DNA of 55,538 nucleotides from Oscillospiraceae bacterium (GTDB lineage: Bacteria; Bacillota; Clostridia; Oscillospirales; Oscillospiraceae). Within the stretch, counting starts at the first letter, position 1. The number at the start of each line of letters is the position of its first letter. Positions 1 to 55,538 of this stretch are shown here, one piece after another. The translations under genes and the position numbers were made by a program. The notes below the pieces were generated by a model, which was given only the letters and a program-made list of their open reading frames with translations, did no database searches and had not been told where the DNA came from. The stretch covers positions 1-55,538 of the forward strand of contig JAFRPC010000053.1 of NCBI GenBank assembly GCA_017429325.1, written 5' to 3'.

Positions 1-147
1 TCGTATAACAGAGTTGGCCAATGCCGCGATTCTGTAATTGCTTTGACTCTTTCCATATGCCCTTGGGCATTATGCATAATTGTGACAGGTTGTCCTTGGC
101 AGTTTTCATGTCTTGACAAACGTCACTTCATAACAGATACCTGTTCT
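1..147. other. Gene-free left edge
   Basis: I see no gene here. The stretch is more AT-rich than what follows and holds only short open frames and a weak palindrome (AACAG-n4-CTGTT near 132-145) just past the hydrolase stop. It may be the end of an upstream locus cut by the window. Confidence 0.4.
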
Positions 148-1047
148 CTATTCACAGGCCTCTGCAAACAGCTCCAGGCACGCCTCCCGGACCTCCGGGG
201 TAAAGAGGCTGCCGTGGTCCGCGCCTTCGACGCGGAGGAAGGTAAAGCGCGGGTCGCCGCCGCAGGCCGCCTCGAAGCGGTCCAGGCCGCAGGAGATTGG
301 AACCTCGTCGTCCGCCGTGCCGTGGACGATGAGCAACTGCGCCTCCGAGGCGGCGAAGCCCTCCAGGGCGGTGCGGCCCGCGTCCTCGCCAAAGCGAAGC
401 CGCTCCCAGAGCAGCGCACCGGGGACCAAAACCATCCCCGGCAGGCCCAGCCGCGCCCGAACCAGGGCCGAAACGCTGTCAAAGCCCGCCAGAATTGCCG
501 CGGCCCGGACCTCCGGATGCCGGGGCAGCACGGTGCAGACGGCGTAAGCTCCCATGCTGTGGCCGAAGAGGCAGACCGGCAGCCCTTCCGTCTCCGGCAG
601 CGCCTCTGCCGCGGTCAGCGCCGCGTCCAGGTCCAGCATCGCCTGGGGCGGACCCCCGGTCCCGCCGCCGCCGCTGGCGTCATAGCCCGTGCCGTCGTAG
701 GCAAAGACCAGCCAGCCCTGCCGGGCAAAGCTGTCGATCACCCGGAGATAGGCCAGGTGGCCGAAGCCCATACCGTGGGCCGCCACCAGAAGGCCCCGGA
801 CCGGGGTCTGCGTCCCGGTGTAGAGCCATCCCGTCAGTACGGTCCCGTCCGCATTGGAAAAGGGGACCTCCCGCCGGGTCAGGCCCGGATACCGGGAGAG
901 CTCCTCCCGGTACGCAGCCGGGGTCTCCATCCGCCGGGCAAAGAGCCCCGCGTAGGCCGCGGCCCCCAGCGCCTGGGTCCCTAAAAGCAGCAGAACGAGA
1001 GCGAGGACCGCCGCCTGGATCCGCCTGACTTTCCGCCTTCGATTCAT
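148..1047 (-). CDS. Alpha/beta hydrolase, membrane-anchored
   Basis: 299-residue serine hydrolase of the alpha/beta fold. Seen: a basic N-terminus followed by one hydrophobic segment (about residues 12-34) that would act as signal anchor or signal peptide, an oxyanion-type region (AAHGMG), the nucleophile elbow GHSMG, a late Asp in the HGTADDEVP segment and a catalytic His in GADHGS near the C-terminus. These are the hallmarks of the peptidase S9/lysophospholipase-like group; the substrate cannot be read from sequence. The start is supported by an AAAGGAGGGGG ribosome site just upstream on the minus strand. It is divergent from miaB. It probably acts outside the membrane on an ester or peptide; this is inference. 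Confidence 0.85.
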   Translation of the reverse strand: MNRRRKVRRIQAAVLALVLLLLGTQALGAAAYAGLFARRMETPAAYREELSRYPGLTRREVPFSNADGTVLTGWLYTGTQTPVRGLLVAAHGMGFGHLAYLRVIDSFARQGWLVFAYDGTGYDASGGGGTGGPPQAMLDLDAALTAAEALPETEGLPVCLFGHSMGAYAVCTVLPRHPEVRAAAILAGFDSVSALVRARLGLPGMVLVPGALLWERLRFGEDAGRTALEGFAASEAQLLIVHGTADDEVPISCGLDRFEAACGGDPRFTFLRVEGADHGSLFTPEVREACLELFAEACE

Positions 1048-1146
1048 ACGCCCCCTCCTTTCCTATTTTCTATCATACCCCCGGAAGGGAGCCTTGTCAA
1101 GCCGCGTCCTTTTCTTACCGCTGACCACTCGACGCCCACAAAATCC

Positions 1147-1175
1147 TTGCAATTTCCCCCAAAAGGTGATAGAAT
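1147..1175 (+). promoter_or_regulatory. Sigma-A promoter for miaB
   Basis: TTGCAA at 1147-1152, a 17-bp spacer and TAGAAT at 1170-1175, about 50 bp ahead of the miaB start. Spacing is ideal and both boxes are one mismatch or so from consensus. Confidence 0.7.
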
Positions 1176-1224
1176 AGATTGAATTATTATGGAGTAGTAT
1201 CCGCTTTCAACGGAGGAACTGAAT

Positions 1225-2631
1225 TTGGAACGCAAAACGCCTTTAATCTCTCCCGAAGACCTGCGGCGGCAGGCGGAGATCAGCGACTATCTCAAAAGCT
1301 GGTGGCAGGACCGGGGCGTGACCCCCACAGCCTACGTGGAGACCTACGGCTGCCAGCAGAACGAGGCCGACTCCGAGCAGATCCGGGGCATTCTGGAGCG
1401 CTGCGGCTACGGCTTCACCGACACCGCCGAGGGGGCGGACCTGGTGGTGGTCAACACCTGCGCCATCCGGGAGCACGCCGCCCAGCGGGTCTTCGGCAAC
1501 GTGGGGGCCCTGGTCCACACCAAGCGCCGCCATCCGGGCCAGAAGATCTTCGTCTGTGGCTGCATGATGGGCCAGCCGGAGATCTCCGCCCGGATGAAGA
1601 ACTCCTACGCCCATGTGGACGGCATCTTCTCGCCCCACCATCTGTGGGAGCTCCCGGAGCAGCTCTACCGGGTGCTGGTCCGCCATAAAAAGGCCTGGGC
1701 CGTGGAGGACTCCGCCGGGGCCATCGCCGAGGGTCTGCCCGTGGTGCGGACCAACAAGCTCAAAGCCTGGGTCTCCATCATGTACGGCTGCAACAACTTC
1801 TGCACCTACTGCATCGTCCCCTACGTCCGGGGCCGGGAACGGAGCCGTCTGCCCGAGGACATCCTGGCCGAGTGCCGGGAACTCATCGCGGCGGGCTATA
1901 AGGAGCTGACCCTGCTGGGCCAGAACGTCAACTCCTACGGCAAGGACCTGGGGCTGGCGGTGGACTTCGCGGAGCTGCTGGGCCGCATCGCGGAGCTGGA
2001 GGGGGACTTCACCCTCCGCTTCATGACCTCCCATCCCCGGGACGCCAGCCGCAAGCTTTTTGACACGATGGCGAGGCACGACAAGATCGCAAAGCAGTTC
2101 CACCTGCCCTTCCAGTCCGGCAACGACCGCATCCTGAAGGCCATGAACCGGCACTATGACCGGGCCCAGTATCTGGAGCTCATCGAGTACGGGCGGAAGC
2201 TGATGCCGGAGATCGTCTTCACCTCCGACGTAATCGTGGGCTTCCCCGGCGAGACGGAGGCGGAATTTGAGGACACGGTCTCTCTGATCGAGCAGGTCCG
2301 TTTCGACGCCCTGTTCACCTTCATCTATTCTCCCCGGCCCGGGACCCCGGCGGCCAAGCTGCCGGACCCCACCCCCAAGGAGGAGAAAAACCGCCGCTTC
2401 GACCGCCTGGTGGCCGTCCAGAACGCCATCTCCGAGGAAAAGCACCGGGCCTATATCGGAAAGACCCTCCGGGTCCTCGTCGATGGCCGGGACGGAACAA
2501 TGCTGACCGCAAGAACCGACGGCGGTCGCCTGGTCCGCTTCGACGGCGACGACACCCTGATCGGGCAGTTTATCAACGTCACCATTACCGACGCCACCAC
2601 CTGGTCCCTGGTCGGCTCCGTCACGCCGTAG
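1225..2631 (+). CDS. miaB: tRNA-2-methylthio-N6-isopentenyladenosine synthase MiaB
   Basis: Radical-SAM methylthiotransferase that converts i6A37 to ms2i6A37 in tRNAs reading UNN codons; it acts on the product of MiaA, encoded 8 kb downstream. Seen: the N-terminal UPF0004 domain with its cluster cysteines (Cys43 in ETYGCQQNE, Cys79 in VNTCAIRE, Cys113 in CGCM), the SAM cluster CxxxCxxC at Cys189/193/196 (YGCNNFCTYC), and a C-terminal TRAM region. 468 residues is the normal length. The start is TTG at 1225, chosen because CGGAGGA lies 8 bp ahead and no ATG fits. The TAG stop is part of the GTAG foot of a REP-like palindrome. Confidence 0.96.
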   Translation: MERKTPLISPEDLRRQAEISDYLKSWWQDRGVTPTAYVETYGCQQNEADSEQIRGILERCGYGFTDTAEGADLVVVNTCAIREHAAQRVFGNVGALVHTKRRHPGQKIFVCGCMMGQPEISARMKNSYAHVDGIFSPHHLWELPEQLYRVLVRHKKAWAVEDSAGAIAEGLPVVRTNKLKAWVSIMYGCNNFCTYCIVPYVRGRERSRLPEDILAECRELIAAGYKELTLLGQNVNSYGKDLGLAVDFAELLGRIAELEGDFTLRFMTSHPRDASRKLFDTMARHDKIAKQFHLPFQSGNDRILKAMNRHYDRAQYLELIEYGRKLMPEIVFTSDVIVGFPGETEAEFEDTVSLIEQVRFDALFTFIYSPRPGTPAAKLPDPTPKEEKNRRFDRLVAVQNAISEEKHRAYIGKTLRVLVDGRDGTMLTARTDGGRLVRFDGDDTLIGQFINVTITDATTWSLVGSVTP

Positions 2632-2845
2632 GGGCGCTCATTGAGCGCCCGCCCACCTTGCCGTTACTGTGTAGCGCGGGCAATCTGCCCGCAAAATGCG
2701 GCACGACGCAGAAAGCGGAGAATAGCGGCGCACATCAAGTGCGCCACGGAACCGCGTTTCGACTCTGCCGTAGGGGCGGTCATTGGCCGCCCGCCCGACG
2801 CACCAACCTTTCGTTTCCGCCGTAGGGACAAGCATTGCTTGTCCG
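2628..2845. repeat. Cluster of GTAG-footed REP-like palindromes
   Basis: At least four hairpin units follow each other: GTAG at 2628 (stem around GCGCTCATTGAGCGC), GTAG at 2671 (GCGGGCAATCTGCCCGC), GTAG at 2770 (GGCGGTCATTGGCCGCC) and GTAG at 2822 (GGACAAGCATTGCTTGTCC). A related GGCGCACxxxGTGCGCC unit sits near 2725. All recur elsewhere in the window. No gene is supported here. Confidence 0.85.
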
Positions 2846-2885
2846 CATTCTCCCTGCAATAAGCAATATAAGAGGAGAGATAGAT

Positions 2886-3938
2886 ATGGATAAAAGATAT
2901 CAGGTTTTTGTCAGCTCGACCTATCAGGATTTGCAGGAAGAGCGCCGCGAAGTGATGCAGGCCCTCTTGGAATTGGATTGTATTCCAGCGGGTATGGAGC
3001 TGTTTCCCGCCTCCAGCGAGGATCAGTGGTCTTTGATCAAGCGCGTCATTGACGACTGCGATTATTACCTGTTGATCGTGGGCGGGCGCTACGGAAGTAC
3101 AAACGATTCCGGCGTCAGCTACACAGAAATGGAGTATGACTACGCGGCAAGCACCGGCAAGCCCATGATCTGCTTTTTGCCGAAACATCCGGAAAGAATA
3201 GAAAGCGGAAAGACAGAACAGACCGAAGCCGGGAAAAAGGCGTTGGCTGCTTTCAAAGAAAAAGTCCAACATAAAATGGTCAAGTTCTATGAGAACCCCG
3301 CTGATCTTGGATCTGCTGTTTGCCGGAGTGTTGTAAAACTGATAAAAACCTTCCCGGCAGAGGGGTGGGTAAAAGCTAGCAATGCAATAGACGATAATAC
3401 GTTGCGGCAACTTGCCAACCTTCAAAGTGAAAACGAAGCGCTTCGGAAAGAACTGGATGATAATCGGATAAAAGCGCCAGAAGGCTCATCAGATCTTGCA
3501 CAAGGCTCAGACTATTACAACTTTAAATGTTGGTTTGGTTCTGATTGGGAAGATTATGAATCTGAAATTTATGAGGAGTACTTTGATAACTCAATCTTTC
3601 TGACTTGGGATGAGTTGTTTGCTGTCATTGCCCCACGTTTAATTGGTGAATGCAACGAAGGTGACATTCAACATCTTATTGATGAATGCGCTTCTGCAAG
3701 GATAAGGGATACTCTTAAATTGCATCAAGATATTCGACTTCCACAAACCACGGGATGCCACTTGCAAGAGACAGAATATGGAAAGATAATATTGCAGTTT
3801 AAAGCATTAGGCCTAATAAAACTAAGTTCTTCAAAACACGGTGGTGCGCATCGAGTATATTGGACGCTCACTCCATATGGAGATTACGTCATGACGCATC
3901 AATGTGCTATAAAAAAGATAAAACGCAATCTGCAATGA
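2886..3938 (+). CDS. DUF4062 (TIR-like) protein with winged-helix-like tail
   Basis: 350-residue protein. Residues about 4-100 match DUF4062: VFVSSTYQDLQEER, AGMELFPASSEDQW, YYLLIVGGRYGS and SYTEMEYDYA are the typical signature blocks; the domain has a TIR-like fold and is often found in candidate defence or signalling proteins. A coiled segment follows (near NLQSENEALRKELDD), then a C-terminal region ending in a block that looks like a winged helix (ALGLIKL...GGAHRVYWTLTPYG). The start has an AGAGGAGAG ribosome site. It is visibly more AT-rich than its neighbours and splits the miaB-mutS order, so horizontal gain is likely. Its enzymatic activity and its role in phage defence are inference. 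Confidence 0.8.
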   Translation: MDKRYQVFVSSTYQDLQEERREVMQALLELDCIPAGMELFPASSEDQWSLIKRVIDDCDYYLLIVGGRYGSTNDSGVSYTEMEYDYAASTGKPMICFLPKHPERIESGKTEQTEAGKKALAAFKEKVQHKMVKFYENPADLGSAVCRSVVKLIKTFPAEGWVKASNAIDDNTLRQLANLQSENEALRKELDDNRIKAPEGSSDLAQGSDYYNFKCWFGSDWEDYESEIYEEYFDNSIFLTWDELFAVIAPRLIGECNEGDIQHLIDECASARIRDTLKLHQDIRLPQTTGCHLQETEYGKIILQFKALGLIKLSSSKHGGAHRVYWTLTPYGDYVMTHQCAIKKIKRNLQ

Positions 3939-4281
3939 ATTTACACAATTTTGTGATAACTAGCAAATTCTCTTATTTCGAGATATCATACGCCACTAGT
4001 AGTTTAATTGTTTTTGTACCCCAGCATGCGGACAAGCAATGCTTGTCCCTACAATGGGGTCGAAAAAAACTGCGCCTATTGGAGCGGTACTATCATCGCA
4101 ACAACCTCTCCACCGGCCTTGAGGCCGGTCCCCCTGCTTTAGGATGCCAGTTGCCGCAGACGAGCCGCGGCAACGGCAATGAAATCCACAACAGTCCCCT
4201 GGTCTGTTGTGCCCTGCGAGCAGGGGAGGTTTCGCGGGCGGGCAGATTGCCCGCGCTACATCCTCTATTGGAGGTAATACC
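3939..4281. repeat. Gene-free spacer with REP-like units
   Basis: AT-rich tail of the DUF4062 region (to about 4010), then a minus-oriented GGACAAGCAATGCTTGTCC palindrome ending in CTAC at 4052, a CACCGGCC/GGCCGGT module, a CCCTGCGAGCAGGGGAGG module and a minus-oriented GCGGGCAGATTGCCCGC unit ending in CTAC at 4259. The mutS ribosome site GGAGG lies at the right end. No promoter stands out. Confidence 0.75.
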
Positions 4282-6888
4282 ATGGCTGAACTCACGCCCA
4301 TGATGAAACAATACAAGGCCATCCACGCGCAGCATCCGGACTGTCTGCTCTTCTTCCGGCTGGGGGACTTCTATGAGATGTTCGACGAGGACGCCCGCAT
4401 CGCCTCCAAGGAGCTGGACCTGACCCTCACCACCCGGGACCGGGGCAAGGCCGAGGAGGAGCGGACCCCCATGTGCGGGGTGCCCTTCCACGCCGCCGAG
4501 AGCTACATCGCCCGGCTGGTGGGCAAGGGCTACAAGGTCGCCATCTGCGAGCAGATGGAGGACCCGGCCCTGGCGAAGGGCCTGGTGGACCGGGACATCA
4601 TCCGCATCATCACCCCCGCCACCGTCGTGGAGAGCTCCATGCTGGAGGAGGGCAGCAACAACTACTACGCCTCCCTCTGCCAGACCGCCGAGGGCGTGGG
4701 CGTGGCCCTGGTGGACGTTTCCACCGGCGAGGCCTGCGCCACCCTCTCCGACGGGGAGGACGCCCGGGAAAAGGCCTTCAACGAGCTGGGCCGCTTCGAG
4801 CCCAAAGAACTCATCGTGGACGAGGACCTGGCCCAGGGCAAGGGCTTTGCCCTGGACGCCCAGCTGCGGCTGCGCTGCCCCGTGAACGTGGGCAGGCGGA
4901 GCCTCTATGAGGACGAGGCCGTGAATACCGCTCTGGCGTCCCAGTTCCCGGAGCAGGACCTCTCCGACCTGCCCCTGCCCACCCGTCTGGCCTTAGGGGC
5001 TCTGGTCCAGACCCTCCGGGCCCTGCAAAAAAGCGATTTGAGCCACGTCCACCACGTGGACTACTATCTCTCGGGCCGGTATCTGGAGCTGGACCTGACG
5101 GCCCGGCGGAACTTAGAGCTGACCCAGACCCTCCGGGGCAAGGAGAAGAAGGGCAGCCTGCTCTGGGTCATGGACAAGACCAAGACCGCCATGGGCTCCC
5201 GGATGCTCCGGGCCTGGATGGAAAAGCCCCTGCGGAACCCCAACGAGATCCGCCAGCGGCTGGAGGCCGTGAAGGAGCTCAAGGAGGCCACCCTGCCCCG
5301 GCAGGAGCTGCTGCGCAGCCTGAACACCGTCACCGACCTGGAACGGGTCACGGCCCGCATCGTCACCGGGGCCGCCAACGCCCGGGACCTGGTGCAGTTC
5401 CGCCAGGGCTGCGCGGGCCTGCCCGCCCTGAAGACCCAGCTCGGCGCCTTTCAGACCTCCCTGCTGCGGGTGGTGGCCGAGACCCTGGACGAGCTGCGGG
5501 ACCTGCGGGAGGCCGTGGAGGCGGCCATCGCCGACGAGCCCCCCTTCTCCCTGCGGGAGGGCGGCCTCATCCGCCCCGGCTACAGCGAGGAGGTGGACCG
5601 GCTGCGGGATATCATGTCCGGCGGCAAGGGGACCCTGGCCCGCATTGAGGCCGAGGAGAAGGAAAAGACCGGCATCAAGAACCTCCGGGTGGGCTACAAC
5701 CGGGTCTTCGGTTACTACATTGAAGTCGCCAAGGGCCAGGTGGACCTGGTGCCGGACAGCTATATCCGCAAGCAGACCTTAGTGAACGGCGAGCGCTACA
5801 TCACCCAGGAGCTGAAGGAGCTGGAAAACACGATCTTAGGGGCCAAGGACCGGGTCAACAGCCTGGAATACGAGCTCTTCACCGCCCTCCGGGAAAAGCT
5901 GGCCGCCAACGCCCCCCGCATCCAGCAGAGCGCCCGGGCCATTGCCGCCGCCGACACCCTGGCCTGCTTCGCCGAGCTGGCGGTACAGAACAACTACTGT
6001 ATGCCGGAGGTGGACCTTTCCTCCTCCATTGAGATCACCGCGGGTCGGCATCCCGTGGTGGAAAAGACCCTCCGGGATTCCCTCTTCGTCCCCAACGACA
6101 CCCGCATGGACGGCAGGCGGGAGCGGGTGGCGGTCATCACCGGCCCCAATATGGCGGGCAAATCCACCTATATGCGGCAGGTGGCCCTGATCGTCCTGAT
6201 GGCCCAGATGGGCAGCTTCGTCCCCGCCGCCTCCGCCCGCATCGGCGTGGCGGACAAGATCTTCACCCGCATCGGCGCCTCCGACGACCTGGCCGCCGGC
6301 CAGTCCACCTTCTTAGTGGAGATGTCCGAGATGGCCGAGATTTTGAAAAACGCCACCCCTCGGAGCCTGCTGATTTTAGACGAGATCGGCCGCGGCACCG
6401 CCACCTACGACGGCATGGCCATCGCCCAGGCGGTGCTGGAGCACGTGGGGGACCCCCTGCGTCTGGGCTGCAAGACCCTCTTCGCCACCCACTACCACGA
6501 GCTGACGAACCTGGCCGAGACCCACCCGGAGATCCGCAACTACAACATCTGCGTCAAGCGCCGCAAGGACGACATCGTGTTTCTGCGCAAGATCGTCCCC
6601 GGCGTGGCCGACGGCAGCTACGGCGTAGAGGTCGCCAAGCTGGCGGGAATGCCCGCCAGAGTGGTGAAGCGGGCCAGGGAGATCTTGCAGGAGCTGGAGG
6701 ACAAGGGCCCCAGCCGCATCCTCGTTCCGGTCCAGGCCCCTCCGGGCATGGAGCTGCCCCTGGGCCAGACGGTCCTGGGGGACCCCGCCGCCGAGGAGAT
6801 CAAAAAGCGCCTGTCGGAGACGGCGGTTGAGACCGTGACCCCCATCGAGGCCCTGAACCTGCTCTATGAGCTGAAGCAGCTCCTTTGA
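4282..6888 (+). CDS. mutS: DNA mismatch repair protein MutS
   Basis: 868-residue mismatch sensor. It binds mispairs as a clamp and recruits MutL (encoded 0.9 kb downstream). Seen: the mismatch-binding Phe-x-Glu motif (GDFYEMF, Phe30/Glu32), connector and lever regions, the Walker A motif GPNMAGKST near residue 620, the Walker B region LLILDEIGRGT near 696 with its DEIGRGT signature, the FATHYHE H-loop, and a C-terminal helix-turn-helix/dimer tail. Length fits MutS1. The ATG at 4282 follows GGAGGTAATACC; an upstream in-frame ATG would read through a repeat and is rejected. Confidence 0.97.
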   Translation: MAELTPMMKQYKAIHAQHPDCLLFFRLGDFYEMFDEDARIASKELDLTLTTRDRGKAEEERTPMCGVPFHAAESYIARLVGKGYKVAICEQMEDPALAKGLVDRDIIRIITPATVVESSMLEEGSNNYYASLCQTAEGVGVALVDVSTGEACATLSDGEDAREKAFNELGRFEPKELIVDEDLAQGKGFALDAQLRLRCPVNVGRRSLYEDEAVNTALASQFPEQDLSDLPLPTRLALGALVQTLRALQKSDLSHVHHVDYYLSGRYLELDLTARRNLELTQTLRGKEKKGSLLWVMDKTKTAMGSRMLRAWMEKPLRNPNEIRQRLEAVKELKEATLPRQELLRSLNTVTDLERVTARIVTGAANARDLVQFRQGCAGLPALKTQLGAFQTSLLRVVAETLDELRDLREAVEAAIADEPPFSLREGGLIRPGYSEEVDRLRDIMSGGKGTLARIEAEEKEKTGIKNLRVGYNRVFGYYIEVAKGQVDLVPDSYIRKQTLVNGERYITQELKELENTILGAKDRVNSLEYELFTALREKLAANAPRIQQSARAIAAADTLACFAELAVQNNYCMPEVDLSSSIEITAGRHPVVEKTLRDSLFVPNDTRMDGRRERVAVITGPNMAGKSTYMRQVALIVLMAQMGSFVPAASARIGVADKIFTRIGASDDLAAGQSTFLVEMSEMAEILKNATPRSLLILDEIGRGTATYDGMAIAQAVLEHVGDPLRLGCKTLFATHYHELTNLAETHPEIRNYNICVKRRKDDIVFLRKIVPGVADGSYGVEVAKLAGMPARVVKRAREILQELEDKGPSRILVPVQAPPGMELPLGQTVLGDPAAEEIKKRLSETAVETVTPIEALNLLYELKQLL

Positions 6889-6934
6889 GGCGGCGGCCTC
6901 GGCTGCTGCCGGAAACTTGCAGGCCTGCCGCTGA

Positions 6935-6957
6935 GCCGACTGATAGTCGGCGCTACA
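6935..6957 (-). repeat. REP-like palindrome
   Basis: GCCGACTGATAGTCGGC followed by GCTAC; the foot (GTAG on the minus strand) is at 6956-6953. Single unit between mutS and the CPBP gene. Confidence 0.65.
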
Positions 6958-7013
6958 GGCTTTTCTCCCGTCGTCTTTCCCATGAATTTGTAAAAAACCA
7001 AGGAGACCGGACC

Positions 7014-7748
7014 ATGAACGACCTGCGGCGAGACGTCGGCGCCCTGCGGAAGGGCGAGCTTATTGGCGGCCTTGTGTGGCTGGCGCTGTTCTTCTTCGGC
7101 GCCCATTTCGTCCTGCGCCGGGTTGCCCCGCTGCTGGGCATCGATCTGAACCAGATCGGCGCCTTTGTCTCGGTCAACCTGATCTTTGACGCGGTGAACG
7201 CCGCGGTCCTGTGCACCCTCCTGTTCCGCTTCCTGAAGGACCAGTTCCGGCGGCTCCAGGACCGGGGCTGGGCCCTGTTTCCGGACCTGCTGCTGGGCTG
7301 GCTGGTGAACTACGGCCTCTCTCTCCTCGTCTCTCTCGTGATCAGCGTCCTTTTGGTGATCTTCAGCGTGGAGAGCTACCAGAACCTCAATCAGGAGGCC
7401 GCCGAGCTGCTGATCTCCGCGGCCCCCCTGGCCGCCATCGCCAGCGCCTGTATCCTGGCGCCTCTGGCGGAGGAGCTGAGCTTCCGGGGCGTCCTCTTCT
7501 GCGGGCTGTACCCCCGCTCCCGCATCCTGGCCTACGCGGTCTCCATGCTGGCCTTCTCCCTGCTCCACGTCCTCAGCGCCATTCCCTATCAGCCTGTCTC
7601 CATCACGCTGATCAATCTCTTAGTCTATCTGCCCGCGGGCTACGCCCTGTCCTGGATCTACGAGCGCAGCGGCTCCATTTGGAGCGCGGTCTTCCTCCAC
7701 GCCGCCCTGAACGCCATCTCCCTGCTCCTGCAGGGCCTGGACCTGTGA
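7014..7748 (+). CDS. CPBP family intramembrane protease
   Basis: 244-residue polytopic membrane protein of the CPBP/Abi (CAAX protease and bacteriocin-processing) family. Seen: hydrophobic segments at roughly residues 18-38, 50-75, 95-120, 135-155 and in the C-terminal third; motif 1 EExxxxR as Glu153-Glu154...Arg158 (AEELSFRG); motif 2 FSLLH; motif 3 HAALN near the end. These residues form the metal-binding active site. The start follows AAGGAGACCGGACC. It lies between mutS and mutL and is probably co-transcribed, without an obvious functional link. Substrate unknown; some relatives give self-immunity to bacteriocins, which is of mild interest given the lanthipeptide locus 24 kb away. Confidence 0.88.
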   Translation: MNDLRRDVGALRKGELIGGLVWLALFFFGAHFVLRRVAPLLGIDLNQIGAFVSVNLIFDAVNAAVLCTLLFRFLKDQFRRLQDRGWALFPDLLLGWLVNYGLSLLVSLVISVLLVIFSVESYQNLNQEAAELLISAAPLAAIASACILAPLAEELSFRGVLFCGLYPRSRILAYAVSMLAFSLLHVLSAIPYQPVSITLINLLVYLPAGYALSWIYERSGSIWSAVFLHAALNAISLLLQGLDL

Positions 7749-7801
7749 CGGCCCGCTATATTCTTTCGTAACCCACATCGATCGTCAAGGAGGTGCAGCC
7801 C

Positions 7802-9859
7802 ATGTCCAAAATCATCCAGCTTGACCCCCATCTTGCCAACCTGATCGCCGCCGGCGAGGTGGTGGAGCGCCCCGCCTCCGTGGTGAAGGAGCTGGTGGAG
7901 AACGCCATCGACGCCGGAGCCAAGACCGTTACGGTGGAGCTCCAGAACGGCGGCATGACCTTTCTGCGGGTCAGCGACGACGGCTGCGGCATGAGCCGGG
8001 AGGACGCGAAGACCGCCTTCCTCCGCCACGCCACCTCCAAGCTTCGGACCAAGGAGGACTTAGAGGCCATCGGCACCTTAGGCTTCCGGGGCGAGGCCCT
8101 GGCGGCCACCGCCGCCGTGAGCCGGGTGGACCTGCTGACCCGCACCGCCGAGGACTTAGAGGGCGCCCACCTGACCTTAGAGGGGGGCAAGCTCCTGTCC
8201 TGCGAGGCGGCGGGCTGTCCCGTGGGCACCACCATCGTGGTCCGGGACCTCTTTTTCAACACCCCGGCCCGGATGAAGTTCATGAAGCGGGACAGCGTGG
8301 AGGCCTCCGCCGCGGCCAGCGCCGTGCAGAAGCAGGCCCTGGCCCATCCCGAGGTGGCCTTCCGCCTGATCAAGGACGGAGCGCTTCAGCTCCAGACCCC
8401 CGGCGACGGAGAGCTGCTTTCCGCCGTCTACGCGGTGCTGGGCCGCCAGGCGGCTCTGGAGATGGTGCCGGTGGACAGCCGGTGGGAGAAGTTAGGCCTG
8501 ACCGGCTTCGTCTCCAAGCCCACCGCCACCCGGGGCAGCCGCTCCAATCAGATCTTTTTCGTCAACCACCGCTATATCCGCTCCAAGACCATGACCGCCG
8601 CCCTGGAGGAGGCCTACCGCAACCAGCTGATGACGGGCCGCTTCCCCTCCTGCGTGCTGGAGCTCACCATGCCCCTGTCCGCCGTGGACGTCAACGTCCA
8701 CCCGGCCAAGACGGAGGTGAAGTTCCTCAACGAGCGGGAGATCTTCGACTGCGTCCACTACGGCGTCTTAGGCGCCCTGAACAAGGCCCCGGCCCAGGTG
8801 CCGTTCACGTTTGAGGCAACCGGCAACCGGCAACAGGCAACAGAAAAAGCCTTCCCCCTGGGGGGAAGGTGGCCCGAAGGGCCGGATGAGGGGACGTTCG
8901 TTGACCGCCCCGCTCCAAAAGACGACAATCGCTTTTTCAAGGCCATGTCCGCGGAGGAATACCGCAAGGCAGCCAAGCCTCCCGCCAACACCCTGAGCCG
9001 TCGGGATTACGAGCAGCTCAGCCGAGCTCTGGAGACCGGCCCCCGCCCCGCCCCCAGCCAAGCCCTCCGGGACGCTGTAGGGCCCGTCAGCCTTCACAGC
9101 CCCGTACAGCTTCCCGAGGAAGCAGCGCCATCTGACCTCCCCTGTCAAGGGGAGGCGCCCCAGTGCGCACACTGGGGCGGAGGGGTCGCGTCCCAAGCTT
9201 CTGCGCCTGCCGAAGGCGCGCCCTTGTCCACAGCGACCCCTCCACCGGCTTCGCCGGTCCCCCTCCCCTTGGCAGGGGAGGTTTCTGCTCCCGACTTCCG
9301 CTACATCGGCGAGGTCTTCCGTACCTATCTGCTGGTGGAGCAGGGCGAGGAGCTGATCCTGATCGACAAGCACGCCGCCCATGAGCGCATCAACTTTGAA
9401 CGCCTGCTGGCCCAGGGGACCCAGATCCTCGGCCAGACCCTGCTCCAGCCCTTAGCCCTCCGCTTTGACCGGGAGGAGGCCGCCCTGCTGGCCGGGAACC
9501 GGGAGCTGCTGCTGAGCTTAGGCTACGACCTGGACGACCTGGGGGAGGGGGACCTGCTGCTGCGGCAGATGCCCTCGGACGTTCCCGCCTCCGAGGCCGC
9601 CGCCGCCCTCTCCGAGATCGCGGGGCACCTGGCCGACGGACGGCTGGACACCCCCCAGCGGCTCCGGGAAGAGGCCCTGCACACCATCGCCTGCAAAGCA
9701 GCCATCAAAGCCGGCTGGATCACGGACCCCAAAGAACTGGAAGCCCTCGCCCGGACCGTCCTGACCCGGCATGATTTGAAATACTGCCCCCACGGTCGGC
9801 CTATTTGTACAGTTATCACCAAAAAACAGATGGAAAAGCAGTTCAAGCGCATCACTTAA
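7802..9859 (+). CDS. mutL: DNA mismatch repair endonuclease MutL
   Basis: 685 residues. N-terminal GHKL ATPase: ENAIDAGA with Glu33/Asn34, DDGCGM (60-64), GFRGEAL (95-101). C-terminal endonuclease motifs are present: DKHAAHERINFE near 521 (equivalent of DQHAxxERxxxE), ACKAAIKAG, CPHGRP and the terminal FKR. So this is the nicking-type MutL expected where MutH is absent. AAGGAGG sits 8 bp before the ATG. The linker (about 335-500) is odd: two segments are direct translations of dispersed intergenic repeat modules, still in frame (see separate repeat entries), giving Gly/Pro-rich, non-conserved protein between two intact domains. Confidence 0.95.
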   Translation: MSKIIQLDPHLANLIAAGEVVERPASVVKELVENAIDAGAKTVTVELQNGGMTFLRVSDDGCGMSREDAKTAFLRHATSKLRTKEDLEAIGTLGFRGEALAATAAVSRVDLLTRTAEDLEGAHLTLEGGKLLSCEAAGCPVGTTIVVRDLFFNTPARMKFMKRDSVEASAAASAVQKQALAHPEVAFRLIKDGALQLQTPGDGELLSAVYAVLGRQAALEMVPVDSRWEKLGLTGFVSKPTATRGSRSNQIFFVNHRYIRSKTMTAALEEAYRNQLMTGRFPSCVLELTMPLSAVDVNVHPAKTEVKFLNEREIFDCVHYGVLGALNKAPAQVPFTFEATGNRQQATEKAFPLGGRWPEGPDEGTFVDRPAPKDDNRFFKAMSAEEYRKAAKPPANTLSRRDYEQLSRALETGPRPAPSQALRDAVGPVSLHSPVQLPEEAAPSDLPCQGEAPQCAHWGGGVASQASAPAEGAPLSTATPPPASPVPLPLAGEVSAPDFRYIGEVFRTYLLVEQGEELILIDKHAAHERINFERLLAQGTQILGQTLLQPLALRFDREEAALLAGNRELLLSLGYDLDDLGEGDLLLRQMPSDVPASEAAAALSEIAGHLADGRLDTPQRLREEALHTIACKAAIKAGWITDPKELEALARTVLTRHDLKYCPHGRPICTVITKKQMEKQFKRIT
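8815..8905. repeat. Repeat module inserted in frame in mutL (1)
   Basis: GGCAACC/GGCAACA heptad-like repeats run into CCTTCCCCCTGGGGGGAAGG and a CCCGAAGGGCCGGATGAGGGG tail. The same GGCAACA runs occur near 26640 and 52645 (opposite strand) and the CCTTCCCC...GGGGAAGG module at 26293 and 38654. It translates to roughly residues 338-368 of MutL without breaking the frame. Confidence 0.85.
9127..9292. repeat. Repeat module inserted in frame in mutL (2)
   Basis: A CTCCCCTGTCAAGGGGAG palindrome, a GCCCCAGTGCGCACACTGGGGC palindrome and GGAGGGGTCGC are followed by the reverse set (GCGACCCCTCC, CCGGCTTCGCCGG, CCCTCCCCTTGGCAGGGGAGG). The same modules fill 37790-38145. It encodes about residues 443-497 of MutL, in frame. 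Confidence 0.85.
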
Positions 9860-9863
9860 ATAA

Positions 9864-9990
9864 GTGAATCGTGAAGGGTGAAGAGTGAAGAGTTTCGGTG
9901 TCGCTTCGCGACGATTCAATTTCATTTTTCAATTCTGCGAATTGAAAAATACCACAACTATTCACTATTCACTTTTCACTCTTCACTTCT
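9864..9990. repeat. MITE-like element with low-complexity inverted arms
   Basis: About 32-bp arms made of degenerate AGTGAAxx repeats (9865-9896) are mirrored by TTCACTxx repeats (about 9957-9989), with a 60-bp centre holding a TCGCTTCGCGA hairpin and a TTTTTCAATT/AATTGAAAAA hairpin. It ends 6 bp before the miaA ribosome site. Same architecture as the element inside the portal gene at 40349. Confidence 0.75.
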
Positions 9991-10006
9991 GTATCGGGAG
10001 TTACTC

Positions 10007-10933
10007 ATGAATGATATGATTTGTATCTGCGGCCCGACGGCTTCCGGCAAGACCGGGCTGGCGGTGGCGCTGGCCCACAAATTGGACGCCGAGGTGGTGT
10101 CCTGCGACTCCATGCAGATCTACCGGGGCATGGACGTTGGCACCGCCAAGCCTGACGCCGCCGAAATGGACGGCGTGCCCCACTGGCTGCTGGACGTGGC
10201 GGAGCCTGGGGAGGACTTCTCCGTGGGCCGCTACGTGAAGCTGGCGGACGCCGCCATCGCCGACATCCACAGCCGGGGGAAGACCGCCATTGTCTGCGGC
10301 GGCACCGGCCTGTACATGGACAGTCTGATCAAGGGCGAGAGCTTCGCCGCCCCCTCCCGGCCCGCTCAGCGGGAATACGTGGAGGGCATCGCCGAGAAAA
10401 AGGGGATGCAGTTCCTCTATGACATGCTCAAGGATGCCGACCCCGAGACCGCCGAAAAGCTCCACGTCTCCGACCGCAAGCGCATCATCCGGGCTATGGA
10501 GGTCTTTCTGATCACCGGAATGCCCCTGTCCTACCACAACGCCCAGTCGAAGCTGAAGGGCCCAAAATACGAGCCGTTCTGGCTGGGCCTGCGCTTCCGA
10601 GACCGGGCCAAGCTCTACGCCCGGGTGGACGCCCGGGTGGACAGGATGATGGAACAAGGCCTGGAGGCCGAGGTCCGACGCCTGCTGGACCGGGGCGTGG
10701 ACCCCAAGACCACCGCGATGCAGGCCATCGGCTACAAGGAGCTGGCGGCGGCCCTGGAAGGGAAGTGCAGCCGCGAGCAGGCCGTGTCCCAGATCAAGCA
10801 GGCCTCCCGGAACTACGCCAAGCGCCAGCTCACCTGGTTCCGCCGCAACGAGGCCATCCACTGGCTGGACGTGGACGAATGCAAAGACCTCCCGGCGGAG
10901 GCCATGAGGCTTCTTTCCAAACAAGATAATTGA
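10007..10933 (+). CDS. miaA: tRNA dimethylallyltransferase MiaA
   Basis: 308-residue enzyme that transfers a dimethylallyl group to N6 of A37, making the substrate of MiaB. Seen: P-loop GPTASGKT (9-16), [16 protein letters not shown], the GVPHWLLDV block and GGTGLYM, all diagnostic of MiaA. GGGAG precedes the ATG by 6 bp. It sits in the usual mutS-mutL-miaA-hfq order. The stop codon is inside the loop junction of a perfect 19-bp inverted repeat, so the end of the reading frame is built into a stable mRNA hairpin. Confidence 0.96.
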
Positions 10934-10955
10934 GCCAATTATCTTGTTTGGAAAG
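10913..10955. terminator. Perfect 19-bp inverted repeat over the miaA stop
   Basis: CTTTCCAAACAAGATAATT (10913-10931), 5-nt loop, exact complement at 10937-10955. The miaA TGA is 10931-10933. No T-run follows, so it is a weak candidate for intrinsic termination; it could instead protect or process the mRNA between miaA and hfq. Confidence 0.5.
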
Positions 10956-11033
10956 ATGAAATGCGACAGCATTCGACAAGCGGTTTTTGCTACCATAGAT
11001 GTTACCACACTACATAGAAACGAGGTAACATCC

Positions 11034-11252
11034 ATGTCAAACGAAACCCTGCAGGACCAGTTCCTGAACGACATCCGCAGAGAACACCAGCTGGTGACGG
11101 TGTTCCTGATGAACGGCTTCCAGATGAAGGGCGTCATCACGGGCTTTGACAGCTTCGTGGTCTGTCTCGTCTCCGAGGGCCGTCAGCAAATGATCTACAA
11201 GCACGCGATCTCCACCGTGGTCCCGGCCAGGCCGGTGAAACTCAGTCAGTAA
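11034..11252 (+). CDS. hfq: RNA chaperone Hfq
   Basis: 72-residue Sm-like protein that forms a hexamer and pairs small RNAs with mRNAs. Seen: Sm1 ([24 protein letters not shown]) and the strongly conserved Sm2 block [10 protein letters not shown] followed by a short tail, typical of the tail-less Gram-positive type. ATG at 11034 is preceded by GAGG. It lies directly behind miaA as in many bacteria. Confidence 0.95.
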
Positions 11253-11280
11253 GCGGCGCCTGTGCGCCCGCCTGCCCCGG

Positions 11281-11312
11281 CAGCCGTCCCGTCGGCGCCG
11301 TCGGGACGGCTG
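11281..11312. terminator. GC-rich hairpin after hfq
   Basis: CAGCCGTCCCG at 11281-11291 pairs with CGGGACGGCTG at 11302-11312; the loop contains CGGCGCCG. There is no T-run, so termination is possible but not assured. The next gene starts 29 bp later. Confidence 0.45.
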
Positions 11313-11340
11313 ACCCCCCGGTGGAGTCAAAGGAGGCTCT

Positions 11341-12558
11341 ATGCGAGGGGAAAAATACATCAAGGCGGTGGTCATCACGCTGGCCTGCGTGGTGGCCTGC
11401 TACCTGATCTTCTCTGTCACCCGGTTTTCGGGGGACAGCTACTCTGTCTATAAGGCAGTGCTCTATGAAGTCGGCGATGGGCTTACCACCTCCGGCTTCT
11501 TGGTGCGTTCCGAGCTGGTGCTGGACAATCACGCCACGGGCATCGTGGTATTGAACCGGAGTGAGGGCGAAAAAGTGGGCCGGGGGCAGACCGTGGCCGC
11601 CACCTACCGGGATGAGGCCGCTAAATCCCGCCAGGCCCGCATCGACGAGCTGGAGGCCGAGCTGGCCCAGATGCGCTATGCCTCTGATTTCTCCTCCTCC
11701 GACCTGGAGACCGCCACCCTGGACACCGACATTCTCCGGCTGGTGAACCAGGTCACGGTGGCCGCCTCCCGCCGGGACTACGCGACGGCCAACAGCTCCG
11801 CCGAGGAGCTGAAGCCCTACGCCCTGCGGCGCTATCTCACCAGCAGTGACCTGGAGGTGCTGAGCAGCCGCATCAGCGCGGTGGAGGGTCGGCTGAACGA
11901 GCTCTACGCTGCCGCCGAGTCCGAATCCGGCTCCATTACGGCTCCGGTCTCCGGGTATTTCTCCTCTGTCACAGACGGCTATGAGGCGCTGCTGACGCCC
12001 GCTTTCTTAGAGACCGCCACGGTCTCGGCGCTGGACAAATACACGGGCCTCGTCAGCCAGGACACCGGCGCCATCGGCAAGCTCGTCACCTCCCAGAAAT
12101 GGTACTTCGCCGCCATCGTCCCCAGCGAGAGCGTCTCGGAGCTCCGGGTGGGCAGCCGCATCGACGTGAACTTCGCCGACGATTTCTACGGCACCGTGCG
12201 GATGAAGATCGAGCGCATCAGCCCGCCGGAGAAGGAGCGCTGCATCCTGGTCCTCTCCTCCGAATCCTATATCCAGAGCGCAGTCTCCGCCCGGACCGAG
12301 ACCGCCGACCTGGTATTCTCCACCCTGTCCGGCCTGCGGGTCCCGAAGACCGCCATCTACGTCAACGAGGCAGGGGAGAGCGGGGTCTATGTGCTGGTGG
12401 GCGCGGAAGCCCGCTGGAAGTCCATCCACATCCTCACAGACTACGGCGACAGCTACATCGTCGAGCTGGACAAGTCCAGCACCTCCAACCTCTGGCCCGA
12501 GGACGAGATCATCCTCACCACCGAGGAAATATTCAACGGAAAGGTTCTGTTAAAATGA
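11341..12558 (+). CDS. HlyD-like membrane-anchored adaptor protein
   Basis: 405 residues with one N-terminal membrane segment (about 8-27) and a large outer part. Lipoyl/barrel-sandwich-like halves flank a helical region (about 95-200, DELEAELAQM and ISAVEGRLNELYAAAE): ...GIVVLNRSEGEKVGRGQTVA before it and SGSITAPVSGYFSS after it. This layout is that of HlyD/membrane-fusion proteins. No ABC or RND partner is adjacent; instead it overlaps yggS by 4 bp and leads into sepF-divIVA, an arrangement I know from Clostridia, so a role in envelope or division is more likely than drug efflux. AAAGGAGG lies just ahead of the ATG. Confidence 0.72.
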   Translation: MRGEKYIKAVVITLACVVACYLIFSVTRFSGDSYSVYKAVLYEVGDGLTTSGFLVRSELVLDNHATGIVVLNRSEGEKVGRGQTVAATYRDEAAKSRQARIDELEAELAQMRYASDFSSSDLETATLDTDILRLVNQVTVAASRRDYATANSSAEELKPYALRRYLTSSDLEVLSSRISAVEGRLNELYAAAESESGSITAPVSGYFSSVTDGYEALLTPAFLETATVSALDKYTGLVSQDTGAIGKLVTSQKWYFAAIVPSESVSELRVGSRIDVNFADDFYGTVRMKIERISPPEKERCILVLSSESYIQSAVSARTETADLVFSTLSGLRVPKTAIYVNEAGESGVYVLVGAEARWKSIHILTDYGDSYIVELDKSSTSNLWPEDEIILTTEEIFNGKVLLK

Positions 12559-13253
12559 GCATTGCGGAAAATATCGCGCAAATTCGCGCCCGGATGTGTG
12601 CCGCCGCCCTGGCGGCCGGACGGAGGCCGGAGGAGCTGCTGCTGTGCGCCGCCTCCAAGATGAACGATGCCGAGCGGGTCAAGGAGGCCGTGGCTGCCGG
12701 GGTGGACTGCTGCGGCGAGAACCGGGTCCAGGAGCTGCTGCAAAAGCTGCCCCTGGGGGCCTACACGGGCAGACCCGTCCACTTCATCGGCCATTTGCAG
12801 ACCAACAAGGTCAACAAGGTCGTGGGCAAGGTGGACCTGATTCAGTCCGTGGACCGCACAGAGCTGCTGGAGGCCGTGGACCGGACCGCCCGGCGGCTGG
12901 GGCTCCGGCAGGCGATCCTTCTGGAGGTCAACATCGGCGCGGAGCCTCAAAAGGGCGGCTTCTCCCCGGCTGAGACCCTGGAGCTGGCCGCGCACATGGG
13001 GGATTACCCCGGCGTCCTCTTGCAGGGATTGATGGCAATTCCTCCCATTTCCGAAAAAAGAGGCGATAATTGTAAATATTTTGCGAAAATGCGAAATCTT
13101 TATATTGACATTGCCGACAAAAAATACGATAATGTATCTATGGTATGTCTGTCTATGGGCATGAGCGATGACTTTGAGGACGCCATTGCCGAGGGCAGCA
13201 CCATGGTCCGGCTGGGCACCGCGATTTTCGGCGCCCGGCACTACGGAATCTGA
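12555..13253 (+). CDS. yggS: PLP homeostasis protein YggS/PLPBP
   Basis: 232-residue alanine-racemase-fold protein that binds pyridoxal phosphate and buffers PLP and amino-acid pools. Seen: the PLP lysine Lys35 in AASKMNDAE, the GENRVQEL block, HFIGHLQTNK, LEVNIG, and the phosphate-binding SMGMSDDFEDAI/GSTMVRLGTAIFG end. Its ATGA overlaps the stop of the preceding gene, so the two are translationally coupled. The stretch 13050-13140 is unusually AT-rich for the locus but keeps the frame. Confidence 0.93.
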   Translation: MSIAENIAQIRARMCAAALAAGRRPEELLLCAASKMNDAERVKEAVAAGVDCCGENRVQELLQKLPLGAYTGRPVHFIGHLQTNKVNKVVGKVDLIQSVDRTELLEAVDRTARRLGLRQAILLEVNIGAEPQKGGFSPAETLELAAHMGDYPGVLLQGLMAIPPISEKRGDNCKYFAKMRNLYIDIADKKYDNVSMVCLSMGMSDDFEDAIAEGSTMVRLGTAIFGARHYGI

Positions 13254-13295
13254 AAAAAATATGAATTTTCGATAGATACAGGAGGATACCGCACC

Positions 13296-13778
13296 ATGGG
13301 ATTGATGGATGAACTCAAAAAACTGACCCGCCCCTACAACGAAGAGGATATGGACGAGTACGAATATGACGAAGAGGAAGAGGATCTGGAGCCCGAACCC
13401 GAGCCCGCTCCCACCTCTCGCCGTTCCGCCTTCTCCGCCCCCGAACCCGCTTCTAATCCCCGCCGCACCGGCCCGGCCAAGGTGGTCAACCTGAACAACA
13501 GCTCCTCGATGCAGGTGATTCTGGTCAAGCCCGACCGCTTCGACACCGTTTCCGAGATCGCCGACCACCTGCGGGAGAAGAAGGCCATTGTGCTGAATCT
13601 CGAGTCCACCAACAAGGACGTGGCCCGCAGACTGGTGGATTTCCTCTCCGGCGTGGCCTACGCCCTGGACGGGAAAATCAAGAAGGTTGCCATTTCCACC
13701 TACATTCTGACCCCCTACAACGTAGAGATCGTCGGAGACCTGGTGGAGGAGCTGGAGAACAGCGGCGTCTACTTCTAA
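13296..13778 (+). CDS. sepF: Cell division protein SepF
   Basis: 160 residues. An N-terminal amphipathic membrane-targeting helix (MGLMDELKKLTRP), a very acidic and then Pro-rich linker (about 16-70), and the SepF/DUF552 core from about residue 75 (VILVKPDRFD, LREKKAIVLNLE, RRLVDFLSGVAYALDG, YILTPYNVEI). SepF polymerises into arcs that tether FtsZ to the membrane. AGGAGG precedes the start. Neighbours yggS and divIVA are the standard division-cluster context. Confidence 0.95.
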   Translation: MGLMDELKKLTRPYNEEDMDEYEYDEEEEDLEPEPEPAPTSRRSAFSAPEPASNPRRTGPAKVVNLNNSSSMQVILVKPDRFDTVSEIADHLREKKAIVLNLESTNKDVARRLVDFLSGVAYALDGKIKKVAISTYILTPYNVEIVGDLVEELENSGVYF

Positions 13779-13788
13779 TGCAGCATGT

Positions 13789-13855
13789 AGGGACAAGCAT
13801 TGCTTGTCCGCGGACGAGCGAACTCGAAGAGTCACGAAGTATGCTCGTCCCTACA
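13789..13855. repeat. BIME-like pair of REP palindromes with loop insert
   Basis: GTAG (13788-13791 region) plus GGACAAGCATTGCTTGTCC, then the facing unit GGACGAGC...GCTCGTCC ending in CTAC at 13852-13855. The second palindrome is split by a roughly 23-nt insert reading AACTCGAAGAGTCACG, seen again at 23210. Confidence 0.75.
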
Positions 13856-13888
13856 GACATCATAACGAGAGAAAGGAATTGTCTGACT

Positions 13889-14638
13889 ATGCTGACACCA
13901 CAAGACCTGCAGGAGGTCTCCTTTGAGAAAGCCAAAATCGGCGGCTACGTGATGAAGTCTGTGGACGAATTCCTGGAGCCCCTGATGGACGATTACGTAA
14001 CGCTCTACAAGGAGAACGCGGTTCTGAAGAGCAAGATGCGCCTGTTGGTGGAACGGCTGGAGAGCTACCGCGCCAATGAGGCCAATATGAAGGCCGCCGC
14101 CGAAGAGGCCAAAAAGAACAGCGAAGCCATGCTGGAGGAGGCCCGCCGCCGCGGCGAGGAGATCGTCGCCCAGGCCGCCAAGGACGCCAAGAGCGTGAGC
14201 CAGGATATAGACTCCGCCGTCAGCGCCGAGAACGAGCGCCTGCGCCGCGCCAAGGAGCTCACCGCCGAGTTTGTGACCGCCGTGGAGGCCCAGCTTGCCC
14301 GGCAGCACCAGGCGCTGGAGACCCTGAAGAGCCTCGACCTCCCCATGGACCGGGCCGCCGCCAAGGCCGCCCGCAAGGCCTATGACTACGAGGCGGAGAA
14401 GGACGCCCCCGTCCCGGTCTCCCGTCCCCTGGAGGCAAATCCCGCGCCCATCGACAAGGCCCAGGACATCGCCGCCCAAATCGAGGAGAACGTCAGCCGC
14501 ATCACCGGCGACACCCCCCGGCCCAAGCCCGAGCCCAAGGCCGACCCCAAAGCGGCCACCAAGGTCATGCCCGCCCTGGACGAGCGCACCACGGCGAAGT
14601 TCGCCAATCTCAAGTTTGGCAAAAACTATCAGCCGTGA
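13889..14638 (+). CDS. divIVA: DivIVA-domain protein
   Basis: 249 residues. The N-terminus (LTPQDLQEVSFEKAKIGGY, DEFLEPLMDDY) is the membrane-curvature-binding DivIVA domain, followed by a long coiled coil (about 45-150: LYKENAVLKSKMRLLVERLE ... EEARRRGEEIVAQAAK) and a Pro/Lys/Ala-rich disordered tail. DivIVA proteins mark negatively curved membrane at septa and poles. The ATG at 13889 gives the canonical N-terminus; earlier in-frame codons read through the repeat and are rejected. It ends the yggS-sepF-divIVA group. Confidence 0.9.
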   Translation: MLTPQDLQEVSFEKAKIGGYVMKSVDEFLEPLMDDYVTLYKENAVLKSKMRLLVERLESYRANEANMKAAAEEAKKNSEAMLEEARRRGEEIVAQAAKDAKSVSQDIDSAVSAENERLRRAKELTAEFVTAVEAQLARQHQALETLKSLDLPMDRAAAKAARKAYDYEAEKDAPVPVSRPLEANPAPIDKAQDIAAQIEENVSRITGDTPRPKPEPKADPKAATKVMPALDERTTAKFANLKFGKNYQP

Positions 14639-14639
14639 C

Positions 14640-14815
14640 CGCTGAGGTGCTAGGTGCTGGTTGCTAGGTGCTAGGGAGGCATCAGGGATCAGGCATCAGG
14701 CATCAGACCCGCCTGTAGGGGCCGGCCCCTGGACGGCCCGCCGTACCCCGCCTTGTAGGGGCGGCTCAACTCCCGCAGGGTGAGCCGCCCGCTCCGCCGC
14801 CAGGCGGAGAACGTA
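14640..14815. repeat. Mosaic of simple repeats and REP-like units
   Basis: GGTGCTAGGTGCTGGTTGCTA-type runs (14644-14675) and GGCATCAGG-type runs (14676-14706) lead into two GTAGGGGC units (at about 14715 and 14756) with GGCCGGCCCC and GGCGGCTCAACTCCCG...GAGCCGCC stems. Confidence 0.7.
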
Positions 14816-14830
14816 AAGTAAATACCATGC

Positions 14831-15024
14831 GTTGAAGGGAACGTGCAAGATCAGAATTGCGCGCAGAGAGCTGCCGGTTGGTGTAAGGCAGCGGCGTTCG
14901 ATCCTGCGGATCCTCCCCGAGCATCCCGCCGAAGGATTTTATCTGTGTAGACCGGGACGTTTCATGGGCGTTACACCATGCACGAGTGGTCGTATCATAC
15001 ATACGGCAATAAGAGTGGTACCGC
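14831..15024 (+). promoter_or_regulatory. Ile-specific T-box leader of ileS
   Basis: T-box riboswitch that senses uncharged tRNA-Ile. Seen: the stem I distal features AGAGAG and GGTTGGTG with matching CTGCC/GGCAG arms (14873-14892), a specifier region GAGCATCCCG whose ATC at 14923-14925 is an isoleucine codon, and the conserved T-box core AGAGTGGTACCGC at 15012-15024. A terminator-type hairpin follows directly. The specifier agrees with the downstream gene. Confidence 0.9.
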
Positions 15025-15072
15025 AGAGGGAGGAGCCCTTTGTCTCTTAAGAGACAAAGGGCTCCTCCCTCT
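15025..15072 (+). terminator. T-box terminator hairpin
   Basis: Perfect 22-bp stem (15025-15046 with 15051-15072) and a TTAA loop, overlapping the end of the antiterminator region. Only TTAATG follows in place of a clear U-tract, which is unusual for a transcriptional T-box. Confidence 0.75.
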
Positions 15073-15105
15073 TAATGAGAATACTTCCGATAAGGAGAAT
15101 TTTAT

Positions 15106-17910
15106 ATGGATTACAAACAAACTATCATCACCCCCCGTACCGACTTCCCCATGCGGGGCGGGCTGCCCCAGCGGGAGCCTGCGATGCTCGCCCAATGGGA
15201 CAAGATCGACATCTACGCCGAGCTGCGGAAGCGCAACGCGGGCAAGCCCCGCTTCGTCCTCCACGACGGCCCTCCCTTCTCCAACGGCGACATCCACATG
15301 GGCCACGCCCTGAACAAGACCCTCAAGGACTTCATCGTCCGCTCCTGGGCTATGCGGGGCTATGACACCCCCTACGTCCCCGGCTGGGACAACCACGGGA
15401 TGCCCATCGAATCCGCCATCATCAAGAAGAACAAGCTCAACCGCAAGGCCATGTCCGTGCCCGACTTCCGCTCCGCCTGCCGGGACTTCGCCCTGGAGTA
15501 CGTGGACCGGCAGCGCAAGGGCTTCCAGCGTCTGGGCATCGTGGCCGACTGGGAGCATCCCTACTGCACCATGGACAAGGAGTTCGAGGCCGAGGAGGTC
15601 AAGGTCTTTGGCGAGATGTTCCGCAAGGGCTACATCTACAAGGGCCTGAAGCCCGTCAACTGGTGCCCCAAGGACGAGACCGCCCTGGCCGAAGCGGAGA
15701 TCGAGTACCAGGACGACCCCTGCACCACGGTCTACGTCAAGTTCCCCATGCAGGACGATCAGGGCAAGCTGTCCCACCTGGATCTGAGCAGGCTCTACTT
15801 CGTGATCTGGACCACCACCATCTGGACCCTGCCCGGCAACATGGGCCTCGCCATGCATCCCCGGGAATCCTACGTCATCGTCAAGGCCCCCAACGGCGAG
15901 CTCTACGTCCTGGCCGAGGCCCTGACGGAGCAGGTCATGAAGATCGGCGGCTTCGACACCTGGGAGGTCCTGGAGACCCATCCCGGCTCCTTCTTTGAGT
16001 ATATGCTGGCGAAGCATCCCTTCCTGGACAAGACTTCCCTGCTGGTCAACGCCGACTACGTCACCATGGACTCCGGCACGGGCATCGTCCACACCGCCCC
16101 CGGCTTCGGCCCGGAGGACTATCAGACCGGTATGCGCTACGGCCTGGAGCTGGTGGTCCCCGTGGACGCCGTGGGCCGTCACACCGACTACGCCGGTCCC
16201 TACGCCGGGCTGAAGACCGAGGAATCCAACCCCATCATCCTGGAGGACATGCGCAAGAGCGGGATGCTCTTCGCCTCCGAGGACGTGGTCCACTCCTACG
16301 CCCACTGCTGGCGCTGCAAGAGCCCCATCATCTACCGGGCCACCCCCCAGTGGTTCTGCTCCGTGGACGCCTTCAAGGACGAGGCCTGCGCCGCCGCCGA
16401 GGCGGTCCGCTGGCTCCCCGCCTGGGGCAAGGACCGGCTGGTCTCCATGATCCGCGAGCGGAACGACTGGTGCATCTCCCGCCAGCGCCGCTGGGGCCTG
16501 CCCATCCCGGTCTTCTACTGCAAGGACTGCGGCAAGCCCGTATGCACGCCCGAGACCATCGCCCGCATCTCCGAGCTCTTCCTGGACCACGGCTCGAACG
16601 TCTGGTTCGAGAAGGAGGCTATGGAGCTGATCCCCGAGGGCTTTGCCTGCCCCCATTGCGGCGGGAAAGCGTTTGACAAGGAGAACGACACCCTGGACGG
16701 CTGGTTCGACTCCGGCTCCACACACATCTCCTTCCTGAAGCGGGAGAATCCCGTCAACTGGCCCGCCGACGTCTACATCGAAGGCGCGGACCAGTACCGC
16801 GGCTGGTTCCAGTCCAGCCTCCTGGTCTCCGTGGGCGCCACGGGCCTGGGCTCTCCCTTCAAGACCTGCATCACCCACGGCTGGACCGTGGACGGCGAGG
16901 GCCGGGCTATGCACAAGAGCTTAGGCAACGGCGTGGACCCCGCTGACATCGTCAAGGACTTCGGCGCGGACCTGCTGCGGCTCTGGGCCGCCTCCGCCGA
17001 CTACCACGCGGACGTGCGCTGCTCCAAGGAGATCTTCAAGCAGCTCAGCCAGAACTACCTGAAATTCCGCAACACCGCCCGCTACTGCTTAGGCAACCTG
17101 GACGGCTTCAACGCCGACGAGCTGGTGAAGCCGGAGGAGATGCTGGAGCTGGACCGCTGGGCTCTGACCCGGCTGAACAAGCTGATTGAGACCGGCTTCC
17201 GGGCCTACGACAACTATGAATTCCACGTGCTGACCCACGCGATCAACGACTTCTGCGTGGTGGAGCTGAGCCAGTTCTATCTGGACATCCTGAAGGATAG
17301 GCTCTACTGCGACGAGCGGGACGGCCTGCGCCGCCGCTCCGCCCAGACAGCCCTCTTCCTGATCCTGGACACCATGGCCAAGCTCTTCTCTCCCATCCTG
17401 GCCTTCACCTGCGACGAGATCTGGCAGGCTATGCCCCACCGCAGCAGCGACGACGCCCGGAACATCGTCTTCAACGAGATGAACCAGCCCTTCGCGGACT
17501 ACGCCCTGGACGCTGAGACCATGGCGAAGTGGGACACCCTGATCCGGGTCCGGGAGGACGTGAACGGCGTTTTGGAGCAGGCGAGAGCCGACAAGCGCAT
17601 CGGCAAGGCCTTAGAGGCCGAGGTGCGTCTGCTGGCCCAGGACGGCCCCGCCAAGGAGGCCCTGAACGCCATCCGCCGCATGGACCTGGCGGAGCTCTTC
17701 ATCGTCTCCGGCGTCACCGGCGGCACCGACGAGCTGCCCGAGACAAAGCTGGGCGGCGTCACCGCCCAGGGCGGCAACTTCCCCGGGATGCTGATCACCG
17801 TCACCGAGGCCCAGGGGACCAAGTGCCCCCGCTGCTGGATGCACTCCACCCAGGCCAACGAAGATGGCCTCTGCCCCCGCTGCGCCCGCGTCGTGGCGAC
17901 CCTGATCTGA
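15106..17910 (+). CDS. ileS: Isoleucine-tRNA ligase IleRS
   Basis: 934-residue class I synthetase charging tRNA-Ile. Seen: the HIGH box as HMGH (64-67, within GDIHMGHALNK), the CP1 editing domain (TTIWTLPGN, the HTAPGFGPEDY block), the tRNA-binding WCISRQRRWGLPIPVFYC stretch, a KMSKS-like MHKSLGN at 602-608 in which the first two KMSKS positions deviate, and a C-terminal zinc finger CPRC...CPRC (about 906-930). AAGGAG precedes the ATG. Expression is controlled by the T-box just upstream. Confidence 0.97.
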   Translation: MDYKQTIITPRTDFPMRGGLPQREPAMLAQWDKIDIYAELRKRNAGKPRFVLHDGPPFSNGDIHMGHALNKTLKDFIVRSWAMRGYDTPYVPGWDNHGMPIESAIIKKNKLNRKAMSVPDFRSACRDFALEYVDRQRKGFQRLGIVADWEHPYCTMDKEFEAEEVKVFGEMFRKGYIYKGLKPVNWCPKDETALAEAEIEYQDDPCTTVYVKFPMQDDQGKLSHLDLSRLYFVIWTTTIWTLPGNMGLAMHPRESYVIVKAPNGELYVLAEALTEQVMKIGGFDTWEVLETHPGSFFEYMLAKHPFLDKTSLLVNADYVTMDSGTGIVHTAPGFGPEDYQTGMRYGLELVVPVDAVGRHTDYAGPYAGLKTEESNPIILEDMRKSGMLFASEDVVHSYAHCWRCKSPIIYRATPQWFCSVDAFKDEACAAAEAVRWLPAWGKDRLVSMIRERNDWCISRQRRWGLPIPVFYCKDCGKPVCTPETIARISELFLDHGSNVWFEKEAMELIPEGFACPHCGGKAFDKENDTLDGWFDSGSTHISFLKRENPVNWPADVYIEGADQYRGWFQSSLLVSVGATGLGSPFKTCITHGWTVDGEGRAMHKSLGNGVDPADIVKDFGADLLRLWAASADYHADVRCSKEIFKQLSQNYLKFRNTARYCLGNLDGFNADELVKPEEMLELDRWALTRLNKLIETGFRAYDNYEFHVLTHAINDFCVVELSQFYLDILKDRLYCDERDGLRRRSAQTALFLILDTMAKLFSPILAFTCDEIWQAMPHRSSDDARNIVFNEMNQPFADYALDAETMAKWDTLIRVREDVNGVLEQARADKRIGKALEAEVRLLAQDGPAKEALNAIRRMDLAELFIVSGVTGGTDELPETKLGGVTAQGGNFPGMLITVTEAQGTKCPRCWMHSTQANEDGLCPRCARVVATLI

Positions 17911-17911
17911 C

Positions 17912-18000
17912 CGTAGGGGCCGGGTCTCCCGGCCCGCCTCACCCGTATGGGCCGGGTCTCCCGGCCCGTCTCACCCGTAGGGGCCGATGCCCACATCGGC
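17912..18000. repeat. Three GTAG/GTATG-footed palindromes in tandem
   Basis: Two copies of GGGCCGGGTCTCCCGGCCCG (the second with GTATGGG) and one GGGGCCGATGCCCACATCGGCC unit. Directly behind ileS. Confidence 0.8.
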
Positions 18001-18037
18001 CCTCCTCCCTACATTCTGCATTCCCAAGGAGGCTCCC

Positions 18038-18589
18038 ATGAACGTCTGTCTGACCAACCGCTGCCGCGTGGACGAGGCCAGGATGCGTGCAGCCGCCCGG
18101 CTCTCGACGCGGACCCAGCGCTGTCTGTATCTCCTCTTCGGCGCCCTCGCGCTCGTCGGCGGAGCCTTCAGCGTCCTGCGCTGGGTGAAGGACGGGCCGC
18201 CGGGCTTTTCCAAGGTCGTCGGCGCCTTCGCGCTCTTCGCCCTCGGCTTCTTCCTGGTCCGGGAGGCCTTTACCATGGTGGGCCGCGCCGTCCGGCGCTC
18301 CATGGCGCTGCGCAGACAGAAGGGGGCCCCGGAGGTTTTGGAGTACAGCTTCCGATTCGGCCCCTCGGAGATCGAGCGGGAAAACAGCTTCACCCGGCAG
18401 CCCAACGCCATCCCCTATGAGCAAATCGAAAAAATCCTGCGCACCGGGACGGAGCTCCAGCTCTGCCTCAAAAACAAATTATATTATATTTTGGACCCAA
18501 ACCGCTTTGAAAATGGAACCGAAGCCGATTTCTGGCGTCTAATGAATGAGAAGTGCTCCGCCGCCGTCCCGAAGAAGTACCGCGCCTGA
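18038..18589 (+). CDS. YcxB-like membrane protein (1)
   Basis: 183 residues. Two hydrophobic segments (about 29-48 and 58-80) followed by a cytosolic beta-rich domain; the ending block with NAIPYEQIEKILRTG, LQLCLKNKLYYILDPNRF and FENGTEADFWRLMNEK resembles the YcxB-like C-terminal domain. Function of the family is not established. AAGGAGG lies 6 bp ahead of ATG 18038. A second protein of the same type is encoded two genes on (20195), suggesting a small envelope gene group. Confidence 0.65.
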   Translation: MNVCLTNRCRVDEARMRAAARLSTRTQRCLYLLFGALALVGGAFSVLRWVKDGPPGFSKVVGAFALFALGFFLVREAFTMVGRAVRRSMALRRQKGAPEVLEYSFRFGPSEIERENSFTRQPNAIPYEQIEKILRTGTELQLCLKNKLYYILDPNRFENGTEADFWRLMNEKCSAAVPKKYRA

Positions 18590-18670
18590 CCTCCGCGGCC
18601 CCGGCAGACCCTGATCGTCCCACCCAGGCGGCAAAACCGTCTCTATCATCGAAAAACGGAGGGATCTCCC

Positions 18671-20170
18671 ATGAAGACCCAAATCATGAAAAAGCTTATC
18701 GTAGTTCTCCTTGTCTTTGCCCTGCTCCTGTCCGCGGGCTGCGGGGCGTCCTCCTTCCGCAGCGACAGCGACGAGGACATCTTAGACGCCTCCTCCGGCC
18801 CGGAGTCCAACGAAAACCTCCCGGAGCCGGAAACGACGCCGGCGCCGGAGACCAAACCCGAAACTCAACCGGAAACCGAACCGGAGACTGAGCCGGAAAC
18901 CGAACCGGAGACCGAACCGGTCACTGAACCGGAGACCGAGCCCGACCAGCCCGCCTCCCCGGAGGACCTCAACGGCGAGCTGCCCCTGGACCCCACATCG
19001 GAGGCCGCCTATCACGCGGTGCTGGAGCAGTACCGGCAGGCCCTGGCGGACCCGGACTTCACCCCCGAGGCCTATCCCCTGGTCAACGCCGACACGGTCT
19101 CCCGGCTGGCAAATCGCTGGAGCCGCTACGCCGACGACGACTCCGCCCTCTACGCCTCGTATTATGACATCGACGGCAACGGCGTTCCGGAGCTGATCGT
19201 CAGCCAGTATTTTACTGCCTATGATTACTACGAAAGCTCCACCGTTGGCGCGATTTACACCTGCGACGGCGACAAGGCGGTGGAACTGCTGCGGGACGTG
19301 TGCGTCACGCCGGACGATCTTGTCACGGTCTTTGACAGCGGCATCCTCCTCTGTATGAAAAACGGGTACTACAGCTCTCCGGCGCAGGCCGCAAAATACC
19401 GTATCGACGCGGAGGCCTGTACCCTGCGGGAGCAGGGGACCTGGACCTATTCCTGCGCGAAGGACGGAAGCCTCAGTTTTGAAAACGGCGACGGGAAGCT
19501 GACGCCGACAGAGTTCTATGCGGACTGCGGTGTGTCTGTGCTGCCGGAGAACAGCGCTTTTCTCTCCAATCCCGGCACCGCGGCCCAGGGCCCCGTGGTC
19601 GATTTAGAGAATGTGCCGCAGGGCCAGTGGGACCGCAGCCTGCCGCAGATCACCCTGGAGGGCGACGTCTTTTCGCATTTCAATGAAGCGATTCGGACAG
19701 AATATCTCGAACCGCTCCTCACCGACATCGACTATTATAATACGATCACCTACAATTGGACACTGAATGATGACATTCTCTGCGTCTGGGTCTGCGAGTG
19801 CTACGGCGGCTATCAGTATCCCGCAATGGTCTCCCGCTTTTCCGTGTCCGAGGCCAGGGAAATCTCAGAGGATGAGCTGCTTGCCTCCTTCGGTCTGACC
19901 CGGGCGGACTATTACGCCCGGCTGGAACCGGCCCTGTGCGGCGCCTTTTACCGCTGGCAAGGGGTTTTTTACTACTGTAGGCCTTCCTTTGAGAACCAGG
20001 ATTTCTCCTTTGAAGAGTACCCCGGCATCGCCTCACGCGATATGGAAACCCGTATGAAAGACAGCTTCATCATCCTGAACCGGGACGGCAGACTGGCCTG
20101 TATTGCGGGCGTTACAGCCCTGGCGGGCGGCGACGCCCCCTATCCCAGGATGCTGCCGGTCCTGCCGTAA
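18671..20170 (+). CDS. Lipoprotein with ETEP repeat stalk
   Basis: 499 residues. Signal peptide with lipobox LLLSAGC (Cys about residue 24), then an acidic, Thr/Pro-rich stalk containing PETEPETEPETEP repeats (about 55-97) that would span the wall, then a globular domain. The globular part has YYDIDGNGVPELIV, a calcium-loop-like motif common in clostridial lipoproteins with such stalks, but no recognised catalytic motif. ATG 18671 is chosen over the nearby ATG at 18686 because GGAGGG is well spaced. The function is unknown to me. Confidence 0.7.
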   Translation: MKTQIMKKLIVVLLVFALLLSAGCGASSFRSDSDEDILDASSGPESNENLPEPETTPAPETKPETQPETEPETEPETEPETEPVTEPETEPDQPASPEDLNGELPLDPTSEAAYHAVLEQYRQALADPDFTPEAYPLVNADTVSRLANRWSRYADDDSALYASYYDIDGNGVPELIVSQYFTAYDYYESSTVGAIYTCDGDKAVELLRDVCVTPDDLVTVFDSGILLCMKNGYYSSPAQAAKYRIDAEACTLREQGTWTYSCAKDGSLSFENGDGKLTPTEFYADCGVSVLPENSAFLSNPGTAAQGPVVDLENVPQGQWDRSLPQITLEGDVFSHFNEAIRTEYLEPLLTDIDYYNTITYNWTLNDDILCVWVCECYGGYQYPAMVSRFSVSEAREISEDELLASFGLTRADYYARLEPALCGAFYRWQGVFYYCRPSFENQDFSFEEYPGIASRDMETRMKDSFIILNRDGRLACIAGVTALAGGDAPYPRMLPVLP

Positions 20171-20194
20171 CGGTCAGCCCCAAAAGGAGGTCCT

Positions 20195-20794
20195 ATGTCC
20201 GATCTGCCCATCGTCGCGCCCGGCTATGCGCCGGAGCCGGAGCTCCCCGAGACCGAGGCGCTCTCCGGCGTCCTCTGCAACGTCTGCATCCTGAATAAGG
20301 CCGTGCTCACCGAGACCATCGGCGTCGCCATGAACCGCCCCTTCTTCCGGGTCCTGCGGATCTTAGAGCCCCTGCTGATGCTTTTCTCCCTGGGCTTAGG
20401 CATCTGGGCCTTCCGGGAGGGGCGGATGGAGCTCGTCATCCGCTGCGGCTTCCTGCTGGCGATGCTCGTATTCTTCTACCTCCAGCAGCTGGTCATCTAT
20501 CCCCGCAAGGCCGTGAAGAACCAGCTCCGGCGGCAGGCCATGGACGACGGCGCCGCGGAGCTGGAAAACCGCCTCTGGTTCACAGAGGAAAACGTCGCCA
20601 ACCGCCGGGGCGAGAGCGAGCAGATCCTCCACATGGACTACGATAAGCTCAAGCGCGTCACCCGCACCCCCCGGCTGCTCGTCCTCACCACCCGCCGCAA
20701 CCGGCTGATCCCCCTGGACCGGGCGGGCTTCGAGAACGGCACCGAGGAGGAGCTGCTGCGCCTCCTGTACGAGAAGACCGGTCTCCGGCCCTGA
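20195..20794 (+). CDS. YcxB-like membrane protein (2)
   Basis: 199 residues with two membrane segments (about 57-72 and 78-98) and a C-terminal cytosolic domain ending FENGTEEELLRLLYEKTGL, parallel to the FENGTEADFWRLMNEK ending of the protein at 18038. AAGGAGG precedes the ATG. The two genes are probably paralogues flanking a lipoprotein gene. Function not established. Confidence 0.65.
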   Translation: MSDLPIVAPGYAPEPELPETEALSGVLCNVCILNKAVLTETIGVAMNRPFFRVLRILEPLLMLFSLGLGIWAFREGRMELVIRCGFLLAMLVFFYLQQLVIYPRKAVKNQLRRQAMDDGAAELENRLWFTEENVANRRGESEQILHMDYDKLKRVTRTPRLLVLTTRRNRLIPLDRAGFENGTEEELLRLLYEKTGLRP

Positions 20795-20797
20795 TGC

Positions 20798-20826
20798 TTG
20801 CAAAAGCTCCGCTTTTATGCTATAAT
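20798..20826 (+). promoter_or_regulatory. Sigma-A promoter for the NAGPA-type lipoprotein
   Basis: TTGCAA (20798-20803), 17-bp spacer, perfect TATAAT (20821-20826). It overlaps the stop region of the upstream gene and gives a very short leader. Confidence 0.75.
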
Positions 20827-20850
20827 TGCCCCCGGAAGGGAGATCATGCT

Positions 20851-21951
20851 ATGAAACAACTCGCTTTATTCCTGTCTGTCCTCGTCCTGCTGTCCCTGCT
20901 GGCAGGCTGCGCCGGGGACCAGAGCCCGGAGACCACCGCCGCGCCTGCGACCACCGCCCCAATCCCAACGCTGGCGCCGGAGACCGAGAACACCGTTCCC
21001 AGCTCCACCGAGGCGCCGGAGCCGGAGACCACCACGGTCCCGGAGACCACCCTGAGCCCCGAAGAGCTGGAGCGGCTGGAATTCTATCATCTCTTCCGGC
21101 AGTTGGACCCCGACGAGACGGACCGCTGGCTGGCGGAGAATCCCCAGTACTTTGAAAACGGCTATTTTGGCATCGCTGTCAACGAGGCCTGGCTGACGGA
21201 TTCCGGTCTGGACCTCTACACGACCCAGGGCGACCAGGTGCTTGCCATCGACGCCGAAAACGGCATCCTGATCCTCCGGGTCTATGCCGCGGGCTCCCGG
21301 GGCGTCCTTGCCATTGCCAAGCACCCCAGCCGCCTCCACCTCTGCGTCTCCCAAAACCTGGGCACCATGGGAGAGAAGATCGGCTCCATCGCCCAGCGGA
21401 ACAACGGCCTGCTGGCGATGACGGGCAGCGGCTTCCTGGACCCGGAGGGGCGGGGCAACGGCGGGGAAATGGCCGGCGCCTGCCGCTCCGACGGCAAGGA
21501 CTACGGCACGCCCTTCGGCTGGAACTACGCCCGCTTTGAGCTGCTGGAGAACAATTGGGCCGTTGTTACCCACGCCGACGGCAGCCCCTCTCAGTACACC
21601 ACCGACAGCATGGAGTTCGAGCCCGCCCTGCTGATCGACGGCGAGACCCAGCCCCCCGGCATCTGGACCGGGGAGAACCCCCGGGCCTGCATCGGCCAGA
21701 CCAAGCACGGAGAGATCCTGATGCTGGGCATCGAGGGCCGCTTTGACGACTCTCCCGGCTGCTCCGTGACGGAGTGCGCCAAAATCATGCTCAACTACGA
21801 CGGCTGGAACGCCATCAACGTGGATGGCGGCACCACCGCCATCGTCTGGTATCGGGGCGAGCCCATCCTACGCTGCTCCAACCGCTCCACCCCCGACGGT
21901 CGCTATCTGCCCAACGCCTGGGTCTACACCAAGGCGGAGGACGGCGAATAA
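20851..21951 (+). CDS. Lipoprotein with phosphodiester glycosidase (NAGPA-like) domain
   Basis: 366 residues. Signal peptide with lipobox LLAGC (Cys about 20), a Thr/Pro/Glu stalk (about 25-70), then a domain matching the phosphodiester glycosidase/NAGPA family (PF09992): AMTGSGFLDPEG, RACIGQTKHGEILMLGIEGR and WNAINVDGGTTAIVWYRG with the conserved Asn-x-Asp-Gly-Gly. Such enzymes cleave sugar-1-phosphodiester bonds, plausibly of wall or capsule glycans here (inference). ATG 20851 follows GGAAGGGAG and the promoter at 20798. Confidence 0.8.
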   Translation: MKQLALFLSVLVLLSLLAGCAGDQSPETTAAPATTAPIPTLAPETENTVPSSTEAPEPETTTVPETTLSPEELERLEFYHLFRQLDPDETDRWLAENPQYFENGYFGIAVNEAWLTDSGLDLYTTQGDQVLAIDAENGILILRVYAAGSRGVLAIAKHPSRLHLCVSQNLGTMGEKIGSIAQRNNGLLAMTGSGFLDPEGRGNGGEMAGACRSDGKDYGTPFGWNYARFELLENNWAVVTHADGSPSQYTTDSMEFEPALLIDGETQPPGIWTGENPRACIGQTKHGEILMLGIEGRFDDSPGCSVTECAKIMLNYDGWNAINVDGGTTAIVWYRGEPILRCSNRSTPDGRYLPNAWVYTKAEDGE

Positions 21952-21972
21952 ACACAGAAAGAAGAACCCCTC

Positions 21973-23094
21973 ATGATTACTGTCCAAGAGGTCAAAACCA
22001 AGCAGCAGCAAAAGGAGTTCCTGGACTTCCCGCTGCGGCTCTACAAAGACAATCCCTGTTTCGTGCCGCCCCTCTACAGCGACGAAAAGAAGATGTTCCG
22101 CGCCGACTACGTGTATTACGACACCTGCGAGGCCGCCTGCTGGAACGCCTACAAGGACGGGGTGATGGCCGGACGCATCCAGGCCATCCTCCAGAAGGCC
22201 CACAACGAAAAGACCGGGGAGAAGCGCATCCGCTTCACCCGCTTCGACGCCATTGACGACCAAGCCGTGGCCGACGCCCTCTTCGCCGCCCTGGAGGGTT
22301 GGGCGAAGGCAAAGGGCATGGACACCGTCTGCGGCCCCCTGGGCTTCTCCGACCTGGAGCGCGAGGGCCTGCTGATCGAGGGCTTTGACGAGCTTGCCAC
22401 CTTCGAGGAGCAGTACAACGCCCCCTACTACCAGCACCTGATCGAGAACCTGGGCTACGGCAAGGAGGTGGACTGGGAGGAGCGGAAGATCTACCTGCCC
22501 GAGAAGGACGACGGCTCCCTGGAGAAAATGGCGGACTACGTTATGAAGCGCTACAATCTCCACTTCGGTCCTGCCAAAAGCAAGCGCGACTTCATCCGCC
22601 GCTACGCTGACGGCTTCTTCGCCCTGCTGGACGAGAGCTACAAGGACATCTACGGCACCGTGCCCTTCACCGACGGCATGAAAAAGATGCTCATCGACAA
22701 CTTCATGCTGATCATCGAGCTGAAGTACGTGGGCGTCATCTTAGACGAAAACGACAAGCTGGTCTGCTTAGGCCTCTGCTTCCCCTCCCTGTCCCGGGCC
22801 CTGCAAAAGTCCGGCGGCAAGCTGAGCCCCGCCGCCCTGGTCCGCGTCCTGCGGGACGTGAAGCACCCGAAGATCCTGGACCTGGGCCTGGTGGCCGTGG
22901 ACCCCGCCTGGGCCAACCGGGGCGTCGCCACGGTGGTCTCCGCCCACATCCTCAAGCTCCTGCGGGAGGAGGGCGTGGAGTACTGCGAGACCAACCTGAA
23001 CTTGGAGGACAACCGCTCCATCATCAACATGTGGAAGCGCTTCCGCGCCGTCCAGCACAAGAAGCGCCGCTCCTACGTGAAACACCTCCTGTAG
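21973..23094 (+). CDS. GNAT-family acetyltransferase-like protein
   Basis: 373 residues. The C-terminal third looks like a GNAT fold (LGLVAVDPAWANRGVATVVS is an acetyl-CoA-binding motif A type block; ETNLNLEDNRSIINMWKRF is the motif B region). The N-terminal part (FLDFPLRLYKDNPCFVPPL) is typical of a group of clostridial GNAT-like proteins of unknown substrate. The TAG stop at 23092-23094 lies within the GTAG foot of the following repeat. Confidence 0.75.
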   Translation: MITVQEVKTKQQQKEFLDFPLRLYKDNPCFVPPLYSDEKKMFRADYVYYDTCEAACWNAYKDGVMAGRIQAILQKAHNEKTGEKRIRFTRFDAIDDQAVADALFAALEGWAKAKGMDTVCGPLGFSDLEREGLLIEGFDELATFEEQYNAPYYQHLIENLGYGKEVDWEERKIYLPEKDDGSLEKMADYVMKRYNLHFGPAKSKRDFIRRYADGFFALLDESYKDIYGTVPFTDGMKKMLIDNFMLIIELKYVGVILDENDKLVCLGLCFPSLSRALQKSGGKLSPAALVRVLRDVKHPKILDLGLVAVDPAWANRGVATVVSAHILKLLREEGVEYCETNLNLEDNRSIINMWKRFRAVQHKKRRSYVKHLL

Positions 23095-23245
23095 CGCGGG
23101 CAATCTGCCCGCCGTCCCCCGCTGTAGGGACGGCTCTCAGCCGTCCGCGTTTCCCCCGCCCGTAGCGCGGGCAATCTGCCCGCAATCCCCCCGCCCGTAG
23201 GGGCCGAACTCGAAGAGTCACGCAGTATGCCCACATCGGCTCTCC
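23091..23245. repeat. REP-like cluster after the GNAT gene
   Basis: GTAG at 23091 (GCGGGCAATCTGCCCGC), then GTAGGGACGGCTCTCAGCCG near 23124, a second GCGGGCAATCTGCCCGC unit near 23162, and a GTAGGGGCCG...CCCACATCGGC unit near 23197 whose loop carries the same AACTCGAAGAGTCACG insert as 13812. Confidence 0.8.
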
Positions 23246-23282
23246 CAGATAACAAATCAATACCAGAAAAGAGGTAATCCCC

Positions 23283-23507
23283 ATGTTTGAAGAACTCGTT
23301 GCCATTCTCTGTGAGCAGCTCCCCCTGTCTCCGGAGGACATCAAGCCCGAATCCAAGATCAAGGACGACCTGGGCGCCGACTCCCTGGACGTGCTCCAGC
23401 TCTTGATGGCCCTGGAAGAGGAAAAGGGCATCGTCATCCCCGACGAAGTGCTCCCCACCCTCGTCACCGTAGGCGACATCGTAGCCTATATGGAAAGCCA
23501 GCAGTAA
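23283..23507 (+). CDS. acpP: Acyl carrier protein
   Basis: 74-residue four-helix carrier. Seen: the phosphopantetheine attachment serine in GADSLDVLQLLMALEEE (Ser about 39), acidic helix II, and the VGDIVAYME end. GAGGTAA precedes the ATG. It stands alone without fab genes and ends at a strong terminator, so it may serve general or specialised acyl chemistry; nothing here distinguishes the two. Confidence 0.92.
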   Translation: MFEELVAILCEQLPLSPEDIKPESKIKDDLGADSLDVLQLLMALEEEKGIVIPDEVLPTLVTVGDIVAYMESQQ

Positions 23508-23518
23508 ACCCACAAAAC

Positions 23519-23554
23519 GGCCTCCCGGCTCCGTTTCATTGGAGCCGGGAGGCC
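23519..23554 (+). terminator. Terminator after acpP
   Basis: 14-bp GC-rich stem GGCCTCCCGGCTCC (23519-23532) / complement (23541-23554), 8-nt loop, then a short T-containing tail (ACGTTTCCT). Confidence 0.75.
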
Positions 23555-23574
23555 ACGTTTCCTATCCGGGACCA

Positions 23575-23700
23575 CCTCGGATTTGCCTGCGGCAAATTGT
23601 CCGCCTGCGGCGGACCGGGCGCTCAATGAGCGCCCCTACAGCGGGAACGGCGGGCTTGCGCCGTAGGGGGCGGCGCCCACGACGCCCCGCGCCGACGTAC
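23575..23700. repeat. REP-like mosaic between acpP and SIR2-TPR
   Basis: TTTGCCTGCGGCAAA and GTCCGCCTGCGGCGGAC palindromes, a minus-oriented GGGCGCTCAATGAGCGCCC unit ending CTAC at 23639, and a GTAGGGGGCGGCGCCCACG unit near 23662. The first three recur in the same order at 26098-26157. 23700-23811 shows nothing I can name. Confidence 0.7.
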
Positions 23701-23811
23701 CGAAACGGAAAACGGACCGTCCAATGGGCCGCCCCCTCCCGGTATGGAACGGAACGGATCCTTGGCTCCGCTCAAAAAGACGCGATCGGAGTGCAGGAAC
23801 CGCCGAGGCCT

Positions 23812-25647
23812 CTATTTCCCCTTTCGCAGCTTCTCCGCCTGCTCCTTCGCCTTCCGGGCCTCCTTTGGCTTCCCCCAGGCGCTGTACAAGCTTTCCAGCC
23901 TGTCATAATGGTCCGGTTCCTCCGGCTCCAGGGCAATGGCCTGCTCCGTCTCCCGTAAGGCCTCCTCGTAACGTCCCATTTCCCGGAGGGTTACACCGAG
24001 GCTGGCATGATACCCCGCATTCTCCGGCCCCAGCTCTACGGCTCGCTGCTTCTCCGCCCGCGCCTCCTCATAGCGCTTCATCTCGTGGAGGGTCACGCCA
24101 AGCTGATCATGATAAAATGCATTCTCCGGCTCCAGCTCTACGGCTCGCTGCTTCTCTGCCCGCGCCTCCTCATAACGCTTCATCTCGTGGAGGGTCACGC
24201 CAAGCTGATTGTGATAAATTGCATTCTCCGGCTCCAACTCCACGGCACGCCGCTCTTCCGCCTCAGCTTCCTCATAGCGCTTCATCTCGTGGAGGGTCAC
24301 GCTAAGCTGATCGTGATACCATGCGTTCTCCGGCTCCAACTCCACGGCACGCCGCTCTTCCGCCTCAGCTTCCTCATAGCGCTCTATCTCGTGGAGGGTC
24401 GTGCTAAGCTGATCGTGATACCCTGCGTTCTCCGGCTCCTCCTTCACAAGCTGCCGCAACAGGGCTTCCGCCTCCGTGTAATTTTCCCGGTTGTAGGCTT
24501 GTATCGCCTTCCGATAGCGGGCACCGCGGCTTTCCGGGTCCGTGTCACCGGTCAGCCGCTCCACCGCCTGGCTCAACTCCTCTGTCTGTTTGATCAGCCC
24601 TGCGTCCGCCTGCTTTGTCTCCGAGCTCGTCTGTGCCGCTTCTTGAATGCCTGTTCCGGCCTTCGCAAATTCCACAGTCTTCTGTCGTATGGAAAGTGCC
24701 GCATTCATCTTCTCATTGATACGCCGGTAGTCCTCCTCCAGCGCCGTCTTCTGCTCTTCCAGCGTCGGCCAGGGCGGAACATTCAGGAAATACCCCAATC
24801 GAATAAAGAAAAGGTCGAAATCACAATCCTGCACGACCCAGCCACCGGCGGCGTTCATGAATCGCTCCGCCGCTGGGCTCAGCGCGGTCTTCTGATAGAG
24901 GGTCCAATAGGGGCAGCGCCATGTCCCGTTTCGGAATTTTCCGGCGTTCTCGTTAAGGAATTCCATCAAGCTTCTGTCATTCCCCGCATAGCCGATAAAA
25001 ATTGGGTTGTAGCTCTGGAATACCCGGTCCAGACAGTTTTTCCACTCCTGGGTAAGCTCCTCCGTCTCCTCCTCTGAGTTTTTGGGGTCCAGCAGCAGGT
25101 CCCGGTGTATCTTCATAATGTACGGTCGGGAGATCTGCGGACGATAATAGGGGATCAGGTACTCGTGGCCGATGACCATTGGAAGCTTCTTTTGATACCG
25201 TGCGATGGCATCCTCCGTCATGCGGTCAAAGTTGGTGGTGATCACCAGGTTGTGGAGGGTGTTGCAGAGGATGTCCGCCAGCGTCACATAGCCTGCGCCG
25301 GGATGCTTGCCTTGCATTTCTCTCTCCAGAAAAAAGTGTCCATCCCAGGGATCCTGGAATTTCCGGGAGAAATATGCCCCGTAGAAGCTGCTTTGGTTCT
25401 CTTTCGTGATCCCAAGCGCATCCTTCCATCTCTGATGCTCCTCTCCGTCTGCCTGGGACATCTCTTCCTCCCAGATCCTTACCAGCTCCTCCCCGGTTTT
25501 GATCCCGGAGGATTTGGATGCGCCCGCTCCGAGAACAAAGCAGTATCTCTTCGGATGCTCGGCCTCCTTTGGGTCCGCCTCCTTCGCCAGTGTTTTGGGG
25601 AACTCACTAAATTTCAGCATTCTATATTGTTTGATCTTCTTTTCCAT
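23812..25647 (-). CDS. SIR2-like NADase with C-terminal TPR array
   Basis: 611 residues. SIR2_2-type domain (about 33-290): NAD loop VLGAGASKSSG (38-48), catalytic-type Asn139 and Asp141 in ITTNFD, His181 in KIHRD, and GYAGND (219-224). A linker with a coiled segment follows, then TPR repeats from about 378; five 34-residue repeats (PENAxYHxQL / TLHEMKRYEEA) are nearly identical at DNA level (102-bp period), a sign of recent expansion. SIR2 domains fused to sensor regions deplete NAD in defence systems (Thoeris, SIR2-Ago, DSR). A role as a single-gene abortive-infection system is inferred. Its own promoter and GGGAGG ribosome site lie upstream. Confidence 0.85.
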   Translation of the reverse strand: MEKKIKQYRMLKFSEFPKTLAKEADPKEAEHPKRYCFVLGAGASKSSGIKTGEELVRIWEEEMSQADGEEHQRWKDALGITKENQSSFYGAYFSRKFQDPWDGHFFLEREMQGKHPGAGYVTLADILCNTLHNLVITTNFDRMTEDAIARYQKKLPMVIGHEYLIPYYRPQISRPYIMKIHRDLLLDPKNSEEETEELTQEWKNCLDRVFQSYNPIFIGYAGNDRSLMEFLNENAGKFRNGTWRCPYWTLYQKTALSPAAERFMNAAGGWVVQDCDFDLFFIRLGYFLNVPPWPTLEEQKTALEEDYRRINEKMNAALSIRQKTVEFAKAGTGIQEAAQTSSETKQADAGLIKQTEELSQAVERLTGDTDPESRGARYRKAIQAYNRENYTEAEALLRQLVKEEPENAGYHDQLSTTLHEIERYEEAEAEERRAVELEPENAWYHDQLSVTLHEMKRYEEAEAEERRAVELEPENAIYHNQLGVTLHEMKRYEEARAEKQRAVELEPENAFYHDQLGVTLHEMKRYEEARAEKQRAVELGPENAGYHASLGVTLREMGRYEEALRETEQAIALEPEEPDHYDRLESLYSAWGKPKEARKAKEQAEKLRKGK

Positions 25648-25711
25648 ATCTGCCTCCCGGTACGGGATCCCGCGAAGCGGCCCTGCCTATTCGGTTTACT
25701 CTCTATTTTGT

Positions 25712-25740
25712 ATCATAGTCCAAAGGTCCGGCAATGTCAA
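25712..25740 (-). promoter_or_regulatory. Sigma-A promoter for SIR2-TPR
   Basis: On the minus strand: TTGACA (25740-25735), 17-bp spacer, TATGAT (25717-25712), about 65 bp before the start codon. Near-perfect, so the gene is an independent transcription unit. Confidence 0.8.
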
Positions 25741-26682
25741 TGCTTTTCGACAGAAAGAGACACAACCGTACCTTTCAACAGAATGCGCTGGTTTTGTGCT
25801 GTCCGACAACGCAGCAAACAATTGATAAACCTGACAAGTTTCCTTCATACTTTACTTCTTACCTGGTACGTGCGGGGAATCGCGGACGGCTGCGAGCCGT
25901 CCCTACGAGCGGATCTGATGCCTGATCCCTGGTGCCTCCTCCGGGCGGGTGACGTTGGCCGGCAGATTGTCGGCGATACAGGCTGGGGACGGCAGTATGA
26001 CGCCGTAGGGGCGCTTATTAAGCTCCCGCGGATGCGGAGCATCCATCGTTTGCGTCAGCAAACGATCCAGCCGGGTTTCCGTTTTGGACCGGGCTGGATT
26101 TGCCTGCGGCAAATTGTCCGCCTGCGGCGGACCGGGCGCTCAATGAGCGCCCCTACAGCCGGAACGACGGGACCCGTGGCGCACACTGTGTGCAGCTACC
26201 GCGAGGCCACTTCTTACCTATTACTTCTTACTTCTTACCTTGTCCGTGCGGGAGACGTTGGTCGGCAGATTGCCGACGCTACAGGCGGGATAGCCTTCCC
26301 CTTGGGGGGAAGGTGGCATCGGGCATCCCCCGCAAGCCCGATGACGGATGAGGGGGCGTCCGTGCGAGGAACGGCGGGCGGCCAATGACCGCCCCTACAG
26401 GCGGGACAGCCTTCCCCTTGGGGGGAAGGTGGCATCGGGCGTCCCCCGCAAGCCCGATGACGGATGAGGGGGCGTCCGGGCGGGGAACGGCGGGCGGCCA
26501 ATGACCGCCCCTACAGGCGGGACAGCCTTCCCCTTGGGGGGAAGGTGGCATCGGGCGTCCCCCGCAAGCCCGATGACGGATGAGGGGGCGTCCGTGCGGG
26601 AGACGTTGGCCGGCAGATTGCCGGCGCTACAGGCGGGTCTGTTGCCCGTTGCCCGTTGCCTGTTGCCTGCTCCGGAAACCTC
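25741..26682. repeat. 1-kb gene-free repeat mosaic with 116-bp tandem array
   Basis: No gene is supported. From 25850 the region is built of repeat modules: TTACTTCTTACC runs (25850, 26212-26240), GGACGGCTGCGAGCCGTCC ending CTAC (25904), CGGCAGATTGTCGGC (25959), ATCGTTTGCGTCAGCAAACGAT (26046), and the pair TTTGCCTGCGGCAAA / GTCCGCCTGCGGCGGAC followed by GGGCGCTCAATGAGCGCCCCTAC (26098-26155). From 26281 to 26628 lies a tandem array of three 116-bp units, each with CCTTCCCCTTGGGGGGAAGG, a CATCGGGC...GCCCGATG stem and a terminal CTAC-footed palindrome; the last unit carries a different palindrome. GTTGCCC runs (26640-26670) end the mosaic. Confidence 0.85.
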
Positions 26683-26711
26683 TTGCTTTTCTGCCGCTTT
26701 CGTCGTATAAT
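26683..26711 (+). promoter_or_regulatory. Sigma-A promoter for the FAD dehydrogenase
   Basis: TTGCTT (26683-26688), 17-bp spacer, perfect TATAAT (26706-26711), 35 bp before the start codon. Confidence 0.75.
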
Positions 26712-26746
26712 ATGCTTGAAAGTTTGCGCAAACGGAGGTTTTGCAC

Positions 26747-28120
26747 ATGGAAACACGTTATGACGTTGTGATCATCGGCGGCGGCATCGGCGGGCTGATG
26801 GCCGCCTACGGCCTGCGGGTCCAGCATCCCGCCCTCTCCGTCGCCATCGCGGAGAAGGGCCGCATGGTCGAGCAGCGGAAATGCCCCGCCGCGGGCGGGA
26901 AGAGCTGCGTCTACTGCCCGGTCTGCTCCATCACCTCGGGCTTTGCCGGGGCGGGGGCCTTCTCCGACGGCAAGTTCAACTTAGGCACTGCCTACGGCGG
27001 CACCTTAGGGGAGGAGCTCGGGGAGAACCTCGCTATGGAGTACATTCACCGGGTCAGCGAGGTCCTGGACCGCTTTACGCCGGAGGGGATCCACGTCCGG
27101 GAATACGGCTCCAACGAGGAGCTGAAGCTCAAATGCCTGCAAAACAACCTGCGGCTGCTGGATATGAACGTCAAGCACTTAGGCACCGACAACAACCTGC
27201 TCATTATGCAGAATCTGATCCGCTGGCTGGAGGAGAACGGCGTGGACCTGCTGCCCGGCACCGAGGTCCACCGGGTCCGGGCTCTCCCCGCGGGCTATGG
27301 GCTGGACACCGCGAAGGGCCCCCTGGAGGCCGGAAAGCTGATCGTCGCCACAGGCCGCAACGGCGCGGAGTTCGTGGGGGAGCTCTGCCGCCAGTTCGGC
27401 ATCGCCCGGAAGTCCAACGCCGTGGACATCGGCGTCCGGGTGGAGATGAAGGACGCCATCTGGCGGGAATTCTCCTCCCAGATCTACGAGCCCAAGATCC
27501 TCTGCCGCACCAAGACCTTTGAGGACCGGACCCGGATGTTCTGCTTCAACCAGGGCGGCATCGTCTCGGCGGAGAACAACGACGGCATCGTCACCGCCAA
27601 CGGCCACAGCTTTGCGGACCCCGCCAAAAAGACCGACAACTGCAACTTCGCCATCTTATCCTCCATCCACTTCACCGAGCCCTTCAACAACCCCACGGAG
27701 TACGCGAAATCCTTCTCCAAAATGGCAAATCTCATCGGCAACGGCAATGTGCTGGTGCAGCGCTTCGGCGACCTGATCCGGGGCCGCCGGACCAATGACC
27801 ACCGGCTGGGCCAGAACACCGTGATCCCCACCCTGAAGGCCACGGCGGGGGACATCTCCCTGGCCCTGCCCCACCGCATCCTCACCAACATCATCGAGAC
27901 CGTCTACGCCCTGGACAAGGTGGCCCCCGGCACCGCCAACGACGACACCCTGCTCTACGGCCTGGAGTCCAAATACTACTCCATCAAGCCGGACCACGAC
28001 CGGGATTTCCGCATCCACGACGGCATCTGGCTGATCGGCGACGGCTCCGGCATCTGCCGCGGCCTCAGCCAGTCCGGCGCCATGGGCCTTTACGTAGCGG
28101 ACAGGATCGCGCATCGGTAG
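26747..28120 (+). CDS. FAD-dependent dehydrogenase (COG2509 type)
   Basis: 457-residue flavoprotein. N-terminal dinucleotide-binding motif IIGGGIGGLMAAYGL (Gly11-Gly16), then a cysteine-rich block CPAAGGKSCVYCPVCSITSG characteristic of a family of uncharacterised FAD-dependent dehydrogenases, SGFAGAGAFSDGKFNL, ATGRNGAEFV, and a C-terminal FAD contact region WLIGDGSGICRGLSQSGAMG. Substrate unknown. GGAGG is 8 bp before ATG 26747, with a near-consensus promoter in front. The TAG stop belongs to the GTAG foot of the next repeat. Confidence 0.85.
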   Translation: METRYDVVIIGGGIGGLMAAYGLRVQHPALSVAIAEKGRMVEQRKCPAAGGKSCVYCPVCSITSGFAGAGAFSDGKFNLGTAYGGTLGEELGENLAMEYIHRVSEVLDRFTPEGIHVREYGSNEELKLKCLQNNLRLLDMNVKHLGTDNNLLIMQNLIRWLEENGVDLLPGTEVHRVRALPAGYGLDTAKGPLEAGKLIVATGRNGAEFVGELCRQFGIARKSNAVDIGVRVEMKDAIWREFSSQIYEPKILCRTKTFEDRTRMFCFNQGGIVSAENNDGIVTANGHSFADPAKKTDNCNFAILSSIHFTEPFNNPTEYAKSFSKMANLIGNGNVLVQRFGDLIRGRRTNDHRLGQNTVIPTLKATAGDISLALPHRILTNIIETVYALDKVAPGTANDDTLLYGLESKYYSIKPDHDRDFRIHDGIWLIGDGSGICRGLSQSGAMGLYVADRIAHR

Positions 28121-28184
28121 CGCCGGCAATCTGTCGGCATAATCCTGCGCTCGTATGAAATGGCCGACAGATTGCCGGCACTAC
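28117..28184. repeat. BIME-like pair of facing REP palindromes
   Basis: GTAG at 28117 with GCCGGCAATCTGTCGGC, a 22-bp centre, and the mirror unit GCCGACAGATTGCCGGC ending CTAC at 28184. The TAG of the foot is the stop codon of the gene before. Confidence 0.85.
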
Positions 28185-28217
28185 AACATTGTGCAGCGAA
28201 AAAAAGAAAAAAAGTTC

Positions 28218-28459
28218 TTTACATTTGACATAACTTGTGCTAAACTATAGCGGCTGGCAAAATGCCATGCGATATTTTTGGCTAAAGGCCATAGCCCCGG
28301 CCCTCAGTTGACGGATCACTATAACAATTCAGCCCTTTGCAGCGGCGCCCTGTAGCGGCGCACAGTGTGCGCCACGGCAAATACGCCGCAAAAGCCGAAC
28401 TGTTACCACCGACCGTCTACTTAGCCCAGGGGCAGAAAGAACAGAAAGGTGGTACTACC
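28218..28459 (+). promoter_or_regulatory. Promoter and long leader of rpsO
   Basis: TTTACA (28218-28223), 17-bp spacer, TAAACT (28241-28246) form a promoter candidate. The ~200-nt leader has small hairpins (TGGCAaaaTGCCA at 28255, GGCTA...TAGCC at 28280) and a GGTGGT/ACTACC pairing beside the ribosome site AAAGGTGG. A GTAGCGGCGCACAGTGTGCGCC repeat unit lies within it at 28351. Ribosomal protein S15 often regulates its own mRNA through such leaders; that it does so here is inference. Confidence 0.55.
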
Positions 28460-28726
28460 ATGATCCAGAAGGAAAAGAAGACCCAGGTCATCCTGGACAA
28501 CGCGACCCACGAAGGCGACACCGGTTCCCCCGAGGTCCAGATCGCCATCCTCACCGCCCGCATCCAGGAGCTCACCGAGCACCTGCGGACCCACACCCAC
28601 GACAACCACAGCCGCCGCGGCCTGCTCAAGATGGTCGGCAAGCGCCGCTCCCTGCTTGACTACCTCGCCAAGAAGGACATCAACCGCTACCGCGCCATCA
28701 TCGCCAAGCTGGGCATCCGTAAGTAA
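28460..28726 (+). CDS. rpsO: 30S ribosomal protein S15
   Basis: 88-residue primary 16S-binding protein of the small subunit platform. The conserved [36 protein letters not shown] and [11 protein letters not shown] blocks are all present and the length is exact for the family. It is directly followed by pnp, the common rpsO-pnp order. Confidence 0.97.
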
Positions 28727-28737
28727 GAAGCATTGCG

Positions 28738-28770
28738 ACCGGGGTTTCCCGTTGCGGGAGGCCCCGGTTT
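28738..28770 (+). terminator. Hairpin between rpsO and pnp
   Basis: ACCGGGG (28738-28744) pairs with CCCCGGT (28762-28768), inner CCCG/CGGG extends the stem, then TTT. Partial terminator or processing site. Confidence 0.65.
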
Positions 28771-28802
28771 ACAATGAACCCCGGCACGGAGGGCGTTCGT
28801 AT

Positions 28803-28839
28803 TTGAACATGTCTTCAACCCGATTGAAGGTATATTCAA
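28803..28839. promoter_or_regulatory. Twin TTGAA-N6-TTCAA palindromes before pnp
   Basis: TTGAA (28803-28807) and TTCAA (28814-28818), then TTGAA (28824-28828) and TTCAA (28835-28839). The two palindromes are 21 bp apart, two helical turns, as in paired operators. A protein ligand is unknown. Confidence 0.4.
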
Positions 28840-28880
28840 GTGCGAAACCTCCCGTGCCGACACCGACAAGGAGGTAATTT

Positions 28881-31010
28881 ATGATCACCAAGAAGCAATA
28901 CCCCAACCACCACATCTTTGAGACCGAGATCGGCGGCCGCACCTTTACCGTCGAGACCGGCCGCGTGGCCGAGCTGGCCGACGCCGAGTGCATCTGCCGC
29001 TACGGCGACACCGTGGTCCTCACCGCCGTCACCTGCAGCCCCATCCCCAAGGCCGGCATGGACTACTTCCCCCTGACCATCGAGTTTGAAGAGCGCCTGT
29101 ACGGCGTGGGCCGCATCCCCGGCTCCTTCAACCGCCGCGAGGGCCGCCCCTCCGAGAAGGCCATCCTCACCATGCGTCTGATCGACCGCCCCATGCGCCC
29201 CTTCTTTGACGAGGAGCTCCGCAACGACGTGGTCGTCACCTGCACCTCTCTGGCCGTGGACCATGAGAACCCCGTGGAGGTCGTGGCCTCCCTGGGCGCC
29301 TTCATCGCCACCGCCTGCTCCAGTGTGCCCTGGAACGGCCCCATGGCTACCACCGAGGTCGCCTATCTGGACGGCGAATATCTCATCAACCCCTCCTGCG
29401 AGCAGCGGGCCGCGGCGCTGATGTTCTGCACCATCGCCTCCACCGCCGAGAAGGTCGTCATGATTGAGACCGAGGCCAAGGAGGTCCCCGAGGACATCCT
29501 GCTCAAGGGCATCGAGCTGGCCCATGAGACCAACAAGAAGATCGTGGCCTTCATCAACACCATCGTGGCCGCCATCGGCAAACCCAAGTTCAGCTTCGAG
29601 AAGGCCGCCGTCAACCACGAGCTGCTGGACGAGCTCTGCGCCTACGGTCTGGGCCAAATCGAGAACGCCCTGGACACCGACGACAAGAACGTCCGCGAGG
29701 AGCGGCTGACCGCCGCCCGGCTGGACTTCGCCGAGAAGTTTGCCGACAAGTACGAGGACTTCGAGGAGAACATTGAGGTCTGCCTCTACAAGATGCAGAA
29801 GAAGGTCGTCAAGAAGTGGCTGCTGGCCGGCAAGCGCGTGGACGGTCGCGGCATGGACGAGATCCGGCCCCTGGACGCCCAGGTCGCCGTCCTGCCCAGA
29901 GTTCACGGCTCCGGTCTCTTCACCAGAGGCCAGACCCAGGTCCTCTCCATCTGCACCCTGAACACCCTGGCCGCCAACCAGAAGCTGGACACCATCTTCC
30001 CCGAGACGGAAAAGCGCTATATCCACCACTACAATTTCCCCGCCTTCTCCACCGGCGAGGCCAGAGCCGCCCGCTCCACCTCCCGCCGCGAGATCGGCCA
30101 CGGCGCCCTGGCGGAAAAGGCCCTGGTGCCCGTGCTGCCCAGCGTGGACGAGTTCCCCTACTGCATCCGTGTGGTCTCTGAGGTCGTGAGCTCCAACGGC
30201 TCCACCTCCCAGGGCTCCATCTGCGGCTCCACCCTGGCGCTTATGGACGCTGGCGTGCCCATCAAGCGGGCCGTGGCCGGCATCTCCTGCGGCCTGATCT
30301 CCGACCAGGAGACTGGCGAATGGAGGACCTTCACCGACATCCAGGGCGTGGAGGACTTCCACGGCGAGATGGACTTCAAAGTGGCCGGTACCACCGAGGG
30401 CGTCACCGCCATCCAGATGGACCTGAAGAACGACGGCCTGACCATGGAGATCATCGCCGACGCGCTGGAGCGCTGCCGCAAGGCCCGGCTGGAGATCCTC
30501 AACGAGGTCATGCTGCCCTGCATCCCCGAGCCTCGTCCCGAGGTCTCCGAGTACGCCCCCAAGATGATCACCATCAAGATCGACGTGGACAAGATCCGCG
30601 AGGTCATCGGCAAGGGCGGCTCCACCATCCAGAAGATCGTGGCCGAGTCCGGCGCTGAGGTCAACGTCGAAGACGACGGCACCATCCACATCGCCTCTCC
30701 CGACGCCGCCTCCTGCGAAGCCGCCAAGCGGATGATCGAGGACATCTGCTTCGTCCCCGAGGTCGGCAAGCTGTACTACGGCAAGGTCGTCCGCATCATC
30801 CCCATCGGCGCCTTCGTGGAGCTGGCCCCCGGCAAGGACGGCATGGTCCACATCCGCGACCTGGAGTTCAAGCGCACCGAGAAGGTAGAAGACGTGCTGA
30901 ACATCGGCGACATGACCTGGGTCAAGGTCACGGAGATCGACGAAAAAGGCCGCGTCAACCTCAGCCGCAAGGAAGCCCTGAAGGAAATGAAGGAAAAGGG
31001 CCTCAACTAA
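28881..31010 (+). CDS. pnp: Polynucleotide phosphorylase
   Basis: 709-residue 3'-5' exoribonuclease of the RNA degradosome, using phosphate to degrade RNA. Seen: two RNase PH-like cores (the second with GRGMDEIRPLDAQV, LFTRGQTQVL, HHYNFPAFSTGEA and the SxGSTxGSICGSTLALMDAGVPIK-type active-site region), a KH domain around 577 (GKGGSTIQKI) and a C-terminal S1 domain (about 625-700, GKVVRIIPIGAFVEL ... GMVHIRDLE). GGAGG precedes the ATG. Forms the usual pair with rpsO and ends at a strong terminator. Confidence 0.97.
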   Translation: MITKKQYPNHHIFETEIGGRTFTVETGRVAELADAECICRYGDTVVLTAVTCSPIPKAGMDYFPLTIEFEERLYGVGRIPGSFNRREGRPSEKAILTMRLIDRPMRPFFDEELRNDVVVTCTSLAVDHENPVEVVASLGAFIATACSSVPWNGPMATTEVAYLDGEYLINPSCEQRAAALMFCTIASTAEKVVMIETEAKEVPEDILLKGIELAHETNKKIVAFINTIVAAIGKPKFSFEKAAVNHELLDELCAYGLGQIENALDTDDKNVREERLTAARLDFAEKFADKYEDFEENIEVCLYKMQKKVVKKWLLAGKRVDGRGMDEIRPLDAQVAVLPRVHGSGLFTRGQTQVLSICTLNTLAANQKLDTIFPETEKRYIHHYNFPAFSTGEARAARSTSRREIGHGALAEKALVPVLPSVDEFPYCIRVVSEVVSSNGSTSQGSICGSTLALMDAGVPIKRAVAGISCGLISDQETGEWRTFTDIQGVEDFHGEMDFKVAGTTEGVTAIQMDLKNDGLTMEIIADALERCRKARLEILNEVMLPCIPEPRPEVSEYAPKMITIKIDVDKIREVIGKGGSTIQKIVAESGAEVNVEDDGTIHIASPDAASCEAAKRMIEDICFVPEVGKLYYGKVVRIIPIGAFVELAPGKDGMVHIRDLEFKRTEKVEDVLNIGDMTWVKVTEIDEKGRVNLSRKEALKEMKEKGLN

Positions 31011-31020
31011 ACGAAACAAG

Positions 31021-31074
31021 GCGCTGCCTCAATCCAGCAAGAAACTGCTGCATTGAGGCAGCGCTTCCTTTATT
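31021..31074 (+). terminator. Terminator after pnp
   Basis: 13-bp stem GCGCTGCCTCAAT (31021-31033) / ATTGAGGCAGCGC (31052-31064), inner CAGCA...TGCTG pairing, then TTCCTTTATT. It isolates the lanthipeptide locus from pnp. Confidence 0.85.
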
Positions 31075-31117
31075 GTGTTCAAATATGTCTTTATCAACTT
31101 ATCTTTTCCATGTACTC

Positions 31118-31237
31118 TTGACTTTTCTTATTATTTGCTCTATTATTTTATTGTGGTGGCAGCAGCACGAGGCGGATGCGAACCCGCTGCGTGCTGCAAG
31201 ATCCCCTTTGGCTCTGCAGCGATCCGATCCTTGGAGG
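31118..31237 (+). promoter_or_regulatory. Promoter and structured leader of precursor 1
   Basis: TTGACT (31118-31123), 17 bp, TATTAT (31141-31146). The transcript begins with GTGGTGGCAGCAG (31153) and carries a stem GCAGCA (31162-31167)/TGCTGC (31192-31197) enclosing GCGG...CCGC around a GGATGCGAACCC loop, then a strictly conserved tail CAAGATCCCCTTTGGCTCTG and the ribosome site TTGGAGG (31231). Copies at 31785 and 32257 are nearly identical. Confidence 0.7.
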
Positions 31238-31243
31238 TATATT

Positions 31244-31381
31244 ATGTACGCAGACAAGACCGGCATGATCAACCTGGAAGAACTCGAAGTCAAGGCAGAC
31301 GAGGTCACTATCGTTTCCGGCGCCGCTGGAATGGCTTCCAGACGCACCAACTGCTGCCCGTTCCCTGTTGTGAAAGATTAA
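31244..31381 (+). CDS. Class II lanthipeptide precursor LanA1 (divergent)
   Basis: 45 residues. Leader of 27 residues shared with the other three precursors (MYADKTGMINLEELEVKADE, then a VSGA double-glycine-type site) and core AGMASRRTNCCPFPVVKD: one Ser, one Thr, two adjacent Cys. The core differs from the other three except for the TNCCP block, and the cleavage site is Gly-Ala rather than Gly-Gly. LanM would dehydrate Ser/Thr and add Cys to make lanthionines; LanT would cut after the site. Ribosome site TTGGAGG. Its transcript runs on into precursor 2, 46 bp downstream. Confidence 0.82.
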   Translation: MYADKTGMINLEELEVKADEVTIVSGAAGMASRRTNCCPFPVVKD

Positions 31382-31390
31382 TTATCTTTC
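31372..31390. other. AT-rich hairpin between precursors 1 and 2
   Basis: GAAAGAT (31372-31378) / ATCTTTC (31384-31390), loop TAATT, over the stop codon of precursor 1. Too weak to stop transcription by itself; may set mRNA ends. Confidence 0.4.
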
Positions 31391-31427
31391 GTTCCTCAAC
31401 AATCTCAAACATATTTGGAGGTAAATT

Positions 31428-31562
31428 ATGTACGCAGAGAAGACCGGCATGATCAACCTGGAAGAGCTCGAAGTGAAAGCCAACGAGGTGACGGAAGTTT
31501 CCGGCGGCTATTCCGCTGCTACGAAGTGCACCAACTGCTGCCCCGAGTGGCTGCTCCACTAA
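31428..31562 (+). CDS. Class II lanthipeptide precursor LanA2
   Basis: 44 residues: 27-residue leader ending EVSGG and core YSAATKCTNCCPEWLLH (one Ser, two Thr, three Cys). The leader matches precursors 3 and 4 at nearly every position. TTTGGAGG precedes the ATG. Unlike 1, 3 and 4 it has no promoter or structured leader of its own, so it is probably read from the precursor 1 promoter. The core shares KCTNCCP...WLLH with precursor 3. Confidence 0.85.
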   Translation: MYAEKTGMINLEELEVKANEVTEVSGGYSAATKCTNCCPEWLLH

Positions 31563-31576
31563 TCCCGTTCTCCGCA

Positions 31577-31607
31577 GTTGCCCGCATGGTTCGTCCATAC
31601 GGGTAGC
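31577..31607 (+). other. Conserved 3' hairpin after precursor 2
   Basis: GTTGCCCG pairs with CGGGTAGC (two G-T wobbles) and the inner TGG/CCA closes a TTCGT loop. Copies follow precursors 3 and 4 with compensating changes. No strong T-run follows. Confidence 0.5.
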
Positions 31608-31749
31608 GCTCAATAACCCCCCGTAACATTGAACCGAATTCGCAATTCCCCGCCACCATAACATTCTCATTCACCTCGGAAAGCTGCAGAGCCGCGTTGA
31701 TTGGAATCGTGTCAAATTATCCATTTCAGTTGAACTTTAACATGTGCGC

Positions 31750-31868
31750 TTGACTTTTTCTCCCAATCGCTATATGATGAAGCTGTGGTGGCAGCAGTAT
31801 GACGCGGATGCAAACCCGTGCGTGCTGCAAGATCCCCTTTGGCTCTGTAGCGATCCGATACATATTTG
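31750..31868 (+). promoter_or_regulatory. Promoter and structured leader of precursor 3
   Basis: TTGACT (31750-31755), 17 bp, TATGAT (31773-31778). Leader from 31785 with GCAGCA (31791-31796)/TGCTGC (31823-31828), inner GCGG/CCGT (G-T closing pair) around GGATGCAAACCC, and the same CAAGATCCCCTTTGGCTCTG tail. Ribosome site TTTGGAGG at 31866. 31608-31749 otherwise holds only the conserved CCACCATAACATTCTCATTC segment. Confidence 0.7.
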
Positions 31869-31879
31869 GAGGTATTATT

Positions 31880-32014
31880 ATGTACGCAGAGAAGACCGGC
31901 ATGATCAACCTGGAAGAGCTCGAAGTAAAGGCCAACGAGATTACCGAAGTTTCCGGCGGCTACACCTGCTGCACGAAGTGCACCTATTGCTGCCCTGATT
32001 GGCTGCTCCACTAA
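31880..32014 (+). CDS. Class II lanthipeptide precursor LanA3
   Basis: 44 residues: leader identical to precursor 2 except Val to Ile, GG cleavage site, core YTCCTKCTYCCPDWLLH. The core has three Thr and five Cys, so at least two Cys cannot be in lanthionine rings and would stay free or form a disulfide. Own promoter and structured leader. Ribosome site TTTGGAGG. Lies in a cassette duplicated with precursor 4 (472-bp offset). Confidence 0.86.
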   Translation: MYAEKTGMINLEELEVKANEITEVSGGYTCCTKCTYCCPDWLLH

Positions 32015-32028
32015 TTCCATTCTCAGCA

Positions 32029-32059
32029 GTTACCCGCGTGGTTCGTCCATACGGGTAAC
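32029..32059 (+). other. Conserved 3' hairpin after precursor 3
   Basis: GTTACCCG/CGGGTAAC perfect 8-bp stem extended by GTGG/CCAT around TTCGT, followed by TTTC. The strongest of the three copies. Confidence 0.5.
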
Positions 32060-32221
32060 TTTCAATAACCCCCCGTAACGTTGAACTTATTTCGCAATCC
32101 CCCAGCCACCATAACATTCTCATTCACCCCGGAAAGCTACAGAGCCGCGTTGGATGAAAAAGCATCCTGTGATCCATTCCTGTTTGGTATAATGTTATCC
32201 ATTCCTGTCTGGCGTATGCGC

Positions 32222-32340
32222 TTGACTTTTTCCCTGAATCGCTATATGATTGTCCTGTGGTGGCAGCAGTACGACGCGGATGCAAATCCGTGTGTGCTGC
32301 AAGATCCCCTTTGGCTCTGTAGCGATCCGATACATATTTG
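32222..32340 (+). promoter_or_regulatory. Promoter and structured leader of precursor 4
   Basis: TTGACT (32222-32227), 17 bp, TATGAT (32245-32250). Leader from 32257 with GCAGCA/TGCTGC, inner GCGG/CCGT extended by an A-T pair, the loop GGATGCAAATCC, and the conserved tail. It differs from the precursor 3 copy by only a few bases, all in or next to the stem. Confidence 0.7.
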
Positions 32341-32351
32341 GAGGTATTATT

Positions 32352-32483
32352 ATGTACGCAGAGAAAACCGGCATGATCAACCTGGACGAGCTCGAAGTAA
32401 AGGCCAACGAGATTACCGAAGTTTCCGGCGGCCACTCCTGCTGGACGAACTGCACCAATTGCTGCCCCAGCTGGTTGAAATAA
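32352..32483 (+). CDS. Class II lanthipeptide precursor LanA4
   Basis: 43 residues: shared leader (one Glu to Asp change) with GG site and core HSCWTNCTNCCPSWLK (two Ser, two Thr, four Cys). It is the last precursor before lanM and ends at a hairpin. Own promoter and structured leader; ribosome site TTTGGAGG. With numbers of Ser/Thr and Cys balanced, up to four rings are possible on paper. Confidence 0.86.
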   Translation: MYAEKTGMINLDELEVKANEITEVSGGHSCWTNCTNCCPSWLK

Positions 32484-32497
32484 TCCCATATTCAAGA

Positions 32498-32527
32498 ATT
32501 GTCCGTTTGTCCACACATACGGGCAAC
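32498..32527 (+). other. Conserved 3' hairpin after precursor 4
   Basis: TTGTCCG (32499-32505) pairs with CGGGCAA (32520-32526), one G-T wobble. Corresponds to the hairpins at 31577 and 32029. The segment to 32615 repeats the CCACCATAACATTCTCATTC block. Confidence 0.45.
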
Positions 32528-32715
32528 TCTCAATAACCCCCACGTAAAGATGAACTGATTTCGCAATCCCCCAGCCACCATAACATTCTCATTCACCTCG
32601 GAGCGCTACAGAGCCGCGTGACAGACACACTTGGAAGCGAAGCATACGCCCGCCGCACGATCCCCCGCGCCGGGCGTGCTTCCGCTTTTCTATCCATTGA
32701 TACAGGTGAGATATT

Positions 32716-35583
32716 ATGCAACAATTCGCAAATCCGGAAATCGCACAGACGCTGCTGACGCGGTGGAAGGACTATTTCGGCGCCGCCTTCCGCCAGCCCC
32801 TGACGCAATACCTGGTCAGGATGGAGGAGACCCTCTCGGAGTTTGCCGACCGTATGCCCGACATTCGCTTGGAAACAAACACGATTCTGACTTCCGCAGG
32901 AAGCACGATGATGAACACCTTGTTCACGTTGTGCTCCCGCACTTTTTTGGACTTGCTGCTGCGGGTCCAGGATACGCTTCCGGGCGACAGCCCCGAAGCG
33001 CGGTACCAGGCCTTTGTGGAAACGCAGCTTCTTCCGAATCAAGCGGTCTTTTATTCGCCGGAGACCGAACTGGGTCGTCTGGTCGAGCAGCGGATCCGGT
33101 ACAGTGTGAAGGCGTTCCGGGAGTTTCTGGAACGCTTCGACTGTGACCGCCCGCTGCTTCGGGAGGCGCTGGGCATTGCGGTCCAAAGCATCGACGACAT
33201 TCAATTTTCCTCAGGAGACACCCACAATTCCGGGAAAACAGTCTTTTTGATCCAAGTCAACGGGGGAGAACGTCTGCTCTATAAGCCGCACTCCACAGCC
33301 AATGACGAAATCCTGTCCCGCCTGTTGCAATGGGTAAATGAGAACGCCCGCCTGCGTCTTCCGCTGCGTCATGCCCGAACCTGCTCGCGGGGGGCTTACG
33401 GCTGGCAGGAATTTATACCGTACAAGGCCTGCGAGACCCAGACAGAGGCGGAAAATTATATGTACCGCCTGGGCTGTCTGCTGTTTTTCTCTTTCCTGAC
33501 CTGCTGCAATGACCTCCACTTGGAAAATATCATCGCCGCAGGAGAGCATCCGTTCCTGATAGACCTCGAAACCATGTGCGTGAATCAGTACGGCTTCGGC
33601 GGTTACAGCTTGGAAGCTGCCACAAGCTGGGACCTTTTTCTTGCAAGCTCTGTTTTTTCCTCCCTGCTTCTGCCTACAAACTTCTCGCGGGAGAAAGCGG
33701 CGAACCGGATGGATGTCAGCGGCATTCTTGCCGGTGTGAGCGGCAAACTCCAAAGCGACGAGAAGTTCTATCGAATTATCAACGAGGGAACCGATCAGAT
33801 CTGCTACACGCTTCAGCCCATGTCCGCGCAGGACAGCAAGTTCCACAACATTGCGGTATTGAACGGTCAGCGCCTTCACGCCGGGGATTATCTGGAGTTT
33901 ATCACAGAGGGATTCCGGGACGTATATACCTTCCTGCTGGAGAACAAGGAAGCCTATCGCGCCCTTATGGAGGACGGCCTGTTCGACGCAGGCGTCTATC
34001 GGCTGGTTCTGCGCAACACATCGCTGTATGAAAAGTACCTCCTGGCCTCCTATCATCCCGCCTATCTTCCGGACCGCCTTGCGGTGTTTCAGCGGCTCAA
34101 GGGAACAGGCGATTATGTCAATCCGAGCCACCGGAAACTGGTGGAAATGGAGATTCGGCAGCTGCTGAACGACGATATCCCGTATTTTTACAGCAAGTTC
34201 CGCTCCCTCGATCTGTATGGCCCGGACGACTGCTGCGTCGGCTTCTTTTCAAAAAGCACGCAGGAGCAGCTTCTGGAAAAGCTTGAGCAGCTCAGTGAAG
34301 CAGATCTGTACCGTCAGCTCTACTGCATTCGTACCTCCATTGCCCGCTCCAGCCTGGTGGATCGGCGCTTTCAGGCATATCCGGTGCCGGAAGCGGTATT
34401 TGCCGCTTCGACCCTGACCGAAAAGGCGAACGCCCTGGCGGATTGGATCGAGGGCCTGCGGGAACGCTTCCACCGAATCGACACAAAGCCCCAGGAGGAA
34501 CCCGCGTATTTCTGCATTTTTGGAACGTTACAGGGCAACAGCATCGAATTGGAGCCGCCCGTTTTATACAATGGACTTGGCTCGTTCCTGTTTTACGTCC
34601 AATATTACGCCGCCCGCTGGGGCGTATCAGCAGGCGAGGCCCTTGCACGGCTGGAGCGTGCAGGACGTCTGCCAAGCTTCCCCAAAGCAGACGCAGACCG
34701 CCCCACCGCAGAAATCGGTTTATTTGACGGCCTTGGTTCTTCTCTCTATCTGTACGGTCAGTTGTATCTGTACAGCGGACAGGAACAGTACAAAACCTAT
34801 GTGAATGCTCTCTGTGACAGGCTTCTGTCTTCCGACAGCGCCGAGAACGATGTGATCTCCGGCTATGCAGGGGTCCTGATCGCGGCGTTCAGACTCTATG
34901 AGAAGCTGCCGGAGCTGAAAAAATTAAAGACGCTCGCCGCGTTTTGCGGCGAACGTCTGTATCAACGCTGGGAACAAAAGCAGCTTCGTCATATGACAGG
35001 CTTTGCCCACGGCTACGCCGGGATCAGTACCGCCCTGATGATGGCAGGGAAGCTCACGGCAAAGGACGCCTATTTTGACGCGGGAATGGACCTGGTCCGG
35101 CGGGAGGACGCGCTTTATGACGCCGACCTCGGCGCCTGGAAGATCCCGGATCGAGAAGGCAGCGTCATGAATGCCTGGTGTTACGGCGCCCCCGGTCTGC
35201 TCGTGGCGCGGATGCTGGCACTGCGCTGTGGAAGGGCCAGCGACCGGGCGCTGCTGGAGCAAGATCTGGCAATTGCCCTGGAACTGACGAAACGGGAGTT
35301 GAAAAAGGACCTGTGGCTGCCGATCCTTTGTCACGGCCTTCCCGGAAACTTGGAGATCCTGCGCTGGTATGCCCGTGAGACGGGGGACACAAGCCTGGAG
35401 CCCATTGTGGCCGAGGGCGATGTGCGCCTGCTGCAGCACATTCAAAAAGAGGGGCTTCTCTGTGAGTTATCCGCAAAGGTCCTGAATATTTCCTTTATGG
35501 CCGGCCTTTCCGGTCTTGGGTACTACCTTCTGGAGATGACAAACCCGAATATCCCGTCTGTCTTAGCGCTGGAATTGTTTTGA
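32716..35583 (+). CDS. lanM: Class II lanthipeptide synthetase LanM
   Basis: 955 residues, normal for LanM. N-terminal DUF4135 dehydratase (about 90-560): LLYKPHS, WQEFIPYK, and the kinase-like NDLHLENII...FLIDLETM block (about 265-287) that phosphorylates Ser/Thr and then eliminates. C-terminal LanC-like cyclase (about 640-950): GFAHGYAGIS, zinc ligands Cys822 (WCYGAPG) and Cys872-His873 (CHG), AGLSGLGYYLLEM end. All ligands for an active enzyme are present. AGGTGAG precedes the ATG. It would modify the four precursors just upstream. DNA is less GC-rich than the housekeeping genes around it. Confidence 0.96.
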   Translation: MQQFANPEIAQTLLTRWKDYFGAAFRQPLTQYLVRMEETLSEFADRMPDIRLETNTILTSAGSTMMNTLFTLCSRTFLDLLLRVQDTLPGDSPEARYQAFVETQLLPNQAVFYSPETELGRLVEQRIRYSVKAFREFLERFDCDRPLLREALGIAVQSIDDIQFSSGDTHNSGKTVFLIQVNGGERLLYKPHSTANDEILSRLLQWVNENARLRLPLRHARTCSRGAYGWQEFIPYKACETQTEAENYMYRLGCLLFFSFLTCCNDLHLENIIAAGEHPFLIDLETMCVNQYGFGGYSLEAATSWDLFLASSVFSSLLLPTNFSREKAANRMDVSGILAGVSGKLQSDEKFYRIINEGTDQICYTLQPMSAQDSKFHNIAVLNGQRLHAGDYLEFITEGFRDVYTFLLENKEAYRALMEDGLFDAGVYRLVLRNTSLYEKYLLASYHPAYLPDRLAVFQRLKGTGDYVNPSHRKLVEMEIRQLLNDDIPYFYSKFRSLDLYGPDDCCVGFFSKSTQEQLLEKLEQLSEADLYRQLYCIRTSIARSSLVDRRFQAYPVPEAVFAASTLTEKANALADWIEGLRERFHRIDTKPQEEPAYFCIFGTLQGNSIELEPPVLYNGLGSFLFYVQYYAARWGVSAGEALARLERAGRLPSFPKADADRPTAEIGLFDGLGSSLYLYGQLYLYSGQEQYKTYVNALCDRLLSSDSAENDVISGYAGVLIAAFRLYEKLPELKKLKTLAAFCGERLYQRWEQKQLRHMTGFAHGYAGISTALMMAGKLTAKDAYFDAGMDLVRREDALYDADLGAWKIPDREGSVMNAWCYGAPGLLVARMLALRCGRASDRALLEQDLAIALELTKRELKKDLWLPILCHGLPGNLEILRWYARETGDTSLEPIVAEGDVRLLQHIQKEGLLCELSAKVLNISFMAGLSGLGYYLLEMTNPNIPSVLALELF

Positions 35584-35664
35584 ACGGTGTCCGCAGCACC
35601 CGGACTGCGGCAGGCCGAAGGGAAGCCATACAGCGTTCAGACCAAAGAAAGAAATGCGAAGAAT

Positions 35665-37782
35665 ATGAAAAGAGTTCCGATTGTAACACAATTTCAGAAT
35701 ACAGAGTGCGGCCTGTGCTGTGCGGCCATGATTTCCCGCTATTACGGGCACTATGTTTCCCTTGAGGAGCTGCGCGAATACCAGCAGCCGGGACGCGACG
35801 GCATCTCCGGCCAGCAGCTTCACGCGCTTTTGCAATGGCTGAACTTGGACTGTAAAATTTACCGATGCAAGCTGGAGCATCTTCCCGCCATCCCCTTGCC
35901 TGCCATCGCTTTTTGGGAGAATTCCCATTATGTGGTAATCGAAAGCGTAAAAAAGGACAGGGTCGTGCTGGTCAATCCGGGCAGCGGAAGAGAGATTTTG
36001 ACGCTTGAGGAATTTCAGCAGTCCTTCTCCGGCCTAATCTTTTGCCCGAAACCCAACGAGCAATTTACCCGAAAAAAGCCGGGGAGATCCGTGTGGCTGA
36101 ATTACCTTTACCTCCTTGCCAACAACAAATATCTGATCCTTGCGACCTTGCTGCTCAGCCTGCTGTCTTATGTGATCTCAGCAGTCGTTCCCATGATGGT
36201 CCAGGTTATCATTGACTCGCCGGGGATCGGCGACAACTACCTGCTGATCGGCGGTCTGGCAGCGCTGCTCGGCTACGGTGTGACCCACGCGCTGAGTTCC
36301 CTTTTGAATGTGTTCATCAAGTCCAGGATCTATCGCTCCTTCTTCTCTCTATGTATGAAGAAGCTCTCAAAATTTGAGTTTCAGTACTTCCTGCTTCGCT
36401 CCCTCGGCGGCATTTCCTACAATTTGGACTGCATTGATACGGTGAATGACAGCTATAGCGTTGTCATGGTGAATTCCCTGGTATCCGCCGGCGCCGTCCT
36501 GATCCTTTCCGCCTTATTCGCCTTTCGCTCGCTTTCCCTCTTTCTGGTCTTTGGGCTGTTTCTGGCACTCTCTTTTCTCCTTCTGCGGCTGTCCAACAAT
36601 CACGTGATCCGTTTGAACCAGTCGGAAATCAGCAGCAAAGCCAAGCTGAAGATAAAACAGTTCGAGTTTATCAGCTCCATCGGCGAACTGAAAACCTTTG
36701 GAATGGAAGACCTGTTCTATTCTGAGTGGGAAACCGCGTTTTTGCATTCCGTCAAAAAGAATCTGCAAAAAAGCCGCGGAGAAGCCCTGTATTCCTCCTT
36801 GTCCGCCGCCCTGTCCCTGGTCCTGCCCCTGATCATTCTGCTTGCCTCGTTTTATTTCGTTTCCAACGGACTTCTGACCATGGGTACCGCCATTTCCCTC
36901 TATTCTCTGGCCACAATCATCTCCTCGTTTGCAATCAATTTCTTCTCTTCTGTCAATTCCTTTCGCACCATGAACAATATGACGGAGCGAATCAAGGACC
37001 TGATCATGCAGCCGGCGGAGAAAAACGGCGATAAAATCATTGACGACATTGACCGGATCGAATTGCAGCATGTTTCCTTCCGCTATGACAAGCACGCGCC
37101 CTTTGTGATTCAGGACATCTCTCTGGAAATTAAAAAGGGCCAAAAGGTCGCCATCGTCGGCGCTTCCGGCAGCGGAAAATCGACGATCGCAAAGCTTTTG
37201 GTCAAGATGTTTGAGCCCACCGAGGGTACCATCCTGTTCGACGGCGTCCCGGCAGAAGCGTTAGAGAATCAGGCGCTTCGCCATGTCATCGGCTGCCTCT
37301 CCCAAGAGGGCAAGCTCTTCAACGCATCCATCTTCCGAAATATCGTCATGCTTGCCGCCAACTATACCACGGACGATTTCAATGAAGCCTGCAAAAAGGC
37401 GCAAATCTATGACGACATCATGAAACTGCCCATGAAAGCGGAGACAATGGTATCCGACACCGGTTCCGATGTTTCCGGGGGGCAAAAGCAGCGGATCCTT
37501 CTGGCGAGAGCGCTGATGGCAGACCCGAAAATCCTGCTGCTCGACGAAGCGACAAGCGCTCTGGATTCCGTTACGGAACACGCCATTTTTGAAGCGCTGA
37601 ATAAGCTCGGAAAAACCTTGATCGTAATCGCGCATCGCCTGTCTACGGTAATAGACGCCGACCATATTTATGTGCTGAAAGACGGACGGCTCGTAGAAGA
37701 AGGCACCCACGAGCAGCTCATGGAACGCAGGGGAGAATACTACTCCTTGTATCAAAGAGGCTCGAATGAAATGGAAAGTTGA
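35665..37782 (+). CDS. lanT: LanT: C39 peptidase-ABC exporter for the lanthipeptides
   Basis: 705 residues. N-terminal C39 peptidase (1-125): catalytic Cys15 in TECGLCC, His88 in NSHYVVIE and Asn104 in VNPGSG (the third position is Asn, often Asp); it cuts after GG/GA of the leaders. Then about six membrane segments (about 140-415) and an ABC ATPase: Walker A GASGSGKST near 499, SGGQKQR signature, Walker B ILLLDEATSALD, and the IAHRLSTV His switch. ATG 35665 gives the canonical N-terminus; the GTG at 35587 would add 26 unrelated residues. The ribosome site is weak, so coupling to lanM (81 bp upstream) is possible. Confidence 0.95.
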   Translation: MKRVPIVTQFQNTECGLCCAAMISRYYGHYVSLEELREYQQPGRDGISGQQLHALLQWLNLDCKIYRCKLEHLPAIPLPAIAFWENSHYVVIESVKKDRVVLVNPGSGREILTLEEFQQSFSGLIFCPKPNEQFTRKKPGRSVWLNYLYLLANNKYLILATLLLSLLSYVISAVVPMMVQVIIDSPGIGDNYLLIGGLAALLGYGVTHALSSLLNVFIKSRIYRSFFSLCMKKLSKFEFQYFLLRSLGGISYNLDCIDTVNDSYSVVMVNSLVSAGAVLILSALFAFRSLSLFLVFGLFLALSFLLLRLSNNHVIRLNQSEISSKAKLKIKQFEFISSIGELKTFGMEDLFYSEWETAFLHSVKKNLQKSRGEALYSSLSAALSLVLPLIILLASFYFVSNGLLTMGTAISLYSLATIISSFAINFFSSVNSFRTMNNMTERIKDLIMQPAEKNGDKIIDDIDRIELQHVSFRYDKHAPFVIQDISLEIKKGQKVAIVGASGSGKSTIAKLLVKMFEPTEGTILFDGVPAEALENQALRHVIGCLSQEGKLFNASIFRNIVMLAANYTTDDFNEACKKAQIYDDIMKLPMKAETMVSDTGSDVSGGQKQRILLARALMADPKILLLDEATSALDSVTEHAIFEALNKLGKTLIVIAHRLSTVIDADHIYVLKDGRLVEEGTHEQLMERRGEYYSLYQRGSNEMES

Positions 37783-37789
37783 TCCCAAA

Positions 37790-38145
37790 TCTTCAAAAGC
37801 GAAGCCCTCCCCGCAGCAAGCAGGGGAGGGGGACCGGCCCCAAGGCCGGTGGAGGGGTGCTCCCGTCTCTCACACAGTCCCCCACGCAAAACCTCCCCTG
37901 TTCACAGGGGAGGGGGACCGGCCTCAAGGCCGGTGGAGGGGTGCTCCCGACAACAGAGCCGTTATCGAAAAACGCCCCACCCCTCCGCCCCAGTGTGCGC
38001 ACTGGGGCACCTCCCCTGCGAGCAGGGGAGGTTTTCGTTTTCGGGGCGTTTCCGTATCTGAGGAAGCGGTCTGGGGGCGGGACGACCCCTCCGCCCCAGT
38101 GTGCGCACTGGGGCACCTCCCCTGCGAGCAGGGGAGGTTTTTCGG
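37790..38145. repeat. Gene-free tract of CCCCTCC-type modules
   Basis: Alternating modules: CTCCCC...GGGGAG stems, GACCGGCC(C/T)CAAGGCCGGTGGAGGGGTGCTCCCG twice (37829-37860 and 37914-37947), GCCCCAGTGTGCGCACTGGGGC twice (37990, 38096), each followed by ACCTCCCCTGCGAGCAGGGG. No gene. The same set is found inside mutL at 9127. Confidence 0.85.
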
Positions 38146-38148
38146 AGC

Positions 38149-38580
38149 TCAAAAATACAGCTCTGTTGCCAGGTTGCCGTAGGTGTAGTAGCAGACGGCT
38201 TTTTTCAGGAAGGCCTCGTCTACGCCGAAGTAGTCGGCCAGATCCCAGAGCTCGGTGTGGCCCTCGGCCACGGCCTCGTCCAGCTCCTCCACGGGGATCA
38301 GAGTCCGGACAGCGTACTTGTCGGCGCGGTTCTCGTGGAAGCGGCGGATGTCCGCGGGGCTCCAGCGGTTGTAGAAGCTGCCCGTGACGCAGTGGCCCAG
38401 CTCGTGGGCCAGCCGGACCCGCAGATCCGTCTCCGTATGGCGGCTGGGCAGGTCCAGACCGATGGCGCAGCTTCCGTCCTCGTCCATGACGCTCAGAGAG
38501 CCCACCCGCGGCAGCGGGAAATGCAGGACCGGGATATTCAGTTTTTCCGCTCGGCGGTACAGTTCGATCAGGTTGGTCAT
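38149..38580 (-). CDS. ImmA/IrrE-type metallopeptidase
   Basis: 143 residues. Zinc protease signature HELGH (59-63) with a downstream Glu/Asn pair (FHENRADKYA), as in ImmA/IrrE/DUF955 proteins that cleave XRE-type repressors, for example in ICEBs1 and phage-like elements. The ATG at 38580 begins a complete family-length protein. It lies just behind the XRE regulator gene on the same strand, separated by a repeat, which fits an anti-repressor role (inference). Confidence 0.88.
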   Translation of the reverse strand: MTNLIELYRRAEKLNIPVLHFPLPRVGSLSVMDEDGSCAIGLDLPSRHTETDLRVRLAHELGHCVTGSFYNRWSPADIRRFHENRADKYAVRTLIPVEELDEAVAEGHTELWDLADYFGVDEAFLKKAVCYYTYGNLATELYF

Positions 38581-38599
38581 GGGTATTCCTTCTTTTTCA

Positions 38600-38700
38600 A
38601 CGGCAGCGTGTCGAAACACCACCTCATCCGCCCCAGTGTGCGCACTGGGGCACCTTCCCCTCAAGGGGAAGGCTTTTGGTCGGCAGATTGCCGGCGCTAC
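38600..38700. repeat. Repeat between the ImmA and XRE genes
   Basis: CACCTCATCC, GCCCCAGTGTGCGCACTGGGGC, CCTTCCCCTCAAGGGGAAGG and CGGCAGATTGCCG with CTAC at 38697-38700. On the minus strand that CTAC is GTAG, and its TAG is the stop codon of the XRE gene. Confidence 0.8.
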
Positions 38701-39050
38701 AGTTTCTTGTTCCTCGCCTTGACGAAGGCTGCGAACTGCTTGACCTCCTCGTACATCTCGTCGGTCACGTCCTGCTCGCCGCCGAAGAGGGCAAACTTGA
38801 TGTCCTCGTCCCGGATGGAGCCCTGGGGGACGGCCACCGGGGTGTTCTTCACTTCGTCGTCGATGAGATAGGAGGGCGGGACCTGGAAGATCTGGGCCAT
38901 GGCCTTGATCTTTCCGGCGGGGATGTCGGTGACGCGGCCGCACTCCCATTTGCTGACGGCGTTCTTCTGGACGCCCAGCATCTCTCCCAGCTCCGTCTGG
39001 GTCAGCTTCGCCTGCTTCCGCAGGGTCTTGATTTTTTCCGCGATGGTCAT
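38697..39050 (-). CDS. XRE-family repressor
   Basis: 117 residues. N-terminal helix-turn-helix (about 6-60): LRKQAKLTQTELGEMLGVQKNAVSKWECG, the classic XRE motif; then a short C-terminal domain of acidic character. Paired with an ImmA-type peptidase, it is the probable repressor of the phage-derived unit starting at 39259. A palindromic operator and divergent promoters lie just upstream. The TAG stop is supplied by a REP-like foot. Confidence 0.9.
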   Translation of the reverse strand: MTIAEKIKTLRKQAKLTQTELGEMLGVQKNAVSKWECGRVTDIPAGKIKAMAQIFQVPPSYLIDDEVKNTPVAVPQGSIRDEDIKFALFGGEQDVTDEMYEEVKQFAAFVKARNKKL

Positions 39051-39153
39051 GGTGATACCCCTTTCATATCATTTTTACGACTGCGTTTCGCCGTAGCGGC
39101 GCACAGCGTGCGCCACGGCGTCTGCGCGGCAGCATTCCACTTGGAGTATCTTC

Positions 39154-39220
39154 ATGTTAGCATATTTTTTCAAAAAAGTCAAGATTGTGTCTTGACAAAA
39201 TGAAACTATTGTGGTATAAT
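39154..39220. promoter_or_regulatory. Divergent promoters with shared operator
   Basis: Rightward: TTGACA (39192-39197), 17 bp, TATAAT (39215-39220), perfect consensus. Leftward: TTGACT (39182-39177), 17 bp, TAACAT (39159-39154). Both -35 boxes lie in one palindrome, GTCAAGA-ttgtg-TCTTGAC (39178-39196), the expected binding site of the XRE repressor. Confidence 0.8.
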
Positions 39221-39258
39221 CCAGGTATCTTAAGAAAATGATTGAAGGAGGTGCGGTC

Positions 39259-39459
39259 ATGCGAAGCAATCTTTTGATGAACTGTCTTTGGTACGAGGAC
39301 ATTTCCCCGGAGGAGCTGGCAAACGTGCTGGAAATCACGCCGGAAGCCCTGTTCCAGAAGATTTTCCAGGAGAAGGACTTCACGCTGGGGGAGATTCGGC
39401 GGATCACCGGTCTGCTGGGTCTGACGAACGACGAAGTGGACGAAATTTTTTTCAAGTAA
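39259..39459 (+). CDS. Small Cro/HTH-like protein
   Basis: 66 residues, helical, with a stretch EDISPEELANVLEITPEALFQKIF and FTLGEIRRITGLLGLTNDEVDEIFF that looks like a compact XRE-type helix-turn-helix found in phage Cro-like proteins. It is transcribed away from the repressor from a consensus promoter. AAGGAGG is 8 bp before ATG 39259. A Cro- or excision-regulator-type role is inferred from position. Confidence 0.78.
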   Translation: MRSNLLMNCLWYEDISPEELANVLEITPEALFQKIFQEKDFTLGEIRRITGLLGLTNDEVDEIFFK

Positions 39460-39602
39460 AAGTATCTTCGCAAGATTATTAAAGGCAAAGCAGCCCGCCG
39501 CATCCAAGCACAGGGACAGCTTATCACGTCAGCTGTCCCAAAAAACGGACCGAAACGCGCAGACCGTCCCGCGGCGGGCCGCCCATTGAAAAAGGAGGAA
39601 GC

Positions 39603-41483
39603 ATGAAGCAAGCAAATGAACCGCCCATCGGGCGGGAGCAGCTCCGGGAGGCCCTGGAGCTCCTGCGGCGCTACAAGGCCGGAAAGGCCAACTTAGAGCG
39701 GCGCATCGTGGAGAACGAGGAGTTCTGGAAGCTCCGCCACTGGGAGCACATTCCCGAGCAGGGGACCACGCCCCTGAAAACCAAGAGCGCCTGGCTGGTG
39801 AACGTGCTGCTCTCCAAGCACGCCGACGCCATGGACGCCTATCCCGAGCCCGCCTTCCTGCCCCGGGCGGCGGACGACGAGGCCGAGGCCCGGCTCCTGT
39901 CCCAGGTGGTGCCGGTGATCTTGGCCCAGAACGACTTCGCCGCCACCTGGTCCGACAACTGGTGGAAAAAGCTGAAGGCCGGCGTGGCCTTCTACGGGGT
40001 CTTCTGGGATCGGGACAAGCTGAACGGCTTAGGAGACGTGTCCATCGTCCGGGTGGACCCCCTGAACCTCTACTGGGAGCCCGGCGTCACGGAGCTCCAG
40101 CGCAGCCGCAATCTCTTCCACGTGGAGCTGGCGGACAACGAGAGCCTGACGGAGCGCTATCCCCAGCTGGAGGGCCAGCTCCGGGGCGGCGGCATGTCCT
40201 TCAGCCGCTACCTTTACGACGACAGCGTGGACACCTCCCGCAGCACGCCGGTCATCGACTGGTACTACAAGAAACGGGAGGGCCGCCGGACGATTCTCCA
40301 TTACGTCAAATTTGTGGGCGAGACCGTTCTGTTTTCCACGGAAAACGAGGAAAGTAAGAAGGAAGAAGTAAGAAGTAAAATGGTTTCCGATGGCGAAGGC
40401 GATAATTCTTACTTCTTACCTCTTACTTCTTCCTTGCCCGAACGTGGTCTGTACGACCACGGACAGTACCCCTTCTTCGCGGACGTGCTCTTCCCGGAGG
40501 AGGGCACGCCGGCGGGCTTTGGCTACGTGGACCTCTGCAAGGACGCCCAGCGGCAAATCGACCTGATGAACAACGCCATCGTGGCAAACTGCGTGGCCGC
40601 TGCCACGCCCCGCTGGCTGAAGCGGGGCGACGACGGGGTGAACGAGGCCGAATACGCCGACTGGACCCGGCCCTTTGTCCACGTCCAGGGCTCCATTGAG
40701 GAAAACGCCCTGCGGCAGATCACCGTGGCCCCCCTCTCCGGGAACTATCTGAACATCCTGGCCTCCAAGATCAACGAAATCAAGGAGACCTCCGGCAACC
40801 GGGACGTGAACAACGGCGGCGTGGGCGGCGGCGTCACGGCTGCCTCGGCCATCGCGGCCATGCAGGAGCAGAGCGGCAAGCTGAGCCGGGACCAGATCCA
40901 GAGCGCCTATCGCTGCTTCCGGCAGGTGGTGGGCTGCGTCATCTCCCTGATCCGCCAGTTCTATGACACGCCCCGCCAGCTTCGGGTCCTGGGTCCCGAG
41001 GGCGAGACGGCCTATCTCAGCTTCGACAACCGGATGCTCCGGGCAGGGGAGGCCCCGGAGCTGGACATCGAGGTCTCGGCCCAGAAGCAGAGCAGCTACA
41101 ACAAGCTCAGCTACAACGAAATGGCCCTGCAATTCTTCCAGTTGGGCTTCTTCCGCCCGGAGCTGGCGGACCAGGCTCTGGCGGCCCTGGAGATGATGGA
41201 CTTCAAGGGTAAGGAGGCCCTGCGCCGCCGGGTGGCGGAGAACGGCGGGCTTCAGGCGCGGCTGGAGCAGACGGAGGCCCGGCTCCAATCCCTGCTGGAC
41301 CTGCTGGGGCCTGCGCAGAGCCCCGAGAGTCCGACCCGTCAGCCCCTCCACGCGGACCGGCCCCGGAAGCAGGCGCCCCGGCTCAAGACCCACAGCTACG
41401 ACGTCATCGGCAGCGAGCTGCGGAAGAACAACATCGCCGAGCGGGCCCGCGCCCGCGCCGCCGCGGCAACGCAGCCGAGGTAA
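39603..41483 (+). CDS. Phage portal protein
   Basis: 626 residues, placed first in the head gene row. Recognisable features: an N-terminal helical part (WKLRHWEHI, AWLVNVLLSKHADAMDAYPEP), an anti-parallel wing (VRVDPLNLYWEPG), and QRQIDLMNNAIVANCVAAATPRW followed by a helical stem and crown region (TAASAIAAMQEQSGK), as in portals of P22-like or podovirus type. Residues about 250-278 are encoded by a repeat element (40349-40437) inserted in frame. AAAGGAGG precedes the ATG. The portal is the DNA gate and docks TerL. Assigned by pattern and context, not by search. Confidence 0.75.
   Translation: MKQANEPPIGREQLREALELLRRYKAGKANLERRIVENEEFWKLRHWEHIPEQGTTPLKTKSAWLVNVLLSKHADAMDAYPEPAFLPRAADDEAEARLLSQVVPVILAQNDFAATWSDNWWKKLKAGVAFYGVFWDRDKLNGLGDVSIVRVDPLNLYWEPGVTELQRSRNLFHVELADNESLTERYPQLEGQLRGGGMSFSRYLYDDSVDTSRSTPVIDWYYKKREGRRTILHYVKFVGETVLFSTENEESKKEEVRSKMVSDGEGDNSYFLPLTSSLPERGLYDHGQYPFFADVLFPEEGTPAGFGYVDLCKDAQRQIDLMNNAIVANCVAAATPRWLKRGDDGVNEAEYADWTRPFVHVQGSIEENALRQITVAPLSGNYLNILASKINEIKETSGNRDVNNGGVGGGVTAASAIAAMQEQSGKLSRDQIQSAYRCFRQVVGCVISLIRQFYDTPRQLRVLGPEGETAYLSFDNRMLRAGEAPELDIEVSAQKQSSYNKLSYNEMALQFFQLGFFRPELADQALAALEMMDFKGKEALRRRVAENGGLQARLEQTEARLQSLLDLLGPAQSPESPTRQPLHADRPRKQAPRLKTHSYDVIGSELRKNNIAERARARAAAATQPR
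40349..40437. repeat. MITE-like element inserted in frame in the portal gene
   Basis: Left arm of GTAAGAAG/GAAGAAGT runs (40349-40380), 25-bp centre with GGTTTCCGATGGCGAAGGCG, right arm of CTTACTTCTTACC runs (40406-40433). Arms are about 28-bp imperfect inverted repeats. It adds about 29 codons without a stop. The same TTACTTCTTACC runs occur at 26217 and 52245. Confidence 0.85.
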
Positions 41484-41508
41484 AACAGAAAGGAGAAAAT
41501 GAACTGAA

Positions 41509-41754
41509 ATGAAAGAAACCACACCCAACTATGTATCTGTCACCCTGCCCCGGGCGACGGGGCGGGAGGAGGACTTCGTCTTCGTGGGCCTCAACGGTAA
41601 GGGCTACACCATCCGGCGAGGCGTCACCGTCCGGGTCCCCCGTCCCGTCTACGACATCCTGGCCGAATCCCTGCGCCAGCAGCAGCGGCAGCAGGACTTC
41701 ATCCGCCGCCAGCAGGAAAACGCCGCCCGCTCCGCCGTCACCGTGGGCGTCTGA
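41509..41754 (+). CDS. Small phage protein, Gln-rich tail
   Basis: 81 residues. N-terminal beta-like part (FVFVGLNGKGYTIRRGVTVRVPRPVYDIL) and a Gln/Arg-rich C-terminal helix. It lies between portal and other small head genes with a phage-style AAAGGAGAAAATG leader region. I do not recognise a named family; a minor head or decoration protein is possible. Confidence 0.6.
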   Translation: MKETTPNYVSVTLPRATGREEDFVFVGLNGKGYTIRRGVTVRVPRPVYDILAESLRQQQRQQDFIRRQQENAARSAVTVGV

Positions 41755-41767
41755 GGAGGGGACGCGG

Positions 41768-42121
41768 ATGGACGAGGCTGAATTCCTCTTTTTCCGGGGG
41801 AGCACCCCGACGCTGGAGCTGGTCCTGCCCCTGGCCGTGGGGGTCTCGGACACGGTCTTTCTGAGCTTCTGCCAGCGGGACCGGGTGGTGTTGGAGTACG
41901 CGATGAACGGCCAGGCCAACGGCTCGGCCACCGGGACCCTGGCCCGGGAAGAGAGCCAGGAGAACGTGCTGCTGCTGACCATGAGCCAGGCCGACACCCT
42001 GAAGTTCGAGGCCGGGGACGCCGAGCTCCAGCTCCGGCTGAAAAATGACGTGGGAGCCGACACCTTCCGCCCGCTTCCGGGCCGAGTCGGTCCCGCCAGA
42101 AAGGAGGGCGTCATCACATGA
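41768..42121 (+). CDS. Small phage protein, beta-rich
   Basis: 117 residues with an alternating hydrophobic pattern (FLFFRGSTPTLELVLPL, VFLSFCQRDRVVLEYAM, VLLLTMSQADTLKFEAGDAELQLRLKN) suggesting a beta-sandwich or Ig-like fold, as in head decoration or adaptor proteins. GGAGGGGACGCGG precedes the ATG. Overlaps the next gene by 4 bp. No family recognised. Confidence 0.6.
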   Translation: MDEAEFLFFRGSTPTLELVLPLAVGVSDTVFLSFCQRDRVVLEYAMNGQANGSATGTLAREESQENVLLLTMSQADTLKFEAGDAELQLRLKNDVGADTFRPLPGRVGPARKEGVIT

Positions 42122-42405
42122 AGGGCGTCTATCTGGGGCAGAAGCCCCTAAACATCCTGAGCTGCGCCGTGGAGGGCCGTCCCGGCCGCTCCGCCTATGA
42201 CACCGCCGTGGCCGGAGGCTACACCGGCACCGCCGCGGAGTACGAAAGCTTTCTGGGCGGTCTGCCCGCGGCGCTGACCCGGCTCAACGCCGCCGATACC
42301 CGCGTAGACGGCATCTTAGAGTACCTGGGCAACCAGATCTCCGAGCTGGAGCTGGCCGTGGAGGCTCTGGCGCAGCGGCTGGACACGCTGGAGGCAGTCC
42401 AATGA
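42118..42405 (+). CDS. Phage protein with SAYDxAVxxGYTGT motif
   Basis: 95 residues. The SAYDTAVAGGYTGTAAEYESFLGGL block resembles short modules seen in phage fibre and baseplate proteins; the C-terminal half is a coiled coil (ISELELAVEALAQRLDTLEAV). Overlaps both neighbours by 4 bp, so the three genes are translationally coupled. Could trimerise through the coiled coil; exact role unknown. Confidence 0.6.
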   Translation: MKGVYLGQKPLNILSCAVEGRPGRSAYDTAVAGGYTGTAAEYESFLGGLPAALTRLNAADTRVDGILEYLGNQISELELAVEALAQRLDTLEAVQ

Positions 42406-42773
42406 CGGTACTGGAAGCTCTGGTCCGGGCCGACCTGGCCCGCCCCAACGAGATCGAGCAGAGCCAGAAGCTCCAGTGGCTCTCGGCCCTGGACGGGCAG
42501 ATCCACGCGGAGCTGCTGGAGGCCTACCGCGGCGCACCGGAGCCCTTCTCCGGCTACGACGGGCAGACCGAGCTCCGCACGGCCCAGCTCCTGGTCCCCT
42601 TCCCCTATGACGAGCTCTATCTGCGCTATCTGGTCATGCGCATCGACCTGGAGCAGGGGGAGCTGGAGCGCTACAACAACGACGCCGCCTGCTTCAACCG
42701 GCTCTGGCAGAGCTGCGCCGCCCACTACGGCAGGACCCACGAGCCCCTGACCGTGCCCGCCCTGCGATTTTAG
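42402..42773 (+). CDS. Putative head-tail adaptor protein
   Basis: 123 residues, largely helical (EIEQSQKLQWLSALDGQIHAELLE, LVPFPYDELYLRYLVMRIDLEQGE, ERYNNDAACFNRLWQSCAAHY). Length, helical content and position after the portal are those of gp6-like head-completion adaptors; the PYDELYLRYLxxxIDxxxGExxRYNND pattern is common in clostridial prophages. Coupled to the preceding gene by 4 bp. Confidence 0.6.
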   Translation: MTVLEALVRADLARPNEIEQSQKLQWLSALDGQIHAELLEAYRGAPEPFSGYDGQTELRTAQLLVPFPYDELYLRYLVMRIDLEQGELERYNNDAACFNRLWQSCAAHYGRTHEPLTVPALRF

Positions 42774-42789
42774 GAAGAGAGGAACACCC

Positions 42790-43647
42790 ATGGGAAGACA
42801 GAAGGAAGAATGGAAGAACGAGGAGAACCTCTGGTATCAGCAGGCCAGGGAGGCGGCCCAGGCTCTGGCGGACCGCCCGGCCTTTTCCTACGCGCCGGAA
42901 CGGGACCCCCTGTACCAGGCGGCCAAGACCCAGGCCCTCACCGAGGGCCGCCGGGCTATGGAGGACACCCTGGGCAAGGCCGCGGGCCTGACCGGGGGCT
43001 ATGCCTCCAGCTACGCCCAGAGCTTAGGCACCCAGGCCTATCAGCGGCAGATCGCCCGGCTGGCGGAGCTGCTGCCCGACTACTACGACAAGGCCAGGAA
43101 CAACTATGACAAGCAGACCGAAGCCCTGCACGACGCCCTGAGCACGGCGCTGGGCCTCTACGACAAGGACTACCAGAGCTGGCTGGACCGAGAGGAGGCC
43201 GCGGACAAGCAGGAGCGCTGGGAGCAGGAGTTCGCCGACAGCCGCGAGCGCTGGGAACAGGAACGGGCAGACAAAAACTCCCACTGGCAGCAGGAGTTCA
43301 CGGACAGCCAGGACCGCTGGCAGCAGGAGCTCACAGACAGCCGCCAGCGTTGGGAGCAGGAGCAGGCGGACAAAAACTCTCACTGGCAGCAGGAGTTCAC
43401 GGACAGCCGGGACCGCTGGGAGCAGGACTATGACCAGGAGGAGCGGAAGATGGCGGCCCAGTATGCCGCCAACGCCGCCTCCTCGGCAGCCTCCGCCCAG
43501 GAGAATGCCCGGAGCTACGCCTACCGGATGGCCATGCTGGCCTTGCAGCAGGGTCTGTCCGTCTCCGACGCACTGCTCCAGGCCGCCGGGATCGACAAGG
43601 CCTACGCCGAGACTATCCGCAGGTATTATTACAACCTGCACCATTGA
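42790..43647 (+). CDS. Phage structural protein with RWEQE-type coiled repeats
   Basis: 285 residues. The middle (about 135-215) is a row of 11-12-residue repeats (RWEQEFADSRE, HWQQEFTDSQD, RWQQELTDSRQ) forming a long charged coiled coil; the ends are Ala-rich helices. No transmembrane segment. A virion-internal or ejection-type protein, or a scaffold partner, is conceivable from its position between adaptor and scaffold genes, but I cannot assign it. GAAGAGAGG precedes the ATG. Confidence 0.6.
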   Translation: MGRQKEEWKNEENLWYQQAREAAQALADRPAFSYAPERDPLYQAAKTQALTEGRRAMEDTLGKAAGLTGGYASSYAQSLGTQAYQRQIARLAELLPDYYDKARNNYDKQTEALHDALSTALGLYDKDYQSWLDREEAADKQERWEQEFADSRERWEQERADKNSHWQQEFTDSQDRWQQELTDSRQRWEQEQADKNSHWQQEFTDSRDRWEQDYDQEERKMAAQYAANAASSAASAQENARSYAYRMAMLALQQGLSVSDALLQAAGIDKAYAETIRRYYYNLHH

Positions 43648-43691
43648 GACGCGCAAATCGAGATAAGTCGAGGTCACGTATCGACCCATGC

Positions 43692-43766
43692 GTAGGGCGG
43701 CCAGACCTCTGGCCGCTGGGATACCCACCAGCGTGTCGGCGGCGGGCTGAGGTCAGCCCGCCCTAC
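43692..43766. repeat. BIME-like pair inside the phage unit
   Basis: GTAG at 43692 with GGCGGCCAGACCTCTGGCCGC, a 25-bp centre, and GGCGGGCTGAGGTCAGCCCGCC ending CTAC at 43766. Shows that REP-like elements also populate the phage-derived region. Confidence 0.8.
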
Positions 43767-43824
43767 GCAATAACCCGACAAATCCCGATTTGCGGAACAA
43801 ACATCACCAGAAAGGAGAACCTAC

Positions 43825-44310
43825 ATGGAAGAACAGGAGCACACCACGCCGAAAGACGCCCTGCCCGAGGAGCGGACCGAACAGGTGCAGAGCTTTCAGG
43901 AGCTGATCCAGGGCCAGTACCGGGAGGACTATCTGAAGGCCCTGGAGGAGGCACTGAGCGCCCAGGCCCGGGAGACCGAGCGCTATCTGGCCTACCGGGA
44001 GCTGATCGGTCGGGCGGAGGCCCTGAAGGCCGAGTACCCCGACTTTGACCTGGAGCGGGAGCTGGAAAATCCCACCCTGGCCCGGCTGGTGGAGAACGGC
44101 GTGGACCTGCGCACCGCCTACCAGGTGGTCCGCCAGGAGGCCCGGAGCCGCCGGGAGGCCCGCCTGGCCCAAAACGCCGCCCGCCCCCAGGAGAACGGCC
44201 TGGGCGGCGCCGCCTCCGCCCTCAGCAAGCCCGACCCGAGAAACCTCACCCGCCAGGAGCGCCGCGCCCTGCGCCGCAGAGCCGCCCGCGGGGAAGAGAT
44301 CGTTTGGTAA
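43825..44310 (+). CDS. Putative capsid scaffolding protein
   Basis: 161 residues, acidic helical N-terminal part (QSFQELIQGQYREDYLKALEEAL) and a very basic C-terminal tail (LTRQERRALRRRAARGEE). An acidic coiled body with a basic capsid-binding tail, directly before the capsid gene, is the usual layout of scaffolding proteins. The pattern EYPDFDLERELENPTFxxLV is also typical of these. AAAGGAGAACCTAC precedes the ATG. Confidence 0.72.
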   Translation: MEEQEHTTPKDALPEERTEQVQSFQELIQGQYREDYLKALEEALSAQARETERYLAYRELIGRAEALKAEYPDFDLERELENPTLARLVENGVDLRTAYQVVRQEARSRREARLAQNAARPQENGLGGAASALSKPDPRNLTRQERRALRRRAARGEEIVW

Positions 44311-44342
44311 GTTGAAAACGAATCACTGAAAGGAGACCTAAC

Positions 44343-45686
44343 ATGAACCTTACCGTCAACACCACCGCCGGGGATGTCAACGCCTTTGACGCCTCCGCCC
44401 TGAACGCCACCGGCGCCATGAGCACCGCCATGAAGACCTACTACGACACCGAGCTGCTGGAGAACGCCCGGCCCCGGCTGATCTTCACTCAGCTGGGCAA
44501 GTCCCAGTTCCTCCCCGCGGGCCACGGCGACTCCGTCCAGTGGCGCAAGTGGAACACCTTCGACAAGTCCCTGACCCCCCTGACCGAGGGCGTCATCCCC
44601 ACGGGCCAGAAGTTCGGCCAGAGCGCCGTGTCCGTCTCCGTGCAGCAGTACGGCGACTACGCCGCCATCTCTGACCGGCTGGACCTGCACGCCGTGGACA
44701 ACGTGCTGCTGGGGGCCGCCGAGGAGATGGGCGCCGCCGGGGGCGAGACCGCCGACACCCTGGTCCGCAACGAGCTCTGCACCGGCACCTCCGTCCTCTA
44801 CGCCGACACCCTGGACGCCTCCGGCGCGGTGGTCTCCACCCCCACCGGCAGATACCAGCTCTCCGCGGACAACAACCGCCTGACCCCCGACGTGGTGAAC
44901 AAGGCCTACACCTTCCTGAAGAAGCAGAAAGCCCCCTTCTTCGAGGGCAACAAGTACGTGGCCGTCATCCACCCCTCCGCGGCCTATGACCTGCGCTCCC
45001 ACCCCGACTGGATGGAGGCCCACAAGTACGCCGCCGTCCGGGAGATCTTCGAGGGCGAGATCGGCGAGCTCCACGGCGTCCGCTTTGTGGAGAGCACCGA
45101 GGCCCCCATCTTCAACGGCGGGACCCTCTTCTCCGACGCCCAGAGCAATCTGACCTTTGCGGCCTATTCCGGCTCCGACAGCACCGCCTCCGCGGACTTC
45201 GGCGTCACAAGCGCCTACAAGATCACCGTGGCCGAGACCCTGACCGACGCCATCGCCGAGGCCCTGGTGGGCAGAAAGCTCCACGTCTACGATAGCTCCG
45301 CCACGGCCTTCACCGAGACCCTGGAGATCGTCGGCGCCACCGTGACCGGCAAGTACATCTGGGTGGACCGGGCCCCTGCCACCACCCTCTCCGCCGCCTC
45401 CGGCGCCGCGGACAAGTTCTACCCCGGCGAGGGCGGCGCTTCCAAGGACGGCCCCTGCGCCGTCTACGGCACCCTCTTCTTCGGCAAGGACGCCTTTGGC
45501 GTGGTGGACCCCGAGGGCATGGGCATGGAGATGATCATCAAGGACGCCGCCCAAATCGGCGGTCCCCTGAACCAGTTCTCCACCGTGGGCTACAAGTTCG
45601 AGAGCGCGGCCAAGATCCTCTACCAGAACCGCATGGTCCGCGTAGAATCCTGCTCCGCCTACTCCTCCATCGACGAGGCCAATTAA
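44343..45686 (+). CDS. Major capsid protein, N4-gp56 family
   Basis: 447 residues. Matches the N4-gp56 family of HK97-fold capsid proteins: KTYYDTELLENARPRLIFTQLG near the N-terminus, GDSVQWRKWNTFDKSLTPLTEGV, YGDYAAISDRLDLHAVDN, and the HPSAAYDLRSHPDW / VREIFEGEIGELHGVRFVES block in the C-terminal half. GAAAGGAGACC precedes the ATG. It follows the scaffold-like gene as expected. Confidence 0.88.
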   Translation: MNLTVNTTAGDVNAFDASALNATGAMSTAMKTYYDTELLENARPRLIFTQLGKSQFLPAGHGDSVQWRKWNTFDKSLTPLTEGVIPTGQKFGQSAVSVSVQQYGDYAAISDRLDLHAVDNVLLGAAEEMGAAGGETADTLVRNELCTGTSVLYADTLDASGAVVSTPTGRYQLSADNNRLTPDVVNKAYTFLKKQKAPFFEGNKYVAVIHPSAAYDLRSHPDWMEAHKYAAVREIFEGEIGELHGVRFVESTEAPIFNGGTLFSDAQSNLTFAAYSGSDSTASADFGVTSAYKITVAETLTDAIAEALVGRKLHVYDSSATAFTETLEIVGATVTGKYIWVDRAPATTLSAASGAADKFYPGEGGASKDGPCAVYGTLFFGKDAFGVVDPEGMGMEMIIKDAAQIGGPLNQFSTVGYKFESAAKILYQNRMVRVESCSAYSSIDEAN

Positions 45687-45690
45687 CCTT

Positions 45691-45775
45691 GTAGGGGGCG
45701 GCGCCCTCGACGCCCCGTGCCTGTGTCGAAACGCACACGCGGGCCGTCCGGGGGCCGGCCCCTACAGAGAAAGGA
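45691..45775. repeat. REP-like pair after the capsid gene
   Basis: GTAG at 45691 with GGGGCGGCGCCCTCGACGCCCC, then GGGCCGTCCGGGGGCCGGCCC ending CTAC at 45775, immediately before the next ribosome site. Confidence 0.75.
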
Positions 45776-45781
45776 GCCACC

Positions 45782-47824
45782 ATGCGCTATCCGAAACTGA
45801 AAGCCCCTGCAAGGCGTCAGGTCCTGATCGACCGCTTCCGGGGCTATGAGCACTTGCCCCAGGTCTCCGCCGGAGCCTTCTATGAGATGGAAAACCTCTC
45901 CGGGGAACAGGCCCCCCTTCTCACGGTGCGCCGCCGCCGTCAGCCGCTGGAGCGGCTGGACGGCTGCCCCGTGGAGTGGATCTTAGCCGTGGGCGGGCGG
46001 GGGACCCCCGTGGTCCTGGACGGCGACGGGACACTCTGGTCCCAGGGCTGCGCCCTGCCCCGCCTGCTGGAGGGCACCGTAGGCCTGCTGGCAACGGAAG
46101 CTCAGAGCGGTTCGGTGGAGATCACCCGGCGGCAGGAGCTGCTGGAGCTGCTGGTCAGCACCGGGACCCATAGCTTTGTCTACAGCGCCTCCGCCGCACG
46201 CTGGGTCGGCGCGGACGGGAGCCTCCCGGCGGACGCCTTCGCCCTCCAGTCCCCGGCGGACGGCACCGAGCTCACGGTCCGCTATACCTACCGGCTGGAG
46301 AACCGCGAGCTGCGGCGTCTCGTCTTCTTAGGCGGCTGGGTCTGCATCTTCCCCGACGGGAAGTACGCCAACACCGTCAAGCTCCGCCAGGGCCAGGAGA
46401 TGGAGGAGGGGGTGGACTACGGCAGCATCGGCCAGTCCAACATGAGCGACGTGGGCACGGCCTGCTTCGAGGCCTGCGGCCCCGACGGAACGCCCCGGAC
46501 CGTCACCTGGGCCGACGCCGCCCCGGAGAGCGGCTGCTGGGTGGACACCTCTGAAACCGAGCCGAAGCTCCGGGCCTGGTCCGAGAGCCAGGGCCTCTGG
46601 GTGGAGGTCAGCCCCTATGTCAAATGCGCCCTGCCCGGCATTGCCGCGGGTCTGCGGGCCGGAGACGGCGTGGAGCTCTCCTGCCGCGTAGACCGGAACG
46701 TGGAGGACTACCTGGCCCTGGAGCGCTTCTGGCAGGGCGCCTTCGTGCTGACCCAGGCTTATCACGACCCCGGCTCCGTCTCCCGCCCGGAGGGGACGGA
46801 GGACTATCTGATCCTCAGCGGCGTCCTCCCCCACAGCTACGAGTTCGAAATGCCCCTCCACGGGCGGAGCTACTTCACCGTGACCCGCCCGCTGCCGGAG
46901 ATGGACTTCGTGGTGGAGGCCGCCAACCGGCTCTGGGGCTGCCGCTGCGGCGGCGGCGTCAACGAGCTCTACGGCAGCAAGTTAGGCGACTTCCGCAACT
47001 GGAGCGTCTTCGAGGGCCTGTCCACCGACAGCTACCGGGTCGCCAGGGGCCACGACGGCCCCTACACCGGCGCCGCGGTCCTGGGGGGCTGCCCCCTCTT
47101 CTTCCGGGCCGACTGCCTGGAAAAGCTCTATCCCTCCGCCGCCGGGGACCACGGAGTCGTCACCGTCAGCCTCAGCGGCATCGAGGCGGGCAGCGCCGCC
47201 AGCGCCGTGGTCATCGGGGACCGGCTCTACTACAAATCCGCCGACGGCGTCTGCGTCTACAACGGCACCCTGCCGACCCTGGTCTCCGGAGCTCTGGGGG
47301 ACAAGCGCTATCACGACGCCGTGGCCGGGGTCAAGGGCAGCCGCTGCTACTTCTCCATGCTGGACGAGGCCAACAAGGCCCATCTCTTTGTCCTGGACAC
47401 GGAGACCGGCCTCTGGTATCGGGAGGACGACACCCGCTTCCTGTACTCCTATTCCGCGGAGGGAAAGCTCTATCTCTTCGTCCCGGACCACGTTCTGCCC
47501 GCCTGCCTAAAGGAGACCGACGACAGCCAGGGCGTGCGCTGGCTGGCCGAGACCGGCGACCTGCTGCCCCGGCTGGGAACAGGCCGCAGCGTGACCCGCC
47601 TGCGGCTGCTGGCCCGACTGGACCCCGGCGCGGAGCTGCGCGTCTATGTGAGCTTCGACGGCGGCCCCTGGCTGCGCAAGGGGGAGTTCTACGGCAACAG
47701 CCTCCACGCCCAGAGCTTCCCCCTCCTGCCCCGGCGCTGTACCCGGCTCCGGCTGCGCCTGGAGGGCGTGGGCGGCATGGAGCTCCACCAGCTGAGCTGG
47801 CTGACGGAGGCCGCCCGGGAGTGA
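45782..47824 (+). CDS. Large phage protein, gp10-like stabilisation candidate
   Basis: 680 residues, beta-rich. N-terminus RGYEHLPQVSAGAFYEMENLSGEQAPLLTVR is a pattern I know from clostridial N4-gp56 prophages. Repeating WxxxG/LYLF-type strands (CRCGGGVNELYGSKLGDFRNW, ADGVCVYNGTLPTLVSG, FVLDTETGLWYREDD) suggest a beta-propeller, as in the P22 gp10 packaged-DNA stabilisation protein that plugs the portal. A tail or receptor protein is the alternative. Phage-style AGAAAGGAGCC ribosome site. Confidence 0.6.
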   Translation: MRYPKLKAPARRQVLIDRFRGYEHLPQVSAGAFYEMENLSGEQAPLLTVRRRRQPLERLDGCPVEWILAVGGRGTPVVLDGDGTLWSQGCALPRLLEGTVGLLATEAQSGSVEITRRQELLELLVSTGTHSFVYSASAARWVGADGSLPADAFALQSPADGTELTVRYTYRLENRELRRLVFLGGWVCIFPDGKYANTVKLRQGQEMEEGVDYGSIGQSNMSDVGTACFEACGPDGTPRTVTWADAAPESGCWVDTSETEPKLRAWSESQGLWVEVSPYVKCALPGIAAGLRAGDGVELSCRVDRNVEDYLALERFWQGAFVLTQAYHDPGSVSRPEGTEDYLILSGVLPHSYEFEMPLHGRSYFTVTRPLPEMDFVVEAANRLWGCRCGGGVNELYGSKLGDFRNWSVFEGLSTDSYRVARGHDGPYTGAAVLGGCPLFFRADCLEKLYPSAAGDHGVVTVSLSGIEAGSAASAVVIGDRLYYKSADGVCVYNGTLPTLVSGALGDKRYHDAVAGVKGSRCYFSMLDEANKAHLFVLDTETGLWYREDDTRFLYSYSAEGKLYLFVPDHVLPACLKETDDSQGVRWLAETGDLLPRLGTGRSVTRLRLLARLDPGAELRVYVSFDGGPWLRKGEFYGNSLHAQSFPLLPRRCTRLRLRLEGVGGMELHQLSWLTEAARE

Positions 47825-47831
47825 CCCCGCC

Positions 47832-47941
47832 GTAGGGCGGCCAAACCTCTGGCCGCCGCCCCCGCCGTAGGGCGGCCAGACCTCTGGCCGCCGCCCCCGC
47901 CTGGAGACAGTCGTAGGGGCCGATGCCCACATCGGCCCTAC
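47832..47941. repeat. Three tandem REP-like units
   Basis: Two GTAGGGCGGCCA(A/G)ACCTCTGGCCGCC-type palindromes (from 47832 and 47868) and one GTAGGGGCCGATGCCCACATCGGCC unit (from 47912) ending in CTAC. Confidence 0.8.
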
Positions 47942-47982
47942 TTTCCCCGCACGAAACAGACTTGAGAACAGAGGAGAACGAT

Positions 47983-48114
47983 ATGGAATTCTTAGAACTT
48001 CCCCCCCGGCCTATGGGGGACTCGGCGGCGCAGATCACTCAGCTCTGGGAGGCCCTGTTCCGACTGACGGAGCAGCTCAACGCCCAGCGCAGCGCCGCGG
48101 GGAGGCGCTCATGA
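47983..48114 (+). CDS. Very small phage protein before terS
   Basis: 43 residues (LELPPRPMGDSAAQITQLWEALFRLTEQLN), one amphipathic helix. GAGGAGAACGAT precedes the ATG, the same leader sequence as the holin gene at 51029. Overlaps terS by 4 bp. Function unknown; could assist TerS or be part of a split TerS. Confidence 0.55.
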   Translation: MEFLELPPRPMGDSAAQITQLWEALFRLTEQLNAQRSAAGRRS

Positions 48115-48404
48115 GCGAGGCAGAGGTCTTAGCGCTGCTGCAAGCCATCGCCTTTGCCGACTACACGGACTACGTCTGGATTGAGGACGGCGAGGTCCAC
48201 ATCCGGGACAGCCGGGAGCTGAGCGCCAACCAGCGGGCCGCCATCGCCGGCATCAAGGACACGGGCAAGGGCGTGGAGCTCAAGCTCCACGACAAGCAGA
48301 AGGCCCTGGAGCTGCTGGTCAAGCTCCAGGGGCTCTTCTCCCAGTCGGAGGAGGAGGCCGTCTGCGTCCGCTTCGAGGGCGACGCCGAGGAGCTGAGCCT
48401 ATGA
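48111..48404 (+). CDS. Terminase small subunit, C-terminal part only
   Basis: 97 residues. LLQAIAFADYTDYV, ANQRAAIAGIKDTGKGVELKLHDKQKALELLVKLQGLF matches the distal half of Terminase_2/XtmA small subunits (the DKxKALELL block is diagnostic). The N-terminal DNA-binding helix-turn-helix domain of about 60-80 residues normally in front is absent. TerS recognises packaging sites, so a HTH-less form raises the question of packaging specificity. ATGA overlap with the preceding 43-residue gene. Confidence 0.72.
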   Translation: MSEAEVLALLQAIAFADYTDYVWIEDGEVHIRDSRELSANQRAAIAGIKDTGKGVELKLHDKQKALELLVKLQGLFSQSEEEAVCVRFEGDAEELSL

Positions 48405-48413
48405 GAACGGATG

Positions 48414-48490
48414 CGAGGTCGAGACGCCACCTCATCCGTCATCGGGCTTGCGGGAGACGCCCGATGCCACCTTCCCCTCAAGGGGAAGGC
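48414..48490. repeat. Repeat module between terS and terL
   Basis: CACCTCATCC, a CATCGGGC...GCCCGATG stem and CCTTCCCCTCAAGGGGAAGG, the minus-oriented form of the module tandemly repeated at 26281. It sits 6 bp before the terL ribosome site. Confidence 0.85.
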
Positions 48491-48509
48491 TGTGCAAGGA
48501 GGAATTGAT

Positions 48510-49901
48510 TTGACGGAATTAACCATCGAGCGCCCCAACGAAAAGCAGCGGGCCATGCTGGAAGCCCGGACCAAGCACGTCGGCTTCGGCGGTGCACGGG
48601 GCGGCGGCAAGAGCTGGGCCGTGCGCACCAAGGCCAAGCTCCTGGCCCTGCGCTATCCGGGCATCAAGCTGCTGATCGTCCGCCGGACCTACCCGGAGCT
48701 CATCAACAACCACATCCAGATCCTGCGGCAGGAGCTGCGCCTCGTGGGGACCTACAACGACAAGGACAAGGTGTTCCGCTTCCGCAACGGCTCCACCCTC
48801 CACTTTATGTACTGCGCCAAGGACGGGGACCTGGACCGGCTCCAGGGCGTGGAGTACGACGTGATCTTCCTGGACGAGGCCACCCAGCTCACGGAGTTCC
48901 AGATGAAGACCATCACCGCCTGCCTGCGGGGCGTCAACGACTTCCCCAAGCGCATTTACTACACCTGCAACCCCGGCGGCCAGGGCCACGGCTACATCAA
49001 ACGCATCTTTTTGGAGCGCCGCTACGAGCCGGGAGAGGACCCGGCGGACTACAGCTTCATCCAGAGCCTTGTCACCGACAACCAGGCCCTGCTGAAGCGC
49101 CAGCCGGACTATATCAAGCAGCTGGAGGCCCTGCCGGAAAAGCTGCGCCGGGCCTGGCTGGACGGAGATTGGGACGTGTTCGAGGGCCAGTTCTTCGAGG
49201 ACTTCCGCAGTGCGCCGGACGCCGCGAAATGCGCCGCGGCAGGGCTGAGCCCGGAGGAGGCCGCCGCCCAGGGCCGCTGGACCCACGTGCGCAGGCCCTT
49301 CGACCCGCCCGCCGGGTGGAAGCTCTACCGCTCCTTCGACTGGGGCTACTCCAAGCCCTTCTCCTGCGCCTGGTGGGCCGTGGACTACGACGGGCGGCTC
49401 TACCGCATCTTAGAGCTCTACGGCTGCACCCGGAACCCCAACGAGGGGGTCAAATGGACCCCGGACGAGGTGTTTCGCCGCATCCGGGAGATGGAGGACC
49501 AGCATCCCTGGCTCCGGGGCCGGAGCATCGAGGGGGTGGCGGACCCGGCCATCTGGGATGCCTCCGGCGGCGAGAGCATCGCCGAGACCGCCGAGCGGTA
49601 TCGGGTCTACTTCTCCCCCGGCGACCACAAGCGCATCCCCGGCTGGCTCCAGTGCCACTACCGGCTGCGTTTTGACGAAGAGGGGCTGCCCATGCTCTAC
49701 GTCTTCGATACCTGCATGGCCTTCCTGCGGACCGTGCCCACCCTGGTCTACGACGAGACCCGCCCCGAGGACCTGGACACGAGCGGAGAGGACCACGTGG
49801 CCGACGAATGGCGCTACCTCTGCATGGCGCGGCCGTTAACTCCCAAAAGCCCCGTCCCGGCCGTCCCCGCCCCGCTGCGATGGGGAGACCCGCTGGGATA
49901 G
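48510..49901 (+). CDS. Terminase large subunit
   Basis: 463 residues. Packaging ATPase with Walker A GGARGGGKS (27-35), Walker B VIFLDEAT (118-125), the TCNPGG coupling motif, and a C-terminal RNase H-type nuclease (FDWGYSKPFSCAWWAVD, ADPAIWDASGGESIAET). The start is TTG at 48510, because AAGGAGG is 7 bp ahead; an ATG at 48411 would translate the repeat module. Unusually it lies after, not before, portal and capsid genes. Its 3' end overlaps the convergent permease gene by 66 bp. Confidence 0.92.
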   Translation: MTELTIERPNEKQRAMLEARTKHVGFGGARGGGKSWAVRTKAKLLALRYPGIKLLIVRRTYPELINNHIQILRQELRLVGTYNDKDKVFRFRNGSTLHFMYCAKDGDLDRLQGVEYDVIFLDEATQLTEFQMKTITACLRGVNDFPKRIYYTCNPGGQGHGYIKRIFLERRYEPGEDPADYSFIQSLVTDNQALLKRQPDYIKQLEALPEKLRRAWLDGDWDVFEGQFFEDFRSAPDAAKCAAAGLSPEEAAAQGRWTHVRRPFDPPAGWKLYRSFDWGYSKPFSCAWWAVDYDGRLYRILELYGCTRNPNEGVKWTPDEVFRRIREMEDQHPWLRGRSIEGVADPAIWDASGGESIAETAERYRVYFSPGDHKRIPGWLQCHYRLRFDEEGLPMLYVFDTCMAFLRTVPTLVYDETRPEDLDTSGEDHVADEWRYLCMARPLTPKSPVPAVPAPLRWGDPLG

Positions 49902-50945
49902 ATCATCCTCATTCCGATACAACTGCCAGACCAGGACGGCCAGGACGGGGGAAAGTATCATTCCCGCCACCCCAAACAGCCGGTAGCCCGCGTAGAAGGC
50001 CATCAGCGTCGCCAGCGGGGGCAGACCCAGCTGCCGCCCCACCAAATGGGGCTCCAGCACCGAGCGGGTCAGGGAGGCCGCCCCGTAGAGGGCCAGCAGG
50101 CCGAAGCCCAGACCGGAGCGCTCCTGCAAAAAGGAGACCAGGGCCCAGGGGATCAGCACCGTCCCCGTCCCCAGCACCGGCAGAGCGTCCAGCAGGGCGA
50201 TGATGCCCCCGAAGAGCAGGGGAAACTCCACCCCCAAGAGCCAGAGGCCCAGGGCCAGGAGACCGAAGACCACCAGGCCCAGCTTCACCTGAGCCCTGCA
50301 CCAGCCCCCGAAAACCGCCCGGGTCCGAGCCCGCAGCTCCCGCAGCCGCTCCAGCCAGGCCTGGGGCAGACGGCGGCGGAGCCAAGCCTTGACCTGGGGC
50401 AGGGCGGCGGAAGTCATATAGGTCGCCACGACAGTCGTGACGGTCCCTAAAAACAGCCCCGGTACTCCGGCCACGACCCCGGAGACCAGCCCCGACAGGA
50501 AGGCATAGACCGATTCCAGCAGCCCCGCGCCGCCGTCGAAGAGCTCCCCGATCCACCGGATCAGCGGGGCGGCGAGGCCCTCCGGCGCCTTTGCCGCCAG
50601 GGCCTCCAGCCCCTCCCGCAGGCTCCGCAGCGTGGGCTGGAGCTGGGCCAGCAGTCCCGGAAGCTGGCGCACCAGCCGCAGCAGCTCCTCCCAGAGGACC
50701 CGCCCGAAAAAGCAGAGGACCACGCAGACCAGCAAAAACAGCCCTGTGACGCAAAGGCCGGAGCGCCCCCACCGGGGCAGGGGCGTCCGGCGGCCAAGGG
50801 CCGCCACGGCGGGCTCCGCCGCCGAAGCCAGCAGATAGGCCAGCAGGAAGGGCAGCAGCAGCGGCAGCAGGGCGAAGCCCAGGCACGCCGCCGCCAGCAG
50901 GGCCCCCGCCTTCATCAGAGGCTTTTTGTACCGTTGGAGCTGCAT
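49836..50945 (-). CDS. AI-2E family permease, YtvI-like
   Basis: 369-residue membrane protein of the AI-2E transporter family: hydrophobic N-terminus (about 8-45), a second segment near 65-85, an amphipathic middle, and a C-terminal bundle with VLGTGTVLIPWALVSFL and LEPHLVGRQLGLPPLATLMAFYAGYRLFGVAGMILSPV, which are family hallmarks. YtvI-type members belong to sporulation operons of Firmicutes. It is the only gene of the phage region on this strand and has no phage-like character, so it is either host DNA left between two phage pieces or cargo. Confidence 0.87.
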   Translation of the reverse strand: MQLQRYKKPLMKAGALLAAACLGFALLPLLLPFLLAYLLASAAEPAVAALGRRTPLPRWGRSGLCVTGLFLLVCVVLCFFGRVLWEELLRLVRQLPGLLAQLQPTLRSLREGLEALAAKAPEGLAAPLIRWIGELFDGGAGLLESVYAFLSGLVSGVVAGVPGLFLGTVTTVVATYMTSAALPQVKAWLRRRLPQAWLERLRELRARTRAVFGGWCRAQVKLGLVVFGLLALGLWLLGVEFPLLFGGIIALLDALPVLGTGTVLIPWALVSFLQERSGLGFGLLALYGAASLTRSVLEPHLVGRQLGLPPLATLMAFYAGYRLFGVAGMILSPVLAVLVWQLYRNEDDLSQRVSPSQRGGDGRDGAFGS

Positions 50946-51028
50946 CGGGAGCCACCGCCTTTTTTTCGGGATTTTATATTCAAAGTATATCCGCTTTCAT
51001 CCGCAAACATACGGGAAAGGAGAACGAT

Positions 51029-51223
51029 ATGATTTTCACAAAACAGTGGTTCCGGGCGGCGCTGATCCGCGCCGTCAAGACCGTCGCCCAGGCTGCCGTG
51101 GGCCTGATCCCCGCCGCCGTCACCATCGCCGAGGTGGACTGGCGCACCGTGATCGGCTGCGCCCTGCTGGCTGGCCTGAGCTCCCTGCTGACCTCCCTGG
51201 CCGGCCTGCCGGAGGTCGAATAA
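51029..51223 (+). CDS. Phage holin (r1t type)
   Basis: 64 residues. KTVAQAAVGLIPAAVTIAEVDW and GCALLAGLSSLLTSLAGLPEV form two short membrane segments with the pattern of r1t-like holins. Holins make the membrane lesion that frees the endolysin. GGAAAGGAGAACGAT precedes the ATG, matching other genes of the unit. It sits 12 bp before the amidase gene. Confidence 0.87.
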   Translation: MIFTKQWFRAALIRAVKTVAQAAVGLIPAAVTIAEVDWRTVIGCALLAGLSSLLTSLAGLPEVE

Positions 51224-51234
51224 CCGGGGGTCTC

Positions 51235-52173
51235 ATGGAACTCATCGAATCATTATTAACGAACAACCCCTGCTATCAGGCCAATCTGGAACCGGCGGAC
51301 GAGCGCTATGCGGCCTTCCAGCGCAGCGGCCCCAGGGGGCTGATGCTGCACTCCGTGGGCTGCAATCAGCCCAAAGCCCTGGTCTTCGTCCGAGGCTGGG
51401 ACCGGGCGGACTATGACCGGGCCTGCGTCCACGCCTTCGTTGACGCCGGGACCGGGGCCGTCTGGCAGACCCTGCCCTGGAACTACCGGGGCTGGCACTG
51501 CGGCGGCCCGGGCAACGACACCCACTTAGGCGTGGAGCTCTGCGAGAGCGCCGCCCTCCGCTACACCGGGGCCAACCGTTTTGAGGTCCTGGACCGAGAG
51601 ACGGCCCTGGCCGACTGCGCCAGGACCTACCGGGCCGCGGTGGAGCTTTTTGCCCGCCTCTGCCGCACCTACGGCCTGGACCCCTGGACCGCCGTCTGTT
51701 CCCATAAGGAGGGCGCCCAGGCAGGCATCGCCAGCGACCACGGGGACCCGGAGCACTACTGGTCCGGCCTGGGCACGGGCTACACCATGGACGGCTTCCG
51801 GGCCGACGTGAGCGCCGCCCTGGCGACCGCGGCGCCCTTCCCCAAGCCCGAGGCCCCCGCGGACCCCACACCAGACCCCGGGACCCCCGCCGGGCCAACG
51901 CCGGAGGCGGAGACCCCCACGACGCCGGAGACCCCCACAGAGCCGACGCCTGAGCCCGCGTCCCCAACGCCTGAGCCCGCCCCGGAAGCGCCCGCCTCCG
52001 AGCTGCCCTACACGGACGTGGACCCCCGGGACTGGTACGCCGACGCCCTGCGCTGGGCCGTGGAGAAGCACATTTTCGGCCCCGGCCAGCTCTTCCGCCC
52101 CGAGGCCCCCTGCACCCGCGCCCTGGCCGTCGTCCTGCTCCGCCGCCTCTGGAACGCCCTGCAAACCGGCTGA
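51235..52173 (+). CDS. N-acetylmuramoyl-L-alanine amidase endolysin with SLH domain
   Basis: 312 residues. Amidase_2/PGRP-like domain (about 15-190) with zinc-ligand candidates His39 (LMLHSVG), His88 (GWHCGG) and His157/Asp-His cluster (CSHKEG, ASDHGDPEHYW). A Pro/Thr/Glu-rich linker (about 205-255) leads to one SLH-like domain (YTDVDPRDWYADALRWAV ... FRPEAPCTRA), which binds secondary wall polymers. The SLH anchor is less common in endolysins than LysM or SH3 and fits a host with S-layer-type polymers. Ends at a strong terminator. Confidence 0.9.
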   Translation: MELIESLLTNNPCYQANLEPADERYAAFQRSGPRGLMLHSVGCNQPKALVFVRGWDRADYDRACVHAFVDAGTGAVWQTLPWNYRGWHCGGPGNDTHLGVELCESAALRYTGANRFEVLDRETALADCARTYRAAVELFARLCRTYGLDPWTAVCSHKEGAQAGIASDHGDPEHYWSGLGTGYTMDGFRADVSAALATAAPFPKPEAPADPTPDPGTPAGPTPEAETPTTPETPTEPTPEPASPTPEPAPEAPASELPYTDVDPRDWYADALRWAVEKHIFGPGQLFRPEAPCTRALAVVLLRRLWNALQTG

Positions 52174-52195
52174 GAAGAGCATACCCGCGAAAAAA

Positions 52196-52242
52196 CCATC
52201 CCCAGGAGACCCGATGCGGATCTCCTGGGGATGGTTATCATC
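52196..52242 (+). terminator. Terminator after the endolysin gene
   Basis: CCATCCCCAGGAGA (52196-52209) / TCTCCTGGGGATGG (52221-52234), 14-bp stem extended by AA/TT, then TTATCATCTTAC. Confidence 0.85.
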
Positions 52243-52683
52243 TTACTTTTTACTTCTTCCTTCTTACCTCGTCCGTGCGGGGGGACGGCGGGGGTAGTGG
52301 TATAACGCCGTAGGGGCGCTTATCAAGCGCCCGCGGATGCGCTGTAGGGTGCGGCTCTTATCCGCCGCAGGCGGATGAGCCGCCCGGTTTGCGGAGCAAA
52401 CAATCGTTTGCGTCAGCAAACGATCCAGCCGCGTCTCGTTTTCGGGACCGGGCTGGATTTGCCTGCGGCAAATGCGCTCGTTCCGAGCGCCGGGCCGCTC
52501 ACCCTGCGGGTAAGAGCGGCCCCTACATCTTTCCCTCTTACTTTTTACTTCTTACCTCGTCCGGGCGGGGACCGGCGGGCAGATTGCCCGCGCTACAGGC
52601 GGGGAACGGCGGACGGCTGAGAGCCGTCCCTACGGGCGGGTCTGTTGCCTGTTGCCCGTTGCCTGTTGCCTGTTGCCTGTTGC
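52243..52683. repeat. Gene-free repeat mosaic before gyrA 3' end
   Basis: No gene. TTACTTTTTACTTCTTCC runs (52243, 52531), GTAGGGGCGCTTATCAAGCGCCC (52311), GTAGGGTGCGGCTCTTATCCGCC (52342), CGTTTGCGTCAGCAAACG (52405), TTTGCCTGCGGCAAA (52456), GCGCTCGTTCCGAGCGC, GGCCGCTCACC...GAGCGGCC ending CTAC (52527), GCGGGCAGATTGCCCGC with CTAC (52598), GGACGGCTGAGAGCCGTCC with CTAC (52632), and GTTGCCT runs up to the gyrA stop. Confidence 0.85.
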
Positions 52684-55179
52684 CTATTCCTCCGTCTCCC
52701 GGTTGACCTTTTCGATGGAGATGACCTTGCTGCCCTCCTCCAGGCGCATGACGCGGACGCCCTGGGCGGTACGGCCATAGACGTTGATGTCGGCGGTCCG
52801 CATCCGGATGATGACGCCGTTGTTCTCGATGACCATCAGGTCCTCGTCGCCGGAGACCACCTGGACCTCGGCTACGGGGCCGGTCTTGTCGGTCAGGCCG
52901 TAGGCCATCATGCCCTTGCCGCCCCGGCTCTGGGGCAGGGTACGCTCGCCGCTCTCGTCGGGTTTCAGGAAGGCGGACAGCTCCGTGCGCTTGCCGTAGC
53001 CGTTCTCCGTGACCGAGAGCAGGGTCTTTCCCTCCTCGTAGATAGCGGCGCCCACGATGCAGTCATCCTCCGCCAGGGTGATGCCCCGGACGCCGAAGGC
53101 GGTGCGGCCCATGCAGCGCACGTCGTTCTCGTCAAAGCAGATGCCCATGCCCTGCCGAGTCGCCAGCAGGATCCTCCGCGCCCCGTCGGTGCGCAGAACG
53201 GTGATGAGCCGGTCGTCCTCCTCCAGGGTAATGGCCCGGATGCCGGCCTTGCGGGCGGTGTTGAGCTCCGAGAGCATGACCCGCTTGACGGTGCCCTTGC
53301 GCGTCACCATCATCAGGTACTCGTCCTCCGAGAACTCCCGCAGCGTGACCCAGGCCGTGACGAACTCCCCGGCCTCTAAGGGCAGGACGTTGACCATGGC
53401 GGTGCCCCGGGCGGTGCGGCTGGCCTCGGGGATCTGGTAGCCCTTCTTCCGGTGGCACTTGCCCAGGTTCGTGAAGAAGAGGATATAGTCGTGGGTGGAG
53501 GCGGCGAAGATGTCCTTCACGAAGTCCTCCTCCTTGAGGTTGGCCGCGCTGACGCCCCGGCCGCCGCGGCGCTGGGCCCGGTACTCGGCGACGGGCATCC
53601 GCTTGACGTAGCCCAGCTCCGAGACCGTGAAAACGCAGTCCTCCTCCTCGATGAGATCCTCGATGTCCAGCTCGTCCTCCACCTCCTGGATCTCGGTCAG
53701 GCGGTCGTCGCCGTACTTGTCCCGGATCTGGAGCAGCTCGTCCCGGAGGATGCCCTTGACCAGATTGATGTCCGCGAGGACCGCCTGGTAATAGGCGATC
53801 TTCTCCTCTAACTCCTTGTACTCGGCCTCCAGCTTCTCCCGCTCCAGGCCCTGGAGGGCCTTCAGGCGCATGTCCAGAATGGTCTGGGCCTGGATCTCCG
53901 AGAGGCCGAAGCGCTCCATCAGGCGCTCCTTGGCGTCGTCGTAGGCGGAGCGGATGATGCGGATGACCTCGTCGATGTTGTCCTGGGCGATCAGCAGGCC
54001 CTCCACGATGTGCGCCCGCTCCCGGGCCTTCTTCAAATCGAATTCGGTGCGGCGGATGATGACCTGCTCCTGGAAGCTCAGGTACTCGTCCAGCACGTTC
54101 CGCAGGGTCAGGCAGCGGGGCTGGCTCTGGTCGTCCACCAGGGCCAGCATGTTCACCGAGAAGGAGGACTGGAGGGCCGTCTGGGCGAAGAGCCGGTTCA
54201 GCACCACCTGGGGATTGGCGTCCTTTTTGAGCTCGATGACAATGCGCATCCCGTTGCGGTCCGATTCGTCCCGCAGGTCGGAGATGCCCTCCAGCCGCTT
54301 GTCCTTGACCTGCTCGCCGATGTTCTCCACCAGCTTTTTCTTGTTGACCTGGTAGGGCAGCTCCGTGACGATGATGCGGACGCGGTTCTGGCCGTGCTCC
54401 TCAAACTCCGTGCGGCCCCGGACCAGGATGCGGCCCCGGCCCGTGGCGTAGGCGGCGCGGATGCCGCTGCGGCCCATAATGATGCCTCGGGTGGGGAAAT
54501 CGGGGCCCTTGATGAACTGCATCAGGTCCCCCAGCTCCGCCTCGGGGTTGTCTAAAACGCAGAGACAGGCGTCGATGACCTCCCGCAGGTTGTGGGGCGG
54601 AATGTTGGTAGCCATACCCACAGCGATGCCGCTGGAGCCGTTCACCAGCAGATTCGGGAAGCGAGAGGGCAGGACCTTGGGCTCCTTGCGGGTCTCGTCG
54701 AAGTTGGGGACCCAGTCCACCACCTGCTTGTCGATGTCCCGGAGCATCTCGTTGGAGAGGCGGGACATGCGGGCCTCGGTGTAGCGGTAGGCCGCCGGGG
54801 GGTCGCCGTCGATGGAGCCGAAGTTTCCGTGGCCGTCCACCAGGGGGCAGCGCATGGAGAAGTCCTGGGCCATCCGGACCATGGCGTCGTAGACGGAGGC
54901 GTCGCCGTGGGGGTGGTAGCGGCCGATCACGTCGCCCACGCAGGTGGCGGACTTGCGGAAGGGCTTGTCGGAGGTCAGCCCGTTCTCATAGAGGGAATAG
55001 AGGATCCTCCGGTGCACCGGCTTCAATCCGTCCCGCACGTCCGGCAGCGCCCGGTCCACGATGACGGACATGGAGTACTCCATAAAGGAGGTCTCCATCT
55101 CCTTGACTAAATCATTCGTAATGATCGCCTGATTGGGAAACAAGATGTCCTCAGGCTTGTAATCTCGGTTTTTTGCCAT
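52684..55179 (-). CDS. gyrA: DNA gyrase subunit A
   Basis: 831 residues. Breakage-reunion subunit of gyrase: catalytic Tyr133 in [11 protein letters not shown], the winged-helix quinolone region [19 protein letters not shown] (89-107), and in the C-terminal beta-pinwheel the GyrA-box QRRGGRG (about 535-541), which separates GyrA from ParC. The residue equal to E. coli Ser83 is Ala94 here, followed by Ser95, and Asp87 is kept as Asp98. No gyrB in the window. The gene faces the phage unit tail to tail, with a repeat mosaic between. Confidence 0.97.
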
Positions 55180-55200
55180 TGCGTATCGTTCCTTTTCGAG

Positions 55201-55395
55201 TCACTAGTGACCAGTCACCAGTCACCAGGGATTCTGTAAGATTTTGTTTTAGTCACCAGTAACCAGTCACAAGTCACCAGGGATTCTGTAAGATTTTGTT
55301 TTAGTCACCAGTAACCAGTCACAAGTCACCAGGGATTCTGTAAGATTTTGTTGCGTCATCAGAGACCAGTCACCAGTCACCAGGGATCAGTTAAA
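55201..55395. repeat. 52-bp tandem array upstream of gyrA
   Basis: Degenerate AGTCACCAG/TGACCAG runs alternate with AGGGATTCTGTAAGATTTTG. The latter starts at 55227, 55279 and 55331, an exact 52-bp period, with about 3 units. It lies in the gyrA promoter region; no clear sigma-A boxes for gyrA are visible in or beside it. Confidence 0.8.
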
Positions 55396-55538
55396 AAATG
55401 GCTCAATCACTTTTCTTGTGGGATGAGCAAAGTTGACAATTGAATAAAACGAAACCTCGAAGTAGGATAAAGAAGCATCTTGCCGGATGTACTTACTTAA
55501 TCAAACCCGAGGTTTCACCATGGATTATACAACAGAAA
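55396..55538 (+). other. Start of an unknown gene or mobile element at the right edge
   Basis: AT-richer DNA with an inverted repeat GAAACCTCG (55451-55459) / CGAGGTTTC (55508-55516) and an ATG at 55520 opening a frame (M-D-Y-T-T-E) that runs off the window. A hairpin just ahead of a start codon is typical of insertion-sequence leaders that block read-through, but six codons cannot establish this. Confidence 0.3.

Follow-up and report, generated by a model that had tools for sequence, protein, structure and literature searches.

A predicted long-range pairing of mRNA ends encloses the precursor genes of related class II lanthipeptide loci

Introduction

In ribosomal RNA precursors, complementary 5' and 3' flanks form processing stalks, which place a double-stranded site around the functional RNA. 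In lanthipeptide operons, precursor is required in large excess over enzyme, and the ratio is often credited to a leaky terminator.

Pairing between the two ends is also described for individual bacterial mRNAs. A study on Staphylococcus aureus reports that the 3' UTR of icaR mRNA pairs with its own 5' UTR, which covers the Shine–Dalgarno (SD) sequence, blocks initiation and yields a double-stranded substrate of RNase III (PMC3868564). In the type I toxin mRNAs hok and aapA, a long-distance 5'–3' interaction is reported to sequester the SD sequence; trimming of the 3' end activates the message and an antisense RNA is present (PMC6733600). For Bacillus subtilis, a third study states that RNase III cuts mRNAs in intramolecular duplexes of 10–36 bp and that paired cuts can lie as far as 505 nt apart (PMC11780869). 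We found no description of such pairing in lanthipeptide or lantibiotic clusters in the open-licence literature, which does not by itself establish its absence in print.

Here we compare with these systems a lanthipeptide locus within a stretch of 55,538 nt (the window) from an Oscillospiraceae bacterium, the genome of which is assembled in 68 contigs (72.8% complete, 3.9% contaminated).

Results

Downstream of pnp, the window carries four small precursor genes, lanM and the gene of a C39-peptidase exporter, all on the plus strand; judged by this gene content, the locus is a class II lanthipeptide cluster. The predicted LanM (class II lanthipeptide synthetase, 955 aa; 32716..35583) scores 580.5 bits against TIGR03897 (cut-off: 304) and contains DUF4135 and LANC_like domains, and the predicted ABC exporter (35587..37782) combines Peptidase_C39 with ABC_tran. 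Precursors 1 (45 aa; 31244..31381), 2 (44 aa; 31428..31562), 3 (44 aa; 31880..32014) and 4 (43 aa; 32352..32483) have GG-like leader peptides and Ser/Thr/Cys cores; their products, known from sequence only, are putative, and none of the four matched a Pfam or NCBIfam family. Precursor 2 is without a leader of its own and sits behind precursor 1.

Directly after pnp and just before the promoter of the first leader, 31014–31071 can form a hairpin with 26-nt arms (85% complementary) that is probably the pnp terminator. On the other side of the cluster, directly after the exporter, 38149–49901 contains an HTH and IrrE-like pair and, after it, phage genes for portal, capsid and terminase, by which it is classed as a prophage or remnant. 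Elsewhere in the window, 23812–25647 (minus strand) encodes a SIR2-like domain fused to a TPR array, matching PADLOC models of SIR2-associated defence proteins. A non-coding repeat array at 26242–26637 contains a 164-nt stretch in three direct copies (spacing: 116 nt), with more partial copies from 25935.

The initial annotation had described near-identical leaders from 31153, 31785 and 32257, ahead of precursors 1, 3 and 4 and more alike than the cores that they precede. Repeat analysis bore this out: identity was 72/80 (1 versus 3), 71/80 (1 versus 4) and 76/79 (3 versus 4) among leaders as against 39/67, 42/66 and 45/60 among cores (global identity), and in the 100 nt upstream it was below that of the leaders (64/103, 60/105 and 68/108). 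Between copies 3 and 4, the stretch of SD sequence plus leader peptide is equally conserved (89/91). The length difference noted in copy 1 is one extra base, located in the hairpin, and the tail CAAGATCCCCTTTGGCTCTG, described as fixed, is identical across the three leaders. A promoter had been placed ahead of each leader, and a consensus scan agreed, with a −35/−10 pair and a 17-nt spacer on the plus strand at 31118..31146 (unit 1; TTGACT, TATTAT), 31750..31778 (unit 3; TTGACT, TATGAT) and 32222..32250 (unit 4; TTGACT, TATGAT). Seven promoter-like sites were counted in the stretch versus 2.2 expected from shuffles; minus-strand sites occur at 31408–31381 and 31293–31265 (consensus scan).

The 5' hairpins of the three leaders, delimited by folds and pair counts at 31162..31197, 31794..31828 and 32266..32300 (plus strand), are less conserved as a structure than had been proposed. 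The stem GCAGCA/TGCTGC, taken to be invariant, is found in copy 1 only, copies 3 and 4 having GCAGTA with a U.G pair. That changes keep pairing was an overstatement: none of 11 hairpin pairs is changed on both sides, and three are changed on one side only. Compared with shuffled sequences, the leaders fold only moderately better (z=−0.93, −1.19 and −2.20).

A Rfam search of 31000–32720 gave no match above a significance of E 0.15, all matches lying below the gathering score, and over the whole window only a T-box (14823–15050), distant from the leaders, was returned. This T-box leader is exactly at the gathering score (93 bits) and precedes an ORF of 934 aa (15106–17910). We built the covariance model of the leaders (R1) that the initial annotation had suggested and searched it over 23 genus genomes and nine sources. 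The three strong matches were all in the window and none was at another precursor locus; the precursor regions of the related loci described below (L019–L022) gave no match. Weak matches (E≤1, the best at 0.0012) occurred in 10 of the 22 remaining genomes of the genus, none of them on contigs with precursor loci, and the two that were examined (L068 and L069) lie in long open frames. When the leader was searched as DNA in 300 family genomes, two short weak matches besides the own genome were judged on reading to be chance.

The initial annotation had read the leader hairpin itself as a ligand-sensing or protein-binding element. We consider this hardly probable: loop and stem are conserved among the three tandem copies beyond the surrounding DNA, but the hairpin sequence is missing from the other precursor loci, Rfam at the gathering score yields nothing except the distant T-box, and no pair is changed on both sides. 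The data support an RNA element that is conserved together with the precursors. They do not support a riboswitch, sRNA target or attenuator contained in the leader alone, given the lack of a Rfam match, the 0/11 double changes and the confinement of the hairpin to the window locus. Common to all the precursor loci is a segment of the leader tail, B. Its partner lies in a 3' element which, for most copies, is outside the region that the initial annotation had considered.

The initial annotation had missed that each leader tail has its complement in a repeat (families D5 and D6) on the downstream side of the precursors. D5, located downstream of precursors 2, 3 and 4, contains the reverse complement of the leader tail, and a genome search with the leader returned a minus-strand match (32598–32615) that is the D5 site. 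Segment B of the leader, GGCTCTG[C/T]AGC, can pair with segment B' of D5, GCT[A/G]CAGAGCC; at the variable position, C is matched by G in unit 1 and T by A in units 3 and 4. After an interruption of two bases (one mismatch in unit 4), TCCGA can extend the helix with TCGGA (4/5 pairs in unit 3). In unit 1, which encloses precursors 1 and 2, B1 (GGCTCTGCAGC; 31210..31220, TCCGA at 31223–31227) is predicted to pair with B'1 (GCTGCAGAGCC; 31683..31693, TCGGA at 31676–31680) with a probability of 1.0. Complementarity and folds place the pair of unit 3 at B3 (GGCTCTGTAGC; 31841..31851, TCCGA at 31854–31858) and B'3 (GCTACAGAGCC; 32136..32146), and that of unit 4 at B4 (GGCTCTGTAGCG; 32313..32324, TCCGA at 32326–32330) and B'4 (CGCTACAGAGCC; 32604..32615, TCGGA at 32598–32602), all on the plus strand.

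Short hairpins follow the stop codons of the last enclosed precursors. The one after precursor 3 (32029..32059, plus strand; GTTACCCG/CGGGTAAC) was found by eye and in a fold of the 3' region alone. Its counterparts lie at 31577–31607 after precursor 2 (GTTGCCCG/CGGGTAGC; by eye) and at 32499–32526 after precursor 4 (TTGTCCG/CGGGCAA). Their stems differ yet still pair, and they are seen in the 3'-region folds of units 3 and 4, not of unit 1.

A LanM search revealed a second locus in the own genome (L019) and one in each of three genomes of the same genus (L020 in G307, L021 in G300 and L022 in G302), so that LanM loci occur in 4 of 23 genus genomes, the own included. The precursor alignment pointed to the same four genomes, with 17 precursor genes. 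At L019 (contig C6, 4310–7713), a second class II locus whose LanM is 43% identical to that of the window, two precursors lie within one B/B' pair. Across loci, LanM identity to the window is 42–43%; it is about 51% between L022 and the L019–L021 group, 71% between L019 and L020/L021, and 97% between L020 and L021. We therefore count about four lineages (window, L019, L020/L021 and L022). Beyond the genus, no comparable locus turned up: LanM at E≤1e-80 was found in the own genome alone among 394 order genomes and in the own genome and G302 among 400 family genomes. The precursor alignment returned, from 391 class genomes, the own genome and two weak partial matches (E: 0.007 and 0.009), and no match from viral contigs. 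A LanM search of wider genome contigs gave four remote loci (26–29% identity).

At all five loci, two in the own genome and three in genomes of the same genus, a 5'/3' pair encloses the precursor genes. The helix, of 12–18 bp, was found in eight of nine units, and 0 to 2 of 1000 dinucleotide shuffles were as good. The pairs are GGGCTCTGTAGCTGGA with TCCAGCTACAGGGCCT at L019, ATCGGCTCTGTAGCTGG with CCAGCTACAGAGTCGAT at L020 and L021 (four precursors enclosed), AAAGCGGTTCCGTAGTTG with CAACTACGGAACCGTTTT in L022 unit 1 and TCCGTAGTTGGA with TCCAACTACGGA in L022 unit 3. L022 unit 2 has no helix (824/1000 shuffles as good) despite a B'-like sequence after its gene. In this second module (6151–6170 and 6400–6480), the B'-like 3' element is without a matching B and the leader has a terminator-like hairpin; a local hairpin could arise between the B' of this module and the B that follows. 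Whether one, two or four precursor genes are enclosed, B' comes behind the last of them and ahead of the next promoter or lanM. Outside coding and ribosome-site DNA, the stretches alignable between loci are, among the matches listed, essentially B and B'; a second comparison again gave B and B', plus some unrelated matches of 12–13 bases.

As controls, lanA leaders of other class II loci were compared with the gap between lanA and lanM, and the 5'/3' pair was absent in 6/6 tested (54 to 417 of 500 shuffles as good). Long 3' regions were trimmed at 260 nt in these controls, the end of the 3' region of L012 was assumed, and L010, L011 and L013, in which the filter left no small ORF, were not included. 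A loose B pattern in the own genome (33 forward and 23 reverse matches versus 6 and 8 with a backward control) hit mostly CAGCAG-type sequence and was uninformative.

The predicted helix energies range from −24.5 to −35.5 kcal/mol. From 4000 random segment pairs of the same DNA, 163 reach −24.5, 97 reach −25.7, 35 reach −27.7 and 4 reach −32.6 kcal/mol, and 3 of 121 ORF flanks reach −25.7 kcal/mol, one of these −34.9. The complementarity of any single unit is thus not extreme for GC-rich DNA here, and one unit alone would be unconvincing. The covariation alignment (A2) holds six of the eight helix units; it excludes L020, a near copy of L021, L022 unit 3, whose helix is in a shifted register, and the helix-less L022 unit 2. 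In it, 94% of cells are paired and 6 of 14 pairs are changed on both sides, which none of 500 shuffles reached, although these shuffles ignore kinship and the six rows are few and stem from few independent lineages. In slid registers, pairing falls to 24–46%. The core of 11 pairs is 100% paired with four pairs changed on both sides (1/500 shuffles). L022 unit 1 accounts for three of the six double changes in the full alignment, and window units 1 and 4 and L019 for one each (in L019, U.G to G.U). Taken together, position, recurrence and covariation make a convincing case for the predicted pairing.

In RNAfold predictions for seven of the nine units (L020 and L022 unit 2 left out), the helix had a mean probability of 0.95–1.0 in all seven, at nearly every 3' end tried. 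Of the nine 3' ends tried for unit 3, two bring it down to 0.50 and 0.73, and there a competing pairing of the leader start GTGGTGGC with GCCACCA wins. This competitor, which we rejected as a candidate element, is restricted to the window. When the 1538-nt region of the window was folded as a whole, B1 paired with its own B'1; in L022, folded as one transcript of 1064 nt, B1 paired with the last of three B' copies, not the first. In our view the B/B' helix itself very probably forms, its pairing being well supported by sequence; what it does is a matter of inference.

The inverted-repeat geometry around each module and the tandem arrangement of the locus would also fit a role at the level of DNA, in which the repeats flank an invertible or exchangeable precursor cassette or serve as paired operators for a regulator. 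Yet all 17 precursor genes are co-directional with their lanM, none being inverted, and no recombinase or transposase was found among 27 neighbouring proteins scanned with Pfam (at L022, ORF translations only were inspected). Inversion is therefore unlikely. The non-Watson–Crick positions of the helix on the sense strand (four G.U, no A.C) also speak against a role at the level of DNA, although weakly, since L020 and L021 share one event and the limits were chosen to allow G.U. We give the DNA-level role as a whole very little probability.

Since B' of any window unit could also base-pair with the B segments of its sister units, an RNA derived from the 3' UTR might act in trans on the leaders of all units and couple their expression. 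Against this, B1 prefers its own B'1 in the 1538-nt fold, the single-module loci L019, L020 and L021 keep the pair with no sister unit there, and the matching of C-to-T with G-to-A changes within units (window unit 1 versus 3 and 4) favours the own partner. Trans action thus appears very unlikely.

Fold-back of the 3' segment on the leader could alter ribosome access, as in icaR, hok and aapA, with full-length and 3'-trimmed messages translated differently. The geometry is the same, a 5' leader with the 3' UTR of a small-peptide mRNA; in the window, about 9 nt separate the extended helix (TCCGA) from the SD sequence, and in some units predicted SD openness with and without B' differs (0.53 versus 0.01 in L022 unit 1, 0.62 versus 0.26 in window unit 3). 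The core helix, however, leaves the SD sequence uncovered, ending 12–32 nt upstream of it in 7/7 units measured, and B' raises predicted openness in four of seven units and lowers it in three. Because of this distance and the inconstant direction, SD sequestration as in icaR or aapA is unsupported, and we consider translational control by fold-back unlikely.

Attenuation before lanM is another conceivable role: B' would pair with B on emerging from the polymerase, and a terminator or pause hairpin would limit readthrough into lanM or the next unit and so tune the ratio of precursor to synthetase. B' does sit before lanM or the next promoter, and a T-run follows it in L019 (CCTTTTTC) and L022 (CCGTTTTC and CCGTTTTG), but none follows it in the window units (GCGTTG, GCGTGA) or in L020/L021 (TCGATTCC), so that termination is not general. 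Moreover, the loops of 238–882 nt far exceed those of known terminators, and the window has a separate terminator-like element between B'4 and lanM, a strong predicted hairpin followed by TTTTC (32633..32690, plus strand), which a terminator scan with a loop limit of 8 nt had missed. We regard attenuation as decidedly improbable.

Discussion

Constant across loci is that the precursor module lies within the pair and lanM beyond it. We propose that a long-range RNA panhandle closes each precursor mRNA and acts in its processing and stability, probably as a signal for RNase III or for decay by which this mRNA is set apart from lanM. The proposal is tentative, with something close to an even chance of being right. 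A module would consist of promoter, 5' hairpin, B, one to four precursor genes and B', giving one mRNA each; that B and B' share a transcript is inferred from the promoter-like sites. The 5' leader and the 3' end of this mRNA would pair through the helix of 12–18 bp, closing the precursor genes in a loop of 238–882 nt. In the cell, the helix might be a double-stranded site for cutting by RNase III or might shield the module from decay, and the outcome would be an abundant precursor mRNA kept apart from the lanM message, which would be made by readthrough. Protection of the new 5' end may fall to the 5' hairpins present in the leaders of the window, L019, L020 and L021.

We favour the processing and stability panhandle because the pair encloses the module without lanM, because RNase III of B. 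subtilis provides a precedent and because an RNase III gene is present. The helices of the eight units fall within the duplex range given for B. subtilis; six of the seven loops measured are at most 462 nt, and the loop of L020/L021 (882 nt) is beyond the 505 nt stated there. An RNase III gene above cut-off was detected in three of the four genomes searched, the own and two of three relatives; none was detected in G302 (85% complete). Besides its main match, G307 has a weaker RNase III-like one (contig C70, 10766–11497; 109 bits) that is below cut-off.

In this lanthipeptide family, the modular panhandle may be the unit of expression: the end-to-end helix of each module would fold the tandem precursor genes of a common operon and cut each module out as a closed mRNA of its own, which would set the ratio of precursor to enzyme and leave new modules regulated from the start. 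This wider view is possible, if short of an even chance. Such a conserved helix per precursor module would give a different and testable answer to the question of the precursor-to-enzyme ratio. It would also be a sequence-supported case of long-range mRNA pairing kept through deep divergence (LanM identity down to 42%). A caution also follows: what keeps a 'leader' conserved may be a pairing partner that lies hundreds of bases from it.

Like the processing stalks of ribosomal RNA, the complementary flanks enclose an RNA; here, however, this RNA is an mRNA that codes for protein, and the helix is far shorter. The likeness to icaR is the complementarity of 5' and 3' UTR that makes a double-stranded site, whereas here the helix lies upstream of the SD sequence, surrounds one to four small genes and is repeated per module in one operon. 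With hok and aapA, the loci share a small-peptide mRNA folded by pairing of its ends and conserved between loci, but no SD sequestration is seen here. The B. subtilis targets of RNase III resemble the panhandles in duplex length (10–36 bp there, 12–18 bp here) and in spans of hundreds of nucleotides in one mRNA; cleavage was mapped there, in unrelated mRNAs, whereas the helices here are predicted, with one locus at a span of 882 nt (PMC11780869). The loci share LanM, exporter and GG-like leader peptides with other class II lanthipeptide clusters, and differ from the six tested, all of which are without the 5'/3' pair. The proposed precursor panhandle would thus be a variant form of the known 5'–3' pairing of mRNA.
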